Assembly (NCBI RefSeq): GCF_003473485.1
Contig: NC_053048.1
Span: 29,198,755 to 29,262,754, forward strand
DNA: 64,000 nucleotides
Source: Medicago truncatula
Taxonomy: Eukaryota > Streptophyta > Magnoliopsida > Fabales > Fabaceae
Direction of reading: 5' to 3'
This document shows, in pieces, positions 1 through 64,000 of the stretch. Position 1 is the stretch's first letter, and each line of letters begins with the position of its first letter. The notes under the pieces were generated by a model that was given only the letters and a program-made list of their open reading frames with translations, made no database searches and was not told the DNA's origin. The position numbers were made by a program, and so were the translations under genes.

Positions 1-480
1 GAAAGACAAAATACCAGGGACAAAAAAGAAAAATCAAGAATAAAAAGAAAATAAGAAAGGCCATAAGAAAAAAGAAGTGTTGCTCAACCACCCTTGGGTT
101 TAGTCTTGAACTGAGTGATGTAGGAATTGAGTTTGTTGAGTTGTTTCCTCTTCTTTTTGTCAGATAAGGTGTAAAAGTGGCGTTAGCATCTTGGCCTTGA
201 ATAAGAATAGGTTCCTTCTCCTTGGAAATGTTTGTTGTGGTCAATGTTTGTTGTATAAGCTCAAGTTCTCTTGTTACTATCGGATACCTGTGAGGAATAA
301 CAATAGAAAAAAGGTGGATCTGGGATGCCTCACAGAAGGAGATTTAACAACAATAGTCTCATACTGCACCGATTTAAGAATAGGTCTTTATCCAACCAAT
401 GTAGACGAATTCATAATTTTATCGGCGACATTTGATAAAGTATGGTGGAAAGTTATGCTTGCCTTAGAATGATGCTTAAT
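1..480. other. Unassigned left edge
   Basis: No gene can be supported. On the - strand, positions 65-150 can be read as a lysine-rich stretch (KKRKQLNKLNSYI followed by a stop), which could be the tail of a gene fragment, but no family is recognised. A 93-codon open frame on the + strand at 191-472 has no recognisable domain. Confidence 0.2.
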
Positions 481-483
481 ATA

Positions 484-905
484 AGTAACCATGGGTATAG
501 TTATTAAATGGATTGGTTTAGGCCATCCCAGCCCAGTCCAATGGGACAATGGCTATAACTGAGTTGGGCTAGCCTGCCTGATTGATGTATGAGCTATTAA
601 CAAAAGAAATTATAATACATGAGAAGTGAGAACTTGGTTCAAAATGACAATTCAAATTAGTAGGGTTTTTTTATAAAAAGGAAAAAAAAAAAAAAAACTC
701 AAACCAAAATATATTTCTTTAATTAAAAATTATTTTTTATTTATTTTAAATGGGTTGCCCCGAAGCCCAATGGGTTAGTCCGGCCCGACCTGTTTTTGAA
801 ATTGGGTTGGGCCGAAAAAGCTCATATTCTTTTTGGCCCTGAATTTTGATGCCCGACCTGGCCCTAAAATGAGCTGGTTCGTTAGCCCAACCAATTTTTT
901 ACAAC
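484..905. mobile_element. hAT-like non-autonomous element (probable)
   Basis: The ends are loosely inverted: TAGTTATTAAATGGATTGG on the left and, read in reverse, TAGTGTTGTAAAAAATTGG on the right. Both lead into GGC/GCC-rich arms (gcccagtccaatggg and gggttggg-type motifs) around an AT-rich core. This layout matches the element at 59357-60048, which has a clear 8-bp duplication. A target duplication is not clear here, so class assignment is tentative. Confidence 0.4.
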
Positions 906-1139
906 ACTAACTGTGGGGGACTTCAGCGCTGCTGGTGCATCAGTCTCGATTAGAGGTAGTCAACAAATCAAAATGAACCTCTATGTCGCGGTTCAAGGAA
1001 TGTTCCGGAGGCGTAACAAAAGTTTCATTAATAGAAATAGTTTTACCATTAGTAGCAACAATTGCATCATTATCATCAAAAAAAACAATTGCATCATGGG
1101 TCACAACATTTGTATCAACAATGTCGTCATTCGTAAGAA

Positions 1140-1330
1140 CAGTTGTAATACAGACATGACAACACAACTCGCATCCGCCGAGTTCCACCCGCCCCCGCCC
1201 CGATTTTAACGGGAAAAAGCCGAATTTACTGAGCGCGGGTGCAGGAAAAACCCGGAGTTTTAAAGTGGGGCCAGAGTCAGGGGATACTCACACCCGTCCC
1301 GCACCCACCCCCGCCCCGACCCCATATACA
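1140..1330. repeat. C-rich repeat fragment
   Basis: A GC-rich island (cccgcccccgccccg, cgcacccacccccgccc) stands in AT-rich DNA. Similar composition and motifs recur at 6165-6335 (gggtgggggtgggggcg, cccacccccgctccgcccc). Both are probably pieces of one dispersed repeat family. No reading frame is supported. Confidence 0.4.
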
Positions 1331-3156
1331 CGAATTTACCTTATTAGGCTTATTTTTCTATAGGCAAATGTTAATTATTAGTAATTAGACCATGTCCAAT
1401 GGTGTGTTTAATGTGCCATTCAACACCATTTTTCTCTCCAATGGCATGTTTAATGAGTGTTGAATTGGAAGAAAGAGGAGAGAGAGGATGAATGGATTCA
1501 ACTGTGTTGAAAGCAGTCCGGAATGCCACGCGGCGCGCTGCAATTGGCTGAAAGATGGCGCGTGCAGCACATGTAACGCCCTCTCTAATTATTTGAATAT
1601 TTTTAATGAGTTTAGAATACACTTATATGATTTGTATAATTTATATGATTTATTTTGATGAGTGATATTTTGTTATGATATATGTTGGTATTTATTAGTA
1701 TAACATATATGTTATTTGGTTTAGAAATATAAATGTTATTTGATTTAAAAATATAAATGTTATTTGATTTAGAAATATATATGTTATTTGATTTAGAAAT
1801 ATATATATGTTATAGAAATATATTTGTTATAGAGATATAATTGTTATTTGTTGTATAAATATTTTATATATATATATTAGAATAGAATATTGAGATTTTG
1901 GTAGGCAATCTAATATATTTTTGTACTGAATAATATATTTTTGTACTTAATATGATATATTTTGGTACTCAATTGATATATTTAATTACTAGATCTAATA
2001 GGTGCATTACTTGTTTCTCACTTATTAGTTGTAAATTATCTCTATAAATAGAGAACTCACACAGTGCATTCTACACACCGAAATTCACAGTTGATACTTC
2101 CTGTGCTTTTCTTCTCTTCTCCCTCTTTTGACTTGTGTTGACGAGTCTTTCTTCTTTTTCTACTCCTTTCTGTCCCTTCGGAATTAAAAGTGTTCTTAAG
2201 ACTATAATCCCTCTTCGGTTTAATATCCTTTTAGATAAGAGAAAGCAGTAGAGTCCTTCGTCGATCAATCCAAAGGTAAGGGTGAGACTAACTTTGCAAT
2301 TCTATTAAGTATGTGAATCAATGGTTAGGTTTAACATGATGTAGGATGAGTTTTTGAGGAATTGAAAAGTAGGTTAAAATTGTAGAATTAATGAATAAAC
2401 GGTGGAAACTTGTTAAAAAGATGTAGAAACTGTCCTTAGACCTTAGATAGTGATTAAGATGATTTGATGATATTTATAATGTTATATAATTAGATATATA
2501 TTGCATGAATTATGTTTGATGATTGAGATGTTGATGACGTGCATTTGTAATTGTTATATATGATGATTATCATTATTGATTGATGCTATTTTGTTGTTGT
2601 GATGAATATGATTTACTTTGATGATATGATTAATGAGAGAATATTATATACTGTGAATTAATGATTAAATGCATTACTTGAAATATTATTGAATGATCAA
2701 GATGTTGAAATGAATTGTTATTAAGCTTGATATGAATTGATTATGCTGCAATTGTTGTTAAACTAAGTTGCATGAGTTGTTGTTGATTATCATTTGATAT
2801 TGTTATATCTTGAGATGTTTAAGTGTCGCCTATGTTGTTGTTGTTGGTTATGTGAAATATTTATATGACTTATGTGGAAGATGTATGATGTTTAAGTTGT
2901 TGATACTTTATATTAATATTGTTATGTTGTGAATTGGTTGTGCTGTTTCTGTTGCTTTTATGAACTGGTAAGTTGTTTATAATGTGATTTAATGATTAAA
3001 TTCATTACTCGAAATATTATTGAATTATATTAGGAGCTTTGTCCTCCGCACGATTATTAGTATGAATAAGTTGATGATGAACTCCAAATTATTGGATGTA
3101 TAAGTGATAAGTTGATTAAGGTGTCTTGTCGATAGAGTCCATGCATTAGCATTCAT

Positions 3157-3228
3157 TGAGCTTTGTCCTCACCACGATTAGGAGCTTTGTCCTCCGCACG
3201 ATTAGGAGCTTTGTCCTCCGCACGATTA
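3157..3228. repeat. 24-bp minisatellite in LTR
   Basis: There are three tandem units of about 24 bp with core gagctttgtcctccgcacga (3157-3180, 3181-3204, 3205-3228). An identical isolated unit sits at 3033-3056. Confidence 0.85.
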
Positions 3229-3850
3229 AAGTATATTAATACTTATGATGACGATTGGTACCACATGCATATAAGTGTCTAAGTTGCATTGTCGCATTTG
3301 TCGAGTCAAAGTCGTTGTTGATGAATTATCATCCATGAGTTGTCGAGTTGTCTTCTACCCATGTGTTGTTAAAGAAGTACCTATGAAGATTATACGATGT
3401 TTATGATGTGAATTATATGATGTTGACTAAGATGTTGCTATGTTGTTTAAGATATTGATTATGATATTGTTATATTGTTATGTTGTTATGATGTTGTATA
3501 TGATACTGATTATAATGTTATGATGTTGTTTACGATGTTGATTATATGATGTTATTATGATGCTATATGTTGTGATGTATATAAGTGTTATTATTAAGTG
3601 ATGAATATGTTGTTCTATATATGATTAATATTATTAAGTGAATATTATGTTATGTTATTGATGATGATCGAATGTTGTGATTACTTGGTAATTGTTTATC
3701 AAAGATGTTATGATGTTTAAGATGATATTGTTTAAGATGATATTGTTTAAGATGTTTATGTTGAAGATTTATGATGTTGATTTTGGTGTTAGTATGTGTT
3801 GATTATATTTTTATAAGATGATGAATATGTTGTTATTATAAGAAGATGAA

Positions 3851-4084
3851 TATGTTGTTGTTATATTATTATATTATGAAGAGATGATGTATATATAATT
3901 ATTATTATTATTAAGTGAATATCATGCTATGTTGTTGTTATATTATTATATTATGACGAGATGATGTATATATAATTATTATTATTATTAAATGAATATC
4001 ATGCTATGTTGTTGTTATATTATTATATTATGATGAGATGATGTATATATAATTATTATTATTATTATTAAGTGAATATCATGT
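3851..4084. repeat. 77-bp minisatellite in LTR
   Basis: Three head-to-tail units start at 3851, 3928 and 4005 (77, 77 and 80 bp). Each opens tatgttgttgttatattatt and contains gatgatgtatatataatt. A partial fourth unit begins at 4085. Confidence 0.85.
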
Positions 4085-5277
4085 TACGTTGTTGTTATAT
4101 TATTATAAGAAGATGTTTATGTTATGATGTAGATAATTATTACTATTAATAAGAGATGATTATATTGTGTTGTTTTAAAGTTATTAGTGATGATGATATC
4201 TATGAGTTGTTAAGTGTACTTGATGATGTTTATGTTAAATTGATAAGTTGTCTTTTATTCATGAATTGATAATGAGATGTTTGATGAATAATTATTATTA
4301 TGAATTAATGATGTTGTTATGTTGTATATGAATTAGGATTAAGATGTTGTTATGCTATATATGAACTATGACTATGATGTGATGATCTATGTTTGTTACG
4401 ATTTGGTTAATATGTGTTAAATGATAATTAGAAGTTGGTTGAGTTATTAAGAATTATTACATGAAGAATTATTATTACTAATAGATGAAGTTATTTGTGT
4501 TGTTAAATATAATTATTGAATTATATGCTTGATATTATTGTTTTGTGAAATCTCACCCCTTCTGCTTGAAAATGTTGCTCTTCGTATGAGTAACTTGCAG
4601 GTATTAATGATTAGTAGGAGTGGTGGCTCAAGTGTCTCCAGGTGCTCTGATACGTAACGGGATGGGAACTTTGTTATTGCTTTCTATTCCTTACGTATTG
4701 TTTTTGAAGAATTATGACTATGTTTTTAGAATGGATTTTTATGACATAATTGTAAAGAGGCCTTAGTGCCAAAGACTGGTTTTAGTTATTGAATAAATTC
4801 CGTTGAGAAGTATTAAAGATTTTGTTATTGAATTTTAAAGGATAAATAGTTATTTATTCAGTTTATGATTTTATGAAAAGAAGTGTAGCATTCCGTTTAC
4901 GTGAATAACTTTGATTATTAAATGAAATTTTTATGTTGGGAAAACGGGGTGTTACAGCACACGCGCCGACAGGGCGCGTGAGTGTTCAGAGACGCGGAGA
5001 GAGAAACGAGTTTTGGATAGATAGGGACACGTGGCGCGTTTTAATTGGTTGTCCGGATTCTTATAATTTTAACAATTGGACCTCAATTATTTCGTTGTAA
5101 ATTAATTTTAAAAAAATAAAAAAATACCAAAATTCATGATTTTTTTTTCTCTATAAATAGAGACTTGGTTCATTTAATTTGGACACAGAAAAAAAAACCA
5201 AGTTTTTCACTATCTTCTTCTTATTATTATCTTTCTATTAGCAAACTAAGTGAAGTTTTAATCTTATTTTTAGTGAA

Positions 5278-5412
5278 ATGGATCCCAATAATAACCATTT
5301 CAACACCCAAAATTATTCTAATTACCCATTTAACTACGAAAATCCCAACAATTATCCAAATCCAAATGAATTTTTCAACCAACGTCCTCAAATTATTTGT
5401 ATTGCATTTTAA
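5278..5412 (+). pseudogene. Truncated Harbinger ORF1-like reading frame
   Basis: A TATA box (ctataaatag, about 5152) precedes an ATG at 5278 that opens a 44-codon frame beginning MDPNNNHFNTQNY and rich in N, P and F, ending at TAA 5410-5412. An N-terminal MDPNNNHF..NY run is typical of the MYB/SANT-like first ORF of plant Harbinger elements (often misannotated as glutathione S-transferase T3-like). The family assignment is from memory. The frame stops where the DNA-binding domain should start, so it is a non-functional remnant. Confidence 0.45.
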
Positions 5413-5769
5413 GTTATTTGTGTGTCGTGTGCTTAGTTTGTTGTACTTGCATTTTAAATTAAGAAAATAAAAATAAATTATTTTACAATTTTTTTTCTTT
5501 CCAAAAATACTAAAAAATAAATAGTTAATTGTATTATTTTAATTTAATTATAATCGATAATTTTATGTAATTATAAAAACAAAAATTAAATAAGAATAAG
5601 AAATAAAAAGTGGTGGGGTAGAGTGTTGAATGAAAAACCATTGGAGAGGGTAAAAGTTGAATGAGTGTTGAATAAGAGAGAGAAAATGATGTGGAGTGTT
5701 GGGAATTGAAAAAGTGGGTGTTGAATGCTGTTGAATATGTTGAACCATTGGGGATGGTCTTAGTAATTA

Positions 5770-7185
5770 GCAGTTATGTTATTTTTACTAGGATTCAATC
5801 AGGTGGACTCTCTTGGGAACTTGGGCATAATAACTAATAAGTTATATAAGAAATAGATTTAAATACGTATTACGATAGTTCAATTTGATGAAACCAAATC
5901 CCAATCTCATTGAAGCAGCATAGAAAATTTGCGAAGCTAGCAAGCAGATAGGCGAGTCCAAGTATGATCTAGTTTTATGTAAAACATTTGAGCTTGTTGA
6001 TAGTGATGTATCTTGTACTTGCTTTTTTGCTGTGCTTCATCAACATTGTCACCTATGTCCTAATGTACTGTACTGATTGGGTTGGTTTATTGTTCATTAG
6101 AGAATCCCAGATACAATCGAAATGTAAAATTTTATATGTAGCACAAGTTTTTTTTTTCCTACACTTTTCACGGGTGGGGGTGGGGGCGAGACTGGGAAAC
6201 ATGTCCCCATTGCGGGAAGGTATGGGGGTAAAGTTTCTATTCCCTTCGGGTTTGAGGGCGGGGCTCAGTACCGTGAAACGGGAGCGGGTCGGGTATGTTA
6301 AAACCCACCCCCGCTCCGCCCCATTGCCATGTCTAAGTTGCATCATGAGGGACATATTTTCCACATTTTGAACATGAGTAATAACATGTGCCATATTCAC
6401 CGGTGGTTCACAAGCTTTGAATTGTTTTCTTCTTTTCAACATATTTTTGAATTGTTTTCTTCAAAACATGTGCGAGTTTCTTACCACGATCTACCTTTTC
6501 TACAACTTTCAAAGGGATCTTCCAACGGCATGACGTGATGTCATGAACGATAACCTGGCAATTTGAACAAAAGCCAAGAAACCATTCAATTGAAACTTTC
6601 ATTTTGAATAAAAGTTTGACTAAATAATAATTAAATAATACTCTTCTTTCAAAAAATAAATAAATTAATAATACATTAATGAGGGTATTTTAGTAAATGA
6701 TACATTTTGTCATGTTACAATACCAATGGAACATTTATTATTTTTTCCACTATTATACCTTTATTTATTAAATTTCATCCAACTTAACTAATCTACTAAC
6801 TACAATTAATGAGGATATTTTAGTAAATGATACTAATTTTACCATTGAAATCTACACAATTAATCATTTCTTTAATAATCGTGCATAAACCTTAAACGAC
6901 TAATATTGTGAGACGGATGAGTAAAATTTTGACGGAATAAAAAGTTCATGCAAGTTTTAAATAATAATTAATGAAGTTCAAGAAAGTTTGACTGATTACA
7001 AGCAATAAATGATACTATCGTTTGTTTGAAATGAATAATTTCATATTAATGTCAATAAAGATTATTACGTTTTTTATAATAAAAATAATAATTAAAAACA
7101 TCCACAAAATGTTGAATTCTCATTGCATATTAAATCTTCTCTTTAAAGTCATTATTTTAGTAATTATTTAAATATTTATAAATAT
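5770..7185. other. Intergenic, repeat fragments only
   Basis: AT-rich with a GC-rich repeat piece at 6165-6335 related to 1140-1330. A - strand stretch at 6408-6602 contains FCSNCQVIVHDITSCRW, which loosely recalls a zinc-knuckle segment of a retroelement, but it is too short to assign. No gene is seen. Confidence 0.35.
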
Positions 7186-7190
7186 TAGTC

Positions 7191-7200
7191 CTATATATAA
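7191..7200 (+). promoter_or_regulatory. Putative TATA box of DEFL gene
   Basis: The sequence ctatatataa lies 59-68 bases before the DEFL start codon at 7259, a plausible distance for a plant TATA box with a short leader. Confidence 0.45.
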
Positions 7201-7258
7201 TGAAGATGTTAGTCTTATATGTTGCAATAAAATAACAAATAAGGTGAAATCCTACACA

Positions 7259-7839
7259 ATGGCTTCTCATGTCTATCAATCTAGTCTTCAGTGGATTCTG
7301 TGCTTTCTTTTTGTTTTTGCTTTGCTTTCAGGTAAAAGACAAACGTTAGTTTCAATTACTAAGCCATGAGATGATCACATAGTTAACATTTCTTTCACAT
7401 TTAACTGAAAAAATCTCTTAGCTTTCAATTGTTATATATTTACCATGAAAGTTTCTCTATTTGTAACGAATGTCTTAAGAACACTTTTTAAAAATTTTAC
7501 ATGTTAAGTTTTTGTAAAATTTGTACATTCAATGCATCGAAAATTGATGTATCAGATATTTTTAATAAATAATTTCTTAATTGAAAATCCTTAAAAAATA
7601 TTCTTAAAACACTCGTTAACAAGACCTAGTTTATTTTGTTTGCAGGATTTGCAACTAGTTCACGTGGTGGTACCCCAGGACTAAGCTGCAGGAGGAAATG
7701 CATAAATAATCAAGAGTGCAATCAATATTGCAATAAACATGGCTTTGGGAGAGGTGGTTATTGTTATTGTATGGGAACAACTCTTGGAGCTGCGGAATGC
7801 CCAGTTCCCGGCCAAGTTAAGTTGTGTTGCTGTCATTAG
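7259..7839 (+). CDS. Defensin-like (DEFL) secreted cysteine-rich peptide
   Basis: Two exons, 7259-7331 and 7646-7839, joined in phase 1 across a 314-bp intron with GT..AG borders, give 88 residues. Residues 1-25 form a hydrophobic signal peptide (WILCFLFVFALLSG). The intron falls just at the end of the signal peptide, as is typical of plant DEFL/LCR genes. The mature part has ten cysteines. The first six follow a CS-alpha-beta pattern (C-x3-C-x5-C-x3-C-x10-C-x-C) with a GxC gamma-core (GRGGYCYC), followed by an unusual tail with one Cys and a terminal CCC. Such peptides are secreted and usually act in antimicrobial defence, reproduction or symbiosis; the role here is unknown. The four extra C-terminal cysteines separate it from four/six-Cys nodule NCR peptides. 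Confidence 0.8.
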
Positions 7840-7870
7840 TGATGATGTTATTGTACTCTTTAAAATACCT

Positions 7871-8076
7871 AATAAATAAAGGGAAATATTAACTGGTGCT
7901 CCTGCACTAGTTAAGGATACTAAAAGGAAAGTATATAGTAGTTAATGCATTGAAATTGTGTAATTAATTTATAAAAAAAATTAAAAACAGTTTTCTTTTA
8001 TGGTAATAATTTTATTTTTTTGTATGCTTAGCTAGTGCCTCCGGGGTACCGGTTAGCATGACCCATAAAGGGAAAT
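7871..8076. mobile_element. Small fold-back element, copy I
   Basis: Ends are inverted: taactggtgctcctgcacta on the left versus taaccggtaccccggaggca read from the right end. The same element recurs at about 12645-14545, where it is interrupted by a larger insertion. Flanks share ataaagggaaat (7872-7883 and 8065-8076), possibly a target duplication. Confidence 0.55.
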
Positions 8077-8079
8077 GCT

Positions 8080-8950
8080 ACAAAACCATCATGGTGCAAT
8101 ATTTTAACAACAATGATAGATTGACACTCTTAATGTGTACACCTCTATGTATCACTCTGAAATATTTAAGTTAATCAAATATATGGTCTGTGTGACCACA
8201 TTTTTTTAAGGCTTAATTGCACTTTTCCCCCCTATAGTTTGTCAATTGTGCGATTTTGCACCCCATAGTTTTAAACGAGCGATTTTGCCCCCTATAGTTT
8301 TCCCCCTTTCTGATTTTATGGTCCCCATGACATTTAGTGCTGGTTTTTTTATCAATTAATGTGTGCCACATGTGTAATTCTATTTTTTAAAAAATAAAAA
8401 AATGGTATTTTTCACATTTTGAGAGAAGGAGCACGTGATTTTTCAGATTTTAAGAAGAAATATCACGTGCCTCCTTCTCTCAAAATCTGAAAAATACCAT
8501 TTTTTTTATTTTTAAAAAAATGAAATTACACACGTGGCACGCATTAATTGATAAAAAACAGACATATCAGCACTAAATGTCATGGGGACCATAGAATCAT
8601 AAAGGGGAAAACTATAGGGAGCAAAATCGCTCGTTTAAAACTATGGGGTGCAAAATCGCACAATTGACAAACTATAGGGGGAAAAGTGCAATTAAACATT
8701 TTTTTAATTGCGTGACTACTATTTTTTCAGAATTTATTTGGTTAACTAAGTGGAAAAATAATGATCACGCATATTTTAGTTGCGTGACCATATTTTTCAG
8801 CTTTTAAATATGGTCACACAACTGAAAAAAATGTGGTTACACAAACTATATATTTAGTTAATTGAAATTTTCTAAACTGATACAAAGATGTACACATTTC
8901 ATAGTGTCAACTATCTTTATTAGTATTTTAATAGGTTGTACATGGTTGGA
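8080..8950. mobile_element. Outer fold-back element hosting a second fold-back
   Basis: Sequence before 8210 (tgacactcttaatgtgtaca, ttaatcaaatatatggt) reappears inverted after 8697 (acaaactatatatttagtta, tgtacacatttcatagtgtc). The two arms are imperfect, indicating age. The central insertion at 8210-8697 is younger and more symmetrical. Confidence 0.6.
8210..8697. mobile_element. MULE-like fold-back MITE (488 bp)
   Basis: Starts GGCTTAATTGCACTTTT and ends AAAAGTGCAATTAAAC, with inverted arms of about 240 bp that cover almost the whole element (for example gcgattttgcaccccatag on the left and its complement at 8640). It is flanked by atttttttaa on both sides (8200-8209 and 8698-8707). A 9-10 bp duplication with long inverted arms fits Mutator-like non-autonomous elements. 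Confidence 0.75.
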
Positions 8951-9252
8951 TCGGAATTAATTGCTATGAAGTGACTATAAAACATTTTCAAACAAACACC
9001 TAATCCAATCACACCAGATTTACCAAATAGATATTTGTTGAAATATTTTAAAAAGTAATCTAAAAAGTGATTCTATAAAATAAATTGATTAAAAGCATGT
9101 CTAAAATAAAATATTGTTAGTGCATATATAAATTAAATCCGAACTGATAATGGTTTGGAAACCTTTTTGTAATTATCGGTTATGATTTTTGGATTACAAT
9201 TGTTTTGGATGATAGTTTACCGAAACATGGCAGGTAATTGTAAAGAAAATAG

Positions 9253-9378
9253 TCCCGTGAGCATAGCTCGGTTGGTAGGACAATGCATTATTATATGCAG
9301 TAGTCAGGGGGTTCGAATCTCGGACACCCCACTTATTCATCTTATAAGGTGAATTCTAGCCACTAGACTACTGACAAA
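9253..9378 (+). mobile_element. tRNA-derived SINE
   Basis: A pol III-type head (agcatagctcggttggtagg as box A region, ggttcgaatctcgg as box B) is followed by a short body and a poly(A) run. The same family appears at 14754, 39484, 42133 and 48413 on the + strand and at 45424 on the - strand. The cloverleaf is not complete enough to be a functional tRNA gene. Confidence 0.75.
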
Positions 9379-9599
9379 AAAAAAATTGTAAAGAAAGTAT
9401 ATTCTTAATACAATTTTTTTTTTATTTTTTTGCAAAGAAACAAAAATTATCAAGGAAAAATAGGGAAACATTGCATATTAAGAAGTGCAATTCAACGCTC
9501 TCATAAGTTAGATAAGTTTTGTTGGTAGATCGACATTGAAGCCTACTATCAGATCAGTTAGGATCGTCCTAAGTTAAAAACATATACTATCAATAAAGA

Positions 9600-9960
9600 T
9601 AAGAAATTGTTATTCACACAATCACACCCAAAAAAAAAAGATAAGAGAGTGTTTTTGGGAGATTCCTTCAAGTTGGGAAGTCGTTGTACCGAACTTGTTT
9701 TAGGGGGATCCTTCTCCATTTGCTCAATGAATATATTCTTTTGGAATGCCCGCGGTTTTCTTAGGCGGTTGTTGTTGATTGTTTACGTTTTTTTGCTTTT
9801 GTTTTTTGCATTTTACTTTTTCCTTTATGTTTTAAGGGTTTTGGCCTAGTCCCTCCTCTTGTATATTTTCCCCACTTTTTTAATAAAATTTATTTGTGTT
9901 TGGCGGCAGAGGATGGAGGTTCTTTGGGGTACCAACCTAGTTAGGTGTCGTTGTTGTTGG
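9600..9960 (+). mobile_element. Internally deleted LINE remnant
   Basis: The frame runs ...SICSMNIFFWNARGF.. where MNI-FWNARG matches the typical start of LINE ORF2 endonuclease (MKILSWNxRG). It then goes straight into a sequence resembling a LINE 3' end (tagtccctcctcttgtatat, aataaaatttatttgtgt, ggcggcagaggatggaggtt). Reverse transcriptase is missing, so the ends appear joined by internal deletion. Family recognition is from memory. Confidence 0.45.
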
Positions 9961-10830
9961 AAATTTAGGTCTCAATAAGAACAGGTTTCATAAAACATGT
10001 TCAACAATTATGAATGAATCAACAATAGCGGAAGCAAACTGAACATTGAACATGATTATGATCGGATCTACGACATGTTTGATTTATCAAGATATTGAGG
10101 ATTAGGTATTAGGAATACCTGGATGAAGCTATGGTGGCAGCCCTCTTGACAAACAACGATAAAGAGAGGAGATGATCTGAAACAAATATCAACATCAACA
10201 CGGTTAGCGGCGGCTGATTTGGTTTTTCATCAACTGGTACCTTTATGCCTCAAGTTCTCTTCAGATTGGGAGAAGAGAGAGTTTTGCCATGTACGGTATA
10301 TTGGAGACCATAGTCTCTTTTATATTGGATGGCCATTAGGGTTTCCCATTATTCCGTTAATGGGCCATCCGGACATCCACTCATTGAGTCCATATCAACT
10401 ACTTATATATTTAATTAATTATCTAATTAGAAATCTAATAGCCTTATTACTTAATTTTATCACTAATCAACTAAGGCTCACAGTTGATAAATAACTAATA
10501 TAATTATTGTTACGGTATTTGCCTACATAATAATATTGGAATATAATAAATAATAAAATATTTCATCAGTTATTTCCCCTTGATGCTTGTCCTTGCTCAT
10601 GGCGTAGAAAAAAAGATTCCCACACGGCTTAAACTGTTGGCATTGATGCAATTCACATCGGAAAAAATTAATTCTCAACGATGTGATACGTGTGCTCCAG
10701 ATATAAGAACAAAAATTTGGTTTCAAGATTTATATTAAATAAGGTTGGATTCACTCATAAAATAGCCAGCCTAATTTTTTAGTGAGAGAAACTATGTATT
10801 CTCTCTAAGTTTTCTTCCTCTTTCATTCAT
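9961..10830. other. Possible Copia LTR-like stretch and spacer
   Basis: The sequence tgttggaaatttaggtctca at 9954 resembles the start of many Copia LTRs, but no matching end or target duplication was found. No gene is seen in this interval. Confidence 0.25.
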
Positions 10831-10834
10831 CGAG

Positions 10835-11330
10835 GAGGGGTGATTTTAGGTCAATTTTTAATCTAGAATCACCCCTCTGCATCTTTTTTCCCCTTTCTTT
10901 CAATCTAAATAAGTGATTTTCACATACATCAAGTTTTTCTTTCGTTTTTTTTCGTGATTTCGTCGTCTTAGTTCGACGTTGTGTTGTTCGTCGTCTTGTG
11001 CGGCGTTGTTTGATTTCACATTTTTAGTTGTGCGGCGTTCGTTTGGTTCGTATTGAAAGATCAGCTTCAGCCAATCACAAATTCAATCAATGATTTGAGC
11101 GTCAACGTTGCAGATCCAGAAGCATGAGTATTCTGGTGATTTAGATTTCATCATATTATTTGTTGGCATTTTGCCGTTGTATGCTATTAATTTGGGTGTT
11201 GGGAGTTTTTTCGCAGATTCACCCTATACGTTTTTAGCGATATTGATCATGTTGGGTGGTTTATGTTTACAATATAGGGTTATAACTCAGATTCACAATG
11301 TTGGGTGGTTTCAATAAGATTAATAATGAC
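10835..11330 (+). repeat. Hairpin-plus-ORF repeat, copy 1
   Basis: A palindromic head (gaggggtgatt...aatcacccctc, 10835-10877) is followed by a spacer with repeated cgtcgtc/gcggcgttgtt motifs and an ORF encoding ..QIQKHEYSGDLDFIILFVG..LPLYAIN.. (about 11108-11317). Copies 2 and 3 have the same layout. In this copy the ancestral start region reads ATGATTTGA, so the frame has no in-frame ATG at that place. The element type is not recognised. Confidence 0.6.
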
Positions 11331-11383
11331 ATTATAATAGCATAGACCACAAACTAATATATAATAAAATATAATTGACCATT

Positions 11384-11957
11384 GTCATACCCTAATTTTT
11401 GACTTAAGATTTACTCGACATTATTTTTTAATTCAACATGTTATACTAATTTATTTTACATGACCGATTGTTTTTTATGCAAATTTATTTTGGCTTGATC
11501 TTTTTTTTTTTTTTTTGGAAATGGTCAAATACACATTTGCTATAATAGCCTTAAATGGTCCTCATGTCAACGTTTTCTCTTCGATGGCAGTTTGATATAA
11601 TCATCTATTTTAATGCTTTTACCGTTGACATGCTTTTGAAATGAGTTCTGACTTTGTTTCAAAAGAATTGTTGGTTTTATGAGCTTTGAAGAGCAACTTA
11701 AATTTCCTTTAATTGTGCATCCGCTGACTTTTTTCAAATGCTAATTACTCAACATTTTTGTATAAATAGGAGTATTTGTTGAACATTTGAAGACATCAAT
11801 AGTTCTCTTGAGTTGTGAAAGAACATTTCTTTCTTCTCCTTTCTTTAGTTTGTGTTAACTAACTATTCTTTTTCTCTCCATCTTTTTCTGTCCTTTCGAA
11901 TTTTAAGAGTTTTTCTTAAGACTGTAGTCTCTATTCGATTTATTGACCCTGAAAGGT
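11384..11957 (+). mobile_element. LTR fragment related to 1572-4956
   Basis: Begins TGTCATACCCTAATTTTTGA, a typical Gypsy LTR start, and has a TATA-like element (gtataaatag, about 11760). At 11815-11950 the transcribed region (tttctgtcctttcgaatttt, cttaagactgtagtctct) matches 2086-2255 of the large LTR. The rest of the element is absent. Confidence 0.55.
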
Positions 11958-12003
11958 ATTTTAAAATAACACATTTTTCTATTCATTTTTGGTCCACTTT
12001 TTA

Positions 12004-12168
12004 TTAAAGTAAATTGATTGAACGCATATGTAAAACAAAATACTTTCGATGCATATAAATTAAATCCTATGGTTTGTAATCCTTTTCATAATTATAGGTT
12101 ATGATTTTTGGATTACAATTGTTTTGGATGATTCTCTAAAAAAATTGTTATGGATGATATTTTATCGA
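12004..12168 (+). repeat. Segmental duplicate of 9090-9230
   Basis: The sequence ggttatgatttttggattac followed by aattgttttggatgat is shared with 9178-9214. The homology resumes at 14705-14960 with tttatcgaaacataatagg, the SINE and the sequence beyond it, so the intervening 2.5 kb is an insertion. Confidence 0.6.
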
Positions 12169-13098
12169 AGAAAAATGCTAAATTGCACGAGATAAAATTT
12201 CGTGCTATACCCGCGAATGAGCTGTTACTTGCATAGCCATCAGATTTCTTTCAAATTACCATTTAATCCAAAACACCAAACTTATTCCATATTATTACGT
12301 CATCACCTCTCTCATTTTGCTGTAACTCATCCGATATATTTAGCTCATGTCATCATTGTAATTAATTCCCTTCAAAAACAAAATCATTGTAATTAAACAC
12401 TAGCTTCAATACGTGATTAGTCCCGGCATTTTCACTAAATTTTAGCATTGGTCCCTATACAGTTTTTTGTTTGCCATTGGTCTTGCACTTTGTAAAAATT
12501 TAAAAATTTAAGCATAATTAAACAAATTTCTATTTAACAATGACTAAAGCTACGTGGTGAAAATATTTATAGGAACCAAAACCTATCATTTTTTTTATGA
12601 GGACTAAAAATAAAATTCGTTATATTTATAGGGAATAAAAACTTAAGGGAAATTCTACCCGATATTTCGGGGACACTGGTTGAAGATACTAAAAAAATAA
12701 AATTATATAGTAGTTATTGCATTAAAAATTGTGTAATCAATCCATAAAAAAGTAAAAAAATAATAAATCATTTTTTAGTAATAATTTTCTTTTGGCTTAA
12801 TACATCATTTGGTCCCTTAACTTATTTTTGATTTTCAATTTAGTCCCCTAACTATAAAGTGTTTCAATTTGGTCCTATAAATCTTATGCCGTTTACTATT
12901 TTGGTCTTCTCCGTTAATATTTTGCAAAATTTGTTAACTCCTTTCCACATGTCATTTAAGATTTGTGATCAACGGTTGGATTTAAGAAGCATACATGGCA
13001 TACGGTGTACTCACAACATACTATAACTTCTATTGTCATCTTCTTCCCTTTTCATCTTCATATAACCTTCATCACTCTTCATAAAAAAAAAAAAAAAA

Positions 13099-13380
13099 GT
13101 TAATTAAGTTTTTAGTTCCTATAAATATTCACAGTTTTGTTTTTAGTCCCTATAAAATAAAATCACACTTTTTAGTCCCTGTGACATTTTCCTTAAGCAT
13201 TTTAGGGATTAAAAATGTTGATGGAAATTTTTTATAGGGACTAAAAATGCTAATGATAAAATTTTACAGGGACTAAAAATGCTGATGGAAAATTTTATAA
13301 AGACTAAAAAGTTTGATTTTATTTTATAGGGACTAAAAACAAAATTCTGAATATTTACAGGGACCATTTACTTAATTAAC
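13099..13380. mobile_element. Fold-back MITE nested in the MULE
   Basis: Inverted arms: gttaattaagtttttagttc on the left, and gttaattaagtaaatggtcc read from the right end, continuing with ttttgtttttagtccctata in both. Poly(A) runs flank both sides, so a target duplication cannot be defined. Confidence 0.65.
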
Positions 13381-13556
13381 CCAAAAAAAAAAAAAAATCC
13401 ATTTTTATTTTTAAATCTAATTTTTTTCTTCTCAAAAATTCATCATTTCAACTTCATTAAAAACGATATAATCAAATCCTTAGATATGGAATAAACACCA
13501 CCATCATCATCTAACTCACAATCAAACTCATTTATCAAACACACCTATCATCAAAT

Positions 13557-14050
13557 TTAAAACTCATCGGCCAAATCTGGAAAACTAACTAAAAAACCTT
13601 CAAATTTTCTGCATAATTCTAACTGAACTTCAGCGTCCTCCGCGGCCATATCGTTGGATCCATAGAAAACTACATTTACAACATTCTCTAAAGCCAACGG
13701 CATGCTTTCAATTGCAGCTAAATCCTACAATGAGAAAAGCAGAACCAACAACAGTCAACACATTTGTTCAAAAAGAAAGAAAGAAAAAAAAAGTCAACAC
13801 ATAAGCATGAAGCCATGGCGAGAAGCACACATTTTTTAGAGACTAAAATCTAATTGAAAAATCAAATATAATAAACCTGAGATGGCGATGGTGAAAGCAA
13901 GAAACTCTTGATTATTGTATCAATTTTTGCAATATTTGTTTTAATTTGATGATTGATGTGTTGCTTGTAGTGATTTGGATTATTGTTTGTTGTGTTGCTT
14001 CTGTGAAGGGTTTTATGAAGAAGAAGGAAAATGTTTGTAGAGATTTTCAT
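13557..14050 (-). CDS. Two-exon gene-like unit inside the MULE (unknown)
   Basis: On the - strand an ATG at 14050 opens exon 1 (13877-14050, 58 codons, MKISTNIFLLLHKTLHR.., Asn/His/Thr-rich). It ends at TCTCAG with a GT donor. Exon 2 (13557-13724, after TTGTAG) continues in phase 0 for 55 residues (DLAAIESMPLALENVV.., ..CRKFEGFLVSFPDLADEF) to TAA. The predicted protein is 113 residues. The exon 2 sequence has codon-like composition and looks like a captured host exon, which is the hallmark of Pack-MULEs. No family was recognised. Exon 1 is low-complexity and could be non-coding element sequence that happens to stay open. Expression is unknown. Confidence 0.4.
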
Positions 14051-14753
14051 GAATTTGATAAATGAGTTTGATTGTGAGTTAAATGATGGTGGTGGTGTTT
14101 ACTCCATATTTAAGGATTTGATTGTATGATTTTAAATGAAGTTTGAATGATAAAATTTTGAAAGGAAAAAATTAAATTTAAAAAAAAAAATTGCTTTTTT
14201 TTTTTTTATGAAGTTTGATGAATTATATGAAGATGGAGAGGGAAGAAGATGACAATAGAAGTTATCGTATGTTGTGAGTCCACGGTATGCTATGTGTGCT
14301 TCTTAAATTCAACCATTGATCACGAATCTTAAATGATATGTGGAAAGGAGTTAACAAATTTTGCAAAATACTAACGGAGAGGATCAAAATAGTAAACGGC
14401 ACAAGATTTATGGGACCAAATTGAGACACTTTATAGTTAGGGGACTAAATTGAAAACAAAAAATAAGTTAAAGGACCAAATAATGTATTAAACCTTTTCT
14501 TTTTTAATATCTTTAACCGGTACCGGGAACATCTGTTAACATGATCCGAAACTTAGTTAACCATATAAACAATAGTAGCATTCAAGAAGAATATGTAGCA
14601 CATCCCTCGTATAAACTATAGCAATACCAATTAAAGGCACTAAATGAGATATACTATGCATTAAATAACATGTTCGTGCAATCCACGCGAAAATTCATTC
14701 GGTCTATATAGCAAGACTCTTTATCGAAACATAATAGGTAATAGTAAAGAAAT

Positions 14754-14880
14754 TATAATCCTATGTGCATAACTCAATTGATAGGATAATGCATTTATAT
14801 ATGCAGGGGGCAGAGTTCGAACCTCGAACATCCGACTTATTCACATCTATGAATTCTAACCACTAAACTACCTGACAAAA
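14754..14880 (+). mobile_element. tRNA-derived SINE
   Basis: Same family as 9253-9378: gcataactcaattgatagga, box B agttcgaacctcg, then a poly(A) tail. It occupies the same position relative to flanking sequence as the 9.25-kb SINE, so both descend from one insertion that was duplicated with its surroundings. Confidence 0.7.
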
Positions 14881-15234
14881 AAAAGTATATTCTTATTAAA
14901 AAAAAAAGGCACTACAAAAATAAATCTGTAAAGAAACAAATATTACTAAAGAAAACTAGGCAAGTTTTTCCATGAAACTTGATAAATGCCTCAAGTCCTG
15001 ATGGGCTTAATCCCAATTTATTATAGATTTTTTTTTCACTATGTGGTGATAGATCTTCCAAAAGTGTTGTGATTGGCTTGATACATGTGTTGTGTTTGTC
15101 CTTCTTCTCCGAAACATGACTAATATTGCTTTGTACTTCAGATGTGAAAATAGGCTAGCATGTATGGGTCTGTCCGTAAAACTCGGTTAATTGAATGGCT
15201 TGAGCCTTAAATATATTTTTTAAACGATATTGAT

Positions 15235-15701
15235 TCATTCAAATTGATAGAGTACATCGATACAATATAAATTCAAATTTACTAAAAACAAAAAGGATGA
15301 TTCTGTGAACAAACTCACATCATCCATGTTAATAGCATAAAACGGCAAAGTACATATGCCTACAAATATGACTAATATGACTATATTCAAGTCTCCGGAA
15401 TACTCATTTCTACAAATCTGCAACGTTGACGACGCCAAATTCATTGTCAATGATCAGATCTGCACTTGCTCAGAGCTAATCTTTCAACCTTAATCAATTA
15501 AACACCGCCCTAAGACGGGAACTCAAAAACACGCCGCACAAAGACGGGAATCAAAACAAAAAGAGTCGTGCAGAGACGGCGAAATCACAAAAATAAATGA
15601 AAGAAAACATAAAATATGTCAAATCACTTATTCAATTAGGATAGAAGGAAAACAACTTGGAGGGGTGATTTTTGGGTCAAAATTGACCCTAAATCACCCC
15701 T
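15235..15701 (-). repeat. Hairpin-plus-ORF repeat, copy 2
   Basis: The palindrome aggggtgattt..gggtcaa / ttgaccc..aaatcacccct (15661-15701) is followed on the - strand by the gacggcg/cgtcttt spacer and an ATG-initiated frame (15235-15450, 71 residues) with NEYSGDLNIVILVIFVG, CTLPFYAINMDD and NLYCIDVLYQFE at its end. Upstream on the same strand is a pyrimidine-rich leader with aaaccctagccgccacctc. This copy has the best preserved start. Confidence 0.6.
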
Positions 15702-16438
15702 TTGACAAGAAGAATAAGAAAAATGAGGTGGCGGCTAGGGTTTGAGAAGGAGAGATGAGAGAGAGAAAAGAAAAGAATCTTTTTTTTTTTAGACTTAAAT
15801 ATTTGAAAATTTCTTTTCAAACATGTGTGTTTTCCTTAAAAGCACATGAAAAATAAGTAATACCTTTGACGGTAGTTAACTACCGTTGTGCCTTGAAGGA
15901 AGAGGCAGAAGCTAAACAAATTTCACAAAAATGCTTATGGCCTTTGGATAAGGTTGATGAGTCCTTTTCAAGTTTAATTTCCAATGAAGGTTAATTCAGT
16001 TGGTATAAGGTGTTGAAAAGATCTTTTTCAGATTTAATTTCCAATGAAGGTTGATTCAGTTGGTATAAAGAGTTGGTTCGCACAAGACCTTAAGTTCAAT
16101 TGGCGATGTCGATGTGAGGACATCTTTGACGGATGATACATAACAAAACTAAGTTCTATTGGTGCAGTTCAATTGATTTTTTCAAAAGTATTATACATAA
16201 CAAAACTAAATGTTTTTGTGCATTCGAACATACAATTTTTCAATCATTTTTTCATTCAAACATACATTCATTCAATTAAATTATAAAACCAACACATAAA
16301 GTTAACACAATAAATTAAATAAACAAAATTAAATGTCATTGAATTAGATTAGAACCAAATCAAAGTGCATCAATATGAAATGGCATTAGATTACATCAAC
16401 AAAGTCAAAATGTACATAAAGTGAAATAAAAATCAACA

Positions 16439-16850
16439 TTGCCTAGGCTGCCTCTTCGGCATCTGCCTCTGTGGCCTGGTGATAGAATATGTCAGGGCTG
16501 GCCAACCGCTACTGCTAATCTGGCTCAAGGCCTCCATCAGATCCTCCTAGCTCAACTCGTCCCTCCCAGCCAACGCCTGATTTGCAATATGAACGCAGTG
16601 CCTGATAAGCACAAATGTGTCGGATATCTCTCTAGCATGTTCCTCCGCTATAAGCTTCTCCCGGTTTTCCAGCTTGGAAGGATATCCATCAACAGGTGGC
16701 AGAATCTTCGGGCGAGACACCTTGGCATACCAAACCATATAGCCAGGGACATGCTGTCACTCACTATTTACCCTCGGACCCCACTAATCTAGAGGAATGC
16801 AATACACAGAGAAGTCTGTGAAAGCCTGTACGACCTGATATGTAGGAATG
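16439..16850 (-). pseudogene. Plant mobile domain-like transposon fragment
   Basis: The - strand reading is interrupted by stops but legible: ..FTDFSVYCIPL, then GYMVWYAKVSRPKILPPVDG, ..LENREKLIAEEHAREISD. It resembles the C-terminal end of aminotransferase-like plant mobile domain proteins of transposons (GY..WY..VSHP..). The assignment is from memory. Start, catalytic region and continuous frame are absent. Confidence 0.45.
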
Positions 16851-16852
16851 GG

Positions 16853-17450
16853 TGTAACGACTCAATTTTTAGGATATTATTTATTTAATTGCTTTATTAT
16901 TTATTTAATTGTTTGATGTGTTTTAATTGTTGGGCTAATTGGGTTTTAGAGAAATTAAGGGTATTTTGATAATTTGGAGAGTGGAGGGAATTTAAGTAAA
17001 CTATAGGTGAGGGTTATTTTATGAGGTTAATGGTAACTTTATAGAATTATTAGAGTTGATATAAATGGTAAAAATGAAGAATTAAGTAAATTAGAGTTAA
17101 TTGTTAGTAATAATAATTGAGCCTACTAGATGTTAAGTCAGTTAAGCCCAATATAATGTGAATATAAGGCTAGTGTTAGTCCACCCAATTTTTTTTTTTT
17201 GCCTCCACCACTAGGGGGGTTGGTGTTTGTATTAGGGATGAGTGGAGAGTTTTTGTTTTGGTTATAAGAGAAGGTTTTCCTCCATTTGTGATATACATGT
17301 TGGAGAAGCTATGAGCTTACACTCATCTCTTATTTGGGTGGTATAAAATGAACTTGGGGCCGGTTTGGTTTTGAATTAGATTCCAAGAGGGTATATAGTT
17401 TTATCAAGTCTAAGCATGATATTACGTAATTTGGTGCTATCATATCCCAT
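16853..17450 (+). mobile_element. Possible LTR fragment
   Basis: TGTAACGACTCAATTTTTAGG at 16853 is a typical Gypsy LTR left end. Downstream sequence is AT-rich with no recognised right end, so the extent is uncertain. Confidence 0.3.
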
Positions 17451-19480
17451 TGTAAATCTATCTTCACTAACTTTTATAAAAATTCTAATGTTGAATTTAT
17501 ACGAAGATAAAAAATGAGGTTATCTATAATTAAGCGAAGACGACCATGTTATCAACCAATTTTCAAATATTGATAAACATATCAAATCGTATTGAACATA
17601 TTTTAAGTAATAGAATGCTATAATAGTTTTTGCTAATAACAGTTTCTCGCCACTATGTGGTGTTTCCGCAGCTAGCCCACATAACTTTTTTTCCATTAAC
17701 AAAGGGATGGAACTAGGTAAGTCTTGGAATAAAGGAAAGGACATTGATATAGCACAAGTTGCTTTTCTTTTTTTGCACAACAAAATAGCACAATTGGCCA
17801 TTATTTTAGAGCAAACAAAAGTCCGTTTGATAATGATTGTCACAAAGACAAGTGTCACATAGTTAGGTTAAGCATAAAGTTCTGTAAAACAAAAGGTTAT
17901 GCATAAAGTACTCTATTTTAGTACACTAATCATACATAAGTACAGCCGAAAACACACACACATAAGTAAATTATGATAGGCTTTTAGTCATTTGTTTATT
18001 TACCATTTTTCCATGTTCCCTTAAGAGTGCTATTATATAGTTTAATAATTATGCACCCAAGCTAACCTTATAAAATGGGAGGACATTTAGGACAATGATT
18101 AGGTGCACTAGTTACTTTAACCCATTAAAAATATGAACAAAGAAAAGAGTGAGGAAGGGCTCGGTTAAGATTCATTCATGTTTGATTGAAAAATGTAAAT
18201 ACAGTTTTGATTTTATTAGTATGATGATGATGATATGCTTGATGGAAAGGGGAAAAGTTGGTTATATATTTTATACAAACTTACATTTATAGTAGTACTT
18301 TAAGTTTTGACTCATTTACCAAATCGGTCATTTAAGCATCAATTTTTTTAGGTAACTTACACCTTGGGTCTTTTAAATTTGAAGTTTGTAACATGTTAGT
18401 TGTTTAAGTTATTTTGGTCACACATAAGTCATTTAATTTTGAGGTTTGTAATATATTGATCATTTAAATTATTTTTGTCATACATAAATCTTTTAAGTTT
18501 GTGAACGTTTTCAATTTAGCCATTTTATTAACCAAAATAATGATATGTACGTTTAAGTATCCAAATATGCACGTTTTAGTATTATTATTTTTTGTTGTAA
18601 TTTTCATTCGACTTTGTTAAAAGGAGAATGCTAAGTAGTGTTAATCGTAATCACTCTTGTTAAGAAGAGAGAGTTATCATTTGAATATGGACCAACCCAA
18701 AAACTTAAAAGGATCAACATGGGAGAGAAAAAAATGTACAATCAAATATGAAAAGAAATATATTTTTAATTTGCATTTGTCTTCTCACCAACGTTAAGTG
18801 TTGGATCATGAGAAAAGTTTGGAGAAACATCTAATTAAGTCAAGAGCAATCGGATAAATGAGTTGGACATTGCATCTTTACCTAAAATCGTAAGATATTG
18901 TGTTTAAAGGTGATCTCATTATATATACGACGCTTTTAACCTAATATTCATTTTCCCATCAAATATGACACTTTTAACTCATACTTGTAACAAGGATCCA
19001 TCAAATATAAATGTAGGATGTTATTTAGAGAGAAATATATCGATATAAAAAAAGAGATGTAAATTCTATCAATAAGTTAATTCTATTTATCTTAAAGATG
19101 AGTTAGACTCATGTAAATAAATATTTAATATATCTTATCAGATTCTATCTATTTAAGTCATCTACAAGGTATCTATGAACCAAAAACTCAATATTATTGA
19201 TCTCGAGTAAGGTCCTGAAAAGAAAAAACTCAATATTGCTCACATTGAAAAGCGACAAACCAGTTGTGTAAACTTTAAATTTGACAAAATATAAAAACTT
19301 AATATCACATTAAGTTTATCTATTTGGACCACACTCACTAAATTATCTATTAGCGAGTAAACCCAGCTAGGCTCATGAGGTTATTGGAAAATCTCAAAAC
19401 TCACATGTAAAGTGATATTGGTAATCCTAGGTATAGTATTTTCTCATCAAAATCTTAATTTCTTCTCTACATCTATTAAA
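17451..19480. other. Intergenic, no gene seen
   Basis: AT-rich. Positions 18300-18560 hold a degenerate repeat with recurring blocks such as aagtcatttaattttgagg and aaatcttttaagtttgtga, similar in style to eroded fold-back arms. The open frame at 17520-17858 (-) shows no domain. Confidence 0.4.
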
Positions 19481-19481
19481 A

Positions 19482-19882
19482 AGGGATGATTTTGGATCAA
19501 TTTTTGAGATAAAATCACCCTTCTAACTCGTTTTACTATTTCCCTTTTATTAAAATAAGTGATTTTCATATTAGTTTCGTTTTTTATTTTGTAATTTTGT
19601 CGTCGTAGTGCACGTTGGTTTGTTCGTCGTCTTTATGCGGCGTTGTTTGCCTTTCTTGTTTCGTTCAACTATTTGTTCAGTTCAGATTGTCAGATCAGCT
19701 TCGATCCAATGCAGATCCAGAGACATAGCTTTTCCGGAGAATTGAATATAGTCATATGTGTAGGCTTTTGTACTTTACCGTTTTATGTTATTAACATAGA
19801 TGTTGTGAATTTGTTCGCAGCCTCGTCTTGTTTGTTTTTAACGAATTTATATTGTATCGATGTACTCTATAAACTTGAGTGA
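19482..19882 (+). repeat. Hairpin-plus-ORF repeat, copy 3
   Basis: The head hairpin (aagggatgattt..aaatcaccctt, 19482-19522), spacer cgtcgtc/tgcggcgttgtt, and frame MQIQRHSFSGELNIVI.., CTLPFYVINIDVV, ..NLYCIDVLYKLE end at TGA 19880-19882. In copies 2 and 3 the conserved frame ends after IDVLY(Q/K)xE at the same place, which argues that the frame is ancestral. Confidence 0.6.
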
Positions 19883-20609
19883 ATAATATCATTTATTTTT
19901 GTATAAAAACAAAACAATGTCATGGTTTTTTTTGGTACAAAAATAATGTCATCTTTTTCTTTTTTATATACAGATTTGTACATATACTAAGATCTAACAT
20001 TTATACGATTTTTACTAATTTAAGCATATATTGTACTATTGGGTATGATGCACAATTATATTCCAATTCTGTCCCATTCCTAAGTATTTCTCAGAACAAA
20101 GTCAATGGTGCTACCAATTTGTTGTACGAATTGTAAATTAAAAGGAACCACTAATTAATTAAAAAAAATTAAAAACAAAGTTTAAACAACTGATTGAAAG
20201 GGATCATAAAGGTCGTGAGAGTGACGACTGAAGGATAACACAGAATCATTAATTAAATCAAGTGATTAAATTTTGATGATAAATTAATCAGCTTCCTTTA
20301 ATTGCCCTCTTTTATTGATATCTTCGAAGAAAGTTCTCACAGTGGCACAGTAAAGCAGCTATGCCCAAATAATAGTGCATGGATATAGTGGTCATATAAT
20401 AAAAATAGTGCACATAGTGGGATTAATTTTAGTGTTCAGTAAAGTTTAATTGTCTTACATAATAATTCTAAATAAAAAATTATAAAGGGCATGTTTTTGG
20501 TTAATAATAATTTCTTACAATTAGTATAAGATTTGTAATGTAAACAAAAAATAATTGAAGATCAGCAATTCTTTCGTACCCCATGCATCTCTTTTAAACT
20601 AACATCATA

Positions 20610-20756
20610 CATCAGTCGGTCATAAATATAAGCAAAAATTTATATTTTAGATTCATTCAATAAATAATGTATATTATTTATAATAAAAATCACATACATA
20701 ATTTATTGAATGAATCTAAAACCTATATTTTTTCTTATATTTGTAACCGGAGGGTG
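20610..20756. mobile_element. Stowaway/mariner-type MITE
   Basis: Inverted arms: ggtcataaatataagcaaaa and tatattttagattcattcaa on the left, ttgaatgaatctaaaaccta and ttatatttgtaaccggaggg on the right. About 145 bp in all. Confidence 0.6.
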
Positions 20757-20904
20757 TATGTGATTTCATACCAATTAAAAAAAAACTAAAAATAAATAAA
20801 AAATGTAGTAATATATTAAATGATTCTTATTAATCCCCTTCTGTCTCATTTTAGATGTTTCATTCAAGTTTTGTATATATTTTTTTTTTAATAGACGAAA
20901 TGGC

Positions 20905-21012
20905 AAAGTCATTATAAACTCATACACATAAGTGGAGGTACTGGGGTTCGAACCCCGATCATAGCATCCGGCCTTACAATTTCGATATTTTTCTAGTTGA
21001 GCTAGGACTTAT
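20905..21012 (-). mobile_element. tRNA-like SINE (second family)
   Basis: Read on the - strand: taagtcctagctcaactaga as box A region, then gatcggggttcgaacccc as box B. A diverged copy lies at 49455-49550. Confidence 0.6.
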
Positions 21013-21122
21013 GGATCAAGTTTTATATACTTATTCTAAGTTGATTACAATGACAAAGAAGTATTATTTACAAAAATAACTTTTTTAATAGTAATTAGAG
21101 AATTTGTACCAAAAAAAAAATA

Positions 21123-22779
21123 CTCCCTCCATTTCTTATATTTTGATGTTTTAGTTCTGGACACAAGTCTTAATGAGTAATTGAAGCATAAAAATATTTG
21201 AATGTTTTGGACTAAAATGTCTTTATTTATCATTAAATTCACATGTGATAAGTCAAAGGTCACAACTTTTTTAATAGTTTATAGTTTGTTTTCCAACAAG
21301 CGTAAACTTGGAAAAAAAAATTAAATATTTTGAAATATATAATTAAAGTTCTAAAACATTAACAGTTTGTTTGGTAACCAAGAAGTTGAAGCGAGAGAAA
21401 AACGGAAGAGAGAGATAGGGAAGAGATGTCTTATTCTCTAGTTTGGAGCACGAGAGAAGGGCTGAAGAGAGACCAAAATCTGTAGGCCCCATTGACTTTT
21501 TGAAATACTTTTTGCATTTTATTTTATTTACAGGGCTGTTACGCTAAAAAAAAATAAAAAATGTGGCAGCTGCTTTAAATCAAAACAAAATAAATAATTC
21601 AAATAATCTATTTACTTTAAATACTACTACTAATTTCATTTGTAAAAAAACAAAATAAGTAATTATTTGAATTAATATTAACAAATTAACAAACACAATC
21701 CAATTTTTGGCAGATGCATTCCAATATCAAGGATATTTTGGTACTTTCATAACTAATCAAGACTTATTTCTCTTCTATTTCTCTCATCTTTCTCTTATAA
21801 CAAACAACATTTTAAATCTACTCTATTTCTCACATCTTTCTCGCTTCTCATATTCTCTCTCACCTATTTTTCTCTTCACACCTTCTCTTTACAACCAAAC
21901 ATAGCCTAAAATAAAATAAAAAATGGAGGAAATAGTAGTTAGTGAAGTAATTAGGCGGATTGAAGTAAAATAAATACTTACCAAAAAAAAGTAAAATAAA
22001 TAAGAGTATATTAGTGAGATGATATAATACGTTGGAATCCCTACAAGTATTCGTACCTAATCTGTTAAAAGTTTGCATTTTTTTTTACATATATAAGTAT
22101 ACAATATAATCAATAACAAATATAACACATATGTTTATAGTGTTGTCGTCATGCAAAATCTAGTGTTCAACCGAGTGGATATGTGATCAACCAAAGTCAT
22201 GACAACTAGGTTGATTTATGGATTCATTGGTTTATAACATGATATGTAGTCTTATATGGATATTAGATAATGATTCCCTTGCTATAAGTGTTTATGATGA
22301 CAAAGACACTACGTTTCCCAGTTGCATGTTCCAAGACTACACCAAAGAGCGTCTAGTGTAGAAGGGTAAACTACTACCTAAGTAGACGTAAGATTAAAGC
22401 AACGTAAAACAATAAAGGAAAGATAAAAAGATATGTTCGATTTGATATGTCTATGTTGAATGATATTTACAAAGGAGTGTTTATAGACTTATAATAACTA
22501 AACAACCTACACTAACATTGCTTTCCACATTTTTCGCCCACTATCTACCATTTTACATCATGTAAAGTCATGTCTGAAATCATTAATGTAAGTAACTACC
22601 CTTCACACTGAGTAAACTAAATCGCCTTTTGTCGGAGTTATATTATCTATCCTCTACCCCCTATTATTAAGAGAATAAGTCTACATGCATGTTTTTGACC
22701 TAGTCGGCTGATATCTTGCTCAACTAACATCTACCAATGTTCTCCACATTCTAATCTTTAAGGAAGTATATGTTTAACA

Positions 22780-22780
<1 letters not shown>
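21123..22780. other. Intergenic; Stowaway-like end, no gene
   Basis: ctccctccatttcttatatt at 21123 is a Stowaway-type terminus without a visible partner. The remainder to 22780 is AT-rich with no supported frame. Confidence 0.35.

Positions 22781-22783
<3 letters not shown>

Positions 22784-22847
<64 letters not shown>
22784..22847. repeat. (TA)n microsatellite
   Basis: About 32 uninterrupted TA units. Confidence 0.95.
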
Positions 22848-22850
<3 letters not shown>

Positions 22851-23364
22851 CATTCAAACTGACCTTGGGGTTCCCCCCCGATCATTCTCTCTTCTCCCAC
22901 AAAAATAGCCCTTCAACTTTCCCTTCACCAGCAATTATTTCTCCTCTAAGTATTCATAGCTTTTTTGTATCTCCAGAGTAATGGGAGGTGCGATGAGTGG
23001 TGATGGCCCTCCGCATCACCGTATTCGTCAAAATTTTCAAAGGCGACGACTTTGATTGGGTTGGTTTCCAATAGACTGCTCGAGCGCTACTCTACACTTT
23101 TAACCCCTGCAAATAAGGCGAATTTTAAGTTTGATCTTTATATTTATTAACTATTTCAATTCGCCACTGCAAAATTTAATCACTTAAAATTCAGTTCCTT
23201 AACATTTGGAACTTTAATGGCAATGCAATTGGACCAAACAACTAATGGTTATAAATCGTGGGTAGTTTATTCTAGGATAGTCAAAATGTTAACTAGTACT
23301 CATTATCCCTAAAAAAAAAAAAAAAAACTAATACTCATTAAGTTTTCCTTTTATAAATAAATAT

Positions 23365-23807
23365 GGTAAAATTATATAATTCGTCCCATAACTTAATTTC
23401 AGGTAACATTTGTTCACTATTTTTTTTCTTTCCGATTTAATCATTTATGTTATAATTAGGTAACACTTTCGTCCTTTATTTATTTTTCTCGATTTAATCC
23501 TTTATGTTATAAAATGTCAACATTGTTATCTTTTTTATTTTTTTATTTTTTTTTTATTTTTATCAAAACCAAATAAAAAAAATCATTAAAAAAACTTATA
23601 AAAAATTCATCAAACTCAAATCTTCATTATAGAAACATAACGATGATGACATTTTCTAACATAAATGATTAATTTAGGAAAAGAAAAAGATAAAGGACGA
23701 AATTGTTACCTGATTGTAACATAAATGATGAAATCGGAAAACTAAAAAGATAAAGGTAGAAAGTGTTTTCTGAAATTAAATTAAGAGACGAAATGAGTAA
23801 TTTTCCC
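23365..23807. mobile_element. Fold-back element
   Basis: The left arm ggtaaaattatataattcgt, cccataacttaatttcagg mirrors the right arm, which in reverse begins agggaaaattactcatttcg and continues tcttaatttaatttcag. Inner blocks (tttaatcatttatgttata versus taacataaatgatgaaatcg) are also inverted. No clear target duplication. Confidence 0.6.
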
Positions 23808-24637
23808 TAAATATATTTTTGGTGCTTATAAATATTTCAACTTTTTACTTAGTCATTCTAAAAAATTTCTTCAATTTTTAGTCCCCTAAAAGTTTTCCGT
23901 TAACACATTTGGTCTATGCTTTTAAGTCAAGTTATATGTATCCTTTAAATTTTTTAATTTGTTTTTGTATGAATGTTTAAAATATTATATGAATCCCTAA
24001 AAAAAACATATTTTTTTAACCAACATTAGTTAAATATGAATTTTTAAGCGCCTAAAATATAAAAATTCATATTTAATTCATGTTTTCTTGAAAAATTCTA
24101 TTTTTTATGAGAGATTCGTATAATATTATATTATAACTATTCCTGTAAAAAAAATCATTTAAAATTTTGAACGAAATATTTCCTGTAAAAAAAAAAAATT
24201 TCTTAGAATATATTCATTGCTCACATATGAGATATGATTGGATATCTCTAGTTCATAATATAGTTTGACTCAGCACATACCTTACATCCTATTAATTAAC
24301 ATGAAAATATATCCATTAGAAACTCACCCTTTTAGAAAGAAAGCATTAATACACCTTACACTAAATTTTCTAATGAAATGAAATAGTAAACAAACAGTAT
24401 CTGGTTTGAGTAGAGGACAGAAACACATAGTTGTGACACAACACTAAGAATAAAATATTGTAAAACAAAAGAAGGAAGAAGACATAGTCTTTTGTATTAT
24501 AAAATGGACACAAACCAAAGAAGCTGTTATGTATTGTGATTCACAGATTCCAACAAACGCCGTTTCCTTACAAAAGAGAGAGAGTGTGTTTCTGTCTGAA
24601 AGGTTCTGTAACGTTTGCAGCAGCTTTCATAACAGAC

Positions 24638-24762
24638 ATGATTTCAAAAGCAGCTTATATTGTCTCTCATAAAGCTTAATCATTCATCATTCAATTGTGA
24701 AACCAGTACATGATGATGATGTTAAGTACTATATAGTAATAGTAATGATGAGTTATATTTGA
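24638..24762 (+). promoter_or_regulatory. Three upstream ORFs in the ARF leader
   Basis: Short ATG-stop frames precede the ARF start at 24801: 24638-24679 (13 codons plus stop, MISKAAYIVSHKA), 24710-24736 (8 codons, four Met in a row) and 24745-24762 (5 codons). All end before the main ATG. Upstream ORFs controlling translation are known for several Arabidopsis ARF mRNAs. Whether all three are in the mature leader depends on the transcription start. A TATA-like tattataaaa lies near 24496. A canonical AuxRE, TGTCTC, is at 24661-24666. Confidence 0.5.
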
Positions 24763-24800
24763 TCAAAGTGGTGAAAAAGTGAAAAGGTTTTTGACTTGCA

Positions 24801-27800
24801 ATGATGATGAATAATGGTGAAGAAGATGAACTCTATGAACAGTTATGGAAGGCTTGTGCTGGTCCTCATGTTGAAGTTCCTCGTGCTGGACAAAGAGTTT
24901 TCTATTTTCCTCAAGGACACATGGAACAAGTTTGTTTTTGTTTTTGTTTTTGTTCTTTTTGTTGAGTCTTAGGTTGTTTGAAAATGTGTTGTGTTAAGAT
25001 GCTGGGAATTTGGATATATGCTTGATTCTAATTTTTTGTTTTGGTTAAGGAATTTGTTTTTTTGTTCTTACTTTATAAGTTTTTGTGGATGTGTAGTTAG
25101 AAGTATCAACAAATCAGGAACTAAATCAGAGGATTCCATTGTTCAAACTTCCCAACAAGATCCTTTGTCGTGTTGTCAATGTTCATTTACTGGTAATTTT
25201 CTCCTTCATCCTATTTTCTTTTCCCTTTTGGAGAAAACAATAAGAAGAATTCTTTGGTTTTTGTATAAATTCAAAGGGTCAAATGTTCATCTGGGTTTTG
25301 TAGTTATTGTGTTAATCTTTTAATTTTGGGGTTTAGTTTCCAATTTTTGGTAATGTTCTCCCATTAAATTTCATCTGGGTTATAAGGTTGTTTTTATTAC
25401 AATTTGGGGTTTAGTTTCTTTTTGTCTTACCCTTTGGTCCCCGGGGGAAAGAGGTCCTGATAATTTAGAGGTTGACCGAGAGGCAAGTAAAGTCTGACGA
25501 GAATAGTTCTTAGAATTTGGGATTGTTTTAGTTAGATTGGAACTCAAGTACTCATGATTGCTTCGGAATTCTTATTTGATTTTATGAATTGGGGTGTGGA
25601 AAAAACAAAATATTGACTTGAATATTGACATGTTTATAGGCTGAACAAGAAACAGATGAGGTTTATGCGCAGATAACTCTGGTACCAGAATCTAATGTAA
25701 GATTGTAGCTTCTCTTCTTGATTCTTAAATATTTTTATGGTCAAACTTAGATTCTTTTCTTTAATTTGTTTGGATTTCTAATGGACCAAATTTGCTTAGC
25801 AAACTGAGCCTACAAGCCTTGATCCTTGTCCTGCTGAACCTCCAAGACCAAGAACTCACTCCTTCAGCAAGGTCTTAACTAACTCCGATACAAGTACTCA
25901 TGGTGGCTTTTCTGTTCTTCGGAAGCATGCCACAGAATGCCTTCCATCACTGGTAATAACACCATCTTTATGGTTTTTAACAGAATTCGTGTTAACAAAT
26001 CCAATTTTCTTTTGTGAAATTTACTAAAACCATGTCTTGATTTTGTTTAGGATATGTCCCAGTCTACTCCAACTCAGGAATTGGTTGCTAAGGATCTTCA
26101 TAATTACGAATGGCACTTTAAGCATATATTTCGAGGTAAGTGAGTTTTGAAATTTACAAACATGTGTTGATCCAAGTAGAAGGGACTCAGATTTCCAAAG
26201 TATATGTGGTCCTGAGTTCAATAATTGATGATGCTTGACCATTAAAAAGACTCAAGAGATTTGTCTTTTGGCTACTTGATAGAAGAATACTCTTGGAAAC
26301 CAACAAAAATTGACATCAAAAGTTTTCACTCGTCTTTTTGTTAAACCACTTCTAGTGGCCTAATGTTTTCTCTTGAATGTGTTTTTGTCAAGAAGTCCCA
26401 CATTAGATAAGGCCTGAAAATTTGTTTATAGTGGGATAAGAGACATCCCTTACCTTATAAGTCGGTTTTGTAGGGTCGAGTCAGGCTCAGACCAAATTCT
26501 AAGACTTTCCTTTCTATTCAGGTCAACCACGTCGACACTTGCTCACAACTGGATGGAGTACTTTTGTGACTTCCAAGAGATTAGTTGCTGGAGATACGTT
26601 TGTGTTTCTGAGGTATACTTTGATGTTTCTCTTTTTCTTAGTTTCCTTCATATGGCTCAGAAAATCATATACTGTAAAGTCATACAAGTTTATGTGTATA
26701 GAGGGCACAATGGAGAATTACGCGTTGGCGTGAGGCATCTTGCTTCTCCACAAAGCTGCATGCCTTCATCTGTGATTTCTGGTCAGAGCATGCACCTTGG
26801 AGTCCTTGCAACTGCATCTCATGCTGTTGCAACTCAAACTCTTTTTGTAGTATACTACAAGCCCAGGTAAAACTTTTACTAGTTGTAAAAATAACTAGAA
26901 ACCGTCTTTCATGGATAAATCTTGACAAGGGCATTGTTTTTGGTTTGCTTAGGATGAGCCAGTTCATTATAAGTGTGAATAAGTATATGGAAGCTATCAA
27001 CCAAAAATTTAGTGTTGGCATGAGGTTTAAGATGAGTTTTGATGGGGATGATTCTCCTGAGACTGACAAAAGGTACCAAGTTTTGTTTCTGTAGTTTGCA
27101 ACATGACCTTTTCATTATATATTCTAAGACTGTTTGGATAAACAACTTAATTAAGCACTTATAGTATAAACATTTTTATCATATAAGCGTTTATGTTTAA
27201 GCTATTTGTATAACAAAAGATAAAATAAAGGAAAATTGTTTTCATATAAGCTAAAAGCTGATTTCATAAGCTATCCAGGAGAGCTTATGGAAATAAATAA
27301 GCTGTTTCCATAAGCTCTCTCGAACTGTCTCGCTAGTGCTTATGCCAGTAGATAAGCTCAAATAAGTCAATTAAAAAATAATCCTAATTCTAATACATGA
27401 TTCATCAGATTTTCTGGCACAATAATTGGACAAGAGGATATTTCTTCACACTGGTTGAATTCAAAATGGAGATCACTCAAGGTATTCTCACCTTTGATAT
27501 CTTCAATAATCCACTTTGTTTCAACTTTCAAGTGATGGTAAGGTATTCATTATTCATCCACTCTTCTCATATATTCACAGGTTCAATGGGATGACCCTGC
27601 ATCGATTCCAAGACCTGATAGAATTTCACCATGGGAGATAGAACCCCTTATGGCTTCTGTTCCTACATCTATTCAACCTGCTGTTGCAAAATATAAAAGG
27701 CCTCGGCTACCTAGTGAAGTTCCAGATTTTGGTAAGGATGCGCAATATTTTATATCCTATAATCGTTTTCATTTCAAATGCTCTTCCGAAATTTCACACT

Positions 27801-29250
27801 TTGTAGTCGTCAAATCAATGAAGCTGACCTCCCTTAGTAGGGTTAGCTCAGTGGGCTAAGACTTGGTGGTTGTTTTGCTGACGTTTTCGTTTCACTTTCA
27901 AAGGAGACACAACAGTAGGTGACTCTACTTACTGGGAAGCTGGGCTGGCACAATCAGACATAACACAAGTTAATAATGTTTTGTCTGAAAACATAAGGAG
28001 CGACGGTATGCATTTTTGGCATCATAAGCAAACTGATAATAGCAGCAGCAATGGTATATCAAGGAATCCGACTGACGGAAGTTGGCTATCTTCTCCTCAT
28101 TCAAGTGGTCCTTCTCATTTGTGTCAAGACGCGATTGACGATAGCAAGAGTGTCGCAGTCTCAGCTTGGCCTATTTCAAAAACTCACTCAGAAATATTGA
28201 ACAACAATGATCATATGATTGACCAAGTTGTCAAGGATAACAAAAAAGAGGCTGCTACAAGCTGTAGATTATTCGGGATTGATCTTAATGATCCTCGCAC
28301 GAACACTCATAAGGTATCTGAGTATTCAGCAAATGCATTTGGAGTCACCTCTGAGGGATGCGTTGCCACTCCGATATCAAGAACTGATGCAGACCAAAAT
28401 AAGTTTGATATCTCAAAGGCTTCAAAAGAAAGGAAACAAGAACAGCTACCAATATCTCCAAACGAAACACAAAGCAAGCAAACCAATAGCAGAAGTTGCA
28501 CTAAGGTACTTGTCGTATATTTATTTATTTGCATGGTAGCGTTAATATATTTTTTAACGACAAATATTAGTATAGTTAGTAATATGTTAGGGATAGAAAT
28601 TGAATTATCGTTCTCTTTATCGATCCACCTTATACCTTCTCGGTAGAGTTAATGTTCTATGGCCTACTCTGAATTGTTTCTTGTGTTCAAAACTTGTCAA
28701 AAGGTTCAAATGCAGGGTGTTGCAGTGGGTCGTGCGGTGGACTTGACCGCGTTGGATGGTTATGATCAACTTATTGATGAATTGGAGAAGCTGTTTGACA
28801 TAAAGGGACAGATCCAGCCTAGGAATAAGTGGGAAATTGTCTTCACTGATGATGAAGGAGATATGATGCTTGTTGGTGATGATCCATGGCCGTGAGTATC
28901 TCTTTAATCTTTAATTTTACACAAAATTAACCCACTTGGGTTGGTCTGGTGGTATTGACTTGGGACCTGGGAGTGTGCTCCTCCTCAAGGTCTCAGGTTC
29001 GATTCTCCCCGATGCCAATTTGAGTGGGCTAATCGCAACTTAATTTCACAATTATTCACATAACAGCTCCTCACTATTAATTTGAATACTATGTGCATTG
29101 GCATTACTATTTTGTAGGGAATTCTGCAATATGGTGAGAAGAATTTTCATTTGTTCCAGCCAAGATGTGCACAAAATGAGCTCAGGGACCAAATCACCTA
29201 TCTCATCACTAGAAGAAACTGTAATAAGCTCAGACACAGCTGAGATATGA
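24801..29250 (+). CDS. Auxin response factor, ARF9/ARF1-like repressor class
   Basis: Thirteen exons: 24801-24929, 25097-25192, 25640-25696, 25800-25952, 26051-26135, 26522-26612, 26702-26866, 26953-27072, 27409-27481, 27581-27731, 27904-28505, 28704-28891 and 29118-29250. All introns are GT..AG and phases agree, giving 680 residues, normal for this clade. The N-terminus ([17 protein letters not shown]) leads into the B3 DNA-binding domain (about 94-200; [38 protein letters not shown]), then the ARF dimerisation/ancillary region. The middle region carries [11 protein letters not shown], an RLFG-type repressor motif, and is not Gln-rich. The C-terminal PB1 domain has [15 protein letters not shown] and the acidic [20 protein letters not shown]. 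It should bind TGTCTC-type auxin elements and repress auxin genes via Aux/IAA and TOPLESS partners. Oddities: [13 protein letters not shown] replaces the usual [13 protein letters not shown]. Confidence 0.93.
26390..26500 (+). repeat. Dispersed legume repeat in ARF intron 5
   Basis: agtcccacattagataaggc, ctgaaaatttgtttatagtg, ggataagagacatcccttac and cttataagtcggttttgtag form a conserved block that I recognise as common in legume introns. Related sequence occurs near 36700 (reverse) and 54640. Confidence 0.5.
27125..27380. repeat. Dispersed repeat in ARF intron 8
   Basis: actgtttggataaacaactt, catataagctaaaagctgat, ataagctgtttccataagct and gccagtagataagctcaaat are internally repetitive (repeated ataagct/agcttat). 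It is probably a MITE; its termini are not resolved. Confidence 0.45.
28930..29050 (+). mobile_element. SINE in ARF intron 12
   Basis: cacttgggttggtctggtgg and tattgacttgggacctggg precede a box B ggttcgattctccccg. This head differs from the 9253-type SINE and recalls the Au-type plant SINE. It lies between the last two ARF exons without disturbing their splice sites. Confidence 0.55.
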
Positions 29251-32060
29251 AACAATTACTGTCTTTTTCATTATTGTTAGTGTCTTTAATGTTGTTATTG
29301 CTTGTTTGAGTTAATGAAGCTAGTCCATTTTGGCTAGACAAGTTTCATGTTGTTTGTTAGATGTGAAACATTGACTAATTGTAGCTCCATCTAGAGACTC
29401 CAAAGTTTGAAAAAAAAATGTTTTAATAAATTAAGTAGGTGAGAGAGGGAAATATTGAGATAGTGGATATGTGAACACATTTGTGTTGATGCATGTGTGA
29501 ATAATAAAGGTTAGTGTGGTAGTCTTGAGAATTTAATGCACATTGCCATTTGTGAATTTGAATCTTTTAGTATAAAATGTCGCTGCAAATTTCAATCATC
29601 AGGATCGGGATCCGTGGTTGATGCATAAGATGTGTGAAATAAGTATCATGCACGTAACTATAGTGATTAATCTTAAGTCGGAGTAAGAGTCACATAGTCA
29701 TGAAAATGCTACTAGAAGAATTTTAACGGTGTTAATTTTTCTGTTTGTAAATTTGAATATGGACTAGATCAAATGTTTGGAATTTATCTATTAGAGGTAT
29801 TATGGTCCACTGCATCACTGGTTCTCCTGACATGTGGGTAATGGGTTAAGTCTGACAGGGTGGGGGTAATTTCTAGCTGCAGCTTTAAGACCCATACGTA
29901 TCATATTGTGTCACATATTTGATTCATGTGACCTACCTATCATGTATCAGAATTCTTGACAAAATAAATAAATAAATTGAAAGTACTATAATGTAAGTTA
30001 GGATAGTAAATTTTGAAGCATAAAAAACTCAAAGCACAATGGGTCGGTTCATTAACATGAAAAATTTGTTGGGTCAGGTTTAGATATATTAAGATGGATT
30101 GAATACAATTTCGGTCATTGCTATATGCATCTATTGGATTGTTCAACCCATGAAATAAGTCGATCGGGAGATGAAATTCAATGGAAAAATGCGGATCGGA
30201 TTGTAACTTCTGATAAAATTTGTGCGATCAGAAATTACGGTCCAATAAATTGAGAAGCTTATGAGCAAAACTGAAAGGTCCGTAGAGTAATTTCCTACAT
30301 TTCCGTGCTTGATTTGGCTTAAGCATCTTAGTCGTCAATAAGATGGATTGATTTGTTAGGTAATGTCAAATTATTTTATTAAAATATGACAACAAAAATA
30401 TATATAAGTATTATTTCTTCATTAATATGATGGTTTTTTTACTAGTCAAGTATTAATGGTTAGTCTCATAAAAAATTATGAAGTCATAAGTAGTGAACAA
30501 CATATCCATCCAATAAGTAGTGAAAAACATCCAATCATAAACAATGTCGTAATAATCCAATGTTATCTTTACTTAGGCAAGAATTTTGATTCATTAAAAA
30601 GTTGTACAACGTCGAAATCACTGTCACAATTCCATTTTACATTGTCTCCATCTAGGGACATTGAAAAAAGAGAAGTTTGTAGGGTGTTTTGGCTGAAAAT
30701 ACCTCATATATTAAGGTAAGATACCAAATTGGAATTACAAACTACACCAATGTTCAGAATAACCCTAAACTAGATTTTGTTCTTTAAACAATAACATACA
30801 TAAAATGATGGAAATTGTTCTTTAAACTTTAGAAATTGTTCTCCCACGCCTCAGGAATCAATATAAACATCGGGGGAGCTTATAAACCCAATGGGGGAAG
30901 CGAAACTCGTTATGATCTTGTCCTGAAAGAATGACACAATATATTTATACTGGTTCACTGTCTATCGATAGCTAGTCCAATCCACCCTTAATACAGTGAT
31001 TTTGCCTTCTCTACAATAAGAACTTAATCGACTATAGTCAACTGATTACGCGTACTAAGATATCCCTTATACAGTAGACTACACCATATAGGAATTGCTT
31101 TGAATATAAATATATATTGATCGAGACGTTGATCCTTACTTTTATATGATGCGCCTTTGATTTGTTTCGTATGGAATCGTTATGTGCATCAAGCACACAT
31201 TAAAAAGATAATTTCTTCTCTTATATTATTTTTTATCATTAAAACCAAAATTAGATGTCATTGTTCTTCAAACAAACTTGATTCTACCAAATGAAACCTA
31301 GTCCCAACAATTAGTAACTTGTACTGCAAGTCATAACACTAAAGCTAACTACTGCTATCTATATGCTCAAGGCCGGTTCTTTAAATTTGGATACCTTGGA
31401 CGAATCAAGAGAGTGGTGCCCCTAAAAAAAAATTCCACAAAATTTTTTATGGATTTTAGTTGTTCATTTTCTAAACTCTCAGTTTCAACCGAAAAGAAAT
31501 TGTAGAATCTTTGCCAAAAAATATATGGAGAGCACCCTTTTGAGATTCAATATCAATTTCAATTTGTTTCTTTCTTTTCCATTTTAGATGACCAGACAAT
31601 TGTTTTCTAGGAAACATTTCAAGAAATCAAATAGATGAAACAATAGTACTTAGATGTTGATTTTTAACTTCAACTTAAATTCTGATCAATTTGTTCCAGA
31701 CGTATTCGAGCACTAAATCAAACATGTTGTTTCTGAAAAGTGAAAATCATAAAATTTGCATCTTATAAATAAATAATAAATAAACTTGTTGATTCCTCAA
31801 AAGTTTGTATGAATATTAAATGATAATAAATAAGTTTTTTAGCAATTGCAATTGCAATTGATACCTACTGCTATCTTATGAAGTTATGATCAATGTTATA
31901 CGGTACTTAATGCTTTAGGCAATTGGTTGTTCTTGTGTTAATAGTTGCAGAATTGAGATGAAGAGATGTTTTTTGTTTACAAGTTGAAATGGAGAGATTA
32001 GACATAGAGGATGAGAATTAGAAAGTTAATCGTAAACTAGGTAAAATATTGTGATTTTTG
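29251..32060. other. Intergenic downstream of ARF
   Basis: No gene supported. AT-rich, with open frames of fewer than 90 codons lacking any domain. Positions 30860-31180 (ggggagcttataaacccaat, agaatgacacaatatattta) look retroelement-like but cannot be assigned. Confidence 0.4.
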
Positions 32061-32064
32061 AGTG

Positions 32065-32575
32065 CTAATATGTAGAGTTGTCAAAATGGGTCAGGTCCAT
32101 CGGACTGGCCCTTTATTTTAGTGTGGTCCGGACCGTAAAAAAGGCATGAAAAAACAACCCTAACTTTTTGGGCCAGCCCATCGGGCCTGCATTTTAGATG
32201 GGATGGGTCGTCGGGCTTGCGGGCTGGCCCTTTTAAAAAAATAAATAGTTTATAAATAGTTTTATTAGGTAAGACTGAATTATTTTATTATTTAATATTG
32301 AATTTTGTTGTCTTCAAGGTTCACTTTGTGAGTTAGGATAAATACTCTACTTTTGCATTGATCCTTTTGTGTTATTTATCCTTGTGGATGTTGATTTAAT
32401 AGACGTTTTATATATAATTTAACTAAGTTTACGAAGACATGTGATTTATTTGATGCATAATAATAATAATTTATGTAATATGTTTCTATTAAATAATACA
32501 TTTTAAAATATGGGTCGGGCAGGCCCATCTGGCCATGTAGCCCACTACTGATTGGGTTGGCCATTGTGTAATATC
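32065..32575. mobile_element. hAT-like GC-rich-armed element (partial)
   Basis: The left end tagagttgtcaaaatgggtc with tcggactggccc and gggccagcccatcgggcct, an AT core, and gggtcgggcaggcccatctg on the right resemble the 59357-60048 element. A matching right terminus was not found. Confidence 0.4.
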
Positions 32576-33181
32576 TATTATTTTTTTCATTTTTATCGCT
32601 TTGTTTTATGCACAAACAAACTCTTGAAACCCTCACTAAAATCATATTAATTGTTGAACAAAAAAAAAAGTCTTTGAGGATTCCTTCAAAAAAAAAAGTC
32701 TTTGAGGATGCAATAATTAAAAATATTTTGATGCCGCTAAGATTATCATATTTCACACGTTGTTACGTGCCATTAGGCAGATCACAAAACGGGTGAGGTA
32801 AGAACAGGACATGCAGTAAATGCTTGTGAAAGAGAGAGAAACACAAACATTGTGACATTGTGATTGGCCAATATCACCAATGTCACATAAGTGCTATCCA
32901 ATGTTACGAGCCAGTTTACAGTATAAACCTAAAAACTAGATGTCATCATACCATGTAAAAAATTAATAGGGTAACAATGCTATGCTTTATTCATCTGTCG
33001 AACATTGGTTTAAATAGATAGAGTACATGTAATTTTCTTCCTTCAATAAAGGAGATATTTTAGGAAACAGAAGCAAAATATATCATAAAATAAAATAGGA
33101 AAGGAAATATGCATGGTTAAAAAGGAGAGATTTACCTCTAAAAAAAAATGCGTAAAGAAAAATAAGAGATAGAGAAATCAA

Positions 33182-34548
33182 CTAGGCATTTTCTTTAATT
33201 TGTTCCTCTATTAACTGTTCCTTTATCTTGGCCACATCAATATGTGTTTTTCCCTCCATTTTTCTCTTCATGGATTGCCTTAAATAATCTCCAAACTTGA
33301 CTTTCTGGTAAATTTTGGTGTTTTCAGCATCTATCATATGATCAAATGGCTCAATTTCAACATCATCTCGAGGGATCAAAAATGATGCATGGGAAGTCCT
33401 TCTTTTGTTCTTATTTGTTACTGCTCTGTGTTCTACACTTTTGTATTTTCCATTACTCAATATCTGTTCATATTGAAAAAGGAATAAACTCAAAATTAAT
33501 GTAGGTATATATACTTCAAGTGTTAGTTGTGTTCAATACAAATATAAGTCAGAAGGGTTTAGGTAACTCAACTCATTTGAGCTAACAGAGTTGAAGGTCT
33601 TGAGTTCGTCAAACCCGAATGAAGGAGGATAAAACTAATTTAACAACAAATTACTAACATTTTCCATTAATCCTCTTAAAAAACATTTTCCATTAAAAAG
33701 TCAATTATGCCAATCGAGGTTAACATCTAGGAAGCACTGATCATAAAGATGTTGAAACTACACATGACTTCGAGATTAACACTTGGACACCGTTAATGAT
33801 TTTAAAAAATGATGGATATTGAATATTACCCTATACATATGTGCATGTTTGATACAAACACACTTGACACACCTCACAAAACTTATTTTTGAAGTGTCGG
33901 TGTTATATAGGTTAACATATTTCGATTGACATTCTAGTGGAAATTGTCTCTGATTTATAGTCCTTTTTGACTGTTGGATGATGTATCTTTCCAAATTTAA
34001 ATATTTGGTTTATAATATAATTTTATGGACATAAGTGGTGATGAGTTTAATCAGCTTCAGTTAATGATACTCAACTTTAAATACTTCCTCGATCAATTTT
34101 CTATTAGGTTTTACTCCTATCATCCGAACTTCAGATTACCTTGGACCCTTTTTCTTGAGAACATGAGTATTAAGAAAAATAAAATGTACCTCTATAACAT
34201 CTCCAACATTGACAACAAGAGCATCTGATATTGGAATAACTGGAACCCAATTTCCTTTGTTTCGAATTTCTAACCCAGGCACATCATCATCTTGCATAAG
34301 AATGGTAATGGTGCCTGTGTCAGAGTGTGAGCTCAAACCCAATACTTGATCAGGTGTGTTGCATGTAGGGTAATAGTTTACACGTGAACATTGAAGTAAT
34401 TCTTTATGCATCCCAAAAAGAGCATGTTTCTCCAACCCCATAATAAGAGACAAAGAACTTAGAAGTTCCTCACCAACTCGTTTCACTTCACTTGAATATG
34501 CCTCTATTATTTCACTACATAAGCAAATAAATTTCATCAAAATTACAA

Positions 34549-34626
<78 letters not shown>

Positions 34627-35767
34627 ATAAAAATTCAAATGTGTATATTTCATAATGCATACTTGAATCCATGTGGGGTTTTTGGCCAAAATTGAAGCTT
34701 CCTGTATCTCTTGGGATAAATCATTAAAATTAGTGAATCTGACCAATCAAGTGTTTGCTCCTCAGAAACTACATATGCATGCCCATAGCCTTGTATGTCA
34801 TTTGAGGGCATTGCATACTTTTCCTTCTCTTCTATTGGAAGGTTGAAAAACTCATCTGATACATTCCTCATTCTTTGTATAAGTTCTTTTTGTAGACCAT
34901 GATTCACTACCTGCAAAGATATATATTTGCAATCGTAATTCTTAAGAATCGAATTCGAGTTTTTTGACCCATTCATTCTTAGGAAAAGTTCATTAATCAT
35001 TTGTTTAGACAGTCTTATATTTAATTAGGTACTACAAAATCTTTGAGAAGGTTCTAGATATAACAAGGTCTCAAAACATTCACATAATTTTGGGACCGAA
35101 ATTTTGTTTGTTTAAAACCGTCCCAAATCTATCTAAAAAATTAAAAATGGTTCGGATGAAAACTTATCCGTGTAAAAACACATTTTTTCTAGTAGTTGAC
35201 TATGAATTGTTTTAATAGTATATGAATAAAAATTATTATTTTTAGATATGTTAATGTAAAATTCATAAATTTAAAAATTGTCAACCCGATGAACCAAACC
35301 AACATGTGCTTCATTGGTTTGGTTCAGTTTGGAAGAAGTCATTGTAAAATCCAAATCAAACCTACCAATTAGTATATAATAAAAAATAGACACATTAAAT
35401 GTTTTTTTTTTAAAGAAGACACATTAAATATGTTAAAATTGTATATTTTTGTTTGTACATTTTTGTGCAACTCACAATTCTATAGTTGATGAATTACCTG
35501 AAAGAAACCCCACTCCTTGCATGCAATCTCAAGTTTCAGTAACTCCTCCATGCTCCCATTTGAAAGCAGTGTAAAATCAATTACAGGAATCTCTGAAGAA
35601 AGTTGAGGCATGTAGTTTACTTTCTCCATTTCTTCTTCATTCCTCACATATTTTGTTGGAACTTCCAAAGGATTCATCTTCACCATTTCTTGAACATTTG
35701 GAACTGGCAAAGATGGAGCATAAGTGGGTGCTTCTTCCATCTCAATATCATCTATGTTAACACTCAT
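33182..35767 (-). CDS. SRG1-like 2OG-Fe(II) dioxygenase, copy A
   Basis: Four exons on the - strand: 35498-35767, 34663-34910, 34190-34514 and 33182-33463 (phases 0, 2, 0) give 374 residues. The N-terminal DIOX_N region (LPVPNVQEMVK; SEIPVIDFTLLSN) is followed by the jelly-roll 2OG-Fe(II) oxygenase core. Predicted iron ligands are H236, D238 (SSHSD) and H293 (VEHR); 2OG is bound by R303-x-S305 (KRRTS). Family members (DOXC class; SRG1, codeine demethylase-like) hydroxylate or demethylate small molecules in the cytosol using 2OG and O2. The substrate is unknown. Five tandem paralogs share this structure; this is the most 3' one. Intron 2 holds a 72-bp TA repeat. Exon 1 has MSVNIDDIEMEEAP, four codons longer than copies C and D. 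A TATA box ctataaaag is 48 bp upstream. Confidence 0.88.
34552..34623. repeat. (TA)n microsatellite in intron 2 of copy A
   Basis: About 36 TA units in the 148-bp intron. It makes up half of the intron and is absent from the same intron of the other four paralogs. Confidence 0.95.
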
Positions 35768-35814
35768 TTTTCATTTGCTTGGTGGTGTAGATTGTTAGCT
35801 TTGAGATTTGAGAA

Positions 35815-35823
35815 CTTTTATAG
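35815..35823 (-). promoter_or_regulatory. TATA box, copy A
   Basis: ctataaaag on the - strand in the context ctataaaagttctcaaatc, conserved in copy D (48919-48927) and, degenerated to ctttaaaag, in copy C (44977-44985). It is missing in copy E. Confidence 0.6.
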
Positions 35824-35889
35824 TGTCACTACCATATGTGATTTATACCTAGTGAATCCACATGGAAATAATAATTTTAATACTTTTAT

Positions 35890-36000
35890 CTACATGGCTA
35901 TGGAGTTCCAAATGAAATAAATTAACTTTCAATTGCATAGGTGAGCTGGTTCCTAATAGTATGCTGCAAGTATGAATGTGCAAGTCAGCTCATTGATCGC
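35890..36000 (-). promoter_or_regulatory. Conserved upstream block of the array, copy A
   Basis: ttccaaatgaaataaattaa, ctttcaattgcataggtgag and gcaagtcagctcattg recur upstream of copies C (45148-45240), D (49100-49195) and E (52575-52690). In the other copies the block reads aacttcaattgcttaggtaa and atgtaaagaaagcaaaata. Its function is unknown; it may simply mark the duplicated unit. Confidence 0.45.
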
Positions 36001-36569
36001 CAGATGTTACTCTTTATAAAAGACAAATAACGGGGCTGCTGGCTATGTCCAGATGTCATGATACAATCGATAAAAATATCAAAATTGCGAAGCGAATACG
36101 TGATTAGAGTTTAAAGTCCAGCTTCTCTAATTATGTGTGCAAATTTTCAATTCTTATTTTCATTTTATCTATTTAAAAAAATATATATAATAGGGGGCTG
36201 CTACCATCAAGCAATTTTTAAACGAAAATGTTTACATTTTTTTTTTTTTCAACCAATGAGAAAGTGAGGTAGAGTTAAACATGTCATGTCATCAAAGTGA
36301 AAGACTTACCGTTCAACCAGCAGGTAACATGAATTTTTCTACTTTATTTTTCAAACTAATATTTACATTTATGAAATTATTTTATTAAAATTAACAAAAC
36401 TTTTACGGTTTTTTTTTTAAAAAAAAAAAACGATACTAAAGAAAAATATTTTGAACACCGTAGCTTCGCAAAATTCTTCCTCAACCGGATATTGTTCCCA
36501 GCATTGGATTCACCATCGATGATAATCACTAGAAAGGAATGTTATCTTTGGGTGGTCTTAGTATAAAAT

Positions 36570-37340
36570 TTGGAGGTTTAAACGGCCTCGAGCAAACCGA
36601 CTGAACCAGTTTTCAACTGCATCCAAACCTGAGGGCAACCACACAAATGAGTTAGACACCACATGTTCAATCAAAACCTTAAGGCATTGGGTATACGGGT
36701 CCTCTCATTTATAGGTTGCTCAATCTTAACTCTTCCATCTAATGTGGGACTTTAACTCACACTTAACACATCACAATTCCTATGTAGCAAAGAATTTCAT
36801 ACACATGCAAAAAGCTCAATCGTTTCTCAATGTTCTATTTCCTCCACCACTCTAGCAAGTGTCAAGGCTAATGAATAAGAAGCAATGAAATCAGCATCAA
36901 TCTTTAATATTTGTTTGCAGCTGCTACGGATGAAAGCATCTGGATTCCAAATATCACCTAAAGTAACGTAGTTTCCAGCCAAGTCTACGAAAAACCCAAG
37001 ATAGTCATGTTCCTATTTGAGTGAAATCACATGCACTAGGCCCTTGATCATCATCATGGTCATCGGAACAACGATTAGAGGCAAAGCTCAGTGGATAGCT
37101 ATAAAGACAATTCTGGAGGTTTATCTCATTCTGACAACAGTTAGCACAACAAACTTTGAAACCCACACTAGATAACCATTTTAGCACGATCAACCTTAGT
37201 TGGTCAGCATAATCTGTAATTTTCTGCGAAAGTGCAATTCGATTTTCTGTTCCAGTAACAAAACACCATAGAAAAGTGTATGTGAATGAGGTTGTCCTTG
37301 ATGAAGGAGCATTCCAATACAAATAGAAGCAAAATGCATT
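36570..37340 (-). pseudogene. Degenerate unidentified gene fragment
   Basis: On the - strand, readable blocks are separated by frameshifts: LVHYNNLECILLLFVLECSF (about 37310-37370), ENRIALSQKITDYADQLRLI and VLKWLSSVGFKVCCANC (37110-37250), EHDYLGFFVDLAGNYVTLGD and IWNPDAFIRSSCKQILKIDA (36880-37015), VWLPSGLDAVENWFSRFARG (36590-36650). The blocks read like a real, conserved protein but change frame at least twice. No family was recognised. It lies between dioxygenase copies A and B and is probably a captured or decayed gene. Confidence 0.4.
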
Positions 37341-37559
37341 CTAGATTATTGTAGTGTACAAGAACCTTCTTCAACACTTTCTTGATAACCTCTTCAGCAT
37401 TCTCATTTTCTTTGGCAGGGAGAAAAATAGTTGGTTCACTTGTAGGCTTTATAATAAGTTGGAGTCAATCAATGTTGCATTAAGAATGACTCTCAATTTC
37501 TCTTATTTAATAGCAAATGATTCAAAAAGGAGGCAGTGAATGATTCAGAGCCGGAATGA

Positions 37560-37860
37560 TCAATTTCTGGACGTTCCAGGTCATGAATATGGGAACCATT
37601 GTTTAGTTCCTCCTGCCCTAGTATCATCAACACACGCAATATTCAGGCTAAAAACACAAAAGAAAAGCAACTGGGAACGTTTTCAAATCCACCTGTGGAT
37701 GACGGTGAAACAACCATAGCCACCATGTGAGAGCAGAGCCTCGCATTGCTTTTGCAGTTTCAATATCTTTTCAGTGCAAAGAATACACCAGTACATGTCT
37801 TCACTGCTTTCAAAGTTTGAAATAGTCAAACCGATCTTTGGCTAGAGGGAATGAGGTCAA
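37560..37860 (-). pseudogene. Possible Gypsy gag remnant
   Basis: The - strand blocks FESSEDMYWCILCTEK and, one frame over, AKAMRGSALTWWLWLFHRHP then QVDLKTFPVAF resemble the gag pattern (RG.AL.WW....HP..DW..F...F..). It is broken by frameshift and stops. Identification is tentative. Confidence 0.3.
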
Positions 37861-38254
37861 AAAGGGCCAATTGTTACGACCCAATTTGAGTCACACTCCA
37901 GAATTTAGAGAAGGAAACTAGAGTAAAAAGAAGAGGAAATTGTTATACTTTTCATTGATTCTAATCATGAGAGAATACAAGATTTATATAGGCTGATGCA
38001 TACACACAACAAGGGTAAAAGTATAACAAAATGCATAACATATTTTCTTCTAGAACTAGCTGAGTCATTTTTCCTTTCTAAAATAAGCTGTCACCCCATC
38101 AGTCTCTCTTATGGACTTGTCAATTCGTTACGCCTTCATGTGATCATATTAGTAAATAGGGACAACTTCATTCATTAATAATTATTCAGGAACAATTCAG
38201 AACATGAAAAAGTAACATGAGACAGAACAAGTTTATTTTCTTTTCATAAAGTTG

Positions 38255-40265
38255 TTATTCCCCTATCCATTCATTTATCTTTGTTGCATTGATATGTGGT
38301 TTTCCTTCCAATTTCGTATTCAGCACGTGCCTCAAATACTCTCCATACGTGGTGTCCTTGTACATCTTGGGATTTTGATCATCTATCATATGATCTAATG
38401 CCCCGATTTCAGCATCACCCTGAGGGAACAAATATGATATAAAAGTAGTCCTTTTCTTGTTCTTATTTGTGATTGCTCTATGTTCCACACTCTTGTATTT
38501 GCCATTACTCAGTATCTGTAAGGATTGCAAAAGGAAAAAAAATTTCATAATTAAGTGACTTTATCTTTTGGTATTCACTAAAGAAAGAAATCAATAAGTA
38601 CTTACCTCTATTACATCTCCAACATTAACCACTAAAGCACCTGGTATTGGAGTAATTGGTACCCAATTTCTTTTGTATCGAATTTCTGTCCCTGATACAT
38701 CATCGTCTTGCATAACTATTGCAATGGTCCTTGGATCAGAGTGCGGACTCACACCTAGTACTTTCTCGGGTGTGTTACAAGGAGGGTAATAGTTCACACG
38801 GAAACCTTGATGTACTTCTCTATGTAGATCAAGAAGACCATGTTCCTCCAACCCCAAAAGCAATGACAGAGAATTGATAACTTCCTCGCCAATGCGTTTA
38901 ATTTCATTTGAATATGCGTCTATCGTATCCCTATGTTAATATCACAAGAGATACTCGAAATTAATCCTACCGGATAAACTAAGATACTATGACATACTAA
39001 AATATCAAGAATACCTACTTCAATTCCTTAGGCCAAAACTGAGGCTTCCTGAACCGCGTTGGGTAAACGAGCAAGACTAGGTAATCAGACCAATCAACTG
39101 AAGTATGCCCGTAACCTTGCATATCATCTGGGGGCATTGCATACTTGATCTTCTCTTTTATTGATAATTCGGAAAACTCAGCTACTGCATCCTTCACTCT
39201 CTGCATCAGGTCTATTTGCATGCCATGATTCACTATCTGGTAAAAGTAATTGCATTGTAAAGATATTAATGCATTGTTGTGAACTTGTTGAACTTGAACC
39301 TATTATTACTACAAGTGAAAAGACAGTCACTAATGTGCACATCTATCTTCCTTCAAAAAAAATAAAAATGTGCACATCTATCTATTTTTCTATCGCGTTT
39401 CATTGTATATATATTTTATTTTACTATGTTTTATCTATTTTTACTATGTTATCTGAACCTATCTAAATTTTAAAAGAAGTGTATGGTTATGAACACATTG
39501 AGCAGTTGGTAAGTGCAAGGACAATAATATGCAGGGGCCGAGGCTCGAACCCCAGATTCCCGACTTCTCCACACTTCAAAAGTATAGGTCCAACCACTAT
39601 GCTACTTCACGAATTTTTTTCTGTTTGAGTAAATCACCAATTCTACCCTGGTAAAATAGGGGTCGGACATCCATACACCTAAAATTTGCAAATAGAAAAA
39701 AAAAATCCAGATTTTGAATTATGTTGAGCAACTTTGTCCTTCACTAACTTGTATCTAATTTATTGTCAAATAAGTCCCTCAATTATATCACTTAATAACA
39801 AATTAACCCCTAAACTATATCACTTACTATCAAACTAGTCCTTACAAGTTTTTGAAAACTCGGTATCCGACCCAATGACTGATTAATCTGAGGGGTCCAA
39901 TCCCACAATCCACTTGCGGGCCATTTAAACTAGCAATTGAAGTTAACAAAAGGACTTCACAGTAAATCTAATGGTGAAGACATAGATACCTGAAAGTAAC
40001 CCCACTCTTTGCAAGCAAAATCCAGTTTTAACAACTCCTCTTTGTTCCCATTTGAGAGTAATCCAAAATCAATGATTGGGAGGTGAGATGAAAGGTGAGG
40101 CGTATAAAGGTGTTTTTCCATTTGTTCTTCAGTTCTAACATAGCTTTCAGGAACATTGAAAGGATTCTTCCTCGCAGTTTCTTGAATATATGGAAAAGTG
40201 GGTGATTCCTCCTTCTTATGAGTTGTTCCTAACACATGATCAGCTCCTCCATTGAGAGTACTCAT
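38255..40265 (-). CDS. SRG1-like 2OG-Fe(II) dioxygenase, copy B (divergent)
   Basis: Exons 39990-40265, 39019-39236, 38606-38930 and 38255-38515 (- strand) give 359 residues with the phases of the other copies. The start at 40265 (MSTLNGGADHVLG) was chosen because it aligns with the paralog starts; the frame is open further upstream. Iron ligands H228, D230 (SPHSD) and H285 are present. The 2OG motif, however, is R295-T-T297 instead of R-x-S. Exon 2 lacks ten residues relative to the paralogs, including the YVVSEEQTL-type stretch before DWSD and three residues before the donor, which is now GTAGGT. Intron 1 carries a SINE (39484-39612). It is the oldest or fastest-evolving member and could have altered cofactor use or be decaying. 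Confidence 0.8.
39484..39612 (+). mobile_element. tRNA-derived SINE in intron 1 of copy B
   Basis: cattgagcagttggtaagtg as box A region, box B ggctcgaaccccag, antisense to the host gene. Belongs to the 9253 family. Confidence 0.65.
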
Positions 40266-40404
40266 CTTTGCTATGCTTACTGTTCGCTGTGTGGATTGAT
40301 ATGGTCTGCGTTGGTGTTGAGTATGAGATCCACTCAAGAACAAACCTGTCTGGAAGCTGTGTAAAAACATTAATTTGGAAAAAAGGAAAACTGTTTTTTT
40401 AAAT

Positions 40405-40500
40405 ACGAGGTCCTCGCGAGCACTTAAGAACACTACATAATATATGTAAGGTCCAACGTTTAAATCTCGGCTAACACAAAAGCACAGTACATTTTTTTTT
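40405..40500 (+). mobile_element. Degenerate SINE upstream of copy B
   Basis: ggtcctcgcgagcacttaag, aacactacataatatatgta and aggtccaacgtttaaatctc parallel the 9253-type SINE but with many changes. Confidence 0.4.
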
Positions 40501-40559
40501 AAGGAAAAAAATACGGTACACCTGTACGGTAACACCTGCCAACAATAAAAAATTAACAT

Positions 40560-42130
40560 CCTAACAAAAATAAATCAATAATAAAAAGTCCACGTTAGAA
40601 GGTCAATTGCTAATCACTAGACACTTTGACAAAAAAAATTCCTTCAGAAAACAAACTTGATAAAAAAATGATAATGTAGTTAGTTAATTTGTCCATTTTA
40701 AGTATAAATGTACCCTCCCTCACAAGAAAAAAAGTATAAATGTACCTCTAAAATACTCCTTGCATTCATTGTATGTAGTAAATTTCGTCTTTCCATATTT
40801 CAACACATTAGTATTATTAATCGAGGGTTTTTTTTTTAAAAAGAATGAATAAATATATCTAGTATTTAAAAAAAAAAAAGGCTTATATCTAAGGGCAAAT
40901 TTTTAAAAAGAATGTCATATTTATTTTTTATGTAAAATTAATTATTTTATTCAAATTGTGTTATTTACATGATAGTATGTACAATACTTTTAATATAGGT
41001 TAAATTTACCATTTTATCTCTTAGCTAATTTTTGTGTTTTAAATTGGTTCATAACTACTAAAATGATCAATTTCGTCATTTATCTATTTTGTCATTAATC
41101 ATATTGGTTCTTTTTGTATGTTTTAAATCCTAAATGTTTTCTCTCAATAAAAAAAATTCTAAATGTTTAAGATTGACCAACATTACAAATGATCCGTCAT
41201 ATATTTCATCATTTTTTGAATTTAACACTTTGATTTTTATTTTTTTTTTAAAAAGGAGAGCATCGGAGGTATATATGACAAACCTCTGATGCTTTTTTAA
41301 TTTTATTTTCCACAATTCCATCGAAACACTCCTTGACAGATTCTTCTCCAAATCAAACAATGCATGATCCATCTCTAAATATCATAAGTAACAAAAAAAA
41401 TAAAAAATTATGGTCCAAATCTTAAATTGTGGAGAGTTAAAATTGGACAATGACAAAAGGTGGATTTAATTAAACCTTAATTTAAAGGGCTAAAACAAAG
41501 TATATATTATCATTAAAAAGAAAAAACACGAAAGTAGATAACATGAGCATAAACAAAGAATAAAACAAAGTTCTTTAAAAGAAATAAAACAATTGACGAA
41601 AAATAAGACCAAAACTAGATTTTTGACACGTGCTCCGCTCGAATTTATTGTAAAAGGATTGACATACGAATAATAAAATGCAATATATAATAGGTAACGG
41701 TGAAAAAATAACACGTGATAATTCATAGTAGACAAAATAAAACACTTCATAAAATGTATGAAATCTGAAAATATTATAAAAGAAAATTGGTAATCATATC
41801 AATAATTCGGGTATATATAACCAAGTTTACATAGAAATTAGGGTAGCCGAAAAAAAGTATAAAGTATAAGGTATCAAACGTGATCATTGATATGCTCATA
41901 GTTTCTAGAACAAACGTGCGACATCAAATAAGTATAGAAAATATTTTCTTAAAAAAAAAAAAAAAAAAAAAGGCAAGAGGATATAAATGAAATTGGTGCG
42001 ATGCGTTTTTTAGATGAAATTTGTTAGATTAAATAATTGCAAACATAGTAAAGCAAATGAGCGGGAAAAATTAGGTTAAATTGTTGCAGACGTAACAAAA
42101 TTAATAAATAAGGATAAAACAAAAACATAT
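40560..42130. other. Intergenic, no gene seen
   Basis: AT-rich. Phrases such as taggttaaatttaccatttt, atctcttagctaatttttgt (40998-41040) and the partly complementary ggtggatttaattaaacctt (41459) hint at an eroded fold-back element of about 470 bp. Confidence 0.3.
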
Positions 42131-42132
42131 TA

Positions 42133-42262
42133 GTCCCCGTGAGCTTAGCTCAATTGACAGGGACATTGCATAATTTATGCAGGGGCAGGGGTTCAAACCC
42201 CGGACACCCCACTTCTCCACATTTAAATGTGTGAGCTCCGGCCACCGGTCTACTAGACAAAC
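42133..42262 (+). mobile_element. tRNA-derived SINE (well preserved)
   Basis: ccccgtgagcttagctcaat, tgacagggacattgcataat, box B ggttcaaaccccgg, then acaccccacttctccacatt and a poly(A) tail. Best preserved copy of the family in this window. Confidence 0.8.
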
Positions 42263-43064
42263 AAAAAAAAAAAATTATACAAATGACCAATAAACAAAGA
42301 ATATGCTTATGCATGTTGAAGGTAGAGGTATGGAATGAACCTGGGAAATGGAGGCTCTGGGTCTGGGCCACGTCGTTATATGTTAATTTGTGGCTACTGT
42401 GAAACCCTTTACTTATTCATTGCACTTATTTTAAGCTACTCGCGTAGTTAGATTTTGAGGATGCATATGATGTGTTCGATGAAAGTTGGAAGCCAAATAT
42501 AAATTAATAACCTTATATTCTATTTGATTATTTGTTTTGTTTAGAGAGCTAGCATTGAACTTGCAGTATTAAAATACAATTCTGCAATCAATGGTTAATT
42601 TTGTTTAGATTTTGATTCACATATAAATGGCTGTGTTCCGGACTGAGACGAGACCCATCTGGAATATACTTTACCATGAGGGTAGACACGATGTACGTTG
42701 TACCATCAACGCACATAGAAATCACCTTATGCAATCAATCACCACCATGTGGTGAAGATCAAACGGTGATCTCATGATCAATCTGCAAATCTCTATTATA
42801 GAAAGACCTCCAGTGAAAGATACACATTATTACCTCTCACTCCCATTTATGTAGCTGCCGCTGCCGTCCTCCATCGTGTTTCCACTTCTCCGGCTGTATA
42901 TGAATTTATTTTATTTTATTTGCAATCAACCAATCATTTGATCAAAAGTTTGAAAGTGCATTGTTTAGAGTTGTTTAAAAATACACATTTGATGTAAATG
43001 ATATTTTTTAAGCATTATACAAGCACAATTATAAAAATGAAAAGGTAAATTATTCTTCTATTAC

Positions 43065-44933
43065 TTATGCCTTTATCTTTGCCACATCAGTGTGTGTTTT
43101 TCCCTCCATTTTTCTCTTCATGGATTGCCTCAAATAATCTCCATACAACACTTTCTGGTACATCTTAGGGTTTTGAGCATCTATCATATGATCAAAGGGC
43201 TCCACTTCAACATCATCTCGAGGAAACACAAATGTTGCATGAGAAGTCCTTCTCTTGTTTTTATTTGTCATTGCTCTGTGTTCTACACTCTTGTATCTTC
43301 CATTACTCCATATCTGTTCACATTGAAAAAAGAAATAAACTGAAAATGTTGATATATAACTAAGTGACTGTTGGTATTTCTTTCTTTTCAAGCTTACAAT
43401 GTACTCTTTATTTAGTGTTGATTATATCACTAAAGAAATAGTTCAATTATGCCAATTGGAGTAGACACCTATCAAGCACAAATAGAGACACGTATATCGG
43501 ATACGACACAGACAGGAACACTTAGACAGTAGTAATAATTTAAGAAAATGTAACTGTATGTGTCGGTGTCAAACATAAAGATATGTCACCTAACACGCCT
43601 TCAATGCGAATTGTCTGTGCTACATATGTTGACACGTCAAGTTGGACCTTATTACACCAAAACTGTCATTGATATTTTTAATTTTCTCTACAAATTTAAA
43701 AAATTTGTTTACAAAAGAAAGAAATTATTCAATTACCTCTATTACATCTCCGACATTGACAACTAGAGCATCTGATATTGGAGTAACGGGTACCCAATTT
43801 CCTTTATGTCGAATTTCTAATCCAGGCACATCATCATCTTGCATAAGTAAAGTAATGGTGCTTGAGTCGGAGTGTGGACTCAAACCCAACACTTGCTCAG
43901 GTGTGTCGCAAGGAGGGTAATAGTTCACACGTAAACCCTGAAGTACTTCTTTATGCAGTCCAGCAAGAACATGTTTTTCCAACCCCATAATAACAGACAA
44001 AGAACTTAGAAGTTCGTCACCAACTCTTTTTACTTCACTTGAATATGTATCTACTATCTCCCTGCATTACGATATTAATTCCATTTAAAAATCACAATAT
44101 AAGTCTTTAATTAACACTAGCATTTCTGATTGAAGGTGTCCGGTGTCTGACACTGACATTGACACATGTATTACTTTCAATTAATTCATTTTATTAAATT
44201 ATTACCGATTCCAACTTGTCGGTGTTAGTGTTTTATTCGGTTTCTGTGTTTGCATCGGTGCTTCATAGCAAGATTTACATACATGTTTTAAAGAATCAAA
44301 ATCATATTTGATTTTAGATTTAAATTGTAAAAAATGCATACTTGAATCCATGCGGTGTTTTTGGCCAGAATTGAAGCTTCCTGAACCGGGTGGGATAAAT
44401 GAGTAAAAACAATGTGTCTGTCCAATCAAGCGTCTGCTCTTCGGAAACTACATAAGCATGACCATAGCCATGTACGTCGTTTGAGAGCATTGCATACTTT
44501 TCCTTCTCTTCTATTGGAAGTTTGAAAAACTCATCTGCTGCATCTTTCATATTCTGCAGAATTTCTTTGTCCACACCATGATTCACTATCTGCAAAGGTA
44601 TTTCTAATTTCAAGCAGCACTTGATGGTTAACCAAACAAAATCTTATTAACTCACAGTTCTGTAATTTCAAGAGTTACCTGAAAGAAACCCCACTCCCTG
44701 CATGCAATCTCAAGTTTCCGCAACTCTTCCATGTTCCCATTTGAAAGCAGTGTTAAATCAATGACAGGAATCTCCGATGAAAGGTGAGGCGTGTAATGTA
44801 CTTTTTCCATTTCTTCTTGATTCCTCACGTATCGTTTAGGAACTTGCGAAGGATTAATCTTCACCATTTCTTGAACATTTGGTACCGGTAAAGATGGAGC
44901 AAAAATTGGTGCTTCATCTATGTTAACACTCAT
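43065..44933 (-). CDS. SRG1-like 2OG-Fe(II) dioxygenase, copy C
   Basis: Exons 44679-44933, 44342-44589, 43737-44061 and 43065-43313 (- strand; phases 0, 2, 0) give 358 residues. The N-terminus MSVNIDEAPIFAPSLPVP matches copy D. The active site is complete: H231, D233 (SPHSD), H288 (VEHR), R298-x-S300. The protein ends early at ..DVAKIKA, about five residues shorter than D and E, because a stop arises where the paralogs read KE(Q/H)VI; the trimmed part lies beyond the core. The TATA equivalent is weakened to ctttaaaag. A SINE has inserted about 490 bp upstream. It is otherwise an intact gene; substrate unknown. Confidence 0.88.
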
Positions 44934-45423
44934 CTTTAATTTGCTTTGTGTAGATTGTTAGCTTTAGATTTGAGAACTTTTAAAGGGTTATATGTAAAGT
45001 TTTTTTTGTTTGTACTAAGAGGGAATCTTGAGATTTGTTCTAGAAATAAATATACTTCTGCCTAGCCAATCCAAATAGAAAAATCACTTTAGATTACTTT
45101 TATCTACATTGTTTTGCATCTATGGAATCTATGCCTTGGATTGGAGTTTCCAAATTAAACAAACTTCAACTGCATAGGTAAGTTGGGATATGAACAAAGT
45201 TAGGTCATGTAAAGAAAGCAAAATAATGCAATTTGCAAATATGTTGTGTTTTATACAAAATTAATATCATAGTCTTATTTCCTTTTCGTGTATCATGTTT
45301 TGCAACGAGCAAAATCGATCCTTCATATGCAGTAAAAATAAAATAATTGTCTAGAAATATTTTTTTGGTCGCTTGACTTATTTTTAAGGTTTTTTTCGGT
45401 CCTTAAACTTTATAATGAGTCAT

Positions 45424-45512
45424 TTTGGTCTTTTTTTTTTTTTTTGTGGTGGCCGGGATTCGAACCCCGACCTTGCATATATTATGCATTGTCCTTATCA
45501 ACTGAGGTCTCT
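45424..45512 (-). mobile_element. SINE inserted in the promoter region of copy C
   Basis: A poly(T) run then ggtggccgggattcgaaccc, cgaccttgcatatattatgc and attgtccttatcaactgagg is a reverse-oriented 9253-type SINE. The surrounding sequence cattttggtc / tcttaact is contiguous in the paralogous promoter of copy D (about 49323-49342), which is the empty site. Confidence 0.75.
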
Positions 45513-46428
45513 TAACTTAAATGTGTTAATTCAAGTTAGTTCTTTTTGTCTAAACTGTAGTCAACTGATATTTGCAATGTCACCTTAGCTATCTATGTAT
45601 GTAAATATTTTTCAGTTACAAATTTACAATAGCAACTTGATGAATGACTATAGTTTCCAATTTTTTTTCCTGTTGTCTTACTATGCAATTTGATGTTCTG
45701 AGAGCTTTGTTTGCATACCAATCAATCTTGCTTTATTATTTTTCGCTATAGTGTGAATATTGTGAAATCTATTACTTCTTTGATGTTCTTATGTTTGATG
45801 AAAACTTGAAAGTCTTTAAAAGTTGGTAACTTTTGGATCTGTTACAGGTTCCGGAACATAATTAGTATGAAAATCATTTTTCCTTGGCTGTCTGGTATCA
45901 ATCTTTCAATATTGGGACCACTACAAGTAATTTTTTCCAAGGAGACGATGAGCCTCAACCTTGAGAGAATTATAAGATTCCTAGTAGCCATAATATTTCC
46001 ACAATCACGACCTGGCCTGATGGTATTGTTTGCCAGTAACAATCAGTTCATACTTCATATCACTGGTGTTGTTCAAATCCATCACTAGGATAACCGTTGT
46101 CGATGCCTGTCTTCAGCTGCAGGTCTTATGCGGTGAAAAACAGGTTATGAAACAGATTGGTTCGTGAAACGGGTTATATTTTAGACCACTTTATATTAGA
46201 ACCTTAAAACCTAGAGCTTGTATTACCTTGTAAAAAAGTTTTAGGGTAATGTTGTTATGCTTTTATTCATCTGATTTAAATACAGAGAGTACACACAGAG
46301 TTTAGGGAAACAGAAGCAAAACATACAATAGAATAAAACAGAAAATCCCTTAAAAAACAGAAAATATGCACTAATAACAAACAGACAATCACGGAATCTT
46401 CATCTTTTTCCTCATTTTCTTTGAGTTG
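45513..46428. other. Spacer between copies D and C
   Basis: No gene. Open frames on both strands at 45842-46088 have no recognisable domain. From about 46200 the sequence (gggtaatgttgttatgcttt, tatt-catctgatttaaata) matches the 3' flank of copy A near 32970, marking the end of the duplicated unit. Confidence 0.4.
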
Positions 46429-48871
46429 TTATGTCACTATTACATGTTCCTTTATCTTTGCCACATCGGTGTGTGTTTTTCGCTCCATTTTTCTCTTTAA
46501 GGAATGCCTCAAATAATCTCCATACTTGACTTTCTGGTACATCTTGGGGTTTTGAGCATCTATCATATGATCAAAGGGCTCAACTTCAACGTCATCTCGA
46601 GGGAATAAAAATGATGCATAAGAAATCCTTCTTTTGTTCTGATTTGTCATTACCCTGTGTTCTACACTCTTGTATTTTCCATTACTCAATATCTGTTCAA
46701 TGACGAAATAAGTGAATCGTGCGAATTGAGCATGACATCTATAAAGCATTAATTAAGGTACAATAACTAGACATGACATCGACATGAACATTTACAAACC
46801 GATCATAATTAAAAAAAATATAATAGTGACGGAATGCAAAAACACACACACATGCATACCTATATATTGGTATCAGACAAAAATGTGTTACCTCTATAAC
46901 ATCTCCAACATTGATAACTAGAGCATCTGATATTGGTTTAACCGGTACCCAATTTCCTTTGTTTCTGATTTCTAATCCAAGCACATCATCATCTTGAATA
47001 AGTAAGGTAATGGTGGTTGTGTCAGAGTGTGGACTCAAACCCAATACTTGCTCAGGGTTGTTGCAAGGAGGGTAATAGTTCACGCGTAAACCTTGAATTA
47101 ATTCTTTATGCAGTTCAGCGAGAGCATGTTTCTCCAACCCCATGATAATAGACAGAAAACTTAGAAGTTCCTCGCCAACTCGTCTCACTTCACTTGAATA
47201 TGCCTCTATTATCTCTCTACATTAGCAAACGAGTTTCATCAAAATCACAAAATGTACATATATAGCGGATTCTATTAGGGTTTGAATTTTGAACATCAGT
47301 TATTTAATGAATCTGAAAAAGGAAAATTTGCTTATAAATGTGACCGGATGGAGTATAGTGGAAACTTTATATTTGCTTAGACCAAAATGTCAAAAGTGCA
47401 TACTTGAATCCATGTGAGGTTTTTGGCCAAAATTGAAGCTTCCTATACCGGTCGGGATAAATGATTAAAACTAGTACGTCGGACCAATCAAGTGTTTGCT
47501 CCTCAGAAACGACATAATTTTGCCCATAGCCTTGTATGTCGTTTGGGAGCATTGCATACTTTTCCTTCTCTTCCATTGGAAGTTCAAAAAACTCATTTGA
47601 TGCATCCCTCATTCTTTGTATAAGGTCTTTTTCCACACCATGATTCACCATCTGCAAAGATATATATTGCAATCTTATAAAGCACTTGATTAAAACCAAA
47701 CAATATGTTGAACTCAAACTAAAATCTACACCACTTCTAAACACTTCTGTTATCCATGTTCCTTTCTATGTTGAACTTTCTTAATTTCCATCAAAGTTGT
47801 ATCCCTAGTGTTTTCTGTAATTTCTTATAATATTAAGAATCGCATTATCATAGCAACTACGACTTAAAATCTTTATTATTACTAGCAAAAAGACGGGCAC
47901 TCACGTGCTTGTCATTTCACTCCGTTTATTGTGCTAACGCGTGTAAATTATAAACGATTTTTATATTAAATTTTGATTTTGATTAAAATTACAAATACAA
48001 ATATTTGTGACTTTAAAATTGTAACAAACCCAAAAAACTATGTTTATCTTTTTCAAAAACAAAAATAATTTAACCAATATAATTTTTATCTTTTTTAATA
48101 TCACTAACAATATAACATTAATTTAGGAAAATTTATTAAATGGTATTGAAATTATAAAAAATTCAACCCAAAATCTCCATCCTCTTCTATATATAGATAA
48201 TATTGTTCTATTGTAGTGAGATATTTCATATCTTTCTTGTATTATATTTGTCCCTAATTGTAAGTATCTTTTAGAATAAAAAGGTGTAGTTAAATAAAAG
48301 TCTCATTTAAAATTACTAGATATATTCATTATTTTTTCTTCTAAAAATATACTATTTAGTAGTACTAATTATTTGTTTTAGAAGATGAAACATAGAGTTA
48401 GATACGTCTGTATTCGTGAGCTTACTTCAGTTGGTATGGACAATGTATAATATATGCAAGAACTGGGTTTAAACTCCGGTCACCAAAAAAAAAAAAAAAA
48501 AAAAAAAATACGTCTATGCACAAATATATAAAGTTAGACATATTAAATACGCAAAAATTACAAGTTTTTGTTTGTACATTTTTGTGTAACTCACAATTGT
48601 ATAGTCGATGAATTACCTGAAAGAAACCCCACTCCTTGCATGCAATCTCAAGTTTCAGCAACTCCTCCATGTTCCCATTTGAAAGCTGTGTAAAATCAAT
48701 TACAGGAATCTCAGAAGAAAGTTGAGGCATGTAGTTTACTTTCTCCATTTCTTCTTCATTCCTCACATATTTTGTTGGAACTTGCAAAGGATTAACCTTC
48801 ACCATTTCTTGAACATTTGGTACTGGTAAAGATGGAGCAAAAATGGGTGCTTCATCTATGTTGACACTCAT
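46429..48871 (-). CDS. SRG1-like 2OG-Fe(II) dioxygenase, copy D
   Basis: Exons 48617-48871, 47404-47651, 46892-47216 and 46429-46692 (- strand; phases 0, 2, 0) give 363 residues. All active-site residues are present: H231, D233 (SPHSD), H288 (VEHR), R298-I-S300. Exon 1 is a mosaic: the first 25 residues (MSVNIDEAPIFAPSLPVP..) match copy C, while the rest (VPTKYVRNEEEMEKVNYMPQ) matches copies A and E. Intron 1 (965 bp) contains a SINE and a long poly(A) run. A TATA box ctataaaag sits 48 bp upstream of the ATG. It appears functional; substrate unknown. Confidence 0.88.
48413..48510 (+). mobile_element. SINE in intron 1 of copy D
   Basis: attcgtgagcttacttcagt, tggtatggacaatgtataat, box B gggtttaaactccggt and an A-run of more than 20. 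Antisense to the gene. Confidence 0.65.
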
Positions 48872-48918
48872 CTTTAATTTGCTTGGTGGTGTGGATTGTT
48901 AGCTATGAGATTTGAGAA

Positions 48919-48927
48919 CTTTTATAG
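48919..48927 (-). promoter_or_regulatory. TATA box, copy D
   Basis: ctataaaag on the - strand, 48 bp before the start codon, same context as in copy A. Confidence 0.6.
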
Positions 48928-49199
48928 GGTTTTACATATGCCCCTACCTAGTCAATCCAAATAGAAAAATAACTTTAGTTGTATTTTTTAAAAGTTGTTT
49001 ATTTTGTAGTTTTATTTTGGTTTTAGTTAAGAGGGAATCGTGAGATTATCTAGAAATAAATATACATTTTGCCTAGTCAATCCATATAGAAAAATCACTT
49101 TAGCATACGTATTCTTTTAAATAAACTTCAATTGCTTAGGTAAGCTAGGATATGAACAACGTTCGCTTATGTAATGAAAGCAAAATATTGCAATTTTAC

Positions 49200-50540
49200 A
49201 AACATATTTATACGAATTAGTCCATTCATATACAGTACAAATAAAATATAATAAGCTTAAAAAAAAAAAAAAATTGTCGGTGAACGTAACTTTAAGGTAT
49301 ATTTTGATTCTTTAAAACGTGTCATTTTGGTCTCTTAACTTGAATATGTTACTCCATTAAATAAAACTTAAATTTGTTAATACAAGGTAGTTCTTTCTAT
49401 CTAAAGTGTGTAGTTTAAATCGGAGTTACGTCATATATACTAATTTAATCATCTGTTGGAAACTCATACACACGAGTCGAGGAGTTGAGGTTTGAATTTC
49501 AATTATGACGTTCGGCCTAATAATTTCAGCATATAATAGAGATTTTGTTTAAATAAGATTAAAAATAGAATAAAAAAATTATATTTTATTTCACTCCACT
49601 AATTTCCATTACATTTAGCTTGTACCACTTGAAAATCTTCCATCCAAATTTTTAATATGATGTTTATATTTGGATTGATGGAACAAGAAGGAATGGAATG
49701 ACACAGTGTTTCATTGTTTGCATATATTATAATAGGATGGAATGAAACATAATGATATTCATTCTATCACATTCCATTACATTTCTCTATTTTGCTTACC
49801 CTCCATGTTAGAAGGTACGGGAAGGATTCTTTAGTTTAATTAACTTTATAATTATTTAATGACAATTTTATCCTCGCTTCTATATTCTACACTCGTACAT
49901 ATAACCACGGCATGATATACTTTACTATGACGGTCCATGCAATGTATGTTGCACCATCAGCACACGCACTACCCTCCCTAAAAAAAAACACGCACTATCC
50001 ACTACAAGACTCCTCACATGCATGGTTATCTACCATGTTCTTAGCACCACTAACCACTTTGAAGAGTGAGGGAGAAGACACACTCTCTGGTGGAGATATG
50101 CATCAAGGACCTTGTCAATGGACACGCTCTCTGGTGGAGATATGCACCAAAGACCTTGTCAATAGATCATGTCAAGGAGAGGAGATTGAAGCAGAACATC
50201 GGGCGCCACAATCTCACTAGGATGGGAGTTATCATGCACTACTTGTGAAACTAGTCGAATGAAGGATTAAGCATTGTAGATCATGTCGTTTAGCTAGTAC
50301 GCAATAGTTACACCGTACGTCAATACTTTTTCATGCATTGTAACTAACACATATGTTTTATTTAACAATCTATGACTGGTTTAAATATAGAGAATACAAG
50401 TATAGATTTTAGGGGGGAAATCAAGACATACCAAATATTAAAAAAAAATAAAAAAATAAAAAAAACACAGAAAATATGCATTATTAAAAGGAGAAAACCA
50501 CATAATCTCCATCCCTTTCCTCATTTTCTCAAACTGTCCA
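49200..50540. other. Spacer between copies E and D
   Basis: Contains the empty SINE site (about 49337), a diverged tRNA-like repeat (49455-49550), a MITE-like AT-rich stretch with repeated ttccattaca/ggaatggaat motifs (49600-49800), and a block at 49905-50240 resembling 42650-42860. No gene. Confidence 0.4.
50079..50166. repeat. 44-bp tandem duplication
   Basis: Two units (50079-50122 and 50123-50166) share ctctctggtggagatatgca and ccttgtcaat with three or four differences. It lies downstream of copy E. Confidence 0.85.
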
Positions 50541-50554
50541 TTTTCTTTTATTTT

Positions 50555-52434
50555 TTATTTCTCTATTACTTGTTCCTTTATCCTTGCAACATCAGTGTGT
50601 GTTTTTCCCTCCATTTTTCTCTTCAAGGAATGCCTCAAATAATCTCCAAACTTGACTTTCTGGTACATCTTGGGATGTTGAGCATCTATCATATGATGAA
50701 ATGGCTCAACTTCAACATCATCTTGAGGCAACAAAAATGATGCATTAGAAGTCCTTCTCTTGTTCTTATTTGTCACTGCTCTGTGTTCTACACTTTTGAA
50801 TTTTCCGTTACTCAATATCTGCTCATATTGAACATTGTAGATATATGATTAATTAAGTAATTTTTTTATAAAAAAAAATTAAGAATTAATTAAGCTCAAC
50901 TACTAGATAAGGTACCAAGAAACTTTTTTTATAATTAATTAATTAACTTTTTTTTATAAAGAAATTAATATGAATTCAGCATATCCTTGTTAACCTTAAA
51001 CCTGAGTGATTTGTATGATAAACTAGATAATGTATTAGGAACTTAATCAAGATCAACTACTATTTAGGCCCAAACTTAGAAAAAGGACACAAGAGGTATT
51101 GTAAAGATTAGTATGGGAAAAATTGTAATTTGATCAAAGTAACTTACCATTTTCCCCATACTATTATTGAAGATTAATATGGGTGAAAATTGATTTGTAT
51201 GTTTGATTTTAATCATTGAAGATTTGATTAAAGTATTTCAAATTATGTGTCAATTGAATCATCTTCCACATTTGATAAATTTTCACTTTTTCAAGATGAG
51301 GGTGTTACATTGAGGGATAAGATAAAAATGAATATACCTCTATAACATCTCCGATATTGACGACTATGGCATCTAATAATATTGGATTAATTGGTACCCA
51401 ATTTCCTTTGTTTCGAATTTCTAACCCAGACACATCATCATCTTGCATGAGCAAGGTAATGGTGCCTGTGTCAGAATGCGAACTCATACCTAATACTTGC
51501 TCAGGTGTGTTGCAAGGAGGGTAATAGTTCACACGTAATGCTTGAATGAATTCTTTATGCAATCCAACAAGAGCATGCTTCTCTAACCCCATAATAATAG
51601 ACAAAGAACTTAAAAGTTCCTCGCCAACTCGTTTCATTTCACTTGAATATGCCTCTATTATCTCCCTACATTAGGAAATGAATTTCATCAAAATCACAAA
51701 ATGTGCATATATTGTTTAAAAATTTATATATGTACATATTTATTTTTATTTCAAAACACATACTTGAATCCATGTGGGGTTTTTGGCCAAAATCGGAGGT
51801 TCCTGTACTGATCGGGATAAATGAATAAAATTAGTGCGTCTCCCCAATCAAGTGTCTGCTCCTCAGAAACTACATAAGCTTGGCCATAGCCTTGTATGTC
51901 GTTTGAGAGCATTGCATATGTTTCCTTCTCTTCTATTGGAAGTTTGAAAAACTCATCTACTGCATCCTTCATTCTCTGTATGAGTTCTTTTTGCACACCA
52001 TGATTCACTATCTGCATAGGTATATATTTGCAATCTTAACAAAACTTGATGAAAACCAAACAAAAATTTGACATACGTTCACAAATATGTCTATATATAA
52101 ATGGATATTTTAGTAAAAAATAGGCACATTAAATACGCGAAAATCCTAACCCAAAAAAAAAAATGCGCGGAAATTATAGTTGATGAATTACCTGAAAGAA
52201 ACCCCAGTCCTTGCATGCAACCTCAAGTTTCAGCAACTCTTCGATGCTCCCATTTGAAAGCTGTGTAAAATCAATGATAGGAATCTCTGAAGAAAGTTGA
52301 GGCATGTAGTTTACTTTCTCCATTTCTTCTTCATTCCTCACATATTTTGTTGGAACTTCCAAAGGATTCATCTTCACCATTTCTTGAACATTTGGAACTG
52401 GCAAAGATGGAGCATAAGTGGGTGCTTCTTCCAT
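50555..52434 (-). CDS. SRG1-like 2OG-Fe(II) dioxygenase, copy E (altered start)
   Basis: Exons 52192-52434, 51764-52011, 51338-51665 and 50555-50818 (- strand; phases 0, 2, 0) give 360 residues from the in-frame ATG at 52434 (MEEAPTYAPSLPVP). The active site is complete: H227, D229 (SSHSD), H285, R295-x-S297. One extra codon (NPILLDAIVV) lies in exon 3. The ancestral ATG at 52457 (ATGAGTGTTGAC..) is now out of frame because four bases are missing relative to copy A. It opens a 27-codon overlapping uORF ending at 52374. The upstream segment that carries the ctataaaag TATA box in copies A and D is deleted. The coding region looks intact, but expression is doubtful. Exon 1 is nearly identical to that of copy A. 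Confidence 0.8.
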
Positions 52435-52457
52435 CTTTTATCTTTGTCAACACTCAT
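52374..52457 (-). promoter_or_regulatory. Overlapping uORF from the ancestral start codon of copy E
   Basis: The paralogous start codon is retained at 52457 but leads through MSVDKDKRWKKHPLM.. to a TGA at 52374-52376, overlapping the usable frame by 61 bases. If transcripts include it, it would reduce translation from the ATG at 52434. Confidence 0.6.
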
Positions 52458-52989
52458 TTTCAATTTGTTTGTTTTTTGTTAGTAGAGGGAATATTAATAT
52501 TGTCTAAAAATAAATATAACTCTACCTATAGTCAATGATCAAATCAGTTTAGTATATTGCTTTGGATTTATGGAACATATATTGGAATTTCCAGATTAAA
52601 TAAACTTCAATTGCTTGGCTAAGCTGGGATATTAACAAAGTCAGCTCATGTAAAGAAAGCAAAATATTTCAATTTGCAAACAAATTTTGTAGTTTATACA
52701 AATTAATCTCATAGTCTTACTACCTTTTTCACGTGCTATGGTAATGTAAAAGTCAAACTTATATCGCGAATGATTTTTTCTAGATTATCTTTGAAAAAAT
52801 GTGGGTAATTAATCCATCAACTAATCAAAGTTAGCCACGTAAAATAAATTTGTAAGTGGAGTGAAAGATGATTTGTTGGTATAAACTTTTAGGTGTTTCT
52901 CTTTTTGTGCAAGATGAATCACTCTGGTTGAATTAATATATTACATTTTGGCTTATTAAAAATAAATTTGATCAATTATTTCATAAATT

Positions 52990-53290
52990 ACCGACAATTA
53001 GCTTTTGTAACTTTATCTCGTGTAAAGAAAAGGAAAATAGCTTGATTGCCACATGTATTAGTTTATATACGAAAGAATAATTTAATTAGTTGTCTCTTTC
53101 GGTGCTTAGTATTGATACTAAAATTAAATTAAATTTGTGAAAATTATTGTGAATGTTTTTGGTGGTTCATATGCTGCAAGTTGTACAAAGTCAGCTGATG
53201 TTCGATGAAAAGAAAGGAAAATAGTTTGATTGCAACTTGTTTTGGTTTATTCAAGAAAATATTTATTATGGTCTCTTTCAAAGGTTTGGT
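52990..53290 (-). repeat. Extra partial copies of the array's upstream block
   Basis: gtaaagaaaaggaaaatagc, ttgattgcc (53025-53055) and caaagtcagctgatgttcga, gaaaggaaaatagtttgatt (53185-53235) repeat the block found at 52640-52680 (caaagtcagctcatgtaaag). They suggest local duplication upstream of the last gene. Confidence 0.4.
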
Positions 53291-53819
53291 ACCCTTAAAA
53301 AATTGGGAGTATAATTATTATGAGCAATACCTCCAGATATCCACGTAAAAATACATATATCAATAGATTATCTTAAAAAGTATATATTGTTTAATTTCTT
53401 TTTCTTTTACTTTCGATCACTTTTGTGTGTGCATCCAAATCATTTTATTATTTTAATTTGGAGTTCTGTCAAACATTTCTTTTGTATCGTTCCAATTTTA
53501 TCGGATGTCTTCAAAGGGATAATGTCAAATTATATGTCATACAAAAATTTGAGTACTTTTTTTTTTGAGCAAAAAAAAAAAAAAAGTTTAGTAAAGGAGA
53601 CCAACTTTTCAAAATGTCTCTACAAAATTTAGCAAAAATTTTGAGCAAAAATTTAGCAAAAAAAAATTTGAGTACTTGTTTCTCTACAAAATGTCTCTAT
53701 TTATAAAAATAAAAAATCTCATACAATTTAGTAAAGGAGACCAACTTTTCAAAATGTTTCACCAATGACCATTCCAGATAGTTAAATATATTTAATGTTC
53801 AAAATTTCCCCCGATCATT

Positions 53820-53960
53820 ACGCGGATTTGGTGGTAAGTGTTCATACATTTTGATCTCATGGTTCTGAGTTTGAATCCCATTGTCAATGGCTAGAGAAGC
53901 TTTTTGGATGAGACACAACCACTTGACCGGAGTAATCGATTACATACCTTAAAATTTATT
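53820..53960 (+). mobile_element. SINE-like repeat
   Basis: gcggatttggtggtaagtgt as box A-like region and ctgagtttgaatcccattgt as box B-like, followed by ctttttggatgagacacaac. Degenerate. Confidence 0.45.
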
Positions 53961-54010
53961 TTCTGGAGTTTTATGAAGAAAACGGTACTATCACTATGGT
54001 ATGATGAATA

Positions 54011-54231
54011 CTCCCTGTCGTTTTCAAAGTCCAATGTATCATTAAATGTGGCTTTACATATATTACCCTTATATATTTTTTGCTGAGAGAGAAATATATT
54101 GAATGAAGTATTAAATTATTAAGGTTATTATAGGAAAAAGATAAATTGTTGTATCAAAAGTAGTAAAAGTATTTGTTGTTTTGGTTTGTGTAAAAAGTCA
54201 AAATGTGACAATTAAAAGGGAACAGAAGGAG
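54011..54231. mobile_element. Stowaway-type MITE
   Basis: Ends CTCCCTGTCGTTTTCAAAGT and, in reverse, CTCCTTCTGTTCCCTTTTAA, flanked by TA on each side (54009-54010 and 54232-54233). 221 bp, AT-rich interior. Confidence 0.65.
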
Positions 54232-54245
54232 TATATATTAATATA

Positions 54246-54411
54246 AGGAATGCTAGCAACACTCTCTTTTGAGCACTCTCTCTAGCACTCACTTTTTTAT
54301 TAGGTGAAATCAATGTATGTCTCACCACTTTATGTGGGTTCCATTTCCAAAGTGTAGGTTATACATTGATTTCACCTGATAAAAGAGTGATTGCAAGAGA
54401 GTGTTTTTCCT
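54246..54411. mobile_element. Short fold-back MITE
   Basis: The left arm caacactctcttttgagcac, ttattaggtgaaatcaatg mirrors the right arm cattgatttcacctgataaa, gcaagagagtgtttttcct. The loop contains accactttatgtgggttcca. Confidence 0.75.
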
Positions 54412-55121
54412 ATTTTTACATTGAAAAAAGTGTCATATATATTGTGGAATCTTCAATTTGACCACTTTCCCAACTGCATTTATTGAGCTTCTGGAATAAC
54501 CCAATGTAAAAGCAATGATACCACAACTCAAACCAAAAGTTTTGCATATAATAAAGTGGAGACAATGTTCAATGGATTTTCACTATATATTGCATGAGAC
54601 TTTTTTATCTAAAGAAAAAATTGAGAGATTAATTTACTAAAGAGTCTCACATCAGATTAAAGAATGACTTTGTAAATGAAAGACATCTTTCACTTAATAA
54701 GATGGTTTCGTAGAGATGACATTGTGTTATCAATTCATAGATTCTTATTGAATTTCTGTTTTGTGTACAAAATTTCTTTATTAATTTCACACATGAAAGC
54801 TTGAACTTGTAGCTGTGAGTTAAAAGATTTTACTAATGCCAAAAAACTAAATTTATTAATTTTACAAATACCAAATCTTCACAAGTATATAGAGAAAAGA
54901 GTAAAATTCTATTTATTATCAATCTATCCTTGTTTTAAACTATAATGATCAAGAACAATAACTATTCAAGAACATGAAGAAAAAAACTTAAAAACATAAC
55001 TATGCAAATTAAAAACAGAAGTAATACTAAAATATTTAGTTCTTCACTATAACTAAAAACATAATCTTTGCAATATTTTGACAGCAGCTTCTTCAACTTC
55101 ATTTCGGCATCCGAATTCCGG

Positions 55122-56482
55122 TCACTGCGGCGGAGGACAGAAAGTGATAACATATCTTGGAGCCCTACATCTATTAAGACTACTAGTATCATCATAAGCA
55201 TAACTATAAGCTTTAGGGCAAATAGCCTTAAAGAGATTAGCAAAAAGTGTAGGTTTACAAGTTTTAGGATCAGAATAATCTCCAGTGCAACAATATTTAG
55301 CAGATTGCATAGCCAAACAAGCACTTTTACAACCAACAACTTTCCCATTTCTCTTCACTTCAAGTGCTGATGGACAACAAACATTCAAATCAACTTCACA
55401 AGAAGCTATTCCACAACCAATTCCACCACCAACAGGTTTCATTGAAACAGGTAAATTGAAACCATCAACTAAACTCACATCATAGAAATGTAGTGGTGAA
55501 GATGATGATCCTAGTGTCATTTCAACTACTGTTGCTGGTGGAACTCCTCCTAATCCTGCACATTGTAGTTTACCAAAGCAATCACCTGTTAGACAGTGGC
55601 CGTTTCCGTCGTTGTCGAAAGTGCAGCCTTGTCTTCCCCATATTCTTCCTGACCATTTTTCTTGTACATCTAATACTACTTCGTCGCCGCTACCTAGATG
55701 AAATCCACCATCTTTTGGTGTCTGTTGCCCTGAGCCTCCTAGTATCCCTGGCCATACACTTTCTCCACAATTGTTCACTAGAATTAGTTGAGCACCATCT
55801 GCATCAAATAATAGATAAATGTTTAGAAATGTAACGCTTAATACCAAAGATTCTTAGATAGCAACATATAAGAGCATTTCCATGAGTAGCTAGTAAAAAA
55901 GGTTGATATTTTAAACATCTATGATCTGTTATGTATGTGCATATAATATCAACTATTGATTCGTTTATCAACTGTTGATATTACTTACTTTACTCTTTAA
56001 ATTAAATTGTTCTTCACTTTAGAGAACTATGATTAGTCATGGTCGTCGTTCTGATAGTTGAACCCAGGACCTCAACGATTATACCACCGAGCTCAACCAC
56101 TACGCCATGTTTTCAGCGTTGCACATTTCACAACGCTACTAGTATATATCTATATTTTACATGCATAATATATATAAAAATATTTTGGGTCCCAAAATTT
56201 TGGAGGTCCAACTCTATACAACTGTTTGCACCTTCACAGAGACGGCTCTGAAACTAGTCAAACATGATCTTGACTCTTAAAACTAACTAATAAACAAACA
56301 CATAAGACTCTTTGCCATTGGCTCTGAAAAAATATAACTTTGTTATACTAAATGTATTCTAATTTTTGCTTGTGGACATTTATTACAAATAGAAAAATAA
56401 TCAATGTGGAAGAAGTATTACCTATGAGTATGATGGAGCAAAAGGCCACCAAGTAGTAGAGAAGTGTTGAAGTTCTTGACAT
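55122..56482 (-). CDS. Thaumatin-like protein (PR-5 family)
   Basis: Two exons on the - strand, 56422-56482 and 55122-55798, joined in phase 1, give 245 residues. Residues 1-20 ([20 protein letters not shown]) form a signal peptide, so the protein is secreted. The thaumatin signature [14 protein letters not shown] is present, as are the acidic-cleft residues in [27 protein letters not shown] and SCEVD, which fits a glucan-binding or antifungal PR-5 type. The C-terminus SYAYDD..ITFCP is normal. The mature part has 17 cysteines instead of 16: the usual VNCP site reads VCCP. Intron 1 contains a tRNA-like repeat. A TATA-like ctatataata lies about 60 bp upstream. There is no C-terminal extension. 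Confidence 0.92.
56041..56112 (-). mobile_element. tRNA-like repeat in TLP intron
   Basis: On the - strand: tggcgtagtggttgagctcg, gtggtataatcgttgaggtc, ctgggttcaactatcag, i.e. box A and box B in order. Too short and mispaired for a working tRNA gene; probably a SINE head in sense with the thaumatin-like gene. Confidence 0.45.
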
Positions 56483-56539
56483 AGTTTAAGTTCAATTTTC
56501 AATCTGATCTAGTAAAAGATAAAGAGGCAATGCTACCTA

Positions 56540-56551
56540 TTATATAGTGCA
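56540..56551 (-). promoter_or_regulatory. Putative TATA box of TLP gene
   Basis: ctatataata-type sequence on the - strand 58-70 bp before the start codon at 56482. Confidence 0.45.
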
Positions 56552-57370
56552 TAAGTGACAGTGTGTGACAAGTGCTAACTTTTTCTATATAAAAAAGCAT
56601 AAGACAGTTTTGTTACTTCCATCTGTGACCATCACTAAGCTTTTCCCTTTATTTTCTAGGTTACTTTCACCTTTCTCTTTCATAATAACATAGGAGCATA
56701 TATGCATTGCTTCTTCTTGGAGATTTCTTTTTCAAGTAAATGTTTCATTAAAATAATAAAATAGTTAACATAGCTATAATCTATTTAAATAATTTGGAAT
56801 TTTTTTATACAACTTGCTAGAAAAATAAAGCAATAAAGAAGTATGTACCATGTGATATTAACTTTAGTTTGATTAGGGAATGTTCTTATCATAAACTTCA
56901 ATAATATAGTATTAATATAGTATTAAATATAACTTTGTTATACTAATACTAAACAGTTTTTGGTTTATGACATCAGCAATATCTGCTTCTATCTTAAAAT
57001 GGAAAGGTACATGGCACACGTTATAAGATATTATGCCTTCTACTTTTTAAGCCTTGTAGCTTAAGATTTTCTTTTATTCTTAATGACACTTATGAGTGTA
57101 ATTTAAATATTAAACAAAGTGGGTTGCATACTTGCATATATATAGTGACCGATAAAGCTTGATTAGAAGTGTAAACAGTATTATTGCATATGTACTTTTG
57201 TTACAATAGTGTTGGATATGTCTTTAACCAAAGAAATTAAGTTAAGTTATCATAACTTTTTGTCTTAATGTAGTTTTTTTAAATAATTTTGTATTAAATT
57301 AGGGAATGTTGTGAGATTTTATCTAATATTGTTTTGCAGCATAATAGTCTTGATAGGTGGTTTTGGCACC

Positions 57371-58020
57371 TCAAACGTAATTTGGAATAAGGAGGTCCCT
57401 CTGAAGGTTAATCTCTTTGTTTGATGTCTGCTTCGTAATCGTCTACCAACAACAGATAATTTAAGCAGGAGGCACGTTCTTCATACTAATGCCCAATTAT
57501 GTATGGGAGGTTTTGGTTTAATGGAGGATATTGATCATCTTTTTCTATCTTGCGAATTTTTCCATAAAATTTGGTTTGGCATCTCTAATTGGCTTGGTTT
57601 TAGTATGGTACACCCTACGCATGTTGTAGAACACTGTCATCAATTTGAATATTTAGGTGGTTTTAAAAAACATATGCACTACTTTTCAACTCATTTGGTT
57701 AACAACTGTGTGGATGATCTTGTGTGAAAAATATGCACGGGTCTTTCATCAAAAAGAAGATTCGCTACAATATCTTTTAGACAAGATTAAGCTACAATCT
57801 TATTGGTGGCTGAAAACAAATAGAATTCATTTTGTTTTTAACTACCACTTGTGATGGCTTAACTCAGTTAGCTTGTTTGTGAATCATTTAGTATTGAGGT
57901 TGTTATGCCCTCTTCCTTTTCTTTTCTTTTTTTGTTTTGCTTTTGATGTAATGTGAATCTTTTCTTCCTGATTTTTGACACTTCTTGTGCTAAAAATCCA
58001 AGGATCTCATTAATATAATC
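57371..58020 (+). pseudogene. LINE reverse transcriptase 3' end (zf-RVT) remnant
   Basis: The frame reads SNVIWNKEVPLKVNLFV, stop (TGA for the usual Trp), CLLRNRLPTTDNLSRRHVLH, ..CMGGFGLMEDIDHLFLSCEF. This is the zinc-binding domain at the end of plant LINE reverse transcriptases (VW...VPLKV..F.WRLL.NRLPT..NL..R). One zinc-ligand Cys is replaced by Phe (CMGGFG). A frameshift near 57700 moves the continuation to IWLTTVWMILCEK, then KIKLQSYWWLKT, as in intact LINE tails. The TGA-rich 3' tail follows. Non-functional. Confidence 0.7.
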
Positions 58021-59200
58021 CATTTCACCTTTTAAATAAAATTATATCAAATTAGTCATTTAAATTGAAAAAAGTTTATATTGTCGAACGATTTCCATTT
58101 CTCATCAGATTTTGGTACAAATTAGTGAACATGATCATTAAAAAATGTAAATTGTATCATCATCAACCTATCCAAATTCAAATAACATTCAAATTAAATC
58201 AATATAGGCTTATGAATTGATTCAAATGAAGCAAGAAAGGTGTGAACCAATTCACACCAAGTAAGACCGATTTGAATGAAAAAGTGTTATCTTTGACAAA
58301 AACAAGATGTTTATAGTGGGGCTTTCATTTGAGTTTCATATACATATATTTTTTAATAACCAATTTCACTTCATTCTTTCATCATTTGAATTCAAAGTTA
58401 TTCATGGGTGTGTAAAGTAATACTAAATCAATAGTTGTTATTCATGGGTTCATGATGGACACATCCAAATATAGGTCCATTCTAAACACGTTACCTGTGT
58501 TGAATGCATCATTCTCATATCCTCTTTTTTAGTGGTATAAATGGATCTCACACAATATTTTGTATTATTTTACGCTTTTCAATTATTTAAACAATTCAAC
58601 TACATTTTTCTAATATCCATATAAGAACTCTAAAATGGATCTCACTAATCTCGCAATATATTACAAAGTTATATTTTAAATTAATATATAAAATGTATAA
58701 TTGAAACAAATTAATTCAAAATACAATAATAAGAAAATAACATATATTTAAAATAAGTCAAAATATCTAAATAAATAACGAAAACTAAATTAAAAATATA
58801 TGAAAATATATTGAATAACATAATATGTATTTCTGTAAAATAAAAAAAATAAAAAAACAATATGCACTTTAAGTTATACAATATTTTTTAATTAAAAAAC
58901 TATTTAGGACAAGGGTGGCTCTACAAGACAATGATGGTATAATGAGCAGTACTTAGCCAATATACTTTGATAAAATGGTATTGCCCGACATTTAATTTAA
59001 GCTCTTAAGGGTGTACTATTGAATTGGAATTTTAAGAGAATTTAAAAGACAATTTGATAATAAAAGAATTCTGTGGTATTCAATCAACTTTTGTTAAATA
59101 GGAAAATACTATGATCTATTTATGGAGAAGTATCTTTCATGCTAGATGGATTTTAAAGAAAGACAGTGCAATGAAGAAAACATCAAAATTTGAAAAGACA
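58021..59200. other. Intergenic, no gene seen
   Basis: Very AT-rich with no open frame above about 60 codons and no clear repeat structure. Confidence 0.5.
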
Positions 59201-59204
59201 ACTA

Positions 59205-60340
59205 GCTTCTAGATCAAGGCTATAGGGAGAGAAGCAATCCTGCTGCTACTATGATGATTATATCTTTGGTACCTATTTTCCTGTGATCGCGGTGTTTGGA
59301 TGCTTCCAAAGACGCACTTCGACACTCCGTCAGGGAGCTCTAGAGGAGCCGGAGAGTAGAGCTGTTAAAACGGGCGGCCCGGCCCTAACGGGCTTCGGGC
59401 TTTATCGGGCCGGGCTAAAAACCCGGTTGAAAAAACGGGCTTGAAATATACTACCCGAGTCCGGCTCTACACGGGCTGCGGGTTAACGGGCCGGCCCGTA
59501 TTAAAAATAACATTTTTTTTATATAATAAAATACTCCTATAGATTTTTTTATAAATAAATTTTTAATATGTTTAAATAATGTCTAGCACAAAAATAAATT
59601 GTAAACATTTTCGTACACTAGTCGTAAACTAAAACGGCGAGGAAAACAATTTTAAATAAATTAGATACGTTATGGTTATAGATATTTACTTCCCTAAAAA
59701 AAGTTATTGATATTTATATATTTGATCTTTAAAATTATAAACAACGAAACGAGTAAATATAATTTTATGTGTTAATTCATTGAATTTTCACTTTTATTTT
59801 TTACTTTGATAATCAACTAAGTAAAGAATTATTTGAAAAATATATATAATTTATAGGATTTTTTTGTTATGCGGGCTAACGGGCTACCCCGCGGCCCGTT
59901 CGGGCTAGCCCTAACGGGTACCAGGTTTTTTAGGGTCGGGCTAAAAAACCCTATTAAAATTCGGGTTCAATATTTAAGGCCCGAGCCCTATAAATAATCG
60001 GGGCTAAACGGACCGGCCCGTAAGACCTGGCCCATTTTGACAGCTCTACCGGAGAGGGATAAGGAGTTGAAGGACCACAAATATTGAAGAAACAACTAAG
60101 ACTATGTGGATTGTCTAAGGAAGTTGGAATTTCTCCACTAAGATTATTCGTTTGAGAAATCAAGCTGTTGAAGATTTGAAATGTTTCCAAATTTTTTGAG
60201 GAATGTGACCACTAAATTGGTGATGACTATGAAAAATCTCTCGGTTTCCTTAAATTAGTTAATTACCTAAAGAAGCAGAAATGTTTCCCGTCAAAAAATT
60301 ATGATCCAAGAAAAGGTTTTGAAGCCTAAAGACTAGGGGT
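59205..60340 (-). pseudogene. IMK-type LRR receptor-kinase fragment split by a hAT MITE
   Basis: The - strand blocks are LQNLFLDHNFLTGNISASLG (about 60260-60330), SQTNNLSGEIPTSLDN and CGPSTPYPSP (60049-60190), then, beyond the MITE, LEASKHRDHRKIGTKD followed by IIIIVAAGLLLSL (59215-59330). The order LRR, capping Cys and Pro/Ser-rich region, basic stretch and KD(I/V)ILIV..LL membrane start is that of IMK2/IMK3-like receptor kinases. Stops and frameshifts are present and the kinase domain is absent. Family recognition is from memory and moderately secure. Confidence 0.55.
59357..60048. mobile_element. hAT-type MITE (692 bp) with perfect TSD
   Basis: Ends TAGAGCTGTTAAAACGGGC and, in reverse, TAGAGCTGTCAAAATGGGC. 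It is flanked by an exact 8-bp duplication CCGGAGAG (59349-59356 and 60049-60056). GC-rich arms (ggcccggccc, cgggccgggct) enclose an AT-rich centre. An 8-bp duplication with TA-G..C-TA ends is diagnostic of hAT elements. Confidence 0.88.
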
Positions 60341-61260
60341 TAACAAATCCTATTTTAATGGTGTTTAACAAAAAAAACTAGGGGTTAACAAATTTTTAAC
60401 TGATATTTTAAATAATATAATAAAAATGAAAAAACAGTTTAAATGAAAGATAAAAATCTCCTCCCAAAATATTGTATTCCACTTATACATCGTATACATA
60501 TAGATGTATACTAGTATCCGAAGAAAGTGATCAACTCTTATAATGATGATTATGAATATAATAGAAAATTACAAAATATATGATGTAATTAATCGATTTC
60601 AAAAAACATTTATATTCATAGAAATTGAAATGTCATATACTAAAATATAATTAACTCAAATTGGTTCCATGTTTGAAGAATATAAAATTTTGGACTTAAA
60701 TCAAATACTTTTAGCCCCATATTTAGGGAATATAAAATTTTGAACTACCATCAAATACTTATAGCCCCTATGTAGAAGAAATATTGATTTTATTTTTTTT
60801 GACAGTAAACAAGAGCTTAACATTTCATAAAACATAGAATATTACATCCAACTAGTGTTGACATTGAAGGGACATTCTCCAACAAACTTGAAGAGTTAAT
60901 ACAAGAGAAATAGCCTACTAATTCATGATTTACAATACACATAAACTTTGTAGACAAATATGAGAAATTTGATCATAATTCACAACCTAACAATCCATTC
61001 ATCAACATCTTCCATCTTCTAAAGGTGACAAAGGAGATATGAGAATCCAAAGTCTTTTTTCCTATCCAGTTACGGATAATTTTTTTGGCTTCACCACACA
61101 CATTTCGACTATATTTGGTCTCGGATTTTTTCACTCTGTCACTCTGGACAGAAATCAGCCGATAAAAGGCAAAGGGGTTGAACCTGGATTCATCCTCATA
61201 AAAGGCAACAAAACTTGTATGATAGTTGCAATCAAATCTCAGTTGAGGCTAATGCTTAAA
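60341..61260. other. Intergenic, no gene seen
   Basis: AT-rich. Two similar blocks (tagccccatatttagggaat and tagcccctatgtagaagaaa) suggest a small local duplication at 60680-60785. Confidence 0.4.
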
Positions 61261-61960
61261 TCAACCTAAACTTAAAGGTAGGACGCAAACCTTAGATAAA
61301 AAACACACAAAAAGAACAACAAACACACAAAAGATAGAGCAGAAACAGAACAACGTTAAACAAACCCAGTCGAGAATCACCCATGGAGGTTTCGGAGGTG
61401 GACGACTCAAAGATGAAATATGAGGAAGGAGGGTTATCCGGACTTCATCTGGAGGCTTCCGTGGAGGCCTTCCGAGGCTGAGATCCAGAGGTAAGAGGAC
61501 AAATTCAGTTTTCTGCAAGATAGAGAGGTGTTGAAGCTTCAACCGCCTCTTCCGTATAATCATAATAACTCGAGGAGGTGGCTCCAGTGGTGGCCGTTTC
61601 GTTGAGGTGGAGGAGATCGCAAGGGGATGATGTTCACCTGTGAAAATCTCTTCCCCACAACCCTCTGTTTCATCAGCGACGCGGCCCTCTTCAGTTTCTT
61701 CCTTCGTAAGATCCATTTTGCCCCAAATCTCCATAGTTACAAAAAACACAAAATAAGGAGGAAAAGACACTAAATCGAAACACGAAGACAAACACAATGG
61801 AGACAAAGAACTAGGATTACCTAGGGGAGAGACCCATTTCAGGTTGGGAAAGCCAGAACAAGCTGGCGTAACCGCCTCCTCACACCCAGGAAACCCTAGA
61901 AATGATGGTGGTGGTATCACGATAAGTTAGAGAGAGAAGCGCTGCCTTCTCTCTACAAAC
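61261..61960 (-). pseudogene. LINE 5' region / ORF1-like fragment
   Basis: A 219-codon frame on the - strand contains MEIWGKMDLTKEETEEGRVA, recalling the MDLTKEE.E...EG start of ORF1 in legume LINEs, then Pro/Arg-rich sequence with two similar segments (LGRPPRKPPDEVRITLLP and LSRPPPKPPWVILDW) that show no known domain. A pyrimidine-rich leader with ctagggtttcctgggtgtga precedes it. Probably a rearranged LINE 5' end. Family link is from memory. Confidence 0.4.
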
Positions 61961-62109
61961 ACGTGAGTCGACTTCTATGGTATCTTCTTATCATTACGAA
62001 GAAATATTGATTTTGAACATTTTACTTAACATGTAGTTTTCACCGGATGTAGTTTCTGAAATTGGTAGTTATTATACTCTTCGTTGGAAGATAAGAATGA
62101 TAAATAATA

Positions 62110-62539
62110 GTGAATTACTAAATTTATTGCTTCTTTTTCAGGGATAATACGTGAGTGTAGTTCGTTATGATTTTGGTAATCCGATTTTGAATGATTGTGG
62201 TGGTGTTAATTATAAATTTAAAGGTTTGATTATGTGGTTTTTGTTGAAGTTGAAATGATGAATTTTTAAAAGAACAAAAAAAAGTTAAAGATGATGAAGA
62301 TTGATGAAGATGAGGGAAGAAGATGAAGAAAAGAAAATAAATCAGATGTTGGTGATACACAATTAGATCTGATAGACCTCATTTATCCAACGATCTCCTT
62401 TTTTTGGGGGTTAAAATGAATAAAATAGGACCAAATTGAAGGATGGAAGGAAGATAAAGGAACAATTTGGAACGTTTAATAGTTAGGGGACCAAATTGAA
62501 AACAGAAATAAGTTAAGGGACCAAACGATGTATTAAGTC
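62110..62539. mobile_element. Truncated relative of the 12794-14494 MULE
   Basis: The right end ttagggg-accaaattgaaa..taagttaagggaccaaa and gatgtattaag matches the right terminus at 14440-14494. The inner part (ggtggtgttaattataaatt, taaaggtttgattatgtggt) matches the leader of the insert at about 14090-14130. The left half, including the two-exon gene-like unit, is missing. Confidence 0.55.
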
Positions 62540-63378
62540 TCATAAAAAATAAATACTACAAATTTTGATCAAATTGGTTCAGATTCGACCAGCAAATAAA
62601 ACTAAAAGCACGAACGAAACAACTTAGTTTGAGTTAGATTACCAAGTTAACCTAATTAAGAATGATATTATAACCTATGATATTAAGAGTGAAAGGACAT
62701 AAAAGAATAAGTATACCATCAAATTGATCATTGTCTTTGTAAGTCATTTTCAAATTAGTCATCGACTCTATTGATATTTTAAACTAGTCTTTGTCTTTAT
62801 CAATTAAGTCTTTCATCATGTGACAAAAACATAAATGCAACGACCTAATTGAATTTTTTGTGACAAAGACAGAGACTAATTTAAAATAGAGTTTAATTGC
62901 GGTGATTTGACATGACAGTCCAAAACAGTTTTGCACACACAACCAATCAAAACATTCTGAATCGCCATATCAATTAATGATTTCAATTTATGTGTGTCAA
63001 ACGTAACAATTAAGAATGTTTTGATTGGTTGTGCGTGGACTATCAACAAAACCACCATTAAACTCTTTAAAATATTACTAAAGTCGGAATTAAATTGAGA
63101 GTAGGGTAAGGAGATTAATTTGCTGGTTTACTTAAAAAATAACTATATATTAATATTTTTTACATAAATGAATTGGTCTTTGTTGTATTGTACCAAAACA
63201 CTAGCTCAACCTAAGAATTTGTCACACCTAAACAAAGCATCAAACTCATTTGAATCAAATCCTAAACCTAGGGGAAGAAACTCGTGTTCTTCTAAACCCT
63301 CACTCTAAACCCATTTCAATCGCATCACATTCCTAAAACACCATTCTTCTCTCAAACCCATCACTCCTTCAACCAACA

Positions 63379-64000
63379 ATGTTTCGCATAGCTTCAAAAC
63401 TCTCCTCAAGAGTCTCTCCAAAAGCTCTTGTTTCTCTCTCATCAAAACCCTCCCCCATTTCATTCAGATCATTCAACACTGTTTTGGCCTTAGATAAAAG
63501 CTTAGCTGTTGATGATGTTGTTCGGATGAGTGAATATGCTTTGAGACAAGCTAGGTCTGAAAAATCAGGTCAGAAAAAAATTCTTTTATTTTTTTTTTTA
63601 TCAAAATTTGGTTTTTTGATGACCCTTTTGTCTGTTTTGTTCAAAATTAACATCGTTTTTGTTTTTTTATTAGGTTTTTTGATGACCCATTTGTGTGTTT
63701 TGTTTAAAGTTAACGTTTATTTTTGGTTTTTTCATGACCCTTTTTTGTGTTTTGATGAAAGCTAACATCTTTTTGGTTTGTTTGTTTTTGTGTGAATAGT
63801 TGGATCGTATGGAATGGGTTATTTGGTGTTGAAGCATTGTCTTACAACTGAGTTAACCGAAGGAAATGATCCAAAACATGAAAATTCCAAAGGAATTGCT
63901 TTGCTTACTATGTCTACATTGTTTAGTGAAAGGTTATTTCTTTGAAATTGGAATTTTCATTTTTGTGCTAAATTTTGTGGTTGGTTGTTAAAACTCATTA
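63379..64000 (+). CDS. Unidentified gene, 5' part (possible mitochondrial protein)
   Basis: Exon 1 (63379-63568) and exon 2 (63800-63932) join in phase 1 (TCA-G/TT-GGA). The gene continues beyond the window after the donor AG/GTTATT. The first 35 residues (MFRIASKLSSRVSPKALVSL..) are rich in Arg and Ser without acidic residues, as in mitochondrial presequences. Then come DDVVRMSEYALRQARSEKSG, VGSYGMGYLVLKHCLTTELT and SKGIALLTMSTLFSER. I do not recognise the family. The leader (63240-63378) is pyrimidine-rich and gene-like. Both introns begin GT. No defect is visible in the part present. Confidence 0.6.

Follow-up and report, generated by a model that had tools for sequence, protein, structure and literature searches.

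The DNA analysed here (the window) is a stretch of 64,000 nucleotides from Medicago truncatula, corresponding to C7:29198755-29262754. It contains a Pack-MULE element carrying a fragment that resembles part of a HASTY/Exportin-5 gene, and the features of this element are compiled in Table 1. Genes of other kinds are situated further along the window. A cluster of 2-oxoglutarate/Fe(II) dioxygenase-like ORFs occupies 33182-51637 on the minus strand; two tested pieces of it match PF03171 and PF14226, and by its look we take it to be a tandem SRG1-like family. A thaumatin-family protein is encoded in a single open frame at 55122-55847, also on the minus strand (PF00314, E 4.7e-81).

Table 1. Features of the element and of its captured DNA (window coordinates)
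Feature	Position	Strand	Remarks
Pack-MULE element	12794-14494	cargo on -	TSD and inverted ends, without transposase
9-bp target site duplication (TSD), left copy, TTTTCTTTT	12785..12793	.	exact flank of element
9-bp target site duplication (TSD), right copy, TTTTCTTTT	14495..14503	.	exact flank of element
Left TIR, outer block	12794..13095	+	12794-13065 paired at 92%; homology reaches 13095
Right TIR, outer block	14195..14494	-	pairs with left outer block
Left inverted repeat, inner block	13382..13539	+	
Right inverted repeat, inner block	14054..14210	-	
Nested MITE, separate high-copy family	~13099-13380	.	interrupts left arm; absent from C6 copy
Subterminal sequence 'unit X', holds ATG (14050-14048)	13927..14053	-	native to transposon family
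Captured HASTY/Exportin-5 fragment	13572..13931	-	by BLAST: part of an exon, a full intron and exon, and the 5' start of the intron that follows
Predicted chimeric exon 1	14050-13877	-	174 nt, 58 codons; ATG at 14050-14048
3' end of parental exon, captured	13926-13877	-	alignment with both HASTY loci
Captured parental intron, whole, own donor and acceptor	13725..13876	-	152 bp; 7% different from donor
Parental exon, captured whole as far as its donor site	13598..13724	-	
Start (5') of the following parental intron, forming codons of exon 2	13572..13597	-	
Stop codon TAA	13557..13559	-	element-derived sequence at inner junction

The original prediction, made from the sequence of the window, described this element as Pack-MULE-like, transposase-free, bounded by long inverted ends and flanked by a perfect 9-bp duplication. 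All three characteristics were borne out. The duplication TTTTCTTTT is exact at both flanks. The outer TIRs pair over 272 nt (12794-13065 with 14223-14494) at 92% complementarity, and the arms are continued inward by an inner inverted block of 154 nt (13386-13539 with 14054-14207) at 85%. No ORF of at least 100 aa is present within 12794-14494, and none of the 14 stop-to-stop frames of at least 40 aa in the element matches a transposase profile of Pfam. A transposase was rejected as a candidate, three of 13 frames having given only weak, sub-threshold Pfam matches to unrelated families (E 0.015 to 0.21). The Mutator-like assignment is a putative one, based on the length of the TIRs and the size of the TSD and independent of any transposase. 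Just outside the element, at 12532-12646, lies a sequence related to the nested MITE at 74-78%.

The terminal sequence of the element, GGCTTAATACATCATTTGGTC, was found in the genome with at most two mismatches (299 forward and 347 reverse matches, 646 in all), compared with 0 and 0 for a control sequence. Seventeen paired elements were assembled, nine from the visible pairs among the end-pattern matches listed and the rest consisting of the window element and loci from the DNA searches; L009 and L031, in which the end pattern is not present at both ends with at most three substitutions, were left out, as were L017 and L032. A perfect 9-bp TSD flanks 10 of the 17 and a TSD with at most two mismatches 13 of the 17; the other four (L033, L036, L040 and L042) have 3 to 7 mismatches. 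No autonomous, transposase-bearing partner was found among the 17 paired elements, all of which are shorter than 2.4 kb, or at the ends among the matches listed. Nine internal frames of the relatives L012 and L014-L017 were compared with Pfam, giving two weak, sub-threshold matches and no recognised host gene, and the interior of the relative on C4 matches nothing else in the genome. Other members of the TIR family, 1.15-1.4 kb in length, are L030, L031 and L033. Within the window itself, a lone arm of the family is found at 62187-62537, with pieces that are 76-87% identical; it is probably either a solo end or what is left of a truncated member.

The sequence between the right inner block and the captured DNA, termed unit X, contains the ATG of the predicted gene-like unit. 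A genome search with unit X returned 14 matches, which cover, beyond the five loci that carry the cargo, six further loci (C4:52.10 Mb, C8:47.41, C4:64.12, C7:50.03, C4:1.49 and C1:16.62). At all six of these, the whole or part of unit X lies inside TIR-family sequence. It is contiguous with a TIR arm at five of the six, and at C8:47.41 it is internal to an element and accompanied by a portion of the inner block; C4:1.49 and C1:16.62 retain only about 40 nt of it. The unit X frame is broken in several family members. As judged from these loci, unit X belongs to the transposon family itself, and a second host gene as the source of exon 1 was ruled out by the same occurrences.

HASTY is a gene tied to small-RNA export. 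The cargo of about 360 bp is 91% identical, over 361 aligned columns and with the intron included, to C1:31628939-31629291, and 73% identical to a longer HASTY locus at C7:54184107-54184439. The match to the C1 locus greatly exceeds what chance would give. At the protein level, the 113-residue product of the two joined exons matches the Pfam Exportin-5 family (PF19273) with E 6.1e-5 in an alignment that spans the splice junction, and a trimmed version of 79 residues gives E 3.5e-5; both values are below Pfam's cut-off. Exon 2 alone reached only E 0.016 against Pfam, so that the chimera was needed for the Exportin-5 match. Neither exon 2 by itself nor the 113-residue chimera found a meaningful match among the sequences of solved structures (best E 0.25 and 0.62, respectively). 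According to the alignments, the captured sequence is HASTY/Exportin-5-like with its donor on C1, and the splice borders are the donor gene's own.

A scan of the genome with PF19273 gave 16 matches, all at two loci, on C1 and C7. The C7 HASTY locus, the longer of the two though not necessarily an intact gene, matches profile positions 1 to 823 apart from 135-212, a stretch whose exons are seen in the DNA alignment. At the C1 locus, there is no profile match between approximately 306 and 507, and the alignment of the C1 and C7 DNA has a gap of about 1.9 kb in C1 at the same place. The C1 segment 31627589-31627726 does match the Exportin-5 profile. In the available part of PMC7895968, an association signal for seed sulfur, MtrunA17Chr1_31627600, is placed inside an EXPORTIN5 gene, and three 'HASTY 1' genes are tabulated for this C1 signal, with TPM values of 0 to 1.09 in seven samples. 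The HASTY-like locus as delimited here (L010/L011, C1:31625930-31631466) contains this signal, as far as it is described in that part of the article. Since about 1.9 kb is missing and published expression is close to zero, the C1 donor looks like a decayed HASTY duplicate.

These results bear on the supposition, in the original prediction, that the element holds captured host coding sequence. That supposition was supported, in that a C1 donor was found at 91% identity with the intron included. A search for a full-length parent gene with intact flanking exons had also been proposed. It succeeded in part: the donor locus was found, the exon sequence adjoining the captured piece is open there on either side, and the intron was co-captured, but this donor is about 1.9 kb shorter than the C7 HASTY locus.

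The predicted two-exon frame on the minus strand was confirmed as an open frame with good splice borders. The donor CAG/GTTTAT and the acceptor TTGTAG/GA join 58 codons in phase to an exon 2 (13724-13557) of 55 codons and a TAA, giving 113 residues, and the alignment shows that these borders match those of both HASTY loci. It is apparent, however, that the predicted 'complete two-exon gene-like unit' stands only in this sense. Exon 1 owes approximately 41 codons to the element and only the last 16-17 to HASTY, so it is mostly element DNA, and exon 2 ends in parental intron. The view of exon 2 as captured host coding sequence is correct for 13724-13598; from 13597 to about 13572 the frame passes the parental donor site and reads through intron, so that the 3' part of exon 2 is not parental exon, and the TAA is transposon sequence. 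Unspliced parental intron and transposon DNA make up the final 13 codons of exon 2.

The cargo is present at five loci: the window, C6 and three truncated loci on C8. The C6 locus (C6:8668104-8669458) is a second full-length copy within TIRs, with a cargo that is 98% identical and without the nested MITE. The window and C6 elements are 2.1% apart (28 of 1356 columns, with 62 further columns gapped). The presence of the loaded element at more than one site, including a C6 copy with TIRs, indicates mobility after capture, although the A9 duplication flanking the C6 copy is weak and lies in a poly-A run. The three C8 loci, near 15.19-15.20 Mb, hold part of the intron along with exon 1, whole or partial. 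Of these, the first and third (C8a and C8c) belong to an inverted duplication of 6.36 kb at 98.8% and have no recognisable TIR at the 5' edge. The surrounding region (C8:15187000-15206999, L027/L028) also contains, beside the truncated cargo copies, TIR-NBS-LRR-like ORFs as judged by translation.

The junction between unit X and HASTY is the same in all five cargo copies, and two neighbouring derived bases are common to the four copies compared (window, C6, C8a and C8b; C8c, a duplicate of C8a, was omitted) relative to both HASTY loci. This common junction and these common bases point to a single capture event behind all cargo copies. Sites 69, 105 and 112 of the comparison conflict with a simple single-capture tree, a pattern that repeated changes would produce. 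Between unit X and the donor, the junction homologies are an A-run on one side and TGAGTTT on the other. These are short and A/T-rich, and a switch at short homology is a putative mechanism of capture that would agree with them. With respect to the arms, the same arm differs between window and C6 by 3.4% (left) and 2.7% (right), and the two arms within a copy by 8.3% and 9.5%. Because the arms differ more within a copy than between copies, they were already unlike when the two copies separated.

The element is very probably a transposase-less Pack-MULE with a HASTY cargo whose two-exon frame is a by-product, and a neutral by-product is the most likely reading of the gene-like unit. The ancestor would have been a non-autonomous Mutator-like transposon with long TIRs and inverted copies of subterminal sequence. 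In a transposition or repair event, we infer, it would have taken up about 360 bp of C1 HASTY/Exportin-5-like DNA, the cargo being joined at the A-run and at TGAGTTT. The loaded element subsequently moved, and copies of it are found on C6 and at the window site on C7, with truncated cargo copies on C8. Comparison of the window and C6 copies shows that the other MITE entered the left arm of the window copy later, since the C6 copy is without it. Start and stop of the two-exon frame stem from the element, whereas HASTY supplied about 58 codons and the splice sites. The frame probably yields no selected protein, and any transcript would presumably begin in the TIR or outside it.

A very unlikely alternative is that the frame is a young chimeric protein gene, in which a spliced mRNA driven by the TIR would encode a 113-residue product of element and HASTY sequence that is kept by selection. 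The open frame with parental splice sites is in keeping with such a gene, as is the available part of PMC13317346, which reports that fragments of over 1,000 genes are carried by rice Pack-MULEs and that some of them are expressed as chimeric transcripts. C8a and its inverted duplicate C8c likewise keep the exon 1 frame open from the ATG into the HASTY part; the in-frame fusion is therefore ancestral and not confined to the window. Relative to the C1 donor, the captured exons of the window show 5 synonymous and 6 non-synonymous differences (pS 0.136, pN 0.044), small counts that look constrained. Evolution of the donor itself enters into this comparison, however; of the five synonymous differences, at least one (position 35 of the site comparison) is a change in C1. 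The open frame itself says little, since it survived in 79% of simulations with 6 random changes to the donor exons and in 65% with 11. Comparisons between element copies argue against the chimeric gene. The captured exons of window and C6 (58 codons) differ by 0 synonymous and 3 non-synonymous changes, exon 1 of window and C8a by 2.5 synonymous and 9.5 non-synonymous changes on 35.5 and 138.5 sites, a neutral ratio, and the C6 frame is ended early by a 34-bp deletion; purifying selection on the frame is not seen in these comparisons, in which the counts are small. The whole frame is open in one of the two copies that hold both exons and in one of the five cargo loci, namely the window. The read-through intron and transposon sequence in its last 13 codons also weigh against a gene. 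The original prediction had named, among the results that would refute it, exon 2 substitutions between element copies with no coding bias; substitutions between the copies do lack such bias, and this, together with the frameshift in the sole other copy found with both exons, tells against the reading as a complete gene.

Somewhat less improbable, but still unlikely, is action of the element via RNA, whereby small RNAs from the cargo would silence HASTY proper or the HASTY-like locus on C1. The cargo has 81 exact 21-mers in common with the donor, 38 of them wholly within the exon parts, and 6 with the C7 HASTY locus, where the longest run is 26 nt. Maize elements with captured genes are reported, in the available part of PMC13317346, as siRNA reservoirs able to silence their donors, and the low TPM values of the donor's annotated genes, as tabulated in PMC7895968, would agree with silencing. 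The cargo is, however, single copy in the element and forms no hairpin, and low expression is equally expected of a decayed duplicate. A bolder proposal, for which the probability appears slight indeed, is that the element, a transposon with a piece of a component tied to the plant's own small-RNA export, makes RNA (small RNAs or a decoy peptide) that lowers HASTY or HASTY-like activity and so weakens a silencing-linked host pathway. It is extremely unlikely, finally, that the HASTY piece arose as a processed copy of an mRNA or by a separate insertion that had nothing to do with MULE capture. The region is rich in transposons, and C8a and C8c are without a TIR on one side, but the parental intron is present and collinear, and its retention rules out a retrocopy origin. 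Also against this rival stand the subterminal junction common to 5 of 5 cargo copies and the loaded element within TIRs at two sites.

In comparison with known systems, the element is a Pack-MULE of the ordinary sort whose descent is unusually clear. It is like the Pack-MULEs of rice and other plants in its long TIRs, its 9-bp TSD, the absence of transposase and a host fragment with an identifiable donor, as well as in having more than one copy after capture and a chimeric frame that uses element sequence; nothing mechanistic differs. For this one Pack-MULE, the donor, the exon-intron-exon piece, both junctions, a sister insertion and truncated relatives are all identified. It also provides a caution for annotation, in that a two-exon gene model can arise unselected, with start and stop from a transposon and splice sites from a donor. 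The state of the donor and the transposed fragments may matter to those following the seed-sulfur signal, as described in the available part of PMC7895968. Neither HASTY capture nor the present element was found in titles or abstracts of the literature on Pack-MULE, Pack-TYPE, legume or Medicago MULEs and HASTY, among the matches listed, and the word Medicago is absent from the main text of PMC8903248.

Two described elements resemble the present one in particular respects. Tomato PM-ZIBP, as presented in the available part of PMC3310237, is similar in its size class, in an inner second block of inverted arms, in a single captured fragment and in several copies. In contrast to tandem or multiple-TIR elements such as PM-ZIBP, the inner block here is a continuation of the arm together with the subterminal repeat, rather than a demonstrated tandem duplication of the TIR. 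MuTAnT of Medicago truncatula, according to the available part of PMC4486113, is also Mutator-like with long inverted ends. MuTAnT, for which the end used in mining is given there as GGGGTTTGCTAGAACA, targets TA repeats, whereas the present family begins with GGCTTAATACATCATTTGGTC; with this different terminal sequence, the family of the element is not MuTAnT.
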